Of a DNA stretch of 64,000 nucleotides, positions 1 through 64,000 are shown one piece after another. Position 1 is the first letter of the stretch; each line of letters begins with the position of its first letter. Source of the stretch: Dipodascopsis uninucleata var. uninucleata (Eukaryota; Ascomycota; Lipomycetes; Lipomycetales; Lipomycetaceae); contig JAJLTO010000008.1 of the NCBI GenBank assembly GCA_030568195.1, positions 620,001 to 684,000 of the forward strand, read 5' to 3'. The notes below the pieces were generated by a model that searched no databases, had not been told where the DNA came from, and saw nothing but the letters and a program-made list of their open reading frames with translations. A program made the position numbers and the translations under genes.

Positions 1-1729
1 CTGTCGGCGGTGGTGTTTTGTGTACTTGTAACTATATCGCCCGTAAATTTGGAGTTCGGTAAGAATTATATAGCTGATGGCCATATGTAAAATAGTTTTA
101 CCTTACGCTGACACATTTTCGTTTAGTTCTGCCATGGCTGAATTTGTCGCCAAGAAAATATGCCCTCAGTTAATAGTCAGGCCTCTTAATTTTGCGAAAT
201 ATGCTGAAAAGTCAAAAGATATTCGCTCTATACTGATGGAGTATGATCCTAACCTATGTAAGTCTACTAGTAAATGAAGCGAAGGAGATTCATTGTATCT
301 AACTGACCGGATACAGGTGCCACTACGTTGGATGAGGCTTACTTAAATATTACTGAATATTGTGAGAGGAATGGTATTTCGAGGGAAGATGCAGTACGAG
401 AAATGAGATTCAGAATACTTTCCGAGACAGGACTCTCGGTTAGCGCTGGCATTGGTCCTAACACACGCATCGCAAAGATAGCCTCCAATATAAATAAGCC
501 TAACGGGCAGTTTCAAGTAACAAATGATAGAGATGATATCATGGAATTTATGGCTAAATTGCCTGTACGTAAAGTATGTTGGCTAGCATCTTTTTAAATA
601 CTTTTATAGTAATGCTAAACATTGTCTCTGGCAATTCAACTAGGTGACTGGAATTGGTTATGTTTTGGAGCGAGAATTGAATGCAATTGGAGTCGAGGTT
701 TGTGGAGATATCCACTCTAAACTTTCTCTAATATATCATGTAAGTTTGCTAATATTGTTCTGATCTTGATTCAGAATCTTACTTCCATGCAGCTATTTAG
801 TGAGTCGACTCTTTCATTTCTTCTCAATTGCTACTTAGGACTTGGCTCTACTATTGTGAGACCCCTAAACAAGTATAAACGAAAATCAATTAGCTGTGAA
901 ACGACATTTCGCGACATGACTAGTCCAGAAGAAATTAAAAAGAAATTGAGAAGCATCGCAGAAGATTTATCAAAGGATTGCCAAGAACTGAACTTTGGCG
1001 GAAAGAAGCTCAGCTTAAAACTCAAGAAGAATACATATGAACTGATCACCAGAACAAAAAATTTGTCAAGACCGATATATACGACTGATGATCTCTACAA
1101 ATATGGTCTTCTGCTACTTGAAAAAGAACTGCCTGTGACAATTAGATTGATCGGTTTACGAGTAAGCGACCTTGTTGATCTCACGAAAGAAGGTCCATTG
1201 GTATGTATAGAAATATTGTATCAATATAATATTCTTAAAAATCTTAATGCTGACCTGTCAGTCGAAGAAAATGTATATCAAGAACCGGAATAACTCAGAG
1301 AATAGTAGTCAAGATGCAATAAAGACAGAACAAAGTACTACCATAGTAGACGTGAAGTTAGACGAGCAAAATGCCGAAGATTTGAATGTAATGATACATA
1401 GTTCACAAGAGATCGAAATTGAACGAGAGCAGTCTCCAAACGCTGAACAGTCAACTGCTGTGATTCTACCCAATTCTAAGAAACAGGAAATTAAACAGCT
1501 AAAATATGAACTTTTGTCGTCTGAGCATATAGGCCTTCAACAACAACGCGAACTCACGCAATGCCCTATTTGTGGTAATCATGTTCGTTCGGACGACGTT
1601 ATTCTTAATCAGCATATAGATTGGTGCTTATCTCGTGAGACAATTCGCGAGGCAGTTAGCGAGTCATATAGAGAGCCTGTCACTAAGAGACAGAAGGTTT
1701 CCAGTGGGAAGCAAAGAAGCATATTTTAG
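1..1729 (+). CDS. DNA polymerase kappa (DinB/Y-family), 5' end off window
   Basis: Translesion DNA polymerase of the Y family. Exons by GT-AG signals and frame: <1-58, 127-257, 317-573, 644-739, 775-1200, 1262-1729. Joined, they read the family landmarks in order: fingers/palm ARKFGVRSAM and CPQLIV, the palm motif LDEAYLNI carrying the catalytic acidic pair, SAGIGPN and KIASNINKPNGQ, the thumb helix-hairpin-helix KVTGIG, then the little finger with GLGST and FGGKKLSLKLK. The C-terminus holds one UBZ4-type zinc finger, CPICG...DDVILNQHIDWC, which in this family binds ubiquitin on PCNA. The first catalytic aspartate motif lies outside the window. S. cerevisiae lacks this gene, whereas S. pombe and filamentous ascomycetes keep it. 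It converges on RCF1 with about 190 bp between the stop codons. Identification is secure; exact splice sites are inferred. Confidence 0.93.
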
Positions 1730-1919
1730 TCATATAGTTGTATTAACTGGGATAATGAAAGAAAGGAACATATGTGGTTTACAACATTACCTATATATTA
1801 ATTCTATCACATAATAATCGTATCAAAAATTGAAGTCCAATACTAACACCATCCGCGTAAAATCCATGAAAACAGAGGGAAAAAATAGTAGTTATGCTTC
1901 TATCTTTTCTTCATATGAC

Positions 1920-2542
1920 TTACTTTTTAGACTCAGAAGAGTAAGACTCAATTTGACGACTTTGACGATCCAATTCTTCAAGCCAGAGTTTCTAATGAGA
2001 CGGATTAGCTATATAATACCTCCAATGAATACTGACTATATAGCAATGCTTACCTTCCTTCGTTCGGCCTTTTCCTTCATGAGTTCCTCCTTGCTCTTCG
2101 TATCATGACTCAAGTAGTACGACCCTCCAACTAAGGCAGCCAGTGTGAATCCCTGGAAGATCACACGAAGCGTGAAATATCTGTTGGCAGACTTTGATCT
2201 TCCTCCCCTAATTGCAAGACCGGATTTGGTAAGAGCAAAACAGGTTGCAAAAATACCTATATTAACGTATGATGACTATTAGTCTATACACTTTCCCTGC
2301 ATGCGATCTCTCACTTCCTGGAAAGCAAAATGAGGTCTACTAACCTAATGGCACGAGAGGTTGCTCTTTACAATGGTACCACAACTTTTTCAGACCTCGA
2401 AGATTTTGAACAGCACTAAAGAAAATTGTTACAAAGGCAAGATTAGTATATACGTCACTTGTGAATACATCTCAAGTGAGCATTCCGGCACATGCACTTA
2501 CTCTTCAGGATCATATGGATCGAAGCTAGAAGGAGCAACCAT
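1920..2542 (-). CDS. RCF1: HIG1-domain respiratory supercomplex factor 1 (RCF1-like)
   Basis: Small mitochondrial inner-membrane protein that assembles and stabilises the complex III-IV supercomplex. Four exons on the minus strand: 2542-2502, 2415-2345, 2256-2054, 1991-1920, giving 128 residues with all phases agreeing. The start MVAPSSFDPYDPEE matches the RCF1 N-terminus. Next come WYHCKEQPLVPLG, a first hydrophobic helix, RGGRSKSANRYFTLRV, then the HIG1 signature FQGFTLAALVGGSYY as second helix, and a charged coiled tail ending SESKK. The yeast protein is 159 residues, so this one is slightly short. No exon is longer than about 200 nt, so the gene is easy to miss by ORF length. A perfect TCACGTGA octamer lies about 280 bp upstream of the ATG, like those upstream of SDH2. 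Confidence 0.88.
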
Positions 2543-3496
2543 TTGAGATAATATGTCGAAACTAAACAAAACGCCTATACGTCTGGCTACGTCTTCAAAC
2601 TGATATAAATTTTGCTTTATGAACGGCTCAATTTGCGTGTCGGAGTATTCCCAGTTATTTTGCCGATTATGCGCCTTCTCTACCTCTTGACTGTACTTAT
2701 TTTCGTTACGATACAATGCAAGTATCACTCACTACATCCACAGGACATATATGGAAAGTGCAAGTCATATAACCCCAGCCCAGATATCACGTTAGTAAGA
2801 ACAGTGCCAACATTACGTATGATCACGTGATAATATAGGACGTCTACTGTATTTGCAAACCTATGGAAAGTGAGGGTAGGAAGAATACAGACAAGTTTGA
2901 GGCAATTCTAGGTGGACAGTGTACAGAAAACAGTTTGATCGGGAACTGAGATAGACAAACTAGTTAGGTCTTAAAAAGATTAGCAAGCAGTTCTGTGAAG
3001 TATAAAGCAAATGTGAAATGAACCAGTCGATAAGCAAGCGAGTTCAAGCTGGAAAAGCTCTTCTAACTATATTTAATTAGACGAATTTTACATTTCTTTA
3101 CGACTCTAAATCAAGACAGCAAAACATTTTTGAGATTTAACTTAGAACACTTAGGATATGCTGAACAAAGCTACGAACAAGTGATAAGAGCTCCGGTAAG
3201 AGCTAGCATTCGTTTCGAGGGTTTTAGCAGTCGCAGCCGAACCCATTTTGAAATAACGGAGCATTCATAGTCTTAGCTCACACTAGTAAAGTGTATTTAA
3301 GGATCGTGTCGAGATATCCTGACCAGAAAATATATCTCGTATCAGCACCAGATTCACGTCCATTGACTAATCTATACTATGATATCAACGAGAGACATAA
3401 AATCAGTGATAGAGTCGATATGGATACCGCTGAACTCCCACGCATAGATCTTTTAAGATCTTTGTATTAAACATACCAGTGGTCGAAGCAAGCACC
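2543..3496. other. Intergenic, upstream of RCF1; no gene seen
   Basis: About 950 bp between RCF1 and an unresolved minus-strand locus. Only short scattered reading frames are present and none has codon or motif support. It contains one TCACGTGA octamer, listed separately. Confidence 0.5.
2823..2830. promoter_or_regulatory. TCACGTGA octamer (Cbf1/bHLH-type site)
   Basis: A perfect TCACGTGA inside the 10-bp palindrome ATCACGTGAT, about 280 bp upstream of the RCF1 start codon. CACGTG is the core bound by Cbf1 and other bHLH factors in yeasts. The role here is inferred from position and from the repeated occurrence of this octamer in the window. Confidence 0.5.
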
Positions 3497-4231
3497 TTAA
3501 GCGTAGGTGCGGTGACTAAAATTCACTTTAATGATGTCCCTGCAGAGTTTGGCGGACTTCTCTGTTTCATGGGCATGCGGTATTATCCACCTGGTTTCAA
3601 TATTCTCATCAGCAAGCTTTCTCATGCTGCATAATTCAGTTCTATCTTGGCTCTCTATTTGATTTTCGCCTAGGACTAACAATTAGGCTGAGTATAATAA
3701 CAGATAATGTGACCTCTAGCTGGTACGTACATCCATTCTGGCTTCCCTTCCATGACGACTACTGCTCCCGAAGTATCGCTTACGTGTAACCTATGTTTCG
3801 TCTGAAGTGGGCTCTCCGGACTAAAAGCTGTTCCTCGTAGATTATTGAGGGATAGACAAGTACATTAGAGTTAAACGAGCCCAATTTAAGCCTGTAAATA
3901 CACAAGTAGTTAGCTCCACAAGTTGTTAATTTTTCTAACTAGAGCACAACTCGTTGTATCCGTGGCAACAGATGTGGAATGTTGTCAGCAATGCTTCGTA
4001 AATAGTAAGCATTCTATTTTTCGTATAAATAAGGCAATAATATAGTGGAGAGCTGTAAATTGGGACAAAAGATGCAGTATCCAGAATGGGTAAGTTGTCC
4101 CAGAGGAGTCTTTGAATGCCTGAAATAGATATGAGGGTTGTTTGAGCCATCCCTAAGCCACGTGCTGCTCCTAATAAAGCTAGATACTTTATATGAAGCA
4201 TAATATATTGCATACCAATGGGTATGGGCAT
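3497..4231 (-). CDS. Possible spliced gene, product unknown
   Basis: The product is not recognised and the exon structure is not settled. At the 3' end a minus-strand frame reads into NIETRWIIPHAHETEKSAKL and ends with a stop at 3497. It can be joined by a GTACGT donor and a TTAG acceptor to an upstream frame reading VSDTSGAVVVMEGKPEWM. At the 5' end an ATG at 4231 reads MPIPIG before a GTATGC donor; after a TTAG acceptor the frame continues GAARGLGMAQTTLISISGIQ. The pieces look protein-like and have plausible splice signals, but the middle exons cannot be fixed by eye and no family was recognised. It could be a real multi-exon gene, two small genes or a decayed gene. Confidence 0.3.
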
Positions 4232-5198
4232 TTTCAGAAAGGGATTAAAATCACGAGACTTGAGGCTAAGATAGATTGAGTAAGGTACGATGAAAATTGT
4301 ACTTCGACTGGAAAGTGCTTTATTTCAGTGTATTATAGTTCCTGCTGCAGCTAGGAATATAGGAAGAGTCAATAACAAAGGAGTGAGAATAGACTAAGTT
4401 GGACGAAAATAGAGATTTTCACCAGAAACATTTCTACTGCGTCGCTTATAGGAAATCCTGAATTTCACATAGACCAGCACCTAGCAGTGTGCACCTAAAC
4501 GACGTTGCTGCTGCAGAAAACCGAGAAACGCCATCTTATTTTTTACTTGTTGGTCAGATATTTTCGCGAATTAGTGGCTCCTTTTTCTTCTTTGCGCTGC
4601 TGCAAAATTGAAGGATTCAACAGCACGAACAGATCCCGTTAGTCCGTAAGTTGACAGATAGATTTGCTGATAAAAGATAGCGGAACCATTGAACGATAGC
4701 TTAATGACTCTTGACAGTCGATACGACTGGTCGAAGTAGTCATTTCGAGGTAGGTTTTGTCTCCTGCGACAACTTATTATTAGACCATGAAATTTAATGG
4801 CTTTTATTATAGTGAAGGGATAGGCGTTTCATACACTTTTTCAAATAGAAGCTCCTGTCTTTCAATTTTAGCACTCCAGTGGATCGGTTACTCTTCATTG
4901 AAATCAGGTGAAGTTGTAGAAAGGGGCACTGGTGTGTTCAACGACACCAATTTTATTTCAGCGGAACGAAGACAACGCTGACTGCGACAGCAGTGGATAC
5001 ATACACAGTCTAGCAGATTAACAAATAGGCACGCTCTGGAAGCATTGCAGTAGACTATTCGATACGCAAATTGAACGTTACGAGAATTTCACGTTGCTAA
5101 ATTTCGATTTTTTTCTTTAATAGAGGATTTCACGATATATTTGCGGGGATATACAAAATCGGCACGGGTTAAGGACGGACCGGAAAGGATAGATAAAC
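4232..5198. other. Intergenic, promoter side of OPY2-like gene
   Basis: About 970 bp between the unresolved minus-strand locus and the plus-strand OPY2-like gene, so it may act as a divergent promoter. A 64-codon plus-strand frame inside it has no family resemblance. No repeat or RNA gene was seen. Confidence 0.5.
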
Positions 5199-6443
5199 AT
5201 GGATTTAGAATCATCTAAAGTGCATAATTTTTGGAAACGTTCTTTGGTTGAGAGGGCATGCGTCACTTGTACATCAAGTGACTTGTCATGTTCTAAGTGT
5301 TCTTCTGATGAAGATTGTCAGCTTACGCTACAAACATGCTCGTCTTGTCCTACGATTATATGCGTGAAGTCAAGTAGTAGTTCGTCATCAGGTTCAAGCT
5401 CAAGTGGATCTCTTAAGGGCAGCTCGCCATCATCATCAACACCAGCTGTCGTTGGAGGAGTCGTGGGAGGATTGGTTTTCATTTCTCTAATAGCTGTTGG
5501 TGTGTATTTAGTGTTACGCAGAAGGAAGATCAAATCGGGCAAGTTGGCTTTTGGAACCATCTCTGGTAGTGTTGATGATGAGAAGAATAGTGGAAATCAT
5601 CCTAATCGAACGTCCTCGATTATTTCTGGACGACAGCATGGCTATGGGAATTTACCGGAAGCAAATGCTTCTAGTCACACAGTCTCGTCTTTTGCTTCAT
5701 CGGCTATTGCAAGAGCATCGAATATCATTCCTATTGCATATATTCCTGGTGTCATAAACAGATCGAACACGAATTCACCAGGCGTTATTCCACCAATACC
5801 AGAGGTTCCTGCAAGCTTCACTGGACCCAATGGTGAAATTATTCCAATGGAAAATGATAATGTACAGCCTATACTATCCACACGTGCAAGTCAGATGGAT
5901 ATGCATAGCAGTCGTAACTCGAATTTCCCTACCAGCCAGAGATTTCGTAACTATTCGCAATATTCGAACATGTCTAGAAATACTCAACAATCGAATATCT
6001 CATCTATGTATGATGATAGAGGATATTCTATGTATAGTGGATACGATAGTATGGAAGACCAGAGTGTTCGTGCATCTGTCGCTACCTCCGCATTTGCTCA
6101 TTCCGTTATTATTTCTCCTGCCATGATGACGGCTATTCGAGCTAAGCCTAATCTTATTGTACGTAAGAATGGGCCAAATCCACCACTTCCTGCTGCAAGT
6201 TTAGAGGAATACTCCAGTAGACAGGAAGATTTTGACTTTCAATCAGGCGGTAGACGTCAGAGTTCCGCAAGTATACCAGCATCAATTGCGTCAAATATGA
6301 AGCGAATGGATTCTTCCTCACGGCAGAGTTTTGTGAGTGCTCTGTCAAGTGTTCGTTCAAATGCTATGTCAAAAAATGAGAATTCGAGCGAAGTTCACGA
6401 TGATTCTTCAAAAACGCTAAATGACGGTTCTGCTAGTAAATGA
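5199..6443 (+). CDS. OPY2: OPY2-like plasma-membrane anchor protein
   Basis: Single-pass membrane protein; in yeast Opy2 anchors the adaptor Ste50 and so feeds the Sho1 branch of the HOG osmotic and filamentation MAPK pathways. The 414 residues fit that plan. There is no classical signal peptide. A cysteine-rich extracellular segment (about residues 21-55: CVTC, CSKC, CSSC and single Cys) resembles the Opy2 N-terminal domain, followed by a serine-rich linker. One transmembrane helix lies near residues 82-106, stopped by RRRK, and a long Ser/Asn-rich cytoplasmic tail follows. The tail carries IPIAYIPGVINRS near residue 180, which resembles a short conserved Opy2 motif. One uninterrupted exon. 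Family placement rests on the Cys domain plus topology; the tail is poorly conserved, as is usual. Confidence 0.8.
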   Translation: MDLESSKVHNFWKRSLVERACVTCTSSDLSCSKCSSDEDCQLTLQTCSSCPTIICVKSSSSSSSGSSSSGSLKGSSPSSSTPAVVGGVVGGLVFISLIAVGVYLVLRRRKIKSGKLAFGTISGSVDDEKNSGNHPNRTSSIISGRQHGYGNLPEANASSHTVSSFASSAIARASNIIPIAYIPGVINRSNTNSPGVIPPIPEVPASFTGPNGEIIPMENDNVQPILSTRASQMDMHSSRNSNFPTSQRFRNYSQYSNMSRNTQQSNISSMYDDRGYSMYSGYDSMEDQSVRASVATSAFAHSVIISPAMMTAIRAKPNLIVRKNGPNPPLPAASLEEYSSRQEDFDFQSGGRRQSSASIPASIASNMKRMDSSSRQSFVSALSSVRSNAMSKNENSSEVHDDSSKTLNDGSASK

Positions 6444-7348
6444 AGGCTATCATAATAAGTTGTATGGAGTTTTCTTTCTGATATGTATTTGTAATGCCTA
6501 TACTGTCAAGTCTTCATTATGTGTTATCTCATTTCTCTTTTTTGAGTACACGTAAGCAATAATTTGTGTTCAATATTAATTTGTCTTCTCATTTTTTTAG
6601 TATGTATGTATAGAAATAGAAACGTATGTATGTGCAGAAAACTATCTACGTAGGTTTGCTCCATAATTTATTACTATATACATATATTAGTGATGACTGT
6701 TTGGTTTTATCCTAATTTGAGGCACCTTTCTGCAGGACTAGTTTCTATTAACATTTCTCGTCGCTCAAAATTACATTTATCTTATGCATTTTCCCATGTT
6801 TCTCATTAGAGCCAATTTCTTATCGGTCATGCTTGATTATATGAGAAAATTAAAGGTGGCGAAATTTTCCAATATTGATTTGGCTATTCGGATGTTACCT
6901 ACCTGTAAATATTCAAAGAGCAAGTTACTGTATCCGCTTTTCTTTTTAGGTTGTGATTGTCTTCGCTATGTCAAGTTGCGACCATACCTAAGAGAAAGCA
7001 CAGTTTCCCGTCTGATCAACAGCAGTTAAGCTCTTATGGGCCTGTTTAGTACAATGGTAGGAGACTATATTGGAATCGCAGGTGTTGCAATTATTTCATC
7101 TTAATTTTTTTTGCTCCTCTTTGCAATAGAATTCTCCGTCTACTGAGAACTGAGACCGCTAGCTACTTTATTTACTCTGAAAAACAAAACTCTAGAGTAT
7201 CATCATACATTTGAAGCAATGCTGTTTGATGCCATAAGCAAGCTCAAAACGATTTATTACTGCGCATAAATGACAAGATAGACGGTGCATTTTACAAATA
7301 TAAGAATGAGACAAGGAAGAAGACATTGAATTACAAAACCAACTATTT
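6444..7348. other. Intergenic between convergent genes
   Basis: About 900 bp of A+T-rich DNA between the OPY2-like and eIF3i genes, which face each other, so it should hold two 3' UTRs. No gene seen. A short tRNA A-box-like stretch near 7035 lacks a matching B box. Confidence 0.6.
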
Positions 7349-8804
7349 TTACTCAGGTCTCATTCGCTCAACATCATACAGGAAGTCGAAGTATGACTTA
7401 TCAAAATGGTGAACTCTAACATAACCATCCTCACCTCCAGAAGCGAAACCAGTTCCAGCAGGGTGAACAACAATATAGTTTAAAGGACCGAAGTGGCCCT
7501 TTAGACGACCAATTTCATCTTCAAATATCTTGTGATAGAACCTAGCCTCGAATTTTCCTTGCCGGCTACCAGTAGTTGTGACATCCTTGGCATCCTGACC
7601 ACCTCCTAAAATAACATAGTTTTTCTTTGGTGTAATTGCTGCTGTATTTAATGGGGCATCAGCGACATAGGTCTTCATGACTCTAAGGTTCTTGGTGTCG
7701 AGAACTTTCGCAGTCTTGTCTTTGGAAGAAGTAATAAAGTAAGTCAAATCTGGAGCAAACTGCAAGTCTGTGACTTCTTTTTCGTGAACTTGGACATTCT
7801 TTATCAGCTCACCAGTCTTAGCGTCATATTGAGAAACAGATCCATCAACGTGACCTGTAATGATCCATTTATTGAGATATGACCAACCAGCTCGTGTGAA
7901 TTTGTTTTCGGGAGACGAAAACTGTAGTAGTGGTTCTTCAGTTTGCTTAGCGTCAGGAGCAGAATTAACTGGATAGACATAAATTGTTCCAGCAAATCCC
8001 ATACGCTGTTCAGTAATCGCCAACAAAAGATCTCCATCTTCGTTAAACTGGACAACTTTGACTGAAGTTGGTAATGACCAAGTATGGATGCATCGACCAG
8101 TACGAACCTCCCACAACTTGATAGTATTATCAGCAGAAGCAGTAGCAAGAACGGTAGATGTCTATCGAAGCATTAGTTAGTAACTGTAGATTCTGCATTA
8201 AAAAACATGAGTAACCATTAACTCGAGCTGTTACGTACAGGATCAACGCTAACACTGAACAAGGCACCCTGGTGCCCCACGTAAGTACCTAATCGCTCAC
8301 CATTTTGTGAGTAGTAGACGTTGACACTAAATAGTAACTATCAGTCAGTTTTCATCGCCTGAAGATAATAACTATCAAGCTAGCTTAAAGAGCAACTTAC
8401 ACCTTATCTTTTGCAACAGTGAATAGTAAATCACCTTCTCTATTGTATATAACCTAACAGTAAATGTTAATATATTGATCTCTTTGCAGTTCTATTTGTC
8501 AATATCGCCAACAAAACTAAAAGTAGGCTATATTGATTATTAATATGATCATACCTGTGTTAGAGGACGTTCGTGTCCCTTGCTGCAAGACGAAGGTTGT
8601 TAGCAAACTAATTCGCAGTTCCTCCTTTCATAGCATCTATCCTTGTATATCGCACAAGTCATCAAGCAGCAGTAGATTATTAAAGCTTTAAGTCATCATC
8701 ACTTACGACCAATCTAGTTGATCTCGCGCTTCGAGGATGAATTCCTTAGTAATCTCTGTATTTTGATGAGGTATGGTTCTCACTTACAGAATAATTGGAC
8801 GCAT
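7349..8804 (-). CDS. TIF34: Translation initiation factor eIF3 subunit i (WD40)
   Basis: Core subunit of eIF3, a seven-bladed WD40 propeller that binds eIF3b and promotes 43S assembly and scanning. Five exons: 8804-8788, 8582-8555, 8453-8401, 8326-8239, 8161-7349, giving 332 residues, the usual length. The joined start reads [15 protein letters not shown], the hallmark N-terminus. It continues into [37 protein letters not shown] and [14 protein letters not shown], then later blades with [35 protein letters not shown] and [20 protein letters not shown]. All splice phases agree. The first two exons are only 17 and 28 nt long. It shares a 1-kb divergent intergenic region with the C1-THF synthase gene. 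Confidence 0.95.
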
Positions 8805-9825
8805 TATTACTAGTAGATATTATCTTTATTGCTGTGTATAGGCACCCCGATAATAGCGGAATAATATATCGATCTAATCTATCTATAGAACAGACGTCAA
8901 TCTGTCTATACTGTTCGTAGGAAGTCAGTGAATCGACTATCCGTATGCGTGCAAGAGAAATAAAAGAGTAGTGTTCTCTTTTTGCTTTCCTTTTTTACAC
9001 TGAAAAAAATCTCTTCTTAATCTCACTAGCAGTGTCAGCGACGTAAAATTTTACATTGTGGCGCGCAAGTGTCACGACGTATATCTCGTGACTTGCTCTC
9101 ATTTCAATTGCACTTGAACACCATGAGTTTCGATACCCTCAGATGACTATATTCCGCTGCAGGTTTGGGTTCGGGTGGTTCCCACTTATTTATTACGACA
9201 GAATAATTTAGCTTTGGTTATGTAGTCATCGCGGCACAAAATACACGACAACGTACGAAAGCTTTATGATGAAAATTTGTTGAAGATTTTTCATATCTTT
9301 TTCTTCCTGAAAGGAAGGACGTCGCGATTTTAGGATCAGAACTACTTCAGACGAAAAATCTGTAGTATTTAACATCAATTAGGCTTGTCATTTGTTTTTA
9401 TTCGTAAATAAGACGAACTAGATACTCTAGACGTGAATTGTTGCATCACGCTAAGATAGATCAGTTTGGTGGGCGGTACGGGGCGGTTCGAAAGACCATA
9501 GCAGGTCAGAGTGTTAGCCATATTGTATCCGTGCGAACTTACATTATAAATCGTATCAATTTGAAGCTGATTATAATATTCGCGGTTACAGTCGTTATAT
9601 AGAATAGATCAGCTAAACGGTAAGCTAGACCTGGGGAGTTGCGTGACACGAGTCGTTCAGTAGCATAGCCGTGAATAAACGGTGGCTACAGATGGAGAGG
9701 AGCAAAAAAATTTTAGGTGAAATGTACCTACAACTTCTACTAACATCTTTTAGAGAAGGAATCAGTCATCTATATGGTCTATAGTCCGTCAATTCTCTGG
9801 GTTTACAGCTCGCAATTATCAAATT
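8805..9825. promoter_or_regulatory. Divergent intergenic region, eIF3i / C1-THF synthase
   Basis: About 1 kb separating two divergent housekeeping genes, so it should contain both promoters. No coding potential seen. It contains a strong imperfect inverted repeat, listed separately. No core promoter element could be assigned with confidence. Confidence 0.55.
9065..9096. repeat. Imperfect inverted repeat
   Basis: The left arm GCAAGTGTCACGA and right arm TCGTGACTTGC are reverse complements apart from a two-base bulge (GT) in the left arm. They are separated by eight bases. The perfect inner part is GTCACGA/TCGTGAC. Confidence 0.75.
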
Positions 9826-12800
9826 ATGATTTCATTAAGAATTAGGTCTGCAGAGACTTCAAAGGCGCTTGGCAGTTGGCCAAGTACGACTTTGCTAGCC
9901 CACACTTGTTTGCAAACTCACTCTACCCACTCTAGAGGCACTGTTGTGGCACATAGTTCATGTCGTTATTTTGGCAACAGCTTTTGGGGAGCTGTTGCTG
10001 TGCCACAGAGTGCAAGCCGCCACTCGGAAAGTGGTATAAGTGGCGGTGTACATGAGCCCTGTGTTAGGGCAAACAATGTTCGCCGTCTAGAAAAAAAATT
10101 GAGCCAGAACCAGTTTGCTTGCCAGACTATTAGGCTCTCAAGGGATCTTAACAGTAATCGAAGAGCTCTGTCAACTTCATTAAACCAGGAAGCCACGGCA
10201 GAACAGGTCAACGAAGGTTTCAAAATGACAGCAGAAATTATTAACGGAACCGAGATTGCGAAGTGAGTAACTATATGTTTTAATTATATGGATTGCACTT
10301 GCGTGTATGCAATGCTGTATAGTAAAAAAATTTTATTCGCATTTACGCTTCAGCTGTGGAGATTGGCCAGCAGTCTAAGCAAGTTTGATGCAATGGCTTT
10401 ATATTATTTTAGTTACATGCAGTATATTACAATTTTGTAATCCAATTAACGGATGACATGATTTTATTTGTGCTCTGGAGTATGATGGAGAAGCAATTGC
10501 GGGAAATGAGTCACCTAGACCTCGGTGTTTGCTTTTGAGGGGTGAAAATATACTGACAAGATACATTCTCCAGGTCAATTCGTGAATCGCTTCATGAGGA
10601 AATTAATGAAACCCAGAAAGTCAAGCCCACCTTCAAGCCCTCCTTGACTATTATCCAAGTTGGTAGCAGACCTGATTCTAGCACTTATGTTCGCATGAAA
10701 TTGAAAGCTGCACAAGAGGTATGTTTTTCTTGTGGCATGATAGTTTTTCCGATGTTTGCTAACTAGCTTGTTATATCTAGGCCAGCATTATTTGTAATCT
10801 TAAGAATTTGCCAGAGGATATCACTGAGGCCGATCTTCTCGCGGAAATTGATGCCTTGAATAATGATCCTTCTGTTCATGGTATCTTAGTTCAGTTGCCA
10901 GTTCCAGACCATATATCTGAGATTGCCGTCACTAATTCTGTCGCTGCTGAGAAGGATGTGGATGGATTCGGTCCGTTGAATGTTGGAGAGCTTGCCAAGC
11001 GAGGGGGTTCGCCACTTTTTGTTCCATGTACTCCTAAAGGTATCATGGTTCTCTTGGAAAAGGCTGGTGTTGATTTGTCTGGCAAGCGTGCCGTTGTACT
11101 AGGTCGTAGCGATATAGTCGGTAGCCCAGTTTCTTACCTTCTAAGAAATGCTGATGCGACTGTTACTGTATGCCATTCTAGAACAGCCAACTTGGAATCC
11201 TACCTTAAAGATGCAGATGTTGTCATTTCAGCTATAGGGAAGCCTCTCTTCGTTAAGGGCGAGTGGTTGAAGCCAGGTGCTGTAGTTATAGACGTCGGCA
11301 CTAACTATATTCCAGATAGTACAAAGAAGAGTGGGCAAAGGCTTGTTGGTGACGTTGATTATGATTCTGCCGTTAGCGTCGCTTCTAAGATTACACCTGT
11401 TCCTGGTGGTGTCGGCCCTATGACTGTTGCCATGCTTCTACAGAATGTTGTTGATGCCGCCAAACGTGCATTCGAGAAGCAGAGCTCTCGTCATATTACT
11501 CCTCTTGCCTTAAACATACTCGAGAAAGTCCCAAGTGATATTGCTATTTCCCGTGCTCAAAAGCCTAAGCATATCCGTGATCTTGCTCATGAGATTGGCG
11601 TTTTAGATACTGAACTGGAACTCTACGGTCCTCATAAAGCTAAGATTCAGCTTTCTTTGCTGGACCGTCTTGCTCACCGTGCGAACGGTAAGTATGTTCT
11701 TGTTACTGGTATCACTCCTACTCCTCTTGGTGAGGGTAAATCTACTACCACCGTCGGTCTTGTTCAAGCTCTTGGAGCTCATCTTGGCAAGATTGCATTT
11801 GCCAACGTTCGTCAACCAAGTATGGGTCCTACCTTTGGTATCAAGGGCGGTGCTGCTGGAGGTGGTTACTCACAAGTCATTCCTATGGAAGAATTCAACA
11901 TGCACTTGACTGGTGATATTCATGCAATTGGAGCTGCCACTAACCTTCTGGCTGCTGCGATTGATACTCGTATGTTCCACGAAAGCTCACAGAAGGATGG
12001 CCCTCTATACAAGCGACTCGTACCTACTAAGCGTGGTGTTCGCAAATTCTCACCGGTAATGATCCGTAGATTGAAGAAGCTCGGCATTGACAAGACAAAT
12101 CCTAATGATCTCACACCTGAGGAGATCAGCAAGTTTGCTAGACTTGACATTGATCCAGACACTATTACTTGGAGGCGTGTTGTCGATTGTAATGATCGTC
12201 ACTTGCGTACCATCACTATTGGCCAGGGTCCTGCTGAGAAGGGTCACAGCCGGCAAACTGGTTTTGATATCACTGTAGCTTCTGAATGCATGGCTGTTCT
12301 TGCTCTGTCTAATTCTTTGTCTGATATGCGAGAACGTCTTGGCCGCATGGTTGTTGCTAGTAGCAAGTCTGGTGAGCCAATCACTTGTGACGATATTGGA
12401 TGTGGAGGTGCATTGACGGCTTTACTCAAAGATGCGATTAAGCCTAATGTGATGCAGACCCTAGAGGGTACTCCTGTATTTGTCCACGCTGGGCCCTTCG
12501 CCAATATTTCTATTGGTGCCAACTCTGTTCTTGCTGACAAGATGGCTCTGAAGCTCGCAGGTACAGAACCTGGTGAGGATGCTACCGAGAAGTCTGGTTA
12601 TGTGGTTACTGAAGCTGGCTTCGATTTCACCATGGGCGGTGAGCGATTCTTCAACATCAAATGCAGATCATCTGGCCTCATTCCAGATGTTGTTGTTATC
12701 GTTGCTACTGTTCGTGCGCTCAAATTGCATGGTGGCGGTCCAGATGTTACTCCTGGAACTGCTCTACCAGACGTCTACCGTACAGAGGATGTTGATCTCT

Positions 12801-13420
12801 TACGTAAGGGCTGTGCTAACTTAGCTAAGCATATATCCAACGCAAAGCAGTATGGTCTCCCTGTAGTTGTTGCTGTCAATAAATTTGAGACTGACACTGA
12901 TGCTGAAATTGAAGTTATCCGTGAGGAAGCTATAAAGGCTGGTGCTGATGATGCTGTTCCAGCGAACCATTGGGCTGAGGGTGGTAAGGGTGCTGTTGCT
13001 CTTGCTGAGGCTGTTGTCAGGGCCTCCAACAAGGAGGAAGGCAAGAATTTTAAGCTTCTCTATGACACTGAGAAGAGTGCTGAGGAAAAGCTTAATATCA
13101 TTGCTCGTGAGATGTATGGTGCTGAGGGTATCGAGCTCTCTGAGCTTGCTCGTCAAAAGATTGATACCTACACCAAACAGGGATTCGGCAACTTGCCAAT
13201 TTGTGTGGCCAAGACTCAATACTCACTCTCTCACGACCCCGCGCTCAAGGGCGTTCCCACTGGATTTACCGTTCCTATCCGTGACGTCCGTGCTTCTGTA
13301 GGTGCTGGATACCTCTATGCTCTTGCTGCCGAGATCATGACAATTCCAGGTCTTCCAACTCACAGTGGATTCATGGATGTTGAGGTTACCGAAGATGGTG
13401 AAATTGAGGGCCTCTTTTAA
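9826..13420 (+). CDS. C1-tetrahydrofolate synthase, trifunctional (MIS1/ADE3-type)
   Basis: Interconverts one-carbon folates through methylene-THF dehydrogenase, methenyl-THF cyclohydrolase and formyl-THF synthetase. Exons 9826-10262, 10574-10718 and 10781-13420 give 1073 residues. The N-terminal third holds the dehydrogenase/cyclohydrolase: [13 protein letters not shown] with the catalytic Tyr and Lys, [28 protein letters not shown] and [10 protein letters not shown]. The synthetase part has the P-loop [14 protein letters not shown] and [20 protein letters not shown]. Residues 1-133 are Arg/Ser-rich, with RRALSTS as a possible presequence cleavage region. A second in-frame ATG at 10225 starts [13 protein letters not shown], where cytosolic enzymes begin, leaving 940 residues (yeast Ade3 has 946). 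Both mitochondrial and cytosolic forms could therefore come from this gene. Confidence 0.96.
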
Positions 13421-13958
13421 GTGAGCAAATACTCTCTAGCTAATTCTTTTCTTTTTAGTATTGGAAGTAATGCACCTTAGATTCAAAGATATTCCATTCA
13501 ACTGGGCAATATTTTTCTTAATCTACATATTATATTTATTGTTTAGCTGCAAGTTTGCTTTGCGAAATACGCTCTTTTTCTCTCCTTTCTAGACCATATG
13601 CTGTGCTTTGTGTTTCGAGAGAAGTTTGGGAAAAAATGTCGAAAGGCGATCTGAATGTTTTGGACGATTGACAATAGTGGTTTTTATTTTTTATTTATTT
13701 TTGTAGCCCGTTTTAATTATAGTTATTTTCAACTACTTGTACTTATTTTATTTGTCTTTTTATCTGTTAACAAAAAGTTGGGAACGATATCATTCAACTG
13801 GCGCATTGGACGACGACTTTAGAATATATAATAAAAATACTTGTGAATAAAATATACTTGTCATTAGTGCTTCCTCAAGCTACTAGTTTCCTCATTATAT
13901 TTTCTATGATATGATTTATACTGTTTACATATAGCGTAACGCAGGTTGCCTTTCCATT

Positions 13959-13966
13959 TCACGTGA
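13959..13966. promoter_or_regulatory. TCACGTGA octamer upstream of SDH2 (distal)
   Basis: Perfect palindromic octamer with the Cbf1/bHLH core. It lies about 250 bp upstream of the TATAAAA assigned to SDH2 and 55 bp from an identical octamer. Confidence 0.5.
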
Positions 13967-14013
13967 CGAGCACCATCCCTCTTGGTCAAAAGATCTACAG
14001 ATCGCATTGATAT

Positions 14014-14021
14014 TCACGTGA
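14014..14021. promoter_or_regulatory. TCACGTGA octamer upstream of SDH2 (proximal)
   Basis: Second perfect copy of the octamer, 55 bp downstream of the first. The pairing makes a functional bHLH site more likely than a single copy would. Confidence 0.5.
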
Positions 14022-14101
14022 CTAGTTTTCTATTGCCGATAGGTATAACAATAGAAATTGGGCAAGGGTGTACGTGTGATTGTCGGGTGATGTAGGTTTG
14101 G

Positions 14102-14106
14102 CCAAT
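14102..14106 (+). promoter_or_regulatory. CCAAT box
   Basis: GGCCAATCA context on the plus strand, about 105 bp upstream of the TATAAAA. CCAAT is the HAP2/3/5 complex site that activates respiratory genes in yeasts. A second CCAAT lies at 14189-14193. Function is inferred. Confidence 0.4.
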
Positions 14107-14188
14107 CACAAGAGGATTTACTAGCATATTATGTCTGGATAATGCACAGTTATGGTGTATACACTCAGTATACGGAATGATAAATTGA

Positions 14189-14193
14189 CCAAT
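14189..14193 (+). promoter_or_regulatory. CCAAT box
   Basis: Second CCAAT, in the context GACCAATGGG, 16 bp upstream of the TATAAAA. Likely a HAP-complex site by analogy with other respiratory gene promoters. Confidence 0.4.
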
Positions 14194-14208
14194 GGGATGT
14201 GATGTGTT

Positions 14209-14215
14209 TATAAAA
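14209..14215 (+). promoter_or_regulatory. TATA box, candidate for SDH2
   Basis: TATAAAA, about 650 bp upstream of the SDH2 ATG. The distance is long for a fungal leader, but it fits if the candidate 194-bp leader intron downstream is spliced out. Confidence 0.4.
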
Positions 14216-14497
14216 CTACGGCAGATGCTCGGTAGATTTCCCCGCGTGAGTATGAAAAGTAAGAGCCATAGGCTTTTTATGTGTACATTACTTGCGCTAG
14301 TATGAAGATGAACCGAGCCAACCGCTGTGCTTGAATTTTTTTTATATTTTCGATTTTTATCTCTTTCTTCTTTTTACCTAGCAGTGATATCTCTCTTCTT
14401 CACCTTGCTTTAAGAATAAATATTAGTATTCTAGTCAGCTCGATTGTGCTCACAAGAACTTCTCTTTTCTCTCGGAAGAATAAGGAATTTGAGACTG

Positions 14498-14691
14498 GTA
14501 AGCATTGTTTTTGTCCGGGCAGAAGTCAAAGTGGCTCTGGTTGGCTGGATTTCTATGCGTAAATTCGCATTTTTCTCTCCTTTATGAGGGCAAATCGTCA
14601 AAACAATATATTATTGTCGTCACATTAGTTTCAAATCAATCAGCGATTATATTGGGCGTCCATAGTACAATATTACTTGTACTTTTCGCAG
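14498..14691 (+). other. Candidate 5' UTR intron of SDH2
   Basis: A GTAAGC donor follows a leader-like stretch, and the best acceptor is a pyrimidine-rich run ending TTTTCGCAG at 14691. Splicing would remove 194 nt from the leader and would not touch the coding sequence. Inferred from splice-like signals only. Confidence 0.35.
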
Positions 14692-14866
14692 AAATTTGAA
14701 ACTGAGCTGTTGTGGTGGATGTTCGGAATAATTCTCATCTCATTCGTATCTGTAATACTAACGTAAATCCAAATTACGCAGACGCGAAGATATATACCGC
14801 AGCTCATTCCACTATAAATCACCTCACATTTGCACAAATAACAGAATAAATAGAAGCGAAAACAAA

Positions 14867-15697
14867 ATGAATGCTTACAGAGGAATCCTGAGAACGACAG
14901 GACTGTCGTCAAGAAGTGTATTGGGCGCTGGTGGTGTCAGACGAGGAATGGCCACTGCAACTGCCGATCCACCAAAGCCTTCGAAGGCTCCCCGAATGAA
15001 GAAGTTGCAGATTTATCGATGGAATCCAGACACACCAGCCGAGAAGCCAAAGATGGAGACTTTTGAGGTTGATTTGAATAATTGCGGTCCTATGATGTTG
15101 GATGCTCTGTTAAAGATCAAAAATGAACAAGACTCCACCTTAACTCTGCGACGATCTTGTCGTGAGGGTATCTGTGGCTCCTGTGCCATGAACATCAATG
15201 GAACTAATACTTTGGCCTGTTTGTGTCGTATTGATACTGATACTAGCAAGACCACTAAGGTTTATCCTCTTCCTCACATGTTTGTCGTCAAAGATTTAGT
15301 TCCGGACTTGACCCAGTTTTACAAGCAATATAAGTCAATTAAGCCTTACTTGCAGAGAGCTGAGTATCCTGCAGATGGAAAGGAGACTCTCCAGTCAATC
15401 GAAGACCGTAAGAAGCTCGATGGTTTGTATGAATGCATCTTGTGCGCTTGCTGCTCAACTTCATGTCCATCTTACTGGTGGAACCAGGCTGAGTATCTTG
15501 GACCAGCTATCTTGCTGCAGACCTATCGTTGGTTGGCTGACACCCGAGACCACGCTGCTGAGGAACGAAAGCAATTACTTCAGAATAGTATGTCTCTCTA
15601 CCGATGCCACACCATTATGAATTGTTCTAGAACCTGTCCTAAGGGTTTGAATCCAGGTCTAGCTATTGCTGAGATCAAGAAGAGCATGTCTTTTTAA
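14867..15697 (+). CDS. SDH2: Succinate dehydrogenase iron-sulfur subunit, mitochondrial
   Basis: Subunit B of respiratory complex II, which passes electrons from the flavoprotein to ubiquinone in the inner membrane. Intact single exon, 276 residues, the family length. Residues 1-28 are an Arg/Ser-rich presequence with no acidic residues, ending RRGMATATA. The 2Fe-2S ligands are in [14 protein letters not shown] and NTLAC. The 4Fe-4S and 3Fe-4S ligands are in [17 protein letters not shown] and [14 protein letters not shown]. The Pro and His positions that change in carboxamide-fungicide-resistant fungi carry the wild-type residues. Upstream CCAAT boxes and TCACGTGA sites fit respiratory control. 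Confidence 0.97.
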
Positions 15698-18600
15698 AGA
15701 AAGATAGCTGGCTACATTTTTTATGTTTACTGCGCCTGTTTTCTTCCTCTGTCTATTATGTGTTCTATCATCCTTTTATTCTATCAACATTTTGACTATA
15801 GTTATTATCAAGCGTATCGGGCATCAGAATTTAAATTCTAATATCATGACTTTTCTATTGATGTTAGATAAATAATGTATTTTTTTTTCATTTCCGCATT
15901 TTGTTCATTCTTTCTCCCTATAACCTATAGCGTAAGCCTAAGTGTTCATGGGTACGTATTCCAATATATTTATGAACTCTAACGAGTCTTTTATCTCTCG
16001 TTTCGCTGTATTCAGTTCTTTTGTGTACGTCTAGTTCGTGAGTTCGTCACGAATCGTCGGTATTTCCACCATATTATTTACATATATCAACTGTTTACCG
16101 ATCCGTTTATCCTACACAATGTAGTAGGTAGTTATTCTATTGAGTTTAGGGTAGTACGTCTGCCCACTTTACGGGACAAATGAATTAGTGACGAATTTCG
16201 CGCGACCTCAATTCCATAGCGCTGTATAAACCCAGGCTGTCTGGTGCTATTCCTAGTTTAAATGGACTCTATACCAGATCTAAGTTTTATAAGCCTTCGC
16301 TGAAGCTGTCATCCTGCGCAATACCAGGACTACTCGAGACATAACAGGCAGGTGGGGGGGTACCGCAGTAATAAGAATGTGAGAGGAAATTCGTTTACTT
16401 AGATGCGAAAACTTATACCGTGCAAGCTCTTAGGTAGCTGCGTGCAGTGAACACACAGGAAGCTCGCTGAAGTATTCGTTGACGCCTAGGATATATATTT
16501 ATTATGCAGTTGTCCTTTCAGCAATAACGATTCCATAGTGTCCTGATCTACCGTGGGAGGACCGATTCGAGCCGCGTTGCTAACGGCTCGAATACATGTG
16601 ACCAGCAATCTAAAATACTAGCTTGACGATTGTTCCCGTTGTCCGCTGGATATATGGAAGGATCACAGCTGGAGCTAAGTGTTTGACGGTAGAACAGCTG
16701 ATTTTTGTAGCTTTGTAGCTGTCATAGCCTGAATGAATTCATGGATACGTGATAGAATTAGCATGGGTTAGTTCTAATTACAATGTGAACACCATAGAAA
16801 CCACTACTGAAATAGTTTCTGCGTCAAATATTGAGTCTGCCGATAAATTGCTAAAAGCAGGCCTAAAAGCTAATGACTACCTATGGGTTCCGGTTGCGTG
16901 GCTAGCCGACAGCTCTCACGTCTATTACTACGCCATCCGAAGTAAAATGGAACAAAGTCCTTTGACATACTTTTCCATTTTCCCGGGATGACAGGGCATT
17001 GTACGAAAGAATTGGGTTTCTCGCACTGTATGTTGCCTTGACAACACAATGCATACAATATGGCTGCTATCATCCATCTACGAGGAGCTCCTACAAGTAC
17101 TACATTGCCATATACTTAAGATCGCGGAGAAGTGCATATGACGATAGGCAAAATATAATGACAAATATGCAGAAAGTACGTAGCGCATAAATCTATGAAG
17201 TAAACTTCCTATTATGAAAATGATGCAATAGAACCTTAAGGATATTGCCGAACAGCTTCGCGAACGATTTAGCCTCGAAGACCAAAAGAAAAGTCCCCGA
17301 GAACGATCATAACTACATCCGAAAAGCTCATAACATATAAGTAAGAAATAAGAACCTCTTCTCTGAATAAAAGGAGACAATATACAAAGCAATATTGTCC
17401 AGATCAAAGTAGCCGGACGAAAGGCTCTTGCAGGAGACATGTAAGGGTGGCTAACCGGAATCCGAGAGAGACCCGACAATGATCTCTGTCGCGGCAAAGA
17501 AGCGGGGATGGGTATTGCTTTATACTAAATAGAATAAATTCCGCGACAAAATTCGTATAACAAGCTCAGCAGTGGCTTCTCTAGAAAGGTACACTATTGT
17601 CTTATGCCTACTAAAATGGCAGTCTACGCTCAGGATCTTGGTTTTTGATGGCAGCACTATAACAAAGCCCGCATAGCAGGTTAGCAGATACTGTTAACAA
17701 TATCATTACAACGTCAAGTTTTTTACAATATCAGAGCTATATCATTGGCTATACAAGTAGGACTCGCGAGCCGAGTATCAGGAAGCCGATATTGTGTACT
17801 CGCAGATACTAGAGTGGACAGAAAACTGACTTCATTATTTTGATCTAATTTCATTAAGGCAGTCGGATAACTGTTTGCAGGCGAGAAGATAACCGGCCTT
17901 TTGTTTTATTTAAAGTATACGACTCTGGAGTACACAGCCAGCAGAAACATTTCAAGCATAGTGTGACGCACAAAAAAATCCTAGGACCGTCAAGCTTGTT
18001 AGAACTGCTCATTTTTATCTGTTAATGGTGAACTGTGTAAGCAGAGCAAGCCATTATTCCCTGCTTAGTTACGAAGAAAACATTACGTAATAGCAGCTTT
18101 CAGCAGACTACAGCATCTAGTGTTAGAGCGGCCCGTACGTCGTTTGAAAATAATTACTGCAGTCCATACTCTGAAATTGCAAGTTTATTTTATATTACTT
18201 GCTAATTCACTTCTGAGGAAGCTATTTTCGAGGGTTGACGTAGTATAGTAATGACTCTTACATCCTCAATTTAACTGAGGACGGTTGAAAGTTGGCCGAT
18301 TACGCTCTTAAAAGTCGCCGATAAAATAATAGCACTGACCCAAAAAATTTTTCTCCTCCATCTTTCTCTCTACAGATATATTCCCTTTTACGAAGCAAAG
18401 AAAGCAATTAACAGATTAATTATTTGTTTAAAGATTTGCTCTTACGGCTCTTCTAGCTTTATTTTAATTTTGGAATTGATTATATATCTATTGGCTCGGT
18501 TTAAAAAAGAAACGGTAGTTTCTCGGTTGATTGGTCGAATCAGATATAGCCGGATAACCCGTCTTAGCAACATCAAACACAGCAGACTCTCTAGTTACCA

Positions 18601-18920
18601 GGGTACATTATATAGACCTGTCTATAGAGTAATTCTTAGGGAATCAAATAGTGGTGATCGTCTGTTTGCAGCATCTCTTGGATATCGAGTGAATATAGCT
18701 GGCTATACACCATATTATCGGTACTCGGGATTTCTTCATCACTCAAGTCAATAAAGGTAAAAGGAAAAATCAACACAAATGTTAATTAAAGTAAATTAGG
18801 AAATACGATTTCCGAAAACGCATGCTTCCTATTCTAACAACAACGTTCTTTTTTAACATATAGTTCAAGCTTTATTTTAGTTCCCTCTATTCTCTGAGCT
18901 ATTAGTATTTAATTATAAAA
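15698..18920. other. Long intergenic stretch without a recognised gene
   Basis: About 3.2 kb between SDH2 and the NADP-IDH gene, both on the plus strand. The longest frames (a minus-strand one near 17.1-17.5 kb and a plus-strand one near 18.5-18.75 kb) have no family features and read like chance frames. A perfect hairpin at 16565-16593 is listed separately. No tRNA was found. It could hold a noncoding transcript or an unrecognised short-exon gene. Confidence 0.5.
16565..16593. repeat. Perfect 10-bp inverted repeat with 9-nt spacer
   Basis: ATTCGAGCCG, then nine bases, then its exact reverse complement CGGCTCGAAT. The inner edges form an everted CCG-N9-CGG arrangement, a layout some Zn2Cys6 regulators can bind. 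It could equally form a hairpin. Function unknown. Confidence 0.8.
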
Positions 18921-21663
18921 ATGGCATCTCTCGCACTTGCACGCAGATCTTGTTGTCGGGCTCCCTTTTCTTCGTCCACTTCATTTTCTTCTTCTTTTGC
19001 ACCAACTTCGTGTTTTAATTCTATTGTTAATAGATCAACTCCAGTCTCATATCAATTTACCATGGCTGCTAGATGTAAGTAAATTTTCGTGTGTAGGATT
19101 GGTGGTTTAATGGTAGAGTAATTAATACTGCTGTTGCTTCTGCTACTCTTTGTGGAGACTGCTCGGAGAGCCTTCATTGCTTTATGATAATATGGAATTT
19201 ATATGCAATATGACTAGTTTATGGTCCTGTGTTTTTTACTACATTTGTGTAATTGACAAGACTAGCAAAGTATGAGCGTACATTTGAGTGAAAGTTTTAG
19301 CGTACTAGAGATGTATGGTGGGGAGAACCGGGCTGTTCAGCCCTACTAAAGATCTGATATAAAGTGATTCTTGTTATTCAAGAGTTGCGGTAAATTCATT
19401 AATAAACCTATTGAATTACTCAGCAAGCTGCAGTTGTTTTTTTGGCTGCTATTGCCGGCATGATCGGCTATTGGTCTGAATCGAATGCTCTCCTCTATCT
19501 ACACGATCCTATCGGCTGAACGTCACTGCGACTATATGGTTTATTTAGCAAAGGCCCACTATCTTTATAGCGGTTCTCACCTTTTAATGCTACTATATTG
19601 TTCTGCGAGAGTCTTTTCTCAGAAATGCGGTCAGTTATGGGAACATTTCGTGGTGTTGATGGATACATGGTTATGATTTGTCATGCTACCTGAAATTTAC
19701 AAGGTTGTGATTTTTGCGTTGACTGCACACTATGTTTTTGTGCCGAGGATTTACCGAAACAGTATCAGATCACGACTTTCCTAGTACAAGAGGCATGACC
19801 CCACTATATTTCTGCTATCATTAGCGTTTTTTACACTCGTTTTGAAATTCCTCGCAGATAAATCTGTATAACCTTTTTTTCCCATGTGGAAATTACACAT
19901 GGTCGTTTGTTTTTACAAATTTTCTCTCTTACAGTTTACTCCGCAAGTGATTTTCGATATGCCTATATAGGTTCATATTTTGAGGGTTCTGTATCGCTCT
20001 GCTATAATTGGTTTTATAGCCATATCAGGGTCAGGGCAATGTAACTTTCGCGGGCGCTAATTATAAGATTGCTTTTTCTTTGATGTTCCCCCGCGTTTTT
20101 CTCCGGATGGCTTGTTGTACTGGCATCCGACGAGGGTGTTCCGACCGGCTCCCACTTACGTTTGTCAGCTGCTTAATATTCATTAACGCACCCTTCGTGG
20201 CGCTTAGATAAAGAGCTGTGAAAGTGGGAAAGCAAGGTTGCAGGACAGGGGTGTTTAATTTTATGAGCGTCTTTTTTTAGCAGATGCTTGGGAATATGGA
20301 AGTTGCACCGAATAGAGATAGTCTTATGGATGGCAGTAGCAGCAGTTGTATTGATGGAATTGAGGAAACGACTATAGATTTAAGATATGGTGGTGAAAAT
20401 ATTAACTAATCTTTGTGTTTAGTGTCGACTAAGATCAAGGTCAAGAATCCTATCGTCGAGCTTGATGGTGATGAGATGACCAGAATTATCTGGCAGTCTA
20501 TCAAGGACAAGCTTGTCTTGCCTTACTTAGATGTTGACCTTAAGTACTATGATCTTGGCATTGAGTACAGAGACCAGACTGATGATAAGGTCACTGTTGA
20601 TGCTGCTGAAGCCATTTTGAAGTACCAGGTTGGTGTTAAGTGTGCTACCATCACACCAGACGAGGCTCGTGTTAAGGAGTTCCATCTTAAGAAGATGTGG
20701 CTTTCCCCTAACGGTACCATCCGTAACATCCTTGGTGGAACTGTTTTCCGTGAGCCAATCGTTATTCCAAGTATTCCGCGACTTGTTCCAGGATGGACTC
20801 AACCAATTATTATCGGTCGACATGCTCATGGTGATCAGTACAAGGCAACTGACACTCTTATTCCTGGTCCTGGTAAGCTAGAGCTTACTTTTACTCCGGC
20901 TGATGGTTCCGCACCACAGACTCAGACTGTTTTTAACTTCAAGGGATCTGGTATTGGCCTTGCTATGTACAACACTGATGAGTCTATTGAGGGTTTCGCA
21001 CATGCATCTTTCAAACTTGCTCTTCAGAAGAAGTATCCTCTCTATATGTCTACGAAGAACACCATCTTGAAGAAGTATGATGGTCGATTTAAGGATATTT
21101 TCCAGGATATCTATGAGAAGGAATATAAAGCTGATTTCGAGGCGGCTGGTATCTGGTATGAGCATCGTTTGATTGACGACATGGTCGCCCAGATGATCAA
21201 GTCTAAGGGTGGTTTCATTGTTGCTATGAAAAACTACGATGGTGACGTCCAATCCGATATTGTTGCACAGGGTTTTGGTTCTCTTGGTTTGATGACTTCT
21301 GTTCTCATTTCTCCTGATGGAAAGACTTTCGAGTCTGAAGCTGCCCACGGTACTGTTACTCGTCACTACCGTGAACACCAGAAGGGTAACGAGACCTCTA
21401 CCAACTCGATTGCTTCTATTTTTGCATGGACTCGTGGTATCGAGCAGCGTGGAAAACTTGATGACACTCCAGAGGTTGTGGAATTCGCTAAGAACCTCGA
21501 GGCTGCTACTATTGATGCTGTTAACGTAGATGGTATCATGACTAAGGATCTTGCTCTTGCTCAGGGAAAGAAGGAGCGCTCAGCTTATGTCACAACTGAG
21601 GAATTCATTGATGCTGTCGCCGCTCGTCTCCAGAAGACTTACGATGCTAAGTCTAGCTTGTAA
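18921..21663 (+). CDS. NADP-dependent isocitrate dehydrogenase, possibly dual-targeted
   Basis: Converts isocitrate to 2-oxoglutarate with NADPH. Exons 18921-19074 and 20423-21663 give 464 residues. Exon 1 encodes an Arg/Ser-rich, acid-free leader ([19 protein letters not shown]) and, at residue 48 (19062), a second in-frame ATG starting MAAR just before the splice. From there the product is 417 residues, the size of cytosolic enzymes. Exon 2 has the family motifs [57 protein letters not shown] and [14 protein letters not shown]. The 1348-bp intron is by far the longest in the window and may contain regulatory DNA. The two starts suggest mitochondrial and cytosolic forms from one gene. Confidence 0.95.
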
Positions 21664-21975
21664 GCTAAGTAAGATGTAAAAGAAATTTTAATTTAGTCAG
21701 TTTTTTAAATCTTCTTTCCTGTTTAATGTTTTTGTAACTGCATGGACGTACGTGGGACTATATCTCTTACGCAGGCGTGTAATATGTTAGATAATTTGTT
21801 GACACTTCATTTAGTTTGGAAATTAGATCAAAGATCAATTGAATTGGCAAATATCATATTTTTATTCTATAATCAATATATGCTTTAATGACCTTACCAA
21901 CCATACACAAAACTATTTAAAAATGCATAACTGGAAGAAGAGGAAGAAAATACGTAGAATGAAGTTCACGCATAA
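21664..21975. other. Short intergenic region between convergent genes
   Basis: About 310 bp of A+T-rich sequence between the stop codons of NADP-IDH (plus) and the C2-domain protein (minus). It should hold both 3' UTRs. Nothing else seen. Confidence 0.7.
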
Positions 21976-24398
21976 TTATTTACCGCCAAGTGCTTGCCAT
22001 TCATCCTTTGAAATATCAATAGGAATTTTAGGTGGAATAGAGGGTGCATTCTGGTCAGCTATCATAGAGTCTCGCTGATTCAACCTCTTCTGGAATTGAC
22101 TTTGCTCATATTGAATCCATTGATTATGGGCTGCTTCACGTGCTGCCAATGCCTTCTTTAAAGCTGTTTGTGCTAGACTCTCAGCTTCAGATAATTTAGG
22201 ACTTGACGACAAAGACTGTCGTAATGCTTCAGCTAACTGTGGTGTGAGTTCTGGAGCATTTGTTTTCAGACGCCCGTCGTCAGATGTAGTAGATGGAATT
22301 CGGACACCAGAGGGACGAACACGAATTCCGACTTTATCTGCAATCGCAGGATGTAACGGAATCGACTTGGCTGAGTAGAAGGGTGAAGGGATAGATGGTA
22401 TTGATGATACCGAAGATCGTTTGTTGACATCCTGTTCTACAGCTTCTTCACCTTGCGGATTATTTGCAGATAGTGATTGTGATGGTAGACTCTTTCTGCG
22501 TACCTTTTTAACTTTGAGTGAGGTACGACCTGATACTTTAGCCGGTACAACATTTGCTGAGATAGATAAAGGTGATAGTACCGATGATGATGCGGTAGGT
22601 GATGCGGATGGCTGAGATGGTGATTGGCTTAATGATATTGGTTGCGACAATGGGCGCCGAGAATAAAGCTTCATTTCAGGTATTGGAGGCATCAGGTCGT
22701 CATTATCTAGAGAAAGGCTCGCCATATCTCCTGCTGCTTGCTGAAGATAACTAGAGTTGCGGACACTCGAAGGTATATATCGATAGGGAGTTTGAACTGA
22801 CTGTGAGTACTGAGAACTAATAGCTTGATTTTCTTGAACAGAATATGGATCCCAGGAACTTCGATGATATGAAGGAATTGCATTCATACTGTAAAGTGTA
22901 TTAGCATCTGTCGCAATGGAAACGACAGGAACTGGTGGTATAGAGATCTTCGATTCACCTTGCTGTTTCGACGGTGCTTGTACTGGTATAGGAGGCAATT
23001 CATGATTTCTGGCAGTACACTGCTGGGCCGACTGATGACCATCGTAATAGGCATAAGAGTTCAAGTCTTCACGTATTAGACCATGAAATACACCTTGAGA
23101 GTAATCATTCCAACCATCAGATCTAAAATCATGGCTACTGCTACTATCGCGATAATCTTCATTCATACCAGACATGTATGATAAGTAGGCGCCATCGTTG
23201 AAATATCTTTCTGTTGCATAAAAATCAGATTCAAATTGTACAGTTCCTGGATGATAATAGTTGCCATAATGCGTTTGTGGTAACTGAGATCCTTGGACTG
23301 CAGGCATGTACTGTACTTCCTTCTGGCCGTGATGCACAGGTTGGTGACTTGAGGAATAATGAAGTTGTGCATGTTGCCTGCGCCTGCCTTTAGGAGGAAG
23401 TTCCGGAGGATTGTTAGCATCATAGTTAGGAATTTGCTTTAATACTTCAGACACATCAATTCTATGTGGAGGTGGAGTTGGGGTAGCGCTAGGTGGTCTC
23501 TGGTAAGGATCTGAAAACTGCTGATTACTGACAGTAGAGGGTAGCTTCTTAGGCAAAGCTGGAGGTGGTACAGGTTGTACAGGAGGCCTAATAGCAGGCT
23601 TTCCAGGCTTAGTAGGCTGGTCTGGATAAAAAGTAAGTTCAAGGTAAGCTCTTCCAGTTATTTCACCAGGTTTGGAACGTGTTATCGGCTGTGGTGCTTC
23701 GGGTTGCACTGCCGGACCCTTAACAGATGCTATTGCTTTTAGTCTCTCCATCTTGCCCTTCTTGTTTTCTTTTTTCAGTGACTCCTTGTTATCATTAGTT
23801 GCACTGTTACCATCTCTGGGATCCAGTGGAGGTGCAACTAGATCAATCCAAGCATCATGAGTGCCAATTGTTGGGTATCTCGTTAGGACTTTGGCTAGAT
23901 TGACTGCTGCGGTGCCAACCGCTTTCGAAGACGAGCCATCTTCTGAGACTGCGAACACAGCAACATACAACGTTACAGACTCCTCTGTAGCTATCAATGA
24001 TTCAGTTGCAGCCTTTAAATGTTCGTCTGTCGCAAGTAAAGAAGATGTATCTGACTGTTCAATCGAGCTCTTCAAGTTGCTAGGGCTGTTGGTGTCAATA
24101 ATTGGGACGTCGAACCACAGCTCTTCATCCCATATTGGTGAGGCACCGCGACAGATATTATTGCTAGGAGATATATCTGTTCTCGCTATTGCGCTGCCGA
24201 TACGAGCAAGGCAGTATGTCCTCTGATTCTGATCCACTCCAGATAGACGTACCTATTAAGGTACAGCGTTAGTATTATCTTGATTCTTCTAATCTAGCAA
24301 TTTCCTCGTCGGTAGCAATCCTCCTAAGACCAATATGTACTTACCGCTTTGCCGGCTACTATCACCAGTTGACCCCTCCGATTAGCTGTCTGGCTCAT
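21976..24398 (-). CDS. C2-domain, proline-rich cytokinesis protein (Inn1/Fic1-like)
   Basis: Exons 24398-24345 and 24252-21976 give 776 residues. The N-terminal ~180 residues form a C2-like domain: QLVIVAGKAVRLSG, YCLARIGSA, SPIWDEELWFDVP, VTLYVAVFAV, GTAAVNLAKVL and GRAYLELTFYP. The rest is disordered, with many PxxP runs (PVQPVPPPALPKK, PPELPPKGRRR) and Tyr/Ser/Gln-rich stretches. Near the end there is a short predicted helix rich in Ala and Gln. C2 followed by PxxP is the plan of S. cerevisiae Inn1 and S. pombe Fic1, which bind SH3 proteins at the division ring and drive primary septum formation. The tail is much longer than in those proteins. The assignment rests on architecture, not on a diagnostic catalytic motif. 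Confidence 0.72.
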
Positions 24399-25296
24399 AA
24401 ATGACTATATAGCAAAGCCTCTAACGGTTCAACCACTACTGCGTGTTCAGTGATATATTATTTTGATTTGCTTGATTCACTGCGATATATTTTCAAAAAA
24501 TGTAAAACTAACTATAATTTCCTAAAATCAAATGAAATATGGTCTTGTTAGGAGAGAGAAAATACTACCTAAAGTACGTACTCAAAAGTCTGTAAAGGAA
24601 AGTTCCAGCGGGACTGATAAAAGCGATGTTTAACGAGGCTGGGCATTTTTTATTTTTGGATATTTAATTAGTATCGCCAACTCTCAATCGAAGTTTGGAA
24701 AGGACCTACGCGCCTCATTTTAGACACTGCCTACTTCGAAGCGCATTAAACTAGAAACAGTTTATAAGCAAAATCGTATCAAAATGTGTATAGAATTATA
24801 TTAGTACGGTATAATATCCAAGATTAATAAAATGATTGAACATACATATAATCAGTAATAAAAAAGAGAGATATATGATTTAGAAACAAAGAAGAAAAAT
24901 AATAAAGAAAATTACCGAAAGATCTCCTCCACAACGCTATAATAAGCCTAACACAGGGTCTATAAGGCAATTAGATAGCTAATATGTGGAATAAGAGAAG
25001 ATTCACTGTATACCATAAACAGCTATTATGTGACATAAATAACCTGTGCATGCATCCAACAAAGGACTATCAGAGAAGTAAACAAACAGTAACTATACAT
25101 ATACAACGTAATAAATGAGAACATTAAGTAAAAGTGAAATAATCAAACATTCTAAAGGCCTCGTAGATCCGATAATCCCAATAAAAGGACCAATTTTAAG
25201 AGTTCATATTATTACTTCTGCGTGTGGTGCCTGCATGGCTGTTACATTAGTAACAGATAGAGATACATAAAACAACATGCCAGTAAATACATCATA
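24399..25296. other. Intergenic, upstream of C2-domain gene
   Basis: About 900 bp of A+T-rich DNA between two minus-strand genes. It should hold the promoter of the C2-domain gene and the 3' UTR of the serine-rich gene. No coding sequence or structured element was recognised. Confidence 0.6.
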
Positions 25297-27108
25297 TCAA
25301 TTATTGGGATCAGGTCGCGTTGCTATCATGTCTACGAAAGAAGAAGAGGTGATTGAGAATTTTGTAGACGTTATCTCATCCGCATTATGTCTTAATGCCT
25401 CTCCGAGAGTGGTTATGACGACAGGTGGCTCCGCAGAGAAGTCACCACTCGCAGAGCAATAAGACATTGCAGGCGAGCAAGAGCCAGCCGAAGATTTAAT
25501 AGAGAGAGCAGCAGACATATCGCTCACACTGCGGGTAGAAGACATACTCGAGCGACGGTCCGCAACTGACGGAGGATTTGAAACTAAATCGGCATATGTG
25601 TAAAATGATAGTCGTCGGTGAGAGTCCTGTGCCAAAAGATTACCATCGTCTTTGCCATTATATGTACTATTCGAAGAGATTGCAGAATCACCACTATCAC
25701 TGTAGATATTCAGAACTGGTTTTGACGGAAAACCTTCATTTGGAATACCAATTTTGGCCTTCACAGCGCCTGGTGATGACGGAAAACGTGATGAAAGGGA
25801 GGTAGAAGAAATAGACTTCTGCAGACTGGACATCGATGGCCTAGAGAGCCTGTTTGCCGTAACAACCTCTATTAGTTCAGGATCTAACGATGTGTCAACA
25901 AGCGCCTCGCACGATGCATCAAGTACAGGTGCAATGTGATTCTCGGCATTGTGATGAGCAGTTATAGCAGGAACGCCGACTGATGGTGGAGGCTGTACTT
26001 GACGCTCGAAGATCAAAGAACTACTACTAGCAGAGTCAGTAGCCTGTACACTGTCATCTGCAGTAGATGAGGCTGACGATGAAGACGATGACATGGGAGC
26101 TCGAGGACGATTAATGGAATCCAGTACTTGTTTCTGTTTGAGTCGAGGATTCTGTTGTTGTTGTTGTTGTTGTAGCAGATGCGAGCGAGACGATTTATCC
26201 GGAGGCCCCGACGACATCCGTGAGCCGTCTCCGTTAAAATCTCTGCTATTTTTCAAGCTGTGCTGATCACTTCGAAGAGCCGCAGTCGCCTCTATTCTTA
26301 GGGGAGACGAAGGCGATAGCGGACTCTTTTGCTGATAAATTTGATGACGTCCCTGGTGACGATGCGCCGATTGGCCAGAGTGATGATTGTCACTTGGGCC
26401 AATAGTTGAGGGAAAGGATTTCTTGGTAACTATCCCTGGTCTTAACGGAAGGCTATTAGAGATGCTGCTACTAGGACTATTTTCTCCCAGCATATACAAA
26501 TTTAAAGAAGATGTCGAAGCCCATGGAGTAGAACTTTTGCTTCCTGGACGGATTCTCATGGTAGATGTCTTTGCGAGAGGCGCACTGTTCAAATGACGCT
26601 CGTGGTCTCGGGTTAGGTTAGATCGTCGCGTGGAAATCGAGCCAAAAGGAGATGATGCAGGAGCTTGATTAACAATCGAGAAAGAGGTCGACAGACGTTT
26701 TAACTGAGATAAACGGCTATGGTTCTGGCGCGAAATATTTCGTGGTTCTGGATCCCGTTGTGAGTAAGAATCGAGAACCGACCGCGCGGACAAGTGGGCA
26801 AGTTTGTGTGAGTCTGGATAGGAATGTAACGGTTCAGAATAGGCAGTGAGAAATGCATCCGAATCGAGAGCGGACGTCTCTTCAGGAGAGAGACTGTCCC
26901 CGTCATCTATAAAGCAAGAATACGTCAGTATATAAGATAAAAGATCAACGAAAGCACTTATACTGGACTCTAAGTGAAGGAGTACTGTCGACCTACCTTC
27001 GATGCCAAAATCCGAAGGTGAAAAGGATACTTGTGATACTGACGTTAACCGGGCATCAGACCGATTCTGAGCAGACTGTTTCTTTCTACGGAAAGGAAAG
27101 GGCGCCAT
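25297..27108 (-). CDS. Serine-rich disordered protein of unknown function
   Basis: Not assigned to a family. Exons 27108-26997 and 26906-25297 join GIE to DDGDSLSPEE and give 573 residues. The 90-nt intron has a GTAGGT donor and a TTTATAG acceptor; it is a multiple of three with no stop in frame, so an unspliced reading adds 30 residues. The protein begins MAPFPFRRKKQSA and is Ser/Pro/Arg-rich throughout, with a short polyglutamine run near residue 310 and no membrane segment. Near the C-terminus RRLSFYTYADLVSNPPS is followed by VVITTLGEALRHNADE; this looks like the conserved core. That motif type (SFxxYADL) recurs in fungal regulatory proteins, as far as I recall, but I cannot name the family. 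Probably a cytoplasmic or cortical regulator (inference). Confidence 0.65.
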   Translation of the reverse strand: MAPFPFRRKKQSAQNRSDARLTSVSQVSFSPSDFGIEGRSTVLLHLESSISAFVDLLSYILTYSCFIDDGDSLSPEETSALDSDAFLTAYSEPLHSYPDSHKLAHLSARSVLDSYSQRDPEPRNISRQNHSRLSQLKRLSTSFSIVNQAPASSPFGSISTRRSNLTRDHERHLNSAPLAKTSTMRIRPGSKSSTPWASTSSLNLYMLGENSPSSSISNSLPLRPGIVTKKSFPSTIGPSDNHHSGQSAHRHQGRHQIYQQKSPLSPSSPLRIEATAALRSDQHSLKNSRDFNGDGSRMSSGPPDKSSRSHLLQQQQQQQNPRLKQKQVLDSINRPRAPMSSSSSSASSTADDSVQATDSASSSSLIFERQVQPPPSVGVPAITAHHNAENHIAPVLDASCEALVDTSLDPELIEVVTANRLSRPSMSSLQKSISSTSLSSRFPSSPGAVKAKIGIPNEGFPSKPVLNIYSDSGDSAISSNSTYNGKDDGNLLAQDSHRRLSFYTYADLVSNPPSVADRRSSMSSTRSVSDMSAALSIKSSAGSCSPAMSYCSASGDFSAEPPVVITTLGEALRHNADEITSTKFSITSSSFVDMIATRPDPNN

Positions 27109-29634
27109 CGATACCGAAACCAGTCAATTGATCGGAGAATTGCAAAATGTAGAAGCCTTTCCTTGTGGACAAGAGAAAAACGTTTGTGGTAGATCTTGCT
27201 GCTGCTTCGCAGGACTGGGAAAACAAGCGATTGAACCGTAAAACGTATATTGACAAAAAGAGATAAATGATGGCAATCAAGGACGCAGCGGAATTCAGCG
27301 AGAAGTGTTGCCCGTGAGCAATGCGTGTGGTGGACTGATATCTGCAGTCTGATAGGCAGCAATGCTGAAAATAGACGAACGAACTGCAGCCGAACAGAGC
27401 GAAAACCCACGACGCCAATGGCACTGCGAAGATTATAGGAGCAAAAACAGAGAATGCAGCGACCAAATACGAGTAAAATATAAATGTCGAAGTGAAAAAA
27501 AAGTGTGAACTAAGCGAATTTGCAGGCGAATAACAAATCGTCTTGTGACGGCAGCTGCTCAGTCGCGAAGATGTACGTTGTCATTACACAGGAATCTAGG
27601 CGACTCCAAATAGCACAGTATATTGGCTGCCTGCTAATTTACAGGACTAGCAAAACGTATTGCAAGGTAGGGGCGCAATCGAAGAGCGACAGTGTAAATG
27701 CAGGAGTCCTAATTAGTCTGCTTGTTATGACTTGCCGTCTTCCGCTGTTTATCGTAGAAAACGCTGGACACTATATTCTCAAACGACGAAGCCTCGAAAG
27801 CTGCCACACCGCATCTGACAGTAACTCGTTCCAGAGCGTAGAAGTAGGGAGATGCGTGACTGTTGAGAAACCGGCAGTTGTTTGCGGTGTAAGGAGAAGA
27901 GAAGGAAGGAAAATAGCGAGATCTAATAGGCGTGAAGACAAGAAAGCAAATAAAACAGGCCGACCCAAACTGAGCTACACAGTCTGAGGCTGCTGAGGTC
28001 TACATGGGAATAGTGGCATTGCCTGCAAAAGCAACCCATTAGTTATGATTTAATAGTGGATTGCCAGCGAAATAGTTAAATTTAGTTAAGATTCAGTGCC
28101 TGCAAATTGCGGTCTAGCACCACGCAGGGTGCTTGCACAGTAAAAATGAGACCGGCTCAAAGTGCCTGGGTCAGACACGGGTTAGGTCTAAGCGAAGAGA
28201 GACGGTAGCACAAAGAATATGTCCAGAGAGCTAAGACTTGTGCCTAAGACTTACGCCAATATACCATATCCGCAGCAACAGGCAGTACGGAAAGCACTAT
28301 TCTGCGTGGTACTACGTACGTTACAGAGTATACATGCTACGGAGAAGAGAAAGCTGCCGATCAGTTTCAAATACCAATATATATGCATGCATAATCTCCT
28401 TTCAAGACACTAAAAAAAGCAGCTAACCACAGCGATGCCCAATTCGTATTACAGAGCTCGTGCCACGCTCTAGCAGGGTTACACTTGCATATCTCGATAA
28501 AAACACGGCAAACAGGATGATAATAACAGCATAGAATGCCTACGACAGTAACCGTACTAACAGAATAGCACTAAGGGCAGCAAACAATAATAAAAAAATT
28601 TATGACACTTCGAATGTGCATACATACCATATAACATATTAATACTTTCCTATCTATGCGTTCGTTGCTGCTGCCGCAACAGAAAAGAGCTGTGCTTGGT
28701 CCTGCAGCGTACATTTTTCCTAACTGCAGTGAGCCGCGACTGCTAGAAGCCGGACAACAATGGACTATCGGCGAGCGCAGTCCTGTAACCGCCTGTCTCC
28801 TATTATTAGTCTATCTATCTATCTGCAGTTGTGCTCTGATCCACAAAGTCGAGTCCATTACTGCTACTCGCCCAGATATGCGCCAGCGATATCTGCCACT
28901 GGCGCACAAGGTTTCTTAGTTCTGGTTTTCTGGCCACTCTGTAATATCGCGCTAACCCAGCTAAGCCACTTGCTGCGCGGGCTTCCTTCGCTAGTCCTTT
29001 TTCTCTGCTCGCTCTTCTTGGTCTGCCAAGTAGCCAAAACCCAATTTCCTATTTCTTTCAGTCCTTACGTCTCCTTGAGCACGTTAGTACGGTATAGCCA
29101 AGCCCTAATGTACGCGTAGGTACAGAGCCATCTGCTAAAAATTAATCCTCCGATCCCCTAACTGAACAAACACCAAAACGCATTTTAACTCAGCATGTGC
29201 AGCGATCGCTTAGTCACTACTTACGTACTGCTACCCTACAATTACATAAGCGCATTCACGTGCATGCATTAGGGTTGCACATGTAGCCGGCGTTGCGCTT
29301 GGTTAACTCAGGGGTCGGTCAGCGAAGACTGAGCAGGGCGAACACTCAGAAGCCAGGGGCCTCTTTTGGGCGTGTGCGCCGAATATGCGTATATATACGC
29401 AAGACGGAGCAGAGACCATGCGAAAGCGAGCACACGCACAACGAAAGGCAGGGAGAAATAGTATGCAGCAGCAGACATGATAGTAACTACGCGCTAATTC
29501 AAGTAAGTTCCTGTTATTAATCTTTGATTTATCCTCGTGACTCTAGAACATTAAACCACATTATTAAATGAAATACACATTGGCCAAGAAGACCGTAAGA
29601 ACACAAAAACGTAGAAACGCGTGGTCAGACGCAC
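27109..29634. other. Intergenic stretch without a recognised gene
   Basis: About 2.5 kb between two minus-strand genes. A 155-codon plus-strand frame at 27520-27987 and several shorter ones lack family features, consistent composition and a supporting context. No RNA gene or repeat was recognised. The part next to 27109 presumably holds the promoter and leader of the serine-rich gene. Confidence 0.5.
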
Positions 29635-31310
29635 TTAGTAGGTAATGACAGTCTTAACTACTAGATTTCCGTCATCGTCCTGCGCTCGTCCTGCAAGCTT
29701 GAATGCCTGCTCAGCAGCTTCCAAACCGTCGAATCGGTGAGTAATGATCTTTCCAAGATCGACAAAGCCCTGATGCACGAGGGCGATGACAGTGGGGTAT
29801 GCATTGGAGTAACGGAAGACGCCGAGTATATCCACCTCTCGGGTGGCAGCAGCACCAACGTGCAGAGTCTGGATAGGATTTCCCATACCAACTAGCATCA
29901 AACGGCCACCAGGAGCAGCAGCGTAGATGCCAGACTGGACACAGGATTCCACACCAGTGCACTCAAAAACGATATCATACTGGCCGATTGGGACGGGCTC
30001 TTCGTCAGTGGGATCTAGAATAAGAGAGTTTACAGCTTCCGCACCCTCCTTAGCAATACGCAGCTTGTCCTCGGTAGTCTGACCTCTGGTCATTGGAACA
30101 AGATACTTGTGGGTCGCAAATCCATTCTTGACAGCAAACTCAATGCGACCTTCAGCAATATCAGCAATGGCAATGGTAGTAGCACCAGAAACCTTGGCCA
30201 TGGCAGCGCACAACAGGCCGACAGCACCAGCACCGTAGATGAGAACCTTTGCGCCAGGGAAGACAGCGGCGCGGCGAGTGGCATGAGCAGCGACGGCTAA
30301 AGGCTCTATCAAAGCAACCTGTTCGAGCGGAATACTTTTGGGAACTTTGTGGCACCAGATGGCTGGATGATTGATTCGCTGTTGGAGAGTTCCCTGGAAG
30401 TGCGGGAAAGACTTGGCCGATGATCGGAACTGCATTTTAGGGCACAGATGGTACTTTCCTTGTCGGCAGTTTTTGCATTGGCTGCATGGAATACCGACCT
30501 CGAGAGCAACGTGATCACCAATCTTGTGGGTGGTGACGTCGGAGCCAACAGCAGTGACAATTCCAGAGGCCTCGTGACCCAATGACAGCGGTTCACGGAC
30601 TTTGAAGTCGCCATTGGCGCCATGGTTGTAGTAATGGAGATCTGATCCGCAGAGAGTAGTAGCCTTGACTTCTACCTGAACTTCGTCAGCAGCTGGTAAA
30701 TCGATTTCACGGTCCTCCTGTAGCAAGAATATCAGCATTCGTATCCCAGATTATGTGCTTAGTCCACATAAGAAACCCTATTCCCAACTGTTAAATAAAC
30801 TAGAGATGCCGGAATGGTGAACGCATAGAACTGCAGTAGCAGTATACAGAAAACAGGCCACGGGAGGCGATATCTCCATCAGGACGATCATTACAGGCCA
30901 CTCCGCTAGAGTAGAATCAATAGCCTTAATGCTGGAGGCGCATCGATAGAGGTCACTGACTGCGTAGGTAGAGAATTCCTTTAGAGCACAATTAAGCGAC
31001 TCCGGGAAGCCAGCAGTGCGACAGATGCTTGCGTGGTCCGAGGCCAATATGCACAATACATAAGATATTACAATTCTACAGTAGACGTGTGCTATTGCCA
31101 TACAAAACGCGCCTTAACTCTGCATCAGTGTGTCTGCTGAGCGACGAATCGGCTGAGCGAGTCCAGTCCTAGCAGCATAGAAATAGGTCCGAATGCGCGA
31201 GCCCAAAGAAAACTGCGCGTAGAGCCAAAAAAAAAAGAGAGACGACTTACCACTCGGAGGTCGTGGGGTCCGTAGAGAACAGATGCTTTGATTTGACTAA
31301 CTGAAGGCAT
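29635..31310 (-). CDS. Sorbitol/xylitol dehydrogenase-type zinc MDR enzyme
   Basis: Zinc- and NAD-dependent polyol dehydrogenase of the medium-chain family; this group oxidises sorbitol, xylitol or L-arabinitol. Exon 31310-31251 (MPSVSQIKASVLYGPHDLRV) joins 30717-29635 across a 533-bp intron, giving 380 residues. Catalytic zinc ligands lie in CGSDLHYYNHG and GHEASG. The structural zinc site CSQCKNCRQGKYHLC keeps all four Cys. The Rossmann motif GAGAVGLL is followed by IADI, whose Asp suggests NAD rather than NADP. Substrate cannot be read from sequence. Its neighbours are aldolase 1 (about 2.7 kb away) and other sugar-acid genes, consistent with carbohydrate catabolism. Confidence 0.9.
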
Positions 31311-32372
31311 TCTGAATACGTTTTGCGGGGAAATTGTACTTTTGGTGTATATGTCAAAAAAGTGGAGATGCAAATAGTTAAGTATTACAACGAGAGAAAG
31401 AGGATCAGAAGCTTGGTTCGACAGCGACTAGATTATTTAATCTAAAGAAAAAGAATCAAGTCTGAAAAAAAAGAGACCTGGACAAGGGCGCAGAATGTAC
31501 AGGAATAAATACAAAAATAATTGTAGAAGATAAAAAAAGACTGACCGGAGGAGTTTGGTTTTAGAACAGCATGATCCAGCTGCTTATAAGCGACGACCAC
31601 CGCAAAGATTTATTACTATGGAATACGATTTCTTTTCCGGGCACTGTTACTCCAATAATTATATTACCTGGACTAGTCATTACTATGCCTGAAAAAGACC
31701 ATAAGTAAAAGCTAGTCCCGTGCCTTTGAAAGATTGTGGTATCATGTAACCGGTGGACTTAACCTTGCGTTACTCGGGCCGTGGGGTAGCAAGTGAAAAG
31801 CGGTAGTCAAACGATTTACTTGGCCAGATTAACTAGCGCATTGTAAACTTTATTCTACAGCTGAACCCCCACTTATCCCACAGCGTCAGAAAACGCATAC
31901 TTGGGCATATAGCCGCGAGCCGCACGGTAAAAATTTGGCAGGTCTATCTCTTCCAGCGTGTCTAGGAAGTGGGCGAACAAAGCTTCAGGACGAGTCGACG
32001 AGCAGCTTGTTGCTTTATTGTATACTTCTGTTATACTCTGTTAGGAGGAGCAGGCAATATGCTGTCTCTAGTATAACTGACGCAGTCGAGTGAGTGTCAT
32101 CAAAGATAGACACCTGTAGCGCTTCTGTGATATACGTACTTATATATATCTGGCCATATGGAAGTAGCCCAACAACGCAAACTACGTCTAGACTGTCAGT
32201 ATAAGCTATTTCGGGCAGTTAAAGTGCCCTCACTGTTCTAGTCCTCGCTTTCTCGCACCCGCCCTCTCGCCTCTAGCACATCACTCGGAAAAGAGTACTC
32301 CCAGCCCCTCCTGCCTATTCATCTGGAATCAAATCGTCGCCCCTATTCCATATATTCATTTAGAAGACAGCT

Positions 32373-32384
32373 AGTCACGTGACT
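32373..32384. promoter_or_regulatory. AGTCACGTGACT palindrome (Cbf1/bHLH-type)
   Basis: A perfect 12-bp palindrome containing TCACGTGA, one of five such octamers in the window. It lies about 1.06 kb from the polyol dehydrogenase start and 1.6 kb from aldolase 1. Function inferred from the core only. Confidence 0.4.
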
Positions 32385-33307
32385 GGAGTTGTGCAAGGTG
32401 GGGTAGAAATGCCGTCTAATTTATTGGATCAAGGGGAGAGGGCTCACAGCGGTAGGTGGTGGTAGACAGTAGGTGGGGACGGCCGTCGCTAGCACCGTGT
32501 CGAGCACTATATTTACAATGGATAGTACTTATAAGGGTTTTGTAGTCAGTTGATATTTATATCACGACAATTACGCGCACTTGGTCTTCGCATGTGCCTA
32601 GAAATTGATAATGTACTTGTAAAAGTTAGTAACAGAGGAGTACATAATATTATGTCAAGCATAACATACGACAAAGCGCGTTCTCCCGCATGCCTAAAGT
32701 AACATCTGTCCCGCGGAGGAGCGCACTGCCCTATCCCTCTAATATTTTGTCTACGCCACTAGCCGCAATCCCGAGATCAGCCAGAACATCCCAATCCCAT
32801 CATTATCCCAGCGGCAGTCGACGGCAGTCAGGCGCCCACATGTATTACAGGGTAAGGGTATGTAGCATTCCGGGGTTGCAGTAATAATCATCTGTGCACA
32901 GCGGGGTTTCTCGCGCATGCAATCCCGGGGCTGCGCGCCGTTACTCTACTTGGATTGTATTGCAGGAGAGCGCCTTGGACCTGGTATTTGATGACCCTGA
33001 GGCTTAAGACTACAGCAACAATGGTGCCTTCTCCACTCCCCGCAGGGCGTGTAGCAGACATACAAATGTATCTGCGACCACTGAGAACTGGGGTTGGCGA
33101 AGAGATGTTCTTGCCCGGAGCGAGATTCGCTCGTATCCATGATCTACCGAGCACGAGATGGAAATATGGCGTAGATTGGGTCAGTACAGCGTCAAGAAGC
33201 GGTCGTCGGGCTCGTAACAAAAGCCGTTTCTGCGAGCAGAGCAGAGACGCCTTGCTAAAACAAAAAGTACGGGAATTCTAAAGATGGGAGACCGAAATCT
33301 GACCCGA

Positions 33308-33319
33308 ACGGACGTCCGT
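33308..33319. promoter_or_regulatory. ACGGACGTCCGT palindrome (candidate Zn2Cys6 site)
   Basis: Perfect 12-bp palindrome with inverted CGG triplets in the form CGG-N4-CCG, about 700 bp upstream of aldolase 1. Zn2Cys6 dimers recognise paired CGG triplets. Three such regulators are encoded nearby, but the link is inference. Confidence 0.35.
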
Positions 33320-34025
33320 CCTGGATTTGGGTACAGCATTGGGAATATTAATGTAACCAGACTTAACTCTGCTTCAGTGCGCCTGGAAATCGCTTTAAAT
33401 ACTTGGTCTCGTCCGTAGCTCCACTTTCTCTCTTTTTTTGTTACATATATTCTTTTACTTAGATATCCTTTTTGTCTTTTGCATATCGTACTGTAGAAGC
33501 ATTTCTTTGTTGTAAGGTTAGCGAGGCCTCTTAATCATAGAAAAAGACATATACACTCAGTACCACTACCGTTGTACTGATCCTCGACGCCCCACCATTT
33601 TGCATTGCAGACTGTAAGTAATAGCGCTGGATTCAGAGCAGTTTATATACTCTCAATTCATTGAATTTCTCTATTTGTTATTATTATTCTTATGGTCGCA
33701 GCCTACTGTTGCTATAGCTGAAGAGGAGGATTTTGCGGCAGTCATGATCAAAAACCCATATTGTGTGGGAGTTTGAAAGTACTAGCGGGCGATATAGTGT
33801 GGGATTTGTTTTTGTGCTAGACTGGCGGGCGTTTGCCGCCGACCCGCACGATTATGCTCGCAAAATATGGCTATATGGGTTGCTACTTAAATGCAAGATT
33901 GTGCTCAAGAGCACATGTGTATGGATACTAGGACTTGGAACCTTGCTAATGCATTTTGTACAGATAGAATAGGTATCCTGCGCGCGCCGTATTAATACAA
34001 AAGCACACTAAAAATCTAGACAAAA

Positions 34026-35015
34026 ATGACCGGACGAACTTTCAAGCAAGGTGTTTACTGCCCATTGGTTACTCCATTTTTGGATAACGAGTCCAACGAT
34101 ATTGACTTCGATGCTTTCAAGAAGCAGGTTCTTCGCTTGGCAGCTGCCCGTATGGGACTTGTCATCCACGGTACCAATGGTGAAGCTGCTCATCTTAATC
34201 GTGAGGAGCGTGTTGAGTGCATTAGGGTTGCTCGCACTGCCCTTAACGAGAACGGCTTTGAGTCCGTTCCTATTCTTGCTGGTACTGGTACCGCTTCTGC
34301 CAAGGACACTATTGAATTAACCAAGCTTGTCGCAGAGGCTGGTGCTGACGCTGCTATTGTTATCCATCCAGGATACTATGCCTTTGCCATTGGTAAAGAC
34401 TGGGCAGCCATCAAGGCCTATTTCACTAAAGTTATGGACGAATCTCCAATCCCCGTCATGATTTATAACTTCCCAGGTGCTGCCTCTGGTATTGATCTCA
34501 CTTCAGATCAGCTCATTGAGCTCTCTGAGCATCCAAACTGTTTCGGCGCAAAGCTCACCTGTGCTGGTATTGGCAAGGGTCTTCGATTGGCCTCCTATAC
34601 GCAGAGCAAGGAGTATGTTTCCCGTCACTCTGGTACTAAGCAAGAATTCCTTGTTCTTCCGGGTTTCGCAGATTATCTTTTCCCTGCTGTCTTAGCTAAG
34701 CAATACGGCTGCATTACTGGCACTGGCAATGTCTTTCCTAAGCTGATTGTCAAGCTGTATGATGCTATCGTTGATTATCTTGCTGTTCCTACTGCTGAGA
34801 AGCTTGCTGTTGTTCAAGATCTTCAGCAAACTGTTTCATTTGCAGACTGGGCCATTGTTAAGGCTGGCATTCCAGGTACTAAGTATGCCATGGACAAAAT
34901 TGCTCCTGGCCTTGGAGGTGTTTGCCGTTCCCCACTTCCACCTATTTCTCCTGCTGTAAAGGCACTTGTTGATGATGATTTAGCCAAGGCATTTGACATT
35001 GAAGCTTCTTTGTAA
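34026..35015 (+). CDS. Aldolase 1, DHDPS/NAL family (2-keto-3-deoxy-sugar-acid type)
   Basis: Class I (Schiff-base) lyase of the DHDPS/N-acetylneuraminate lyase fold, 329 residues, one exon. The substrate-carboxylate loop is GTNGEAAHLNREER, the catalytic Tyr147 lies in MIYNFPG, and the Schiff-base Lys176 in GAKLTCAG. In fungi, family members split 2-keto-3-deoxy-sugar acids to pyruvate plus an aldehyde, as GaaC does for galacturonate catabolism; true lysine biosynthesis through DHDPS does not occur in fungi, so a catabolic role is expected. Relative to aldolase 2, it has an insert after the lysine motif (SYTQSKEYVSRHSGTKQE). It is separated from the dehydratase cluster by about 19 kb. The substrate is unknown. 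Confidence 0.85.
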   Translation: MTGRTFKQGVYCPLVTPFLDNESNDIDFDAFKKQVLRLAAARMGLVIHGTNGEAAHLNREERVECIRVARTALNENGFESVPILAGTGTASAKDTIELTKLVAEAGADAAIVIHPGYYAFAIGKDWAAIKAYFTKVMDESPIPVMIYNFPGAASGIDLTSDQLIELSEHPNCFGAKLTCAGIGKGLRLASYTQSKEYVSRHSGTKQEFLVLPGFADYLFPAVLAKQYGCITGTGNVFPKLIVKLYDAIVDYLAVPTAEKLAVVQDLQQTVSFADWAIVKAGIPGTKYAMDKIAPGLGGVCRSPLPPISPAVKALVDDDLAKAFDIEASL

Positions 35016-35275
35016 CTTATATAGGATTTCTTTTTTGTATTTGTCTTTTATAAACTTATGATATATATGTACATATGTATCATACGCATTGTGCCGCTAC
35101 TAGTTCAGCTATTATAATGAAGTTAATGGTATTTATATAAATTATAATTTCGATAAAAAATCGTAGTTCTCTGAATGACCATTACTAAGAAAAATATGTA
35201 GTTGACATTATTAATAATTGATTTGACTTGATTGACATTATACAAAAAAGAAGACCATATTTTGCCTTACAAACA

Positions 35276-38200
35276 TTATTTAATATCGTACACAGCTGGA
35301 TCATTGACACCACCCATTTCTTCATTGTTATAAAAATACGACAACCAAATCTCGGAATCAATGTCGAAAGATAGTAGCGATGTGAGATCTGCTCCGCCCT
35401 CAGAGGTCTCGGATCCTGACGCAAAATCAAACGAGAACAAATCATTCCCTATCTGTTGATTGCTGTTGGATGCATTTCCGCCGTTCGAACCAAGAACTTC
35501 ACCATGTCCTGAGACATTGTCACTACCAAGTCCGTTCATTCCGGAAGCATTACTACTTGACATATGAGCTGTCGCCATAGTCGGAGGTCCATTTGTAGCT
35601 TGGCTCATATGCAAACCGCTAGTGGATTCCCGAACAGCAGAGACATGGTGTGCCGGTCCACCTCGCGAATCGGAATAATAAGATTCTTCAGTGCTACCAT
35701 CCCATTTTCCTGGAGTAGAATATCCAGCAGTTAGTCCACTAGGGACCGGAGTAGAGGCAATTGACATTCCTTCAGCTGTCCACAATGTTTTAACCAATGT
35801 CCGGAGCTGTCCAGTTCGTCGAACCAGAGGATGCTGCTTGTCTACCGCTGAACCCAAATCACTGAACGCATTGATTACTCTTCTGACAAGTTCAAGAATC
35901 TTTTGCTGCTCGTGAGCGAGTATAGCCCCAGTAAATACAACCTTGATTAAAAATACAACAGCATATGAAATATAACCATAATATCGAGACGGTAGATATG
36001 CAAGAGCGCCACCTGCATGTAAGTGGTCCACGCATATTTCAAGTAGCTCCACAGCTGAATTCTGACTTTCGATAATAAACTTCGCATCTGGGGATCCTGC
36101 CAAACCCCTAGGAAATATTATATTAGCCAGAGATGGGCGGTCTTCCGCAGGCACGTTCTGTGCTTCCCTATATCTTGCAGTTCGCCTTCTTAGGTGGGAC
36201 TGAAAGGCAAAGCCATAAGCATACAAACGAGCGTAATGATAAGTTATCCAAATAACTTCATTCATAGGGAATGTTTCCCAAGATTTAGATTGCCACGCAA
36301 TTCTAAATGCAGTAAATGATCTAGTTAACTCATCGAGAATGCGATAATATTCTCCAACGTTCACTAGAGTAATTGTCCGATCTCTGCTAGGATATAAAGT
36401 ATCGTGTATGTTTGTCAATATTTGCGTAAGCTCTATCTGAGCTTGGATATGTGAAGAGTAATCTTCAGAATTACCACTGGAGCGCGCCATAGTTGGGAAA
36501 TTCACTGAAGAATCAAGTACAATAGATGTAGTTACATCAGGATTTTGGAAACAAAGTCCAGGACCTCTACTCCAAAATCCTTTCCCAAGCCGAATCGATG
36601 CTTGCCGATCATGCATGTAGCAATAAGTCCAGGCAAGACGCTCACGATGCGTTTGATCATTCATTGACTCATTAATATCTATTAAAGTCTTCTGATCCAA
36701 ACCAAGATAGTAACTAATACGTATTGCCAATCCTATCAAATTCCACATAATTCGTTCTTCATGGTTATGAAGTTTACTGTGCTCCACAGTTGGCAGATGA
36801 GGAATGTTTTCAGACAGTAGAAGTAACGCTTCGACAGCACCGACAGTAGGTTCAGTTCCAAAAGTGAGGTCGCTAATCAAAGACTGCATGTATTTCCAGC
36901 AAATGTCATGGATCGCTCGGTTCTCGAATCTGCTGGCAACTACAATCATGGCAGTTAACAAGAATGGCTCTGACTGAGCAAATTCTCCTAATAGTTCATC
37001 AGAAACTGGTATTTTAGACGCAGGTACTAGAGGGAGATAGTGATGATGTCTAGAAAAGAAAATTGATACACATGTTCTCAATTGTGCTGGATTTATATAA
37101 CCGGCTCGAACAAGGTAAAAATCCTGGATCTTCTCTTGGTACCGTAAGTATATAATCGAGTTGCGATTCTTTTTGGAACCTCGTTCATTGCTATCATCAT
37201 CTTGATCATGTTCACGCTTCTCTTTTTGTCGCGACATCGTATGCTGTTCATCTAAACCAATAGCAGCACTTTTTGTAGCGCCTGCAGTCGGAGTGACAGT
37301 AGAGCAACTGCTATTCCCGCCGGTACCAGTGCTGCTGTTTTTGCCATCCTTGTTAGAATCCTTTGGATATCCGGATGATATATTAGACTGCGTTCCAGAG
37401 CCTGAACCTAGAGGAGATGCTGAGCTTGGAACAGAACTTGATCCTGTAGAGCCTTGACTTGTGCCAGTAGAGGCATGCTGGACTGAGTGGAGGCTACCGG
37501 ATGTTCCCTGATGTGGTGTAGACCTATCAACATCTGAACTGGCACGATCACCACGACCAGGAAGAACAGAGACGTCAGACGAGCAGGAAGAAACCCGGCC
37601 GCCGCCGCTGTCAGGTTCCTCTTCATCACCGGAAAAGGAAGACGCACGAGCAAGTATATTAATAGCATCGGCAGGATTCCGCAAAAAAGAAAATGCCAAC
37701 GTTTCTGTATCAACTCTTGGATTCTCATCTTTGGGCTCCTTCATCTCTGACTTTGGTGGTCTCGACGGTACATTGGTGGGTTTGGTAGCTGTATTCTGCC
37801 GTACGGTTTGCAATACCTTGTTAGCCATAGTTACTTCAGCAGATGCTTGCTGTAGAGCCATAGCAGCTTGCTCTTTAAGCGCGCGACCTTTCTCAATATT
37901 GCGTCTTCCTCCACGTCTACTGGGCAGGAACTGGCAGTCGCGCCCCTCGCGCTGGCATCGCAGACAGGGCGGCTTCATATGCATCCCCTCTGGAAAAATA
38001 CATTTTGCCTTCCGCACTCTGCAGTTAATGCAGGCTTTGTAAGCACGCCGTGGTTTTCCGTCGTGACTTTTACTCGATATAAGGGGAGCGTCCTTAACAT
38101 CTGAGGAATCTGAAGATTGCGGCTGTAAAATATGTTGCAGACCATAGTTGCCGACCGTGGTAACGCGAATGGTACGAAGATTAGTCTCATTTGGACCAAC

Positions 38201-38392
38201 TGGGGATGTCGAGCGGCCGTAATGAGATATATCATTAATATGGGAGGAAGTCTCGATACCCTTGATTACCGAAGACTGAGCGTGCTGTTGCGAAAGAGAG
38301 TGGAGACGGTCACTAAGCATACTAGGACTCTGGGGGCTGACAGGAAGTTGACTCTGTGAGTGCTGCTGAGACTGGTGTGGTGGCTGCTGCAT
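35276..38392 (-). CDS. Zn2Cys6 transcription factor (ARCA/Aro80-like), regulator A
   Basis: Binuclear zinc-cluster regulator, 1038 residues, one exon. A Gln/Ser-rich start is followed by the cluster at residues 121-153, CINCRVRKAKC...PPCLRCQREGRDC, spaced C-X2-C-X6-C-X11-C-X2-C-X6-C, and then SRRGGRR. The long third spacer and QRE(G) signature are typical of ARCA/Aro80-like fungal factors. A Ser/Gly/Thr-rich linker precedes the middle homology region (GYINPAQLRTCVSIFFSRHH, EPFLLTAMIVVASRFE, VGAVEALLLLSENIP), and the tail is Asn/Ser/Gly-rich with an acidic end. It is a close paralogue of the regulator at 62.7 kb. It converges on aldolase 1 with 260 bp between stop codons, suggesting that aldolase 1 may be a target (inference). 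Confidence 0.92.
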   Translation of the reverse strand: MQQPPHQSQQHSQSQLPVSPQSPSMLSDRLHSLSQQHAQSSVIKGIETSSHINDISHYGRSTSPVGPNETNLRTIRVTTVGNYGLQHILQPQSSDSSDVKDAPLISSKSHDGKPRRAYKACINCRVRKAKCIFPEGMHMKPPCLRCQREGRDCQFLPSRRGGRRNIEKGRALKEQAAMALQQASAEVTMANKVLQTVRQNTATKPTNVPSRPPKSEMKEPKDENPRVDTETLAFSFLRNPADAINILARASSFSGDEEEPDSGGGRVSSCSSDVSVLPGRGDRASSDVDRSTPHQGTSGSLHSVQHASTGTSQGSTGSSSVPSSASPLGSGSGTQSNISSGYPKDSNKDGKNSSTGTGGNSSCSTVTPTAGATKSAAIGLDEQHTMSRQKEKREHDQDDDSNERGSKKNRNSIIYLRYQEKIQDFYLVRAGYINPAQLRTCVSIFFSRHHHYLPLVPASKIPVSDELLGEFAQSEPFLLTAMIVVASRFENRAIHDICWKYMQSLISDLTFGTEPTVGAVEALLLLSENIPHLPTVEHSKLHNHEERIMWNLIGLAIRISYYLGLDQKTLIDINESMNDQTHRERLAWTYCYMHDRQASIRLGKGFWSRGPGLCFQNPDVTTSIVLDSSVNFPTMARSSGNSEDYSSHIQAQIELTQILTNIHDTLYPSRDRTITLVNVGEYYRILDELTRSFTAFRIAWQSKSWETFPMNEVIWITYHYARLYAYGFAFQSHLRRRTARYREAQNVPAEDRPSLANIIFPRGLAGSPDAKFIIESQNSAVELLEICVDHLHAGGALAYLPSRYYGYISYAVVFLIKVVFTGAILAHEQQKILELVRRVINAFSDLGSAVDKQHPLVRRTGQLRTLVKTLWTAEGMSIASTPVPSGLTAGYSTPGKWDGSTEESYYSDSRGGPAHHVSAVRESTSGLHMSQATNGPPTMATAHMSSSNASGMNGLGSDNVSGHGEVLGSNGGNASNSNQQIGNDLFSFDFASGSETSEGGADLTSLLSFDIDSEIWLSYFYNNEEMGGVNDPAVYDIK

Positions 38393-40931
38393 GGTTTAAG
38401 AAAACAGGACGATCATGAGCTTGTGAACGGTTATCTTATCCACTAGACAGTGAAATAAAGCAAATACTTCGTAATTCAGCAATTAAATAAGGCAAGTATC
38501 AGATATTCACTTAAATTACAAGACTAGTGCCGAAATCGTAGTCTGATCTGTATTTTGAGCTACCCAGTAAATGAAACTGCTAGGCATAGTATACAAGTGG
38601 AGACCAGCACTTTTATTCCGTCTGGAGCGCAGACTTGAGCCCGAAAACTGCGTCGGCACAGACAATAACAGAACTGAATGGATTAATACTGGGGTATGAA
38701 CGTACGACGACCGATCGAGATGTACTGGCACAGGATTGGAACAATCGTTTGATTTCAGAGGTTGGACAACCAGAGGGATGTCTGCAGAACGAATCCCGAC
38801 AGGGCGACGCTCTCGAGTGACAATAGGGAGCAATCCTAGGACGCGGTGGAGCCAGCTGTTAGTCTTGTGAAGAATAAGCTGCTACTCGGTAGTGCTAATC
38901 TTAGGGCAGTGGGGGGACAGCAAACATTCGCGGAGATAATGGAGAGTTCTACTGAACAGCGCAATTCGCCAGTCTTCACCAAAATGCAGAAACAGACCGC
39001 AAGTTAGCAAATCAAAGGAGAAGAGCGAAAGCAATAAAGCCAATTATCGACGAGCCTAACAGATTCGGGACCAAAAAGCGTAAAGGTGACAAGGAACCAT
39101 AGAAAGCGGTGTGAAAAGCAGTGAAGATTAGGAAAAAAATTGGACTGGGCAGGGTTTGTAATCGAAGTTGGAGTTTTGTGAAGTAGCAGTCAGATGCTGC
39201 GTTTGTCTACGGGTCGCCACTTGGCAGAGTATTTTTGATTCGACAGCACATGGTCCCAAAGTTCGACAAAAATACTTTCATATCTACGTCTACTTTCGCT
39301 GGTTTCTTGCTATTCTACCGCAGCGTTCCACCGAAGAGAGCGCTATGTATTGGACTGCGGAAAGTCGTAGTAGTTACGGTCGGACGGGAAAATTTAGGTA
39401 CAGGCTCTTGTCGGCGGAGTTACGGTGGCGACGCCATAGCAGATAAATCAGTGATCTATTATTATATTTTAGTGACGTTGCAATAGCAGCGATAGCGTCG
39501 CTTAGCTGGTATTGACTGATGGAAGGATGGAGCCGAGCAGCTAGCGAGAAAATTACAGGCAGGAGATAAGGTAAGAGCGCGAGATCACTGTCGGGCGATT
39601 GACGATATTCGTCCGTTAGTGGGATGAAATTAGATCAGTAGCTCGCTATTTTTCAGTCTTAACGTTGTGCGCACGCCACGTTTGGTGTACACGATATATA
39701 TATTCTAGGGGCAGGAACTAGCGGTCGCATGATTTAACAGCAGCATGCCTTCGCATAATACACAGAAATAGAGAACAGCTGCACGCTTTACATAGAACAC
39801 GCACTAAGATATAATACACGTCTCTTTCATGGATATTTTGTGACAGTAGCTGGGAGCCGGACTATAAGGAAATCGTTCTTTGGTGGCTCGGGAAAAGCAG
39901 GCAGACCTCACAAATGTGGAGAAGTATTAGGAAATGCGGGGAAACCACCAGTAGACTAGTAAATACTGCAGCCGCATATTAAAGTTCGTATTGCTTACAA
40001 ATGTAGACTAGCGTATAATGCGCCCACGCAATATTTAGCCATGCTGTCACTGCGGGGTGCCGGTGCATTTTACAGCCATATAGAGAGCTCAGAAATGCTG
40101 ACAGACACTGCTAGCAGCAAACATGTTCTAAGGTGCGCAGAAGGCTGGTCTCCAGAAGATGAGATTGGCGCGCCGTTCCATAGAAGATGCTGCGGCTGTA
40201 GTCGAGTAATCTACGTGCTGGAATATATGGGCACGGTAAAAGTGGCGTATAGTGTTCTAGTATTACTCGCTGTGCTGTCAGTGAGGGATGGCTTTGGTAA
40301 TAAACCCTTGAATGCACGTGCAAGTCATAGCCGCGCAGGTAACTCTTCACGAACGTACATTCAAATATATATTATCGGGCAAAGCCTTTGTGCACACAGA
40401 GAATAGATCTGAAGAAACAGACGTAAGCGGCAAGCATATATCCAGACATAGAATGTATTCAAGAAATATATAGGAAATAAGGGCATGACGAAAGCTGGCC
40501 GGTTGTATGTATCCCACTAAATAACTGAGCCGCACTAAACCACCTATAGTGGGCATTTTGGTTACAGAGATTCCCGCGCGCAAGTTCCGCGAAAGTATCG
40601 CTTCATCTCACATACGCATATTTGAGATGGCAGCGCGAGCGTTAAATGGCCTGTCCAATGTCTTGAAGGAGTCGCCTTAGCGCTCCGAAGGATATAGCGG
40701 ATGAGCTAGAGTGATTATTGCCATTGCCTCAGCTCCTCGTATGCTGCGCTGGTAATGCGGCGGCATTTGCAGAGACATGCAATGACATTTCTTGCGACCT
40801 GATTCTTCCCTCATAGCAGCTCTATCGAGCATGCGGATTGTTCTACCCAGGTCCTGCCTACTCTCTGTCGATCCGCTTACTCGATTGGAATATAAGCAGC
40901 TGATACCAACGCAGCGCTATCCAGGACCGTT

Positions 40932-40972
40932 AAAATTGATTTAATGCTCCCTTCGATCGATCGATCAATTTT
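40932..40972. repeat. Inverted repeat with CGAT run
   Basis: AAAATTGAT and its exact reverse complement ATCAATTTT are separated by 23 bases; the spacer ends in a short tandem run of CGAT. It could form a weak hairpin. No function is evident. Confidence 0.6.
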
Positions 40973-41980
40973 GTTTTCCCTGTATGTACAGTAAAACTTT
41001 CCATCTTCTGTCATCTCTCAAGTATTTTGGCCACAATTTATATAAAATCGTCCTAGTACTACATTCGCTAGTTACAGCTCCATTAGCTCGTCTTACAGAG
41101 CACCCAGACACGCTTCCAATGTTAGAGCTTGTGGGTCATCTGTCAAACGCTATATTAAATTTATCTTGATGCTTCCAAAAGTATTGTCTATCAAAATTTC
41201 ACGCGTGTGGTGGACGGTGTCATTGTTGCGTCTCTGCTGAGCCCAGAATCTGAGCCAGCACAGTACTTGTATGTCAATAAGAGCATGTATATATATATTT
41301 ACGACGGCATACCAATTGTCTGAAGAGCGTTTGCAGTTATGACAGGAAGTAGATTCCGCCTTGCTAATTCAGCATTATCCATCTAATTGCGTCATGAGCG
41401 CAATTTAGCGTATTGCGACGACTACAGCAAACTCTCGCAGTAATCCGAAGTATTGCCGGCGGATTTGTTCCATATTCCGTTAACTTAACATCGGGATAAA
41501 AGTGATAGAAGCCAGGTATCACGATTTCCAATAGTTTCTTTATCGTCGTAGTATTATTAGTGGTCACTAGAAGTGTATGATTACTGCTAGCTGCTCGCTA
41601 CCTAGTTGATACAATACAGCATACGCCTCCGATTACGGGCCATGGGCGAATGCCATATACTAACATACAAAAATGCACTTTATTAGGCGTGATCTCAGCA
41701 GCTAATCTGCAATCCAAGCTGATTTGGATACGAAAAGTACGTTTTAGAAGATGTGGACAGGCTGTGAGGAACGTTGTATATTATAGGCGGTCCGAAGGTT
41801 CGGGAAATAAAAAGGACCTCTTGTTACTCCGGAGATTATATTGTCATACACTTGGATGTATCCATCATCTTGATTTCCTGTCACTGAACACCGAACGCCG
41901 GCGGTCTGGGCTGAACTCCGCTCTCTGTTCCCGCCCTGAGGCTTCTGTACTCTTACAACGACAAGATGCCAAATCACAAT

Positions 41981-41992
41981 TATCACGTGATA
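41981..41992. promoter_or_regulatory. TATCACGTGATA palindrome upstream of regulator B
   Basis: Perfect 12-bp palindrome containing TCACGTGA, about 120 bp upstream of the regulator B start codon, a typical distance for a yeast upstream activating site. Function inferred. Confidence 0.45.
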
Positions 41993-42113
41993 CAACATAC
42001 AATCTGCTCTGATCTGCCTGATGATTGCATATGCGTTTTTCAGTACCGTATGGATAATTCGCGGAGTCTCGTGAGTGCAAGGGTATTTTTGAGTTGGACA
42101 AGCTCAATTTCAT

Positions 42114-43448
42114 ATGAGGAACACGAGGTATGCTACTTCTCGGCAAAAAGCTTGCCAACAGTGCTCGAATGCTAAGGCGAGATGCGATCGTAAGGCCGGG
42201 CGCTGTACGAGGTGTACGCAGAGAGGTCTCTCATGCGTGTATCCTCAAGCAGTGCGAAGAGACTTAACCCCAAAGATCAGTGTTAACGATGAGGAGAGGT
42301 TTTATAATTCTTTGCCTGCAGCTGATGCTCTGTTCCCATGCCCTGAAAGTGAGCCATCGACAATAGACAGCTTGGAAGGTCCGAATTCTACGTTGACAGA
42401 GTCTATGATAAATACCGAGACCGTTAGCACCTCAAGAGACGATGCCATTAGTACCTCCACTGTGGCTGTCGAGAGAGTTCTGTTTTCAAGAAGTCCCGTA
42501 CCTAATTCCACTAAACGAATGCCTGATAAGCCAGATGCTCTTGACTTCTCAGACTTAAAGCTCATTTGTCCCATTAAAGCTGATGATATTACTAACCGCT
42601 GGCTGAATCCTTACATTCCGGTTCCTGGTCAGACAGTCAAAGAATATCCTGCCTCTATCACTTCCTTTATAGACCGTATCTTGAAGTCATACGCAGCCAT
42701 GTCGTCCCGTGGTCAGAGTATTCCGCCGTTTGTTCATCACACACAGCTGATCGCACAACCAGTCGGATCACCACTTGCTACGTGCTTAAGCCTGGTTCGG
42801 ATATGCGAACAGCCGTTACAAGGATCTGAAGATTCGTTAGCTACTATCCTTCAGCGGGAAATGGATAATATAATTGAACTACATCGAGATTTTGATGGCA
42901 TGACCCTGCTTTCTGCATTTCAAGCTTATCTTATATACTCGATGGTTCTTTTTTTCCGCCTCAACCAAGGCTGCAACCGCTTTCTCCGGCAAGCGATGAT
43001 TCACCTTCAGCAACTTGCCTGCTCGTCTTCAAAGCAAGGGTTAGTGTGTACGGCAGATCAAAAGCGTACTCGTCCGAGATGGGAAGAGTGGATTGTAACC
43101 GAGGCGAAGCGACGAACGCTTTTCGTAATGTACCTTTTCGATAGCGCACTTTCTACTCACGAAAACGTTCCCACCTTTCTGGGCACTGAACTACGAGGGC
43201 TTCCTGCACCAGGAAGCAAGTCTTTGTGGCAAGCACAATCTCGATCCAATTGGGAAAGGGCTTACAATATTTACCTGGTGGAGTGGATGGAGTGGAGCCT
43301 TACTATCGACGAGCTTTGGCCAATTCCTAAGGATTTGGACGTGTCTGAGATTGCCAAAAGACGAAGAAGAGTAGATCAGTGGTTGGAAAGTGTCGATGAA
43401 TTTGGAACAATGCTGTATGCAATAGTGTGCTGTACACATGGTGGTTAA
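42114..43448 (+). CDS. Zn2Cys6 transcription factor, regulator B
   Basis: Zinc-cluster regulator, 444 residues, one exon, so short for the class. The cluster lies at the extreme N-terminus, CQQCSNAKARCDRKAGRCTRCTQRGLSC, with C-X2-C-X6-C-X6-C-X2-C-X6-C spacing. The first ATG gives a 13-residue lead before the first Cys, which is normal. The C-terminal half has a reduced fungal regulator domain with MTLLSAFQAYLIYSMVLFF, EEWIVTEAKRRTLFVMYLFD and FLGTELRGLPAPGSKSLWQA. It converges on the isochorismatase-like gene with 100 bp between stops, and the next gene is a DHA1 transporter. A regulator, hydrolase and efflux pump side by side is a common fungal micro-cluster layout (general knowledge). It is unrelated in detail to regulators A and C. 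Confidence 0.88.
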   Translation: MRNTRYATSRQKACQQCSNAKARCDRKAGRCTRCTQRGLSCVYPQAVRRDLTPKISVNDEERFYNSLPAADALFPCPESEPSTIDSLEGPNSTLTESMINTETVSTSRDDAISTSTVAVERVLFSRSPVPNSTKRMPDKPDALDFSDLKLICPIKADDITNRWLNPYIPVPGQTVKEYPASITSFIDRILKSYAAMSSRGQSIPPFVHHTQLIAQPVGSPLATCLSLVRICEQPLQGSEDSLATILQREMDNIIELHRDFDGMTLLSAFQAYLIYSMVLFFRLNQGCNRFLRQAMIHLQQLACSSSKQGLVCTADQKRTRPRWEEWIVTEAKRRTLFVMYLFDSALSTHENVPTFLGTELRGLPAPGSKSLWQAQSRSNWERAYNIYLVEWMEWSLTIDELWPIPKDLDVSEIAKRRRRVDQWLESVDEFGTMLYAIVCCTHGG

Positions 43449-43548
43449 GTTCAATTGGCTAATACTGCTAATAGCAAAATTAAGATCTAGTTGGAATGAA
43501 ATATCCATCTTCAAAAAATTCCTATGTTCATAGGGTTCAATTCTATCT

Positions 43549-44178
43549 TTAATCCAGTGCCTGAAGGGCCTCACTGAGCGAAATCGCCCTTAAATTCATC
43601 TTGGGAAGCAGAGTATCTAGCAGCACTTCTGATAAAGCTGTATTCTGATCCACCGGCAGTTCCAACACGTTATTTGTAATGACATGAATGTTGTAATCTA
43701 AGTCAAATAACCGATAAATGGTGCTCATAACAACGCCTGACAGACTCAAGCCGGAAATGACAACGGTATCTACTCCCCGAGTTTTCAAAATTTGCTCCAG
43801 ACTATTACCGGTAGTAGCAGACCACCTTGTCTCGTGAACTACCATATCTCTTTCATCGACTGTGAAGCGGCAGTCGACTTGAATCTCAGGCGAATCATCT
43901 TCAAAAGCTCCGAATGGTGCGAGAAGTCTTGAAAACGGCTTATTACTTTCTAGCTCGGTCTGTACGCGACTGAAGGCGAGAGTTGTGAAGATAGTCAGAG
44001 GACGAGAGGACATCTGGTGTATTGCGTCGTTACACCGACAGCAATTTGCAATTAATACCTGTTCTTCTACTGTTTCTTTGATAGAATTTATAAGAATAGG
44101 CATCTAATCGAGATTGAGAACTGCATAGCTTTGACCGAAGCTCGGAGAGTTAACGATTGATTGTACTGTGGGAGCCAT
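43549..44178 (-). pseudogene. Isochorismatase-like protein, in-frame stop in conserved N-terminus
   Basis: The main frame, 44103-43549, encodes 184 residues: RPLTIFTTLAFSRV, VHETRWSATTGNSLEQIL, VDTVVISGLSLSGVVMSTIY and LFDLDYNIHVITNNVLELP, all typical of fungal isochorismatase-like proteins. Upstream in the same frame an ATG at 44178 reads 24 codons ending SYAVLNLD, the first strand of the fold with its catalytic Asp. It is interrupted by TAG at 44106-44104, where I recall Trp in relatives (TGG to TAG would be one change). So this is either a recent pseudogene, a gene restarting at 44103 without its first strand, or a readthrough case. The position of the family catalytic Cys is occupied by SLSG, so even an intact copy may be non-catalytic. 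Splicing out of the stop looks unlikely, since the only donor would be GTACAA. Confidence 0.7.
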
Positions 44179-44515
44179 TTGACCTACAGACTTATTATTA
44201 AGAACTGAATAGACGAGTGCATGAACGCTATAAAATATTACAGAATTTATGTCGAATATCGAGTTTCAGGTCTGGCGTTAGGCACCTAATTATTAGGATC
44301 ATAAGTGCCCTGACTAGAGAGCCTTGCGGTAATTCAGAATCTCAGCTCCGGATGATCGACCTCAACTCCGAAGTCCTATGAATTCTTTGTAACAGTAGCA
44401 TACGCCTTGAAATTTATAAATAAATGCTTGCCCTCTTCCTTTTTCGTTTATAAAAATATCTATCCTGCATTCTTAGGACTGCAATCTCTCTCAATCAATA
44501 ATCAGCTAGTATCTC
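44179..44515. promoter_or_regulatory. Divergent promoter, isochorismatase-like / DHA1 transporter
   Basis: 337 bp between two divergent genes. It contains a TATAAATA about 100 bp before the transporter ATG and no coding sequence. Shared control of both genes is plausible. Confidence 0.55.
44415..44422 (+). promoter_or_regulatory. TATA box of DHA1 transporter
   Basis: TATAAATA about 100 bp upstream of the transporter ATG, at a normal yeast spacing. Confidence 0.5.
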
Positions 44516-46117
44516 ATGTCTGCAGAAGATCGGAATGAACAGACACAGAGTACTTCATTATCGAAATCACCATCCGCCATTGCAGTTACGCCCTTCAGTA
44601 TCTTTGACAATAGACAAAAAAACTTAATAATCCTCATTGCTTCCATTGCTGCAACTTGTGAGTATAGAATAGATCGCAATAACCTATGTTTGACTCGCTA
44701 ATGTGTATTAGTCTCCGGTTTCGCATCCAATATCTACTTTCCTGCTCTACCGACTATTGCAAATGATCTGAATGTATCGCTAGAGCTAGTAAATCTTACA
44801 GTTACCTCATATCTCATTTTCCAAGGCATTGCTCCTAGCATATGGGGCCCACTGTCCGACGTGAAAGGACGTCGAGTTGCATACACTGTCACTTTTTTAG
44901 TATTTTTAGGCGCTTGTGTTGGCTTAGCACAGACAGAGAACTACGCCACTTTGATCATTCTCAGATGCGTCCAAAGCTCGGGTAGTGCAAGCACAATCGC
45001 TATAGGATCTGGCGTAATCAGTGATATTACCACTCGTGCTGAGCGAGGAGGTTTCATGGGAATTTTTCAGGCAGGTTTACTCGTGCCTGTGGCTGTGGGA
45101 CCGGTGGTCGGAGGTGCTTTAGCTGGATCTTTAGGATGGAGGGCGATCTTCTGGTTCTTGACCATCTATAGTGCTGCCTTTCTTGTTGCCTTGCTTCTTT
45201 TACTGCCTGAGACGCTTCGATCGGTGGTCGCAAATGGGAGCCGGGTGCCATCCAATATATTTTTCAGATATCCATTGAATGTCTACCAGAAGCTCACTAA
45301 AGTCCAATGGGAACCCAAATCTATGCCGCTAAATCCTTCGAGTCCTAAGAGCATCGACATCACTGGACCATTCCGTATTCTTATAAGCAAACACGTCGCT
45401 CCCATCATTATATTTCTCGCTGTATATTATGCTGTATGGCAAATGAGTATCACTGCAATGTCTAGTCTCTTCAAAGCCCGCTATGGCCTTGGTGAGATCC
45501 AAATTGGTCTTACATTTATAGCCAACGGTGTAGGCTCAATGATTGGGACTCTGATTACTGGCAAAATCCTTGATGCGGACTACCAGCGCGTCAAAGCGAA
45601 GCACGAGTCTCAAATATCTTTCGTGAATGCCGAAGATAGTAACGGTCTCACTGTTGTCACTACCAATGAAAACAGCCACTTTCCAATAGAGAAAGCGCGG
45701 CTCCGACTAATTCCTTTATTTTCTTGTTTTCAATGCCTGTCTCTAATTGTCTTTGGCTGGACAATCCAATATCCTGACCACGTCCATATTGCAGTTCCTA
45801 TCGTGTCAACCTTCATTACAGGATGGACCGCTGTCTCCATGCAGTCGGTTATTATGACCTATCTTGTTGACATCTTTCCCGATAGAAGTGCTGCTGCGAG
45901 TGCTAGTCTCAATCTAGCCAGATGCTTGTTCGCTGCTGGTGGTACGAGTATCGTGACGCTGATGATAGACGGTGTTGGGGTTGGGCTAACATTTACCATA
46001 TGCGTTGCTGTGCAACTTTTGGCGCTGGTCGGTCCTCTTATACAGTTGAAATTCGCGAATACATGGAGAAATGAGGCAGAAAAACACAAGGCACAAACCG
46101 CGGAGCCTAAGGAGTGA
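44516..46117 (+). CDS. MFS drug:H+ antiporter, DHA1 family (QDR-like)
   Basis: Plasma-membrane multidrug exporter driven by the proton gradient. Exons 44516-44657 and 44712-46117 give 515 residues; the 54-bp intron has a GTGAGT donor and joins SIAAT to FSGFASNIYFPALP. A polar N-terminus is followed by about 12 hydrophobic helices. Family motifs seen are NIYFPALPTIA in TM1, the MFS loop GPLSDVKGRR (motif A), ILRCVQSSGSA (motif B area) and the TM5 antiporter motif GPVVGGALAG (motif C). A central cytoplasmic loop has about 60 residues. The ending TWRNEAEKHKAQ is soluble. It is divergent from the isochorismatase-like gene. Confidence 0.92.
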
Positions 46118-47117
46118 TGGCTGTTTAGGACTACCGACTGTTATCGCTCCAGCAAAATATCTAGCGACATTGTTATCATATACGATCCTTTCCCACTGAT
46201 ACAGCTTCAATTTTCACCATTATCCCATCCCCTCTTCGCTGGCGCTTTATGAGGTGACGCGAAGCCATACTAATCATTCAGAAGTCGCTAGGATCAGCCA
46301 ATGCAGCAATAAGACGAAAAGAGTATCATTTTAATCAAAATCTGGAATATGTATGCACTGCTACTATATATAGCGAGAGACAGAATACATTACTATCAAT
46401 ATATAGAAGATATTCAATGAGGACTTGACTCTTCGTCGAACACTAGTCGTATCCCACCACCTGAGCCGCACAAACGCATAATAGACTGCAATGACGTAGA
46501 AGAATAGGGCAATGTGAATTATTAAGCACTATTAATTTAATTAGTAATCGTATAAACGATATTAAAGATATATTAATGACTGACTGATTGTTTAAGCTAC
46601 GACTGTTCGTGGCATGATATGACGAGAAGTGCTTCTAGTGGTTTGCTGATATGTATTGCTCGTAAATATTCCTACTGTTCGACGGTATTAATCACAAATA
46701 TTGCTAGCACTTGCCACTAGGTTTGTGCTAATTACTATACAATTTCTGGCTTTCTATAGCGCTGTATTTTAGCTATTACTTCTATTTACTACTTGTACTG
46801 TTCATGATTTTATATACCAATTTTTATTACTACTATTACTACTGTGCTGCTTGCCTGATATTTTATTTATTAATTTCAAATTTTTTGTTTATTTATTTTT
46901 TTTTTAATTATTTTCAGTTATTATCTAGTGGTATTAGTATTATATCAATTATTCTAGGAATACCAAAATTTTATAGTCCTTTAATGCTAATTACGAAACA
47001 AGGCAGCTGGCAAAACATAATAGTTTACCATCACGGCAAAGAAAAACCAATGTAACATCTAGTTACAGTGGCTCCATCTGTTCACCATAAGTATTATGAA
47101 TAATATGAAGCTCTTAC
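46118..47117. other. Intergenic between convergent transporter genes
   Basis: About 1 kb between the DHA1 transporter (plus) and the PDR ABC transporter (minus), strongly A+T-rich near 46.5-46.9 kb. An 83-codon plus-strand frame there is Tyr/Phe/Ile-rich low-complexity sequence and is not believed. It should hold both 3' UTRs. Confidence 0.6.
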
Positions 47118-50100
47118 TTACTTGAAGAGTTTCTTAAAGGAGCGAATGAGTCTTCCAGGTCGAATCCAGGTACACTCTCGTGCGAAGTAATAAGACGCAT
47201 AGCATAACACGACATTTAAGAAGATAAATGCGATGCTAACCCCAAGGTCACGCCATCTGGTGCTGTAACTGAAACCAATGGAAGTTAAGAAGTCGTCGCC
47301 AGTGGCATACTGACAATACTTGCAACTCTCAGTAGCCTCAGGGTTCAAGAGAACACCAAGAGTGCTATTGTGCACCCACTCGCCAGCATACTGATTGCAT
47401 GTCATGCCAGTTGGCGGATTGAAAACAGCAAGCTCAGTATCTGCACAGTTAATCTCAACACCATGAATTGCGGTACTGAATAATCCACGGATCATCCAAG
47501 AAAGAGGATTGATCCAGTAAATGAAATACTTATAAAACCCGTTCATCTGTGTATATGGAATAGATATACCAATAGTCAAATGTGAAGAAACGAAAAACAG
47601 CGGATTAATAACACCTACAGCATTCATAGAAGGTACGAAGCCACCCATAAAAATACCGATATGACCATTCCATAGAAACAAAATAAGAATCATAAAGAAT
47701 CCATACCCAGCAGCAGAAGAATTTGTCGGAAGATTTGTCATATACCAGAATGTCGGGTAGAACAAAACAGCGCCGATAATCAGGTAAGGAATAATGCACA
47801 AAATGTACGCAGTAACTAAAGCGACCCATGAAAATATCTTGGCTCTTCGCTCACGAAGCTCATACAAATCTCGTGCATTAATGAAGTGGATCTCATACGA
47901 ATTGATCACTGGAATGGTGGCAAGCAAGATGAAGTATACAGCAAATCCACGATCTTGCGCTTCAACAATGGAATTTCCAAGGTCAAAAAATAGAATACCA
48001 CCAGTGATACCAGTGAACAGAGCTGCAAACAGGAACGAATAGCCTAACGATGGAGTTCTCCACATTGTAAGCCAGTGGCGCATAGTAACAGCCTTTATCT
48101 GTTCAAAAATAGGCGCTGCATATTCTGCATCACTGTCAGCACCCTCGCGAATTGGTGGAGGATTTTGCTTCCATTCTTCTTCTAAAATGTCGATTTCACG
48201 TCGTCGTTGCATAATCTCATCTGACTCTCGCCAGACTTGTGGCCAGTTAACTGTTGATCTCCGTGTAGCACCCGCTCCAGTAGCTTCAAGAATATATTCA
48301 GCTGGATTGTCACCTGGCCGCGGTGGCTTAGCATGTCTCGAGATATAGCCAACGATGACACTACCATTTTCACCAATCGGACCGAAGTACACAGTTTTAC
48401 CACCTCGTCCCAAAAGTAAGATGTTATCAAACTTCGAAAACAGAACAGCAGAAGGTTGATGAATTGTACAAATAATACCAATTCCAGATTGTAAAGCAAG
48501 CCTGCGTAAAAATGTGATAATCGAGAATGAACCTTCGGAATCTAAGCCTGAAGTAGGTTCATCCAGAAACAGAATAGACGGTCTCGCAGCTAGCTCGACA
48601 CCAATTGTAACTCGCTTACGTTCTTCAACAGATAAACCAAATCCAACATCATCGATAATAGCATCTGCAATTCCTCTAAGATCAAGAAGATCTATAATTT
48701 CTTCTACAAAGGAGTATTTATCTTCCAAAGTAACGCTAGCTGGCTGTCGCAGTCTGGCAGAGAATCGCAGAGCTTCTCTGATGGTCTGCTTTGGCTCATG
48801 TAAGTCTTTCTGTTCTACAAATCCAGTAGTACGCTGAAACGCCTTGTCCAATGGTCCACCATTTAGTTTAAAGTCACCGGTCACGACCCCAACTGACATT
48901 CGTTGAGAAATAGTGTTTAACAAAGTCGTCTTTCCTGCACCAGACGATCCCATAAGAGCTAATAGCTTTCCAGGTGCCGCAAAGCCTTCGACGTGATCTA
49001 AGAGTAGTTTGTCGCCATCAGAAGTAGGCACAGTATATGTGATATCTCTGAAAGTGAACAAAGAGCCACGAACGGAAGAATCTTTTGTTACCTCATCAGA
49101 ACCGTCAGAACTATTTCCTTTTTTATCAAGCTCAGCGCATTTTAACCTGCTGTCGATCTCCTGAGTGGGAGGCTTAGTAAAGTATTTGGTTTGAGCAGAT
49201 GATGAATTATGGTTGACAATCTCTGAGAATATCATCTGGAAGGACACAAAGAAGACGAAGAATCCTAGAATAATACCAAAGTTACGCCATAAGTGGACAT
49301 ACCAGAAATCCAATTGAGCAGCAAGATAGTCCTCTCCTGAAACATAGCTTCTTCCGGTGACAGCACCAGGAACAGCGCACGCTTGATTTTCAAGCGATGC
49401 ACCTTCAATGTCAGGAACTAAAGTATCGCATTTCATTTCTCGACCATGAAATTCATTAACTAAAATACTTTCGAAACTGTACAAAACTGGATCACAATAG
49501 TAAAACCATCTAAACCACCATTGCATGTTACTAGCTGGTCTAACATATCCCGCCCAAAAGTAGATACAATTCAGAACAATGGCACAGTATCTCAGACAAG
49601 AGTCAACGTTGCCACAAAAAACTGCAAATGCCCTGTAGAAGGCCATCATCATGAACGTATTCAACTCTACAAACAAAAAACACACAAAGAACGCACCAGC
49701 AGTACGATGAGCATTCACCATGAGATAAACTATCACGAAAAACAATGCCACTTGAGAGAATATAATAGGAAAGTCTGCAACCGTCTTAGCTAGAATATAA
49801 GCTGACTTTCGAAACATACCAAAACCAACATGTTTCGAGAGTAAAGGACGCTCAGAAATCGACTCTGCAGCAGCAACTTGTAAAATCCACGAAGTAAAAC
49901 ACATGATGAAGAAGAGAATACCGCCACGTGCATATGCACCAGATGTATTCAAATTGAGGTTGAAGAAAAGAGAGCCAAAAGTAAATGCCACTACAATAGC
50001 ATTGATCACCTTAACTTTCAGTAATGCCTGGTCCTGCCACTGTAATTGCAGATCACGAACGACAATTTCCTTCACTTGCTTGAAAAATGATACCATGTAC

Positions 50101-51590
50101 GGAGAAGAGCGCCCAACAGTCTTAGACTTTTGTAATTGAACAGCCTGATGAAATTGGGCCACAGTTTCATGACCAGTATTCGCCAATTCAGTCTCGTACG
50201 ATTCAACATCTGCTAAGGTCTGGGTATAGAACTTGGATGCCTTATAGGCAGCCTCCAAGTCTTCGGGTGTCTGCGGCGCCCGGCCTTCCCAGCCAGTCCT
50301 GATCTTGCGCTCTGCAGGATGAGTAATCGAGGTCAAGAAATCCGCAGTAGTCATGAGCCGTTCTCGCTCGAAACCTAAACTTTCGAAATAAGCAGAGGCT
50401 TCTGACGCTGGACCAAAGAAAATTTGACGACCACTATCGATGAGACAAACTTTGTCAAACTCTTCATAAAGACTCTCACCAGCCTGATAGAGAGTAACAA
50501 TAGTAGTACAATATGTCAGATTTGTAAGAATTCTGAGGGATCTAATGTAGTCGACAGCAGTAGAGGAATCAAGACCTCGAGTAGAGTTGTCAAAAGCAAC
50601 AATTGCAGCTCTGTTGGCCAGTACCTCGGCAATAGAAACTCGCTTCTTTTCTCCACCAGATACGCCAGAGACCAACGTGTTCATAGTATGAGAAATACCA
50701 AACATTTTTCCATAAAGATCAACTAGCTTGTTTACAAAGTCTTTGCTACTCTCGCCCATGGCACGAACCCTAGGCGTCTTCAGACTCAGCGCAAACTTCA
50801 ATGTCTGTTTAACAGTAAGTGTTGAAATATGACGATCATCCTCCTCATTAAAAACTATTTCTCCCCTATATTTCTTCTTGGCAGTAATATGGTCTATGCC
50901 GTCATACAAAACTTCACCGTCAACAGACGCGTAACCTTCGCGCTGGTTTGTAAGCACTTTTAGGAGAGTCGTGGTTCCCGAGCCAGGCGATCCAAGCACG
51001 AGAAGCATTTCGCCCGAACGGACTAAACCATTAAAGTCATACAAAATTGTACGTATTGGCACTTCTGGTCGTAAACTGGGAATTTTACTCTTAACCCACT
51101 TAATTAGACTACCACCGACACCATCGACGACGGCATCCCAGACATTGGGAACAATGTTGGCACCAGAGTCGACACCGATGACAGAGAGATTCTTGAAACA
51201 GACACCAATCTTCTTTAAACCAATGCCGCTCTGTGCACTCTTCTCAGTATCGTTCTTGATCCACTCAGCGAGATTGAAACCTTCAGTTTCTTGTTCAGTC
51301 TTGTCTTCGAAGCCAATGCTCTGCTCGTCATCTGCAGCAGAAGCTCGAGATCGAATATTCTGAACCTGAGACAACCTTGACAGCTCGCGCGTGAGCTCCT
51401 GGAACTCATACTCGGCTTGTTCAATTTCCACGCCATCACCGCGGATATCCTCTCCCCAGCGGCCGCGCTCCTGATCAGTGATCACGACCTCGCTGGTAGG
51501 TTGCTCAATTTTCTCCATTTTTGCTGCTGACTGATTTGACAGTTTCGCAGAACCAGTGGTACTCTTGGAGGCACTGTCAGACACTGTCAA
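47118..51590 (-). CDS. PDR-type (ABCG) full-size ABC multidrug transporter
   Basis: ATP-driven exporter of the plasma membrane, 1490 residues, one exon, arranged NBD1-TMD1-NBD2-TMD2. NBD1 has a degenerate Walker A, GSPGSGTTT near residue 200, lacking the usual Lys as in other PDR proteins, signature VSGGEKKRVSIAE and Walker B FDNSTRGLD. NBD2 has a canonical Walker A GSSGAGKTT near 877 and Walker B LFLDEPTSGLDSE, but its signature is replaced by LSVEERKRVTIGVE. That pattern of complementary defects is normal for the subfamily. Each TMD has about six helices with a Cys-containing extracellular loop before the last helix (NCADTELAVFNPPTGMTC in TMD2). The 2-kb upstream region shows no obvious PDRE (TCCGCGGA). 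Confidence 0.95.
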   Translation of the reverse strand: MTVSDSASKSTTGSAKLSNQSAAKMEKIEQPTSEVVITDQERGRWGEDIRGDGVEIEQAEYEFQELTRELSRLSQVQNIRSRASAADDEQSIGFEDKTEQETEGFNLAEWIKNDTEKSAQSGIGLKKIGVCFKNLSVIGVDSGANIVPNVWDAVVDGVGGSLIKWVKSKIPSLRPEVPIRTILYDFNGLVRSGEMLLVLGSPGSGTTTLLKVLTNQREGYASVDGEVLYDGIDHITAKKKYRGEIVFNEEDDRHISTLTVKQTLKFALSLKTPRVRAMGESSKDFVNKLVDLYGKMFGISHTMNTLVSGVSGGEKKRVSIAEVLANRAAIVAFDNSTRGLDSSTAVDYIRSLRILTNLTYCTTIVTLYQAGESLYEEFDKVCLIDSGRQIFFGPASEASAYFESLGFERERLMTTADFLTSITHPAERKIRTGWEGRAPQTPEDLEAAYKASKFYTQTLADVESYETELANTGHETVAQFHQAVQLQKSKTVGRSSPYMVSFFKQVKEIVVRDLQLQWQDQALLKVKVINAIVVAFTFGSLFFNLNLNTSGAYARGGILFFIMCFTSWILQVAAAESISERPLLSKHVGFGMFRKSAYILAKTVADFPIIFSQVALFFVIVYLMVNAHRTAGAFFVCFLFVELNTFMMMAFYRAFAVFCGNVDSCLRYCAIVLNCIYFWAGYVRPASNMQWWFRWFYYCDPVLYSFESILVNEFHGREMKCDTLVPDIEGASLENQACAVPGAVTGRSYVSGEDYLAAQLDFWYVHLWRNFGIILGFFVFFVSFQMIFSEIVNHNSSSAQTKYFTKPPTQEIDSRLKCAELDKKGNSSDGSDEVTKDSSVRGSLFTFRDITYTVPTSDGDKLLLDHVEGFAAPGKLLALMGSSGAGKTTLLNTISQRMSVGVVTGDFKLNGGPLDKAFQRTTGFVEQKDLHEPKQTIREALRFSARLRQPASVTLEDKYSFVEEIIDLLDLRGIADAIIDDVGFGLSVEERKRVTIGVELAARPSILFLDEPTSGLDSEGSFSIITFLRRLALQSGIGIICTIHQPSAVLFSKFDNILLLGRGGKTVYFGPIGENGSVIVGYISRHAKPPRPGDNPAEYILEATGAGATRRSTVNWPQVWRESDEIMQRRREIDILEEEWKQNPPPIREGADSDAEYAAPIFEQIKAVTMRHWLTMWRTPSLGYSFLFAALFTGITGGILFFDLGNSIVEAQDRGFAVYFILLATIPVINSYEIHFINARDLYELRERRAKIFSWVALVTAYILCIIPYLIIGAVLFYPTFWYMTNLPTNSSAAGYGFFMILILFLWNGHIGIFMGGFVPSMNAVGVINPLFFVSSHLTIGISIPYTQMNGFYKYFIYWINPLSWMIRGLFSTAIHGVEINCADTELAVFNPPTGMTCNQYAGEWVHNSTLGVLLNPEATESCKYCQYATGDDFLTSIGFSYSTRWRDLGVSIAFIFLNVVLCYASYYFARECTWIRPGRLIRSFKKLFK

Positions 51591-53638
51591 GTCCGTATTA
51601 TTCAGAAGGAGTGGTCAGCAGCAACAGGCAGCGAGGATAGATAGCTTGTGCCGCAGGACTGGAGCTGAGAGAGGAAGTTTGTAAAGACGCTGGTAAGAAG
51701 TTGAGACGCCGAGTATAGAAGCTGATTGTGTTGCGACTCTCCCGGTGGACGTGGTAGCTATACCTTGTGCACAGCAGATTCGCGAGAAGAGAGCTGCAGA
51801 GAGTCAATTCTTTCTACTAGTTCCGTCCTATGGGCGAAGAGCAGCGTAGCCGGTAGAACAGCAGCGTGTTTGCAGAGATAAAACAGAAATACGACCGAGA
51901 AAATTTAAGTGGTCGACTCGAGTTAAAAAAAAAAGAAAAATCAGAATTAGACTGAGATGGAAAAAAACAACAAGCGATTAGCGCCAAGTAGAGTGCTGTT
52001 ACGCATATACTAGGTAAAGTTTAAGATAAGAGACTGGCGAACAGATGTATAAGCGGTGGAGTAAATCTCACGTTTTCTCTTGGTTGGGACGGTGAAAACC
52101 GCGTGTATATCTACAGAAAGACCTGTTCACCTCTTGTGTTGAAAACCAACTAGGCGCGAGATGCCCAGCGGCAGGCGGCCAGCCTTTATATATGTGTGCG
52201 GGTCCAGGGAAGAATGCTGTCGAAATCGCAAACTGAATTTCACCGCATCTCACACTTTCCCTAACAGTATGCATTGTTCCACAGATTGATTAATCATTCT
52301 ACGCTAGTTTAAGCTTTTGATTAAGTCTTTGTCTCGGATTAGTAATAAGCTGTTCCTAATCGCTTGCCAAATAGACAGCTTGGGACATTATATAAGCTCC
52401 GGAACTTCAGAACCCCGGCAACGTACGTCCTGATGGCCGGCCAGGTTGGCGGACGATGCAGCAAGGATCTGACCATGGCGGCAGTGTTTGTACTGGCGGA
52501 TTACAGATGTGGCTAGCTGGAAGGAATGGCGGGAATGGAGCGCGGAAATGTGTGCGGAAGCACCACCACGATAGGAAAGTAATCCTGAGAGCGACAGCGA
52601 TAGCACGATCAGAATGGGAGGTGCAGCTGATTCCGCGCTGCTGATCGTGCTGCGTATCTAAGTGCTCTAGGCCATGGTCACAAGCGCAGTAAGGTGTAAA
52701 GGAGGGGAAATTGCGAGCTGGAGAATACGTGATAGAAGCTGTGTCAGAGAGAGCATCTGCATGTCTACATTGGGAAGCAAATATCAGCTTACATATCTAT
52801 ACTGCAGATATATAAGCAGTTAGGGCTGCCATGCTTAGCTTGCAGAGTTCGGACATATTGAAGTAAAACGGACTACGCGAACCTTCATTCGACCTGTGGG
52901 CTAGATATAGTGCGATATGTGGCAAGCCTTCAAGCCCTCAACCGCCCTACATGGCGAAAGCCCTAGAATGCCGAATACCCGTGCCCTGCCGTAGTAGTGC
53001 CACTGCTGTGAGAGTTTTGGCACTTGCGTTTCCTCCATACAGGGCGCTACGACGAGCAGCGCCCTCGTATCTGGGCTGTGTGCTGGGCTGTGTGCTCGTA
53101 TGCGTGCTCGTATGCGTGGCCCATTGCAGGGCATAGACCTAGATAGCGGAATGTGCCCAGATGTGCCGGCGCAATACGAGCTCATATTTCAGCACGCATG
53201 GCTAGGATGACATAATGCATTACGTGTGACAGCGCGCTGCGTGCTCGTATCGCTGTGATAGCTAGCCGGAGTGAGCGGAGTTTATTTGGTTCTGAGATGT
53301 CCAGGACACCTCTTGAGAGCATTTTAGTTCTCTATTTCAGGTTCTCTACGCGTGGAAAGCTTCACGTATCTAGCCTGTCGGAGTCTACCCCGTGTCAGGC
53401 AATACTGAGGTACCAATTATAGTTGGAACTATTCATTCAGTCACACTGCACTTACAAACATGTCGTACTAGAGCTTGCGGGCCTAAATACTAGACAACCG
53501 CGCTACGTCAGAATACAGGTCGTCAACGCCGAATGTGCGCAGCGCAGTCAGATGAAACGTGTAGATATATTAATAATCAGTTTTCTGTAATACTAAGCAG
53601 GGCTCTGGCTCCGCGGCGACAAGCAGGAGCACATGCGC
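51591..53638. promoter_or_regulatory. Upstream region of the ABC transporter
   Basis: About 2 kb between two minus-strand genes, so it should hold the ABC transporter promoter and the 3' UTR of dehydratase 1. No coding sequence is supported. It contains a 12-bp tandem array and several CTCGTAT motifs near 53.1-53.25 kb, listed separately. Confidence 0.55.
53071..53118. repeat. Compound 12-bp tandem repeat (2 + 2 units)
   Basis: Two exact copies of CTGGGCTGTGTG followed immediately by two exact copies of CTCGTATGCGTG, 48 bp in all. The two unit types differ in the middle but share the CT start and GTG end. Further CTCGTAT copies lie at 53064 and 53244 and an inverted one at 53174. Confidence 0.85.
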
Positions 53639-54793
53639 CTACCACTCTCTGATGCCACCGTCGGGGCCGAAAAACACGCCGGACCGCCAAGATGCTGCAC
53701 CTTGCGAGAGCTCGCGCACTCTTGCTTCGTCTACTTGGATGCCTAGCCCAGGCCCATCGTGCACGCTGACATGGCCGTCATGCACGTCGAAGACAGAAGA
53801 GTCTGCTACGTAGGTGTTGATGTCGTAGCCGCCAGCTTCAATGTTGTAGTGGATGCCCAGCGACATCTCCTGTATCGTGTGGTTAGGAGTGCAGGCTGCG
53901 ATCTGCAGGCACGCTGCCAGCGCGATAGGTCCTAGCGGGCAGTGGGGGGCGATTGCAACGTCATAGGCTTCGCACATCGTCGCGATCTTCTTGAGTTCGG
54001 ATATGCCGCCTACATGTGCAATGTCGGGTTGCAGGATGTCCACGATCGTCGCTGGACTGAGAAACTTCTTCACGTCCCAGCGACTGTACAGGCGTTCGCC
54101 CAGCGCGATTGGCGCAGTGGTCAGTCCTGCGAGCTCTGCTATGCCCTCATAGTTCTCTGACAGCAGCGGCTCTTCGATGAACATTGGTCGAAGCGGCTCA
54201 AGCAGCTTAGCCAGCTGCTTGGCCATCGGCTTGTGGATTCGACCGTGGAAGTCCACGCCGACGTCCATCCCCAGTGCCTTGACGGTACGCACGCGGTCCG
54301 CTGCGGAGTCGAGGATGCTAGGGCTGTCCAGCCAGTTTACGTCTGCAGTAGCGTTCATTTTAACCGCCGAGAAGCCCTGTTCCTTTCGCGCAAGCGCCTG
54401 CAGCTGGACGTCGTCTGGACGATCTCCTCCTATCCATGCGTAGACCTTGACCTTATTGCGTACTTTTCCTCCTAGCAGCTCATATATCGGTAAATTCATC
54501 CTTCGAGCCTTCAAGTCCCACAGTGCGATGTCCAGGCCCGAGAGCGCTGATTGCATGACAGGGCCACCACGGTAGAAGGAATGGCGCCAGACGGCCTGCC
54601 AGATGTTCTCTATATCGTTTGCCTCGACACCTGTGAACCGAGCTTTGAATGCTTCTAGCATTCCTTCGACTGCCTCGCTGTTGCCTTCCAGTGATGCCTC
54701 GCCCCAGCCAGTCTCGCCCTCTTGATCCGTTATTTTGACAAATATCCAGCGGGGCGGCACACGAAAATACTCGATACTTTTGATCTTAGGCAT
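53639..54793 (-). CDS. D-galactonate-dehydratase-type enolase-superfamily enzyme 1
   Basis: Mg-dependent sugar-acid dehydratase of the mandelate racemase subgroup, 384 residues, one exon. It follows E. coli DgoD closely: IEYFRVPPRWIFVKI start, WGEASLEG, FYRGGPVMQSALSGLDIALW, then the active-site set D181 and H183 (DFHGR), E207 (FIEEP), E233 (LGERLYSR) and H284 (APHCPLGPIALAA), and an ending PDGGIREW. Expected reaction is dehydration of an aldonate to a 2-keto-3-deoxy acid. D-galactonate is the best guess; L-rhamnonate or another aldonate is possible because fungal substrates in this group are few. It is head to head with aldolase 2, which would use the product. Confidence 0.88.
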   Translation of the reverse strand: MPKIKSIEYFRVPPRWIFVKITDQEGETGWGEASLEGNSEAVEGMLEAFKARFTGVEANDIENIWQAVWRHSFYRGGPVMQSALSGLDIALWDLKARRMNLPIYELLGGKVRNKVKVYAWIGGDRPDDVQLQALARKEQGFSAVKMNATADVNWLDSPSILDSAADRVRTVKALGMDVGVDFHGRIHKPMAKQLAKLLEPLRPMFIEEPLLSENYEGIAELAGLTTAPIALGERLYSRWDVKKFLSPATIVDILQPDIAHVGGISELKKIATMCEAYDVAIAPHCPLGPIALAACLQIAACTPNHTIQEMSLGIHYNIEAGGYDINTYVADSSVFDVHDGHVSVHDGPGLGIQVDEARVRELSQGAASWRSGVFFGPDGGIREW

Positions 54794-54887
54794 TGTTGGC
54801 TGTTTCTACTCTTTAATAGCGACAACTGGCTACACCTATGCGTAGATGCTTAGCGTAATATTCTTGGCCTATATATTTACGTCTATG

Positions 54888-54909
54888 TATATATATATAT
54901 ATATATATA
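54888..54909. repeat. (TA)n microsatellite
   Basis: Eleven uninterrupted TA units. Confidence 0.9.
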
Positions 54910-54996
54910 CTTTTCGCCGATATGATTTGACTATCCGGTGTACAGTGTATATAGTGTGAAAGCGATGTCTACATACATATGTTGCGTACGTATGTA

Positions 54997-55014
54997 CATA
55001 TATATATATATATA
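54997..55014. repeat. (AT)n microsatellite
   Basis: About nine AT units, roughly 90 bp from the other TA run in the same promoter region. Confidence 0.9.
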
Positions 55015-55390
55015 CGCATACAGAGCATATACAGGAATATAGGCGCCTTGCTGCCTACTTACAGGCTTTTCTGTGGAGTCATATAGCTATGGGCTCCTGC
55101 ATTCTCGGAGAATGACACGAGAGTCCCGGAGACCATGGCGAGTTTGCCAACAAAGATAATGAGAAACCCGCACAACGAATAGTTTCCTTGGCTACGGGAT
55201 TTTTTGATCTCAACTCTCACCAGAACAGCAGCTCTTGTACCTCAGCCCATTCAGCTATTTTCTGCGAGTTTACCCCGCCCCGCTCATATCAAATATATTT
55301 CATGTCAAAATACAGTACTACGGCTACGTTGCCCTGAAGCACGGATAAAGTTCAACGCAAGTGTCTCCGAAACATAATGTTAAGCCGCAC

Positions 55391-55406
55391 GCGGATAAGT
55401 ATCCGC
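55391..55406. promoter_or_regulatory. GCGGATA-N2-TATCCGC palindrome (candidate Zn2Cys6 site)
   Basis: Perfect 7-bp arms around two bases, giving inverted triplets CGG-N8-CCG. It lies about 400 bp upstream of aldolase 2 and 600 bp upstream of dehydratase 1. Inverted CGG pairs are the classic target of Zn2Cys6 dimers, so this is a candidate operator for the local regulators. Inference only. Confidence 0.45.
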
Positions 55407-55808
55407 AAATCCCCTAATTGGTTTTACAATTTGTACATTTTTGAGCTACAGTCGCCCAGACGTTCGGCAGAGATAGTCACCACAATTTGACGACCAATGT
55501 TTCTGATTCAATTACAGAATATCACTGTATCCCACAAAACAAAAACAAACGGGAGATAACTGCAGGATAATGGCGATAGCTGCGTGTAGTAGAGAAAATT
55601 ATATGGGGATGCTTCCCCGCATCCATGACTCTGTAGGCTGTGTTGCCAGCAGTATATAGAGCTACTATTTAACAGTAAGATACCTGAAAAGGAGAAGAAG
55701 AAAGAGCGAATCATCGCTTTGTGAAGAAATATAGAAGTTGTAGACGACAAGAAATAAGTGTCTGGAGAAGTATTTAAGACCTCAAGAATATAGTCTGCTA
55801 TCTACACC

Positions 55809-56786
55809 ATGACTGGATCAAGACCTCCTCCATCTGGAATCTACGTCCCGGCACCAACATTCTTTGTTGGAAAGCAGGCTTCCACATATTCAATTTACAA
55901 CCCTCCGCTTGATTGCGAAACACAGCTTCAGCACACTCTTTTTCTCGCAAAAAATGGTATTCGTGGAGTAGTGCTGCTTGGATCAACCGGTGAAGCAGTC
56001 CATTTGTCTAATGACGAGCGCTCGCAAGTCCTCTCTTTCGTCCGCAAGGGCTTGGACGACGCTGGCTATACACAGTTTCCAATCATCGCAGGGACTGCTG
56101 CAAATTCTGCAGTAGAGACAGTACAGCAGCTTGAGGATGCCAAAGCCTGCGGCAGTGAGTATGGTATGGTGCTCGCTCCATCTTACTTTGCGTCTGCAGT
56201 TACTCAACAGGGCCTTATTGAATGGTATACAGAAGTAGCTAATAGATCACCCATCCCTATCTTGATTTACTACTATCCTGGTGTATCAAATGACATTGTG
56301 ATCAAGATCTCGACTTTCGAGCAGCTTGCTAAGCATCCTAACATTGTTGGCTGCAAGCTGTCACATGGTAACATCTCTCACCATATACTCTTGGCACAAT
56401 CGCCTGTGATCTTGGAAAATAATTTCTCTGTCTTTAGCGGAATGAGCCGCCAACTACTTCCTGTAGTCGCTATTGGAGGAGCTGGTGCGATCGATGGCTT
56501 GGCAGGTATATTTCCCAAGTCAATAGTGCATTTGTTTAACCTGTCGCAGGCAGGAAAGATTGCTGAGGCTCGCAAAGTTCAGTATGCTGCCTCACGTGCA
56601 GAGGAGGCTTTTGCTAGCCTCGGAATTATTGGTGTCAAGGAAGCTGCCAGTAGGTTCCTTGGCTTGGGAGAACGTGATGGGGGACGTATTCCTCTGCGTG
56701 GAGGACTCGAAGGCGGAGAAGCTGTCTGGCAGGAAAAATATGAGCCTTTATTCAAGGACATTGCCGCCCTCGAGGCTACTTTGTAA
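55809..56786 (+). CDS. Aldolase 2, DHDPS/NAL family (2-keto-3-deoxy-sugar-acid type)
   Basis: Schiff-base lyase of the DHDPS/NAL family, 325 residues, one exon. The carboxylate loop is GSTGEAVHLSNDER, the catalytic Tyr154 lies in LIYYYPG, and the Schiff-base Lys183 in VGCKLSHGN. It has the fungal-style start PPPSGIYVPAPTFF and an inserted YNPPLDCETQ before the first helix. The overall layout resembles GaaC-type 2-keto-3-deoxy-galactonate lyases more than aldolase 1 does. Its position, head to head with one dehydratase and tail to tail with its paralogue, argues that it cleaves their product to pyruvate and glyceraldehyde (or lactaldehyde if the substrate is a deoxy acid). Stereochemistry of the substrate is not readable. 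Confidence 0.87.
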   Translation: MTGSRPPPSGIYVPAPTFFVGKQASTYSIYNPPLDCETQLQHTLFLAKNGIRGVVLLGSTGEAVHLSNDERSQVLSFVRKGLDDAGYTQFPIIAGTAANSAVETVQQLEDAKACGSEYGMVLAPSYFASAVTQQGLIEWYTEVANRSPIPILIYYYPGVSNDIVIKISTFEQLAKHPNIVGCKLSHGNISHHILLAQSPVILENNFSVFSGMSRQLLPVVAIGGAGAIDGLAGIFPKSIVHLFNLSQAGKIAEARKVQYAASRAEEAFASLGIIGVKEAASRFLGLGERDGGRIPLRGGLEGGEAVWQEKYEPLFKDIAALEATL

Positions 56787-57097
56787 ACAATATCGTACTA
56801 CTGTTCTAGGTTACTTATGTATTCCATAGTTTAATAATAAATAAAGCGCCTACTTTAGAATCGATAACAATAGTACACTATATTTTACGTATCTTAACCT
56901 TACTAGAAAAAGAAGTATATCACAGTAAATATTAACACGAAAGGATCTTAAATGACAATCACATGTATTAACAGCTATCATTTTATAATAATCAAATGTC
57001 TACAAAAGAAAAAGCATTATACAGATACCTCACAACAAAAAGTGCAAAACTGAACCATATAACAAAAAGAATAACGAACATGCTGCATCAAGACCTT
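56787..57097. other. Short intergenic region between convergent genes
   Basis: About 310 bp of very A+T-rich DNA between the stops of aldolase 2 and dehydratase 2. It should hold both 3' UTRs; no other element seen. Confidence 0.7.
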
Positions 57098-58486
57098 TTA
57101 CCATTCACGAATACCTCCATCAGGTCCACGCCAGACAGGATTACGCCATGAAAAGTCCTTGAATTCCTCAGCAGCCTTGCGGACGAGATCTTCGTTAATT
57201 TCGATACCAAGACCTGGACCACCAAGGGCATTGACAAAACCACGCTCGACAGCAAAGACCTCAGGGTTGGTCATGTAGGTGAAGAGATCATAATCAGAAG
57301 CAGCATTATAGTGCATCTTCCATGACATTTCACAAATAACAAAGTTAGGAGTAGAAATGGCGATCTGCAAAGAGGCAGCGAAGGCTATAGGACCAAGAGG
57401 ACAATGTGGAGCGACACCAATATCATAAGTCTCAGCCATTGATGCAATACGTTTGGTCTCAGAAATACCACCAGAGTGAGAAATATCTGGTTGGATAATG
57501 TCGATGCAGCCAGACTCAAAGTATGGCCTGCACATCTGACGTGTGTAAAGACGCTCACCAAGAGCCACTGGGATAGTGGTCTGCTCATACAATTTTTTGA
57601 GCTCATCGACATGGCCGGGAAGAAGAGGTTCCTCGATGAAAAGAGGAGAGTATGGCTCCAAGGCACGGGCAAGTTGCTTGGCCATAGTCTTGTGAAGACG
57701 ACCGTGGAAATCAAGACCAACATCAATACCAATTGAACGAACGTCTTTGATACGCTCGACAGTTGCCTTAAGGTCATCTGGAGAGGCTAACCACGCCAAA
57801 GACTCGACAGCATTCATCTTAACAGCCGTGAAACCCTGGTCTTTTCTGTCCTGGGCTTGTTTAAGAACGTCCTTAGGTCTGTCGCCGCCAATCCAACCGT
57901 AGACTGCAACCTTGTCACGTACCTTACCACCTAGAAGTTGCCAAACTGGAACACCGAGGGTCTTACCCTTTATGTCCCACAAGGCAATATCAAAACCAGC
58001 AATGGCCGACATCAGTACCTCGCCTCCGCGGTAGAATCTGTGTCTGTACGCAGACTGATCTGTGAGATGAGTTAGCAATCGATGTGCTAGCATTCTAGAC
58101 CCTTGCGTTTCGGCCGTCGCGCCACAGACGGCTTAAACATAACGCCTCCCCCTGAACTTATCCCGCACGCAAACTGCAATGACGCATGCCATTAGCAGCA
58201 CCAAGCAAAGAAAAGATCAGTTAGCTTACTTACAGATATCCTCGATGTTTGCAGCCTCCCAACCGATAAATCGCTCTTTGAAGTCTTCGAAAGCACCTTC
58301 AACAGCCTCAGAATGACCCTCAAGGGTGGCCTCACCCCATCCGACAATTCCATTTTCAGTCTCAACGCGGACAAACAACCATCTGGGAGGCACGCGGAAA
58401 GTCTCAATGCTCTTTATTTTGTCTGATGAAGCCGCAGTGACGGCTGGAAGGCCTTTGCGCTCGTCAGTTTCAAGTGGAGAAGGCAT
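57098..58486 (-). CDS. D-galactonate-dehydratase-type enolase-superfamily enzyme 2
   Basis: Paralogue of dehydratase 1. Exons 58486-58234 and 58059-57098 give 404 residues; the 174-bp intron joins NIEDI to YQSAYRHRFYRGG in frame. All expected active-site residues are present: DFHGR, FIEEPLL, LGERLYTR, ILQPDISHSGG, APHCPLGPIAFAA, and the same PDGGIREW ending. It differs by a 22-residue N-terminal extension (MPSPLETDERKGLPAV), which is not strongly targeting-like, and by the intron, which the paralogue lacks. Two dehydratases may handle different aldonates or different growth conditions. It is divergent from the KduD-like SDR. Confidence 0.88.
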
Positions 58487-59646
58487 GTTGTATGAACTAT
58501 ATGTACTGCAGAGCTAGACTTTGTTAAATTCAGATCCGCAACAGCCTAAAAACAACCAAATCACTCTCAAATATATGCGTATATACATATGTGTAGAATC
58601 TGCATGCGCACAGCTACAATATATATGTCTATATCATAAGATCATGAAGGCGATTGAATCTTGTACTTACCTGGGGAACTTTTTTAGTCTGTCTGATCGG
58701 CCACGAAAAGATGAATAACTGAAGATGTAGGGACACTACCTATATAAATAGGTGGTTTGGGCGACAACATGTTTTGAACGGGAAATATAACAGCAGAATT
58801 GGGATAGTTGATCAACCCGCAAGCCTAGTAAGAAGACTTTCTTGAGCTACCATACACTCTACCTTCTTAGTAGTGCTCCCCAAAATTTCTTGCATATACA
58901 AGCATTATGAGAACTCTATATTCAGCGTAGTCTGCAGCTGCTAGTCCGATATTGCACTAGTGTCAGCCGAATGTCAAAATTCAAGTGTGGCGTTACCCGG
59001 ACTAATCTCATTTAACTGTGGGATTATCCCGCGCGATCGTTTTTCTTCCTTTTCAGGCATTTAGTGCGTGGCAATCTCGGTTACCATCGATAGCCGGAAC
59101 AGTTGTGCGACCACGAAAGAATGCACTCCCACGCGTCGACGCGCCCACACGGCACATTGCAACCCTTTTGTAAGCCCATGATAGACCTTAATGGCTATTT
59201 TCTATATCTGGTAAGGGTATACCCCACGCTCTTATTTTCGGTTCAATTGACAATATTTTTTTGTATGCACAATTCTGCAGCTAAAAAGGAGTGCAGTAGA
59301 GTTTAGTGTGTTAGTGTGTCACAAGTGACACAGGCTACTAGAACAATCGGGAAATCTGGCTATCCATCCGAGAAGAGAAGGTCAGTTTCCGCGTCATTAT
59401 TCCACGTATATATGCTATAGCTTAGGACTTTTTCGAAAAGTAGTGCTCGGATGGTCTAAGGTAATAATTGTTAGGATTGACAGTTTTTTGACTGGCGAAC
59501 AATAAGCGATTACTAAAGATTCTGTAAGCCTGCAGAAAGCGATCGCAGGTAAAAATAAATTAGATATTCTGATTATTTAGTGATTGATCTCTAGCGGAGG
59601 AAAAAAAGAACCGATATCATACAAAAAAAGGAGAGAAAAAATAAAA
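58487..59646. promoter_or_regulatory. Divergent promoter, dehydratase 2 / SDR
   Basis: About 1.16 kb between two divergent genes of the cluster. It contains a CGCGTCGACGCG palindrome (listed separately) and a looser CGG/CCG pair near 59.08-59.1 kb (CGGTTA and TAGCCG). No coding sequence is supported. Confidence 0.55.
59132..59143. repeat. CGCGTCGACGCG palindrome
   Basis: Perfect 12-bp palindrome about 500 bp upstream of the SDR gene. It contains no CGG triplet pair of the classic Zn2Cys6 spacing, so its role is unclear. Confidence 0.6.
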
Positions 59647-60532
59647 ATGGGCGTATCAGAAAATCTCTTGAAGATGTTCTCTTTGGAGGGCAAGACTGCA
59701 CTGGTAACGTATGTACCTGAATAAGATCTTCAGATAGATATAGTGACTGGTCAAGTAATAGTAAATCGCTGACAAAATATTTTATAATAGTGGAGGTACG
59801 CGTGGTATTGGTGCGGCCATAGCTATCAGTTTCGCAGAGGCGGGTGCCAACGTTATCTTACTACAGCGAGATACATCGAAGACAGATACGAGGGATAAAA
59901 TCAATTCTCTTGACACAGGTGCTAAGGCAACTATTGTACAGTGTGATCTCTCCGATGCAGCACAGGTGAAGGGCATTGTTTCCCACATCACCAATGATCT
60001 TGGAATGATAATTGATATTCTTGTCAATTGTGGAGGTATTCAGCGACGCCATCCCGCAGAGATTTTTCCAGATTCCGACTGGGATGAGGTGCTCCAGGTC
60101 AATCTGAACACTTGCTTTACCCTTGCTCGTGATTGTGGAAAGCATATGCTCGAATCTTATGAGAAGGATCCCTCGTATAACCGTAAGATCATTAATATTG
60201 CGTCTCTAGTCTCTTACCAGGGTGGTGTCACTGTACCAGCTTACACTGCTGCCAAGCATGGTATCCTTGGCGTGACCAAGGCATTGTCCAACGAGTGGAT
60301 CTCCAAGGGTATCAATGTTAACGCTGTCGCTCCGGGATACATTGCAACTGAGATGAATACTGCTTTAATTAATAATCCAACTCGATCTCGTCAGATTATG
60401 GAGCGCATTCCAGCAGGTCGCTGGGGTACGCCTGATGATTTTAAGGGAGCCCTTGTGTTTCTTGCATCTCCCGGCTCCAACTACGTTTCTGGAGAATGTA
60501 TTGTTGTTGACGGCGGATGGATGGGACGATAA
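59647..60532 (+). CDS. KduD-like short-chain dehydrogenase
   Basis: Classical SDR of 267 residues. Exons 59647-59708 and 59791-60532; the 82-bp intron splits the cofactor motif TGGTRGIG. The catalytic set is Ser159, Tyr172 and Lys176 ([20 protein letters not shown]). The stretches [62 protein letters not shown] and VVDGGWMGR closely follow bacterial KduD / 2-deoxy-D-gluconate 3-dehydrogenase, which reduces 5-keto-4-deoxyuronate-type ketones. In this cluster it may oxidise or reduce a keto- or deoxy-sugar acid connected with the dehydratase step. It does not resemble fungal L-rhamnose 1-dehydrogenase in detail. It is divergent from dehydratase 2. Confidence 0.88.
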
Positions 60533-60792
60533 ATTATAGATGAATTGAATGCTACAAATGTTTTATGAAGAGCCTTTTGCAAAGAGAAGAGTAGAAGCTT
60601 TGAATATGAATAATTATGTTTACATTAATAGGATCAAGCTGTTCCCTGTACAATTCGAACCAAATGAACATTTGATTACCATAGGACGTCGCTACCACGT
60701 AAATGCAAATATATCAAACATAAATGCATCTCTGACTTACCGCCACTATTTTGAACTAACGTATTTGAATTGAGGATACGGATCCTCCGTCT

Positions 60793-61328
60793 TCATAGCT
60801 TGATAATCTGAGAAAGAGAGAGTCTGACTGCAACTCTCTTATCTCCAGCTGCAGCAAAGATTTTATCTACGATTTCTAACAGGATCCTTGCGCGGTTCTC
60901 AATAGATCCACCGTACTCATCTTCTCTGATTCGAAACATCTTGCAAGAATTGGTCCAAGAGAAAACCATTGGCCGCGTGTATTTCAACACCGTCGAAGCC
61001 AGCTTCCTGAGAATCAAGAGCCGTAGTGACAAAATTTCTTCAATCTTCTTTATTTCCTCAATAGTCAGAGCATGCGGAACGTCCTGATCTTCGCATGGAA
61101 TTGCACTAGCTGCAAGCCTTTCTACTGGATTAGCACTATGGTTTACTCGTCCTAGGCCAACAATTTGAGTAAAGATAAAGCTCTTTTTATCATGCGCTGT
61201 GTTGGTTACCTTTTTCCATTCTATAACTTGCTTGTCTGTAAAGGGACCTAGGGCGTTGTCGCGTCCTGGATTCTTGTCGAGACTTCAAGATCTCCTACTT
61301 TAATTCGAGTAAATAGAGGATCTGCCAT
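60793..61328 (-). pseudogene. Old yellow enzyme (NADPH dehydrogenase) relic
   Basis: The reverse strand starts MADPLFTRIKVGDLEVSTRI, the usual OYE opening, then jumps, without the roughly 80 residues that hold the first FMN-binding strands, to LGPFTDKQVIEWKK, SFIFTQIVGLGRVNH and ASAIPC. A frame change follows: ALDSQEAGFDGVEIHAANGF and LLDQFLQDVSNQR lie in a different frame from EDEYGGSIENRARILLEIVD. The sequence stops after RVAVRLS, so the C-terminal ~150 residues are missing. A typical OYE is about 370-400 residues, so this copy is about half a gene with at least an internal deletion and frame breaks. It is a host metabolic gene in decay, next to the SDR. Confidence 0.85.
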
Positions 61329-62726
61329 TGTGAGATACTAAATAATTCTATATAATAAGAGCTAATATACAGAAAAACAGTAGAATGATCAATAGTCCAA
61401 TTGCTAATCTGTTTATGTCTCTCTAAACAAATAACGGAATTATCAGGACCTTAAATATGCTATTTTATGCATATGAAATGAAACTAGGTGCTCAAAGGCA
61501 CAAGATTTTCTAAATCAACGACGTAGTGGTATACTTTGTAATACATCTGCTTGGAAGTGCTCATAGAAAACTTAGATGAGCTTACCAACCTCAGCTAAAT
61601 CGGTACGCTCCGTAATAATCCAATTCATGATCTAATAAGATTAATTTGGCCGATATATTGGTATCTGCACCGAGAGGAAACGGAGTTTCTCTTAAATAGT
61701 TATAATTTTAACACCGACAACCAGCTTCACGAATTATTAGTAAATGTATTGTTCACTGAGTTAATAGCCCTAACTGCTGGCCGATTGTTTGTTTGCCCTA
61801 AGTGGTATGTAAACCGGCTTTATGAACGATCCGCGTATGCACAAAACCCGCACATACAAGTACATATTTTTATAGGCCCGGCTCGTAAACATCCCAGAGA
61901 GCTCTCCTCTTCAGCGATCTCTGCCGACATTCGCGGTCGTATATTTTACTGAATAGATATACTGCCATGTGAATGCAGATTTGCCGTTTCTATGATAGCT
62001 GTAGTATCGTTTTGTATTATTGGTAGATCATATAGCTAATTAGAATATCGATTCCTGCTTAACGAGAGCGAAAGAAATAGTTAGAATCAAGCTTCAGTTA
62101 AAGCCTTAGAGCTAGGAGAATCGTCATTTTTTCCTCACCAATTACTTTCGTCAAAGACGTACACAGAGGCAGTAAATAGATTTCTACTTTTACCGGCATC
62201 ATTAGTAACATACAATAGACTTCAAACCATTATAAGCTACGAATGATAGTGAAATGGCTAATAGCACTATGTACTGTCTGTGGGTAGTGGGACTGACCAG
62301 AGAGCGGAAATCCTACTGACATATAAGTGCGGTGATATTTATGTAATGATATTTATGTAATATGGACTACAAACTTAGTCATCAGTGCCCCGCCTTTTTT
62401 CTGTGGCAGGTAGTGAGTGCGTTAAATGGAACTACTTCGCTAACCCATTTAAACATCACCTTATTGCAGTTCCGTGCACACGAAATCCTGGACAACATCC
62501 AATGATATATACTCTTTAGATACAAAGCATCGTGATATAGAGGCATTAAGCTTAATTAGGTTGGAATTTACTCCAGTTTCAAAACCTTTCGAACTTAGAT
62601 GAACAGGCGTTTAGAGGTGGAGACCCCAGACTCCGGTAATTGACTCAAGTAGCCGGGTTGCCGCATTCTTAATTTTTGTTTTTTTAATAAAATACAAAAA
62701 GAAATCAATTCGAGACCCTGCGGAGA
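61329..62726. other. Intergenic, upstream of regulator C
   Basis: About 1.4 kb between the OYE relic and regulator C. Only short frames without family features are present. It probably contains the promoter and leader of regulator C. Confidence 0.55.
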
Positions 62727-64000
62727 ATGGATATCAGTCTTATTACTGCTGCTAGCGAACGAGCAAGTCAGCAAAATGCAGATACCGTGCAGTTGGTGGA
62801 TGTCGACAATTCTAGCGACGTGGACTCGCAGGTCATGGAGAGCTCAAATCACAGCATGCAAAGCATGCGAGACGCCCTATTGCCGAAAGGAAGAACTGAC
62901 AAGTCCAAAAGAAAGCGCGCCTACAAAGCCTGTCTGAACTGCAGAAAGCGCAAGGTATGATTGCCGTTAATTACATCACTCTAAGGCTATTGGTCTTGTA
63001 CTAATAATATATTTTCGTGTTACAGGCAAAATGTATCTTCCCTCCTGATATGGCCTTCATCCCACCATGTATCCGCTGTCAGCGAGAAGGCTGCGAGTGT
63101 AGATTTGTTCCTTCTCGTAGAGGAGGGCGCAGAGTGAAGAAGTCATCTACAGAAGAGGCTCGTGACCCTAGGGAGCCAGCACAAATAGAGTCCAATAACC
63201 CAGAAAACGAGAATAACTTAACGGCAAGTGATTCCAGACTGGCAGATAAAGAAGCGAATGTCAACAACGGCGACCAATTTGAATATCATGAGAATATTCA
63301 TGGTCACCAGACACAAGAAAAGAAGATAGATGCACACGAAAGCACCCAAGTAGATACGGAAACTCTTGCATTCTCCATGATGAGAAATCCTTCCGACGCG
63401 ATAAGCCTTTTAACTCAGGCATCGCTGTATTCGAGCAAAAAGAATGGTTATTACACCCAAGACGACGAAGATGACGAGGAAGAGTCCAGTGCACACTCGG
63501 ATGACGACTCAGCAGAAAAATCTGTAATGGGAGACGGCTTAGACGATGCGCAGATAAGATCAAGAGCCCGACTTTCTGTGTATCCATCAAAAAAGCTGAA
63601 AAGGACACCTCTGGAGAAAATAGCTGCTTTCCCGCTTATAAAGAAGGGTTATATAAATCCTACTCAACTGAGAACTTATGTGTCGATATACTTTACAAGA
63701 CACAATCATTATCTACCTCTTATGCCATTGGCTCACATTCCCAAGAATGACGAGATGCTGAGTGATTTCGCAGAGCGAGAACCATTTCTTCTTATAGCGA
63801 TGATAATTGTTGCGTCTCGCTTCGAAAATTGCGCTGTTCATGAAGCATGTTGGAAATACATGCAAACGATAATCAGCGATTTAATGTTTGGAACTGAGCC
63901 CACTGTCGGTGCTGTAGAAGCGTTGATGCTTCTCTCTGAAAATATCCCTAGATTTCCGCATGTCGAGCAATCACAAATACACTATTACGAAGAACGGACG
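62727..64000 (+). CDS. Zn2Cys6 transcription factor (ARCA/Aro80-like), regulator C, 3' end off window
   Basis: Zinc-cluster regulator, cut by the right edge. Exons 62727-62954 and 63026->64000. The cluster reads CLNCRKRKAKC...PPCIRCQREGCEC with the same C-X2-C-X6-C-X11-C-X2-C-X6-C spacing as regulator A. The 71-bp intron splits it exactly between KRK and AKC. Shared blocks with regulator A are VDTETLAFS.MRNPSDAI, GYINPTQLRTYVSIYFTRHN, EPFLLIAMIIVASRFE, CWKYMQTIISDLMFGTEPT and VGAVEALMLLSENIP. Over 117 aligned residues I count 83 identities. An acidic run (DDEDDEEESS) lies in the linker. Its location next to the SDR/dehydratase cluster suggests a local regulator (inference). Confidence 0.92.

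Follow-up and report, generated by a model that had tools for sequence, protein, structure and literature searches.

According to the parts of the published record available to us, a non-phosphorolytic route for D-galactonate has been on record for Aspergillus terreus since 1991 (Elshafei and Abdel-Fatah; PMC11219438). A D-galactonate dehydratase gene of A. niger is in use (Motter 2014, via PMC8113861), sugar acid dehydratases are named as a group in the title of an A. niger dehydratase paper (via PMC8113861), and DGD genes are listed in multiple copies in fungi (PMC9781776). The fungal enzyme for the aldolase step was called "still elusive" in the accessible portion of a 2022 survey (PMC9781776).

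Here we analyze a window of 64,000 nt from Dipodascopsis uninucleata var. uninucleata, a yeast-like fungus of ascomycete type. Four linked genes in this window probably encode the core enzymes for breaking down D-galactonate by a non-phosphorylating pathway. An initial annotation of this DNA had considered a cluster for such a route notable in a yeast-like fungus. Given the multi-copy fungal DGD genes, the A. terreus route and the A. niger dehydratase, the view that the route as such is notable in a fungus is not supported; because of the latter two reports, non-phosphorylating D-galactonate breakdown in fungi is not categorically new. A search of the open-licence literature returned no report of a comparable yeast cluster, which is weak evidence of absence.

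Results

Gene structures and arrangement

Reading of open reading frames and splice sites identifies four genuine genes, all within positions 53639-60532, in the order D1-ALD2-D2-SDR. A possible regulator gene, proposed from its sequence, lies beyond them.

53639..54793, minus strand: D1, galactonate dehydratase family (DgoD-like); 384 aa, intronless
54794..55808: D1/ALD2 divergent intergenic region; 1,015 bp, with TA-rich stretches
55809..56786, plus strand: ALD2, DHDPS-family class I pyruvate aldolase, candidate D-KDGal aldolase; 325 aa, intronless
57098..58486, minus strand: D2 gene, galactonate dehydratase family; 404 aa once the intron is removed
57098..58059, minus strand: D2 exon 2
58060..58233, minus strand: D2 intron; 174 bp, GT..AG
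58234..58486, minus strand: D2 exon 1; start codon at 58486
58487..59646: D2/SDR divergent intergenic region; 1,160 bp
59647..60532, plus strand: SDR gene; 267 aa once the intron is removed
59647..59708, plus strand: SDR exon 1
59709..59790, plus strand: SDR intron; 82 bp, GT..AG
59791..60532, plus strand: SDR exon 2, KduD-like sugar-acid dehydrogenase
62727..64000, plus strand, running past the window end: TF2, Zn2Cys6 transcription factor, possible regulator; exon 1 62727-62954, exon 2 from 63026 (splice sites placed by eye)

Removing the D2 intron restores the alignment to D1 and to bacterial DgoD across the junction, and the raw ORF start at 59966 is not the true start of the SDR gene. Pfam scans, in which D2 and SDR were entered as their long exons only, gave MR_MLE N- and C-terminal domains for D1 and D2, DHDPS for ALD2 and adh_short for SDR. 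The best NCBIfam scores (503 bits for D1, 520 for D2, 127 for ALD2 and 297 for SDR) are far above chance. The D1/ALD2 and D2/SDR pairs are divergent and ALD2/D2 convergent, the two head-to-head pairs meeting tail to tail as initially described. The accompanying term "mirror-arranged" holds for orientation only: the locus is not an inverted duplication because ALD2 and SDR are unrelated, although D1 and D2 are paralogues (57% identity).

D1 and D2 are galactonate dehydratases by family

D1 and D2 each score above the cut-off of the equivalog model for galactonate dehydratase, NF010624 (503.4 and 520.1 bits against 311; NCBIfam scores of D2 were taken on the exon-joined protein). Both fail the models for L-rhamnonate dehydratase (NF011968; 108.8 and 121.4 bits against 393), mannonate dehydratase (ManD; 207 and 225 against 550) and GnaD-type gluconate/galactonate dehydratase (NF040790; 223.9 and 258.4 against 750). 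The substrate class is therefore readable; the initial annotation had declared the substrate unreadable, and the opposite outcomes with the galactonate and rhamnonate models do not support that statement. The catalytic positions of DgoD, which we take to be Asp183, His185, Glu209, Glu235, His285 and Glu310 in E. coli numbering, are all conserved in the alignment (six of six in D1 and in D2), so the full active-site set previously assigned to both enzymes is borne out. Position 185, His in DgoD, is Trp in E. coli RhmD. Among PDB entries, D1 matches a putative D-galactonate dehydratase best (384 bits; next match 188), two other chains labelled galactonate dehydratase scoring only 136 and 97 bits with D1. 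D1 is 62% identical to Asticcacaulis DgoD, and identity to E. coli DgoD is 45% for D1 and 47% for D2.

A tree including DgoD and RhmD, as the initial annotation had proposed, places D1 and D2 inside DgoD and separate from RspA and RhmD. It comprised 48 loci rows, five of 53 having been dropped (duplicates L016, L023, L060 and L061, and L046 with stops), and carried a long-branch warning for D1 with D2; in smaller, hand-picked trees (25 of the 48 rows dropped) each was placed alike when alone. In these, a single bacterial DgoD group takes in D1 and D2 with 100/100 support, whether they are entered singly or jointly. Judged by sequence, then, both are members of the galactonate dehydratase family. 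The group that they join is small and mainly alphaproteobacterial, a proximity that, if the proposed reading is right, suggests an old bacterial gift. One member, Sphingomonas L009, adjoins genes for an SMP-30 lactonase, an aldose epimerase, an SDR, a sugar-binding protein and a melibiase; this neighbourhood is a galactose-type locus (melibiase, mutarotase, lactonase). Another member, L019, adjoins KDGal kinase and KDPGal-type aldolase genes.

Conservation was also counted over 122 strongly conserved DgoD columns, with 42 rows (L009 and L017-L059, excluding L023 and L046) plus E. coli DgoD as reference. D1 departs at 13 columns and D2 at 10, against a maximum of 8 when each reference row was left out in turn (n=43). 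Since D1 and D2 exceed all references, at least one of them may have shifted to another substrate. Near its catalytic Glu310 motif, D2 carries Cys for Gln, Lys for Gly and Met for Ile at columns at least 95% conserved among the 43 DgoD rows. The synonymous third-position GC of D1 is 0.635, compared with a mean of 0.391 (sd 0.047) in 15 other genes of the window; from this unlike codon usage, D1 may have had a separate history. Reading of CTG as Ser is not supported: the 18 CTG codons of D1 face Leu most often and never mainly Ser.

ALD2 is a pyruvate aldolase without the DapA arginine

ALD2 scores 116.5 bits with Pfam DHDPS (threshold 22.1). The aldolase sites, presumably Tyr133 and Lys161 in DapA numbering, are both present in the alignment, in keeping with the intact Tyr and Schiff-base Lys noted initially; the Ser/Thr of the SxTGE-type loop is also kept. 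At the column of DapA Arg138 ALD2 has Val, and it fails the dapA model TIGR00674 (127 bits, cut-off 206). A role in lysine synthesis as 4-hydroxy-tetrahydrodipicolinate synthase (DapA) was rejected for want of Arg138, and its residues mark ALD2 as a pyruvate aldolase of the lysine type that lacks the DapA arginine. The residue after the catalytic Tyr is Tyr in ALD2 and Asn in nearly all alignment rows. With the archaeal KDG aldolase model NF040954 the score is 56 bits, below the cut-off of 390; there is no model for the fungal enzyme. The predicted structure (mean pLDDT 76.5; nearest to fungal 3qfe and human HOGA1) has a fold that only repeats the family assignment.

No close bacterial relative of ALD2 was found: the best places in 11 plasmid records are 27-32% identical, and in one bacterial phylum matches occur in 262 of 299 genomes with at most 37% identity among the matches listed. 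Near bacterial loci L009-L024, neither ALD1 nor ALD2 has a match at 1e-5 within the flanking DNA examined. With neither a close bacterial relative of ALD2 nor a counterpart at these loci, recent bacterial transfer of the whole cluster is not supported. The "aldolase 1" implied by the initial numbering corresponds to the ORF at 34026-35015 on the plus strand, 30% identical to ALD2 over 306 columns.

SDR is closest to KduD

KduD is the best of 234 families for SDR, so the "KduD-like" designation can be kept, albeit with a score (296.9 bits, TIGR01832) under the cut-off of 338.85. The gluconate 5-dehydrogenase/IdnO models all fail (213 bits against 279 for NF006070, 203 against 369 for NF005488 and 191 against 408 for NF005983). 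Identity is 42% to E. coli KduD and 35% to IdnO, and by eye the alignment reveals IQRRHP- and TEM-type stretches common to SDR and the 5-ketogluconate reductase IdnO. Part of the closest plasmid relatives carry a KduD annotation. A bacterial dgoD-linked SDR is not supported as ancestor, identity being only 27-34%.

Regulator and intergenic regions

TF2 scores 25.0 bits with Pfam Zn_clus (threshold 21) and is 69% identical to TF1 over 128 aa. The D1/ALD2 region contains one palindromic CGG-N8-CCG at 55392-55405, which is within chance expectation (mean 0.475, maximum 3, in 40 Markov sequences). CGG/CCG pairs are spaced by 8 and 17 in this region and by 13, 13 and 17 in the D2/SDR region, spacing 17 being found downstream of D1 too. 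The N11 spacing of RhaR/PDR-1 is absent from all seven regions examined. A shared regulator site was rejected; no promoter motif sets the two divergent regions apart.

Discussion

We infer that the four genes cooperate. D1 and D2, as diverged DgoD-type dehydratases, would remove water from D-galactonate to give 2-keto-3-deoxy-D-galactonate (D-KDGal), one of them possibly dehydrating a second aldonate, and ALD2, through its Schiff-base lysine, would cleave D-KDGal to pyruvate and D-glyceraldehyde. As a KduD/IdnO-like enzyme, SDR would interconvert keto and hydroxy forms of a sugar acid, either supplying the dehydratases or working on the keto-deoxy acid. Two DgoD-type dehydratases and a pyruvate aldolase fit the dehydration of an aldonate followed by cleavage, as initially surmised from sequence. 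The divergent pairing of ALD2 with D1 supports the pathway. Neither a KDGal kinase nor a KDPGal aldolase was recognised among the window ORFs scanned, a subset of the total. Because of its linkage to the dehydratases, and since the 2022 survey left the fungal step "still elusive", ALD2 is a good candidate for the aldolase of the D-galactonate route; an A. niger gene previously used under the name KDG aldolase (PMC8113861, accessible in part) counts against this reading, as does the fact that ALD2 passes none of the specific aldolase models and has Tyr where most aligned rows have Asn after the catalytic Tyr. Doubtful, in our estimation, is a fuller version in which ALD2 supplies the D-KDGal aldolase long missing from fungi, as part of a complete fungal D-galactonate unit with two dehydratases of alphaproteobacterial descent and split substrates, and a KduD/IdnO-like SDR making the second aldonate, so that two acids feed one aldolase.

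Alternatively, two aldonates might converge on D-KDGal, with D1 acting on D-galactonate and D2 on an epimer made through C5 oxidation and reduction by SDR, alone or together with the polyol dehydrogenase at 29.6 kb, as in the bacterial route from L-gluconate to D-idonate. The replacements around Glu310 in D2, the IdnO-like stretches in SDR and the conversion of D-idonate to D-KDGal after C5 epimerisation in Paracoccus 43P (PMC12632266, part available) argue for this. Yet departures from conserved columns are as frequent in D1 as in D2, KduD outscores every gluconate 5-dehydrogenase model on SDR (297 against at most 213), and D-idonate dehydratase of bacteria is a UxaA/GarD-superfamily protein rather than a member of the enolase superfamily (PMC6336799, part available); we judge it unlikely. 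SDR could instead be the centre of the unit, converting a diketo acid of pectate or alginate breakdown to 2-keto-3-deoxy-D-gluconate for cleavage by ALD2, with the dehydratases as a side entry. KduD being its best family and the partial KduD annotation of its plasmid relatives favour such a role; against it, the KduD cut-off is missed, the window ORFs that were scanned (part of the total) showed neither KduI nor a uronate lyase, and the two galactonate dehydratases are left unexplained, making this arrangement improbable.

It is similarly improbable that the genes are chance neighbours belonging to no common pathway: the codon usage of D1 points that way, but two divergent gene pairs, together spanning no more than 7 kb, contain both paralogous dehydratases and an aldolase able in principle to use their product. 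An L-rhamnonate route was rejected on the family models and appears most improbable. Yeast LRA genes are clustered, according to the sources available in part, and include a Zn2Cys6 regulator, and an SDR and such regulators are near here too; still, D1 and D2 fail the rhamnonate dehydratase model (109 and 121 against 393), and fungi use an HpcH/HpaI-family aldolase in that route (PMC13158570, accessible in part), whereas ALD2 belongs to the DHDPS family.

If the D-galactonate reading is right, the fungal galactose-oxidation step left unassigned by the 2022 survey acquires a gene, and the aldolase step can be tested with a single knock-out or assay. An aldolase for producing chiral keto-deoxy sugar acids would also be at hand. 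Should the substrate be wrong, the locus is still an ordinary fungal sugar-acid cluster.

Among known systems, the A. terreus route, in the material available, resembles the proposed one in that D-galactonate dehydratase acts first and D-KDGal is then split directly into pyruvate and D-glyceraldehyde; it is known by enzymology, whereas the present locus offers linked genes, two dehydratases and an SDR. The A. niger D-galactonate dehydratase, likened here by description only from a partly available source, is a fungal enzyme with the activity proposed for D1 and D2; the text available mentions no aldolase gene clustered with it. The bacterial De Ley-Doudoroff pathway (E. coli dgoRKADT) shares the DgoD-type dehydratase but proceeds through a KDGal kinase and a phospho-aldolase; here a DHDPS-family aldolase is linked instead, and the ORFs scanned included no recognisable kinase. 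In the Paracoccus 43P L-gluconate route (lgn genes), as far as the accessible text describes it, a dehydrogenase/reductase pair and a dehydratase likewise lead to D-KDGal; the dehydratase is of another superfamily, and a kinase and phospho-aldolase follow. The fungal D-galacturonate pathway (GaaA-C; LGD1, LGA1) also combines an enolase-superfamily dehydratase with direct aldolase cleavage, although, in a likeness drawn by description only, its substrate is L-galactonate and its product the mirror-image keto-deoxy acid.

Gene organization

The initial annotation had described four intact genes forming two divergent pairs, D1/ALD2 and D2/SDR, that meet tail to tail. This arrangement was borne out, with gene order and strands in agreement:

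53639-54793, minus strand: D1, DgoD-like dehydratase
55809-56786, plus strand: ALD2, DHDPS-family aldolase
57098-58486, minus strand: D2, DgoD-like dehydratase, one intron (174 bp)
59647-60532, plus strand: SDR, KduD-like dehydrogenase, one intron (82 bp)

A 1,015-bp region is common to the starts of D1 and ALD2 and a 1,160-bp region to those of D2 and SDR; ALD2 and D2 are convergent, their 3' ends facing each other. Both introns are of the GT..AG type, and family alignments run through the junctions once these are spliced out. The window is eukaryotic and fungal, as judged from introns, Zn2Cys6 regulators, a PDR-type ABC transporter and fungal EIF3I, SDH2 and folate genes.

The stretch 42114-51590, between ALD2 and the window's second DHDPS-family aldolase, ALD1, encodes two transporters, one of MFS type and the other the PDR-type ABC protein, together with an isochorismatase-like protein and a Zn2Cys6 factor additional to TF1 and TF2 (below). 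A sorbitol-dehydrogenase-type zinc dehydrogenase at 29635-30738, with an upstream exon likely near 31.3 kb (by eye), has a ketose reductase as its top PDB match (234 bits); with the L-idonate 5-dehydrogenase model the figure is 189 against 469. Downstream of SDR, on the minus strand, 60796-61284 holds a piece of an NADH:flavin oxidoreductase gene (Oxidored_FMN, 65 bits), which looks decayed since further pieces follow in other frames.

TF1 (35276-38392) and TF2 (62727-64000, just downstream of the cluster), two Zn2Cys6 factors that are paralogues of each other (69% identity over 128 aa), could be candidate regulators of the four genes. They lie about 27 kb apart, TF1 adjoining ALD1 and TF2 coming after SDR. 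CGG/CCG pairs in the D1/ALD2 and D2/SDR regions show no distinguishing spacing. The perfect palindrome CGGATAAGTATCCG (55392-55405, D1/ALD2 region) is the window's sole perfect CGGnnn inverted repeat with a spacer of 0-10, and is no rarer than chance.

The dehydratases

D1 and D2 clearly pass the NCBI galactonate dehydratase equivalog model (503.4 and 520.1; cut-off 311) and fall far below the NCBI family models for rhamnonate, mannonate, arabinonate, talarate/galactarate and gluconate/galactonate dehydratases. The full DgoD active-site set previously ascribed to both was recovered by alignment, at 6/6 catalytic positions in each. Identity to E. coli DgoD is 45% for D1 and 47% for D2. The top solved structure for D1 is 3rr1, a putative D-galactonate dehydratase (384 bits; runner-up 188); two further PDB chains labelled galactonate dehydratase score just 136 and 97 bits.

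In a set of 43 DgoD rows, 122 columns are at least 95% conserved. D1 breaks with 13 of these columns and D2 with 10, compared with a median of 1 and a maximum of 8 for reference rows each left out in turn. Around catalytic Glu310, D2 has, among other changes, Cys for Gln, Lys for Gly and Met for Ile; the changes in D1 fall in its N-terminal portion and close to the C-terminus. Such departures suggest that both copies have drifted and may differ in the substrate they use.

D1 also stands out in composition. Its synonymous third-position GC is 0.635, against a mean of 0.391 (sd 0.047) for 15 other window genes; it has 18 CTG codons to D2's one. The stretch that holds it (52500-54793) is GC-richer, at 0.50-0.59 in 300-bp bins, and takes in non-coding DNA as well.

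A 53-row tree unites D1 and D2 in a single clade (95/92) adjoining Asticcacaulis and Sphingomonas DgoD, with the warning that two long branches meet there. Smaller trees were built on 25 hand-picked bacterial and archaeal rows, with D1 and D2 added singly and together. Each alone takes the identical place, inside a five-row DgoD group (Sphingomonas, Asticcacaulis, Niveispirillum, Deinococcus and one further genome) split from other DgoD rows at 100/100; placed jointly, they join at 98/87. Separate origins are, strictly, still conceivable because in raw identity each is nearer Asticcacaulis excentricus DgoD (62% for both) than its partner (57%).

Members of this DgoD group are few: with a threshold of E <= 1e-100, D1 had matches in 9 of 385 genomes from the class to which genome G001 belongs and D2 in 40 of 398 from its phylum, most matches being at about 50% identity. 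The Sphingomonas dgoD surroundings are a D-galactose setting: in S. hylomeconis (locus L009, 1-13143) they comprise an FCD regulator, an SMP-30 lactonase, sugar ABC genes including a sugar-binding protein, dgoD, an SDR, a mutarotase (aldose epimerase), a TonB receptor-like frame and a melibiase. On a Deinococcus plasmid dgoD adjoins KDGal kinase and phospho-type aldolase genes; in Asticcacaulis, sugar porter and SDR genes.

The aldolase and the SDR

ALD2 belongs to the DHDPS family (116.5 bits), and its alignment confirmed the Tyr and Schiff-base Lys reported earlier. Val replaces DapA Arg138, which rules out a role in lysine synthesis. Among NCBI family models, ALD2 is below the cut-off of every specific aldolase model. 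By sequence and predicted fold its nearest solved structures are 3qfe, an uncharacterised Coccidioides protein, and human 4-hydroxy-2-oxoglutarate aldolase; bacterial relatives are distant. ALD1 (34026-35015) is 30% identical to ALD2 and has Asn where ALD2 has Thr in the GxxGE loop.

The best family for SDR is KduD (296.9 bits, below the cut-off of 338.85), with 42% identity to E. coli KduD, 35% to IdnO and 53.5% to the closest plasmid-borne relative. Aligned by eye, it has an IQRRHP stretch in common with IdnO, and a SYQGG-like stretch and the C-terminus in common with KduD. These resemblances point to a putative role as a dehydrogenase of 5-keto-aldonates or keto-deoxy acids.

Relation to known pathways

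Most likely, D1 and/or D2 would dehydrate D-galactonate to 2-keto-3-deoxy-D-galactonate (D-KDGal), which ALD2 would split into pyruvate and D-glyceraldehyde. This route is reported for A. terreus from 1991 work, according to a review (PMC11219438). PMC9781776 includes the pathway for fungi, where it gives several copies of the dehydratase, and terms the penultimate (aldolase) step still elusive. In PMC8113861 two A. niger proteins were put to use, a D-galactonate dehydratase and one named KDG aldolase; since the strain with both enzymes lost its growth on galactose, and needed an added bacterial kinase to regain it, that account does not cleanly settle the aldolase question. Because this step is unsettled in the literature, what is useful in our finding is that ALD2 is linked to two genes of the DgoD type: the cluster supplies a candidate for an enzyme so far unassigned. 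The locus is real, coherent and mostly of a known kind: a pathway reported before, here in fungal and clustered form.
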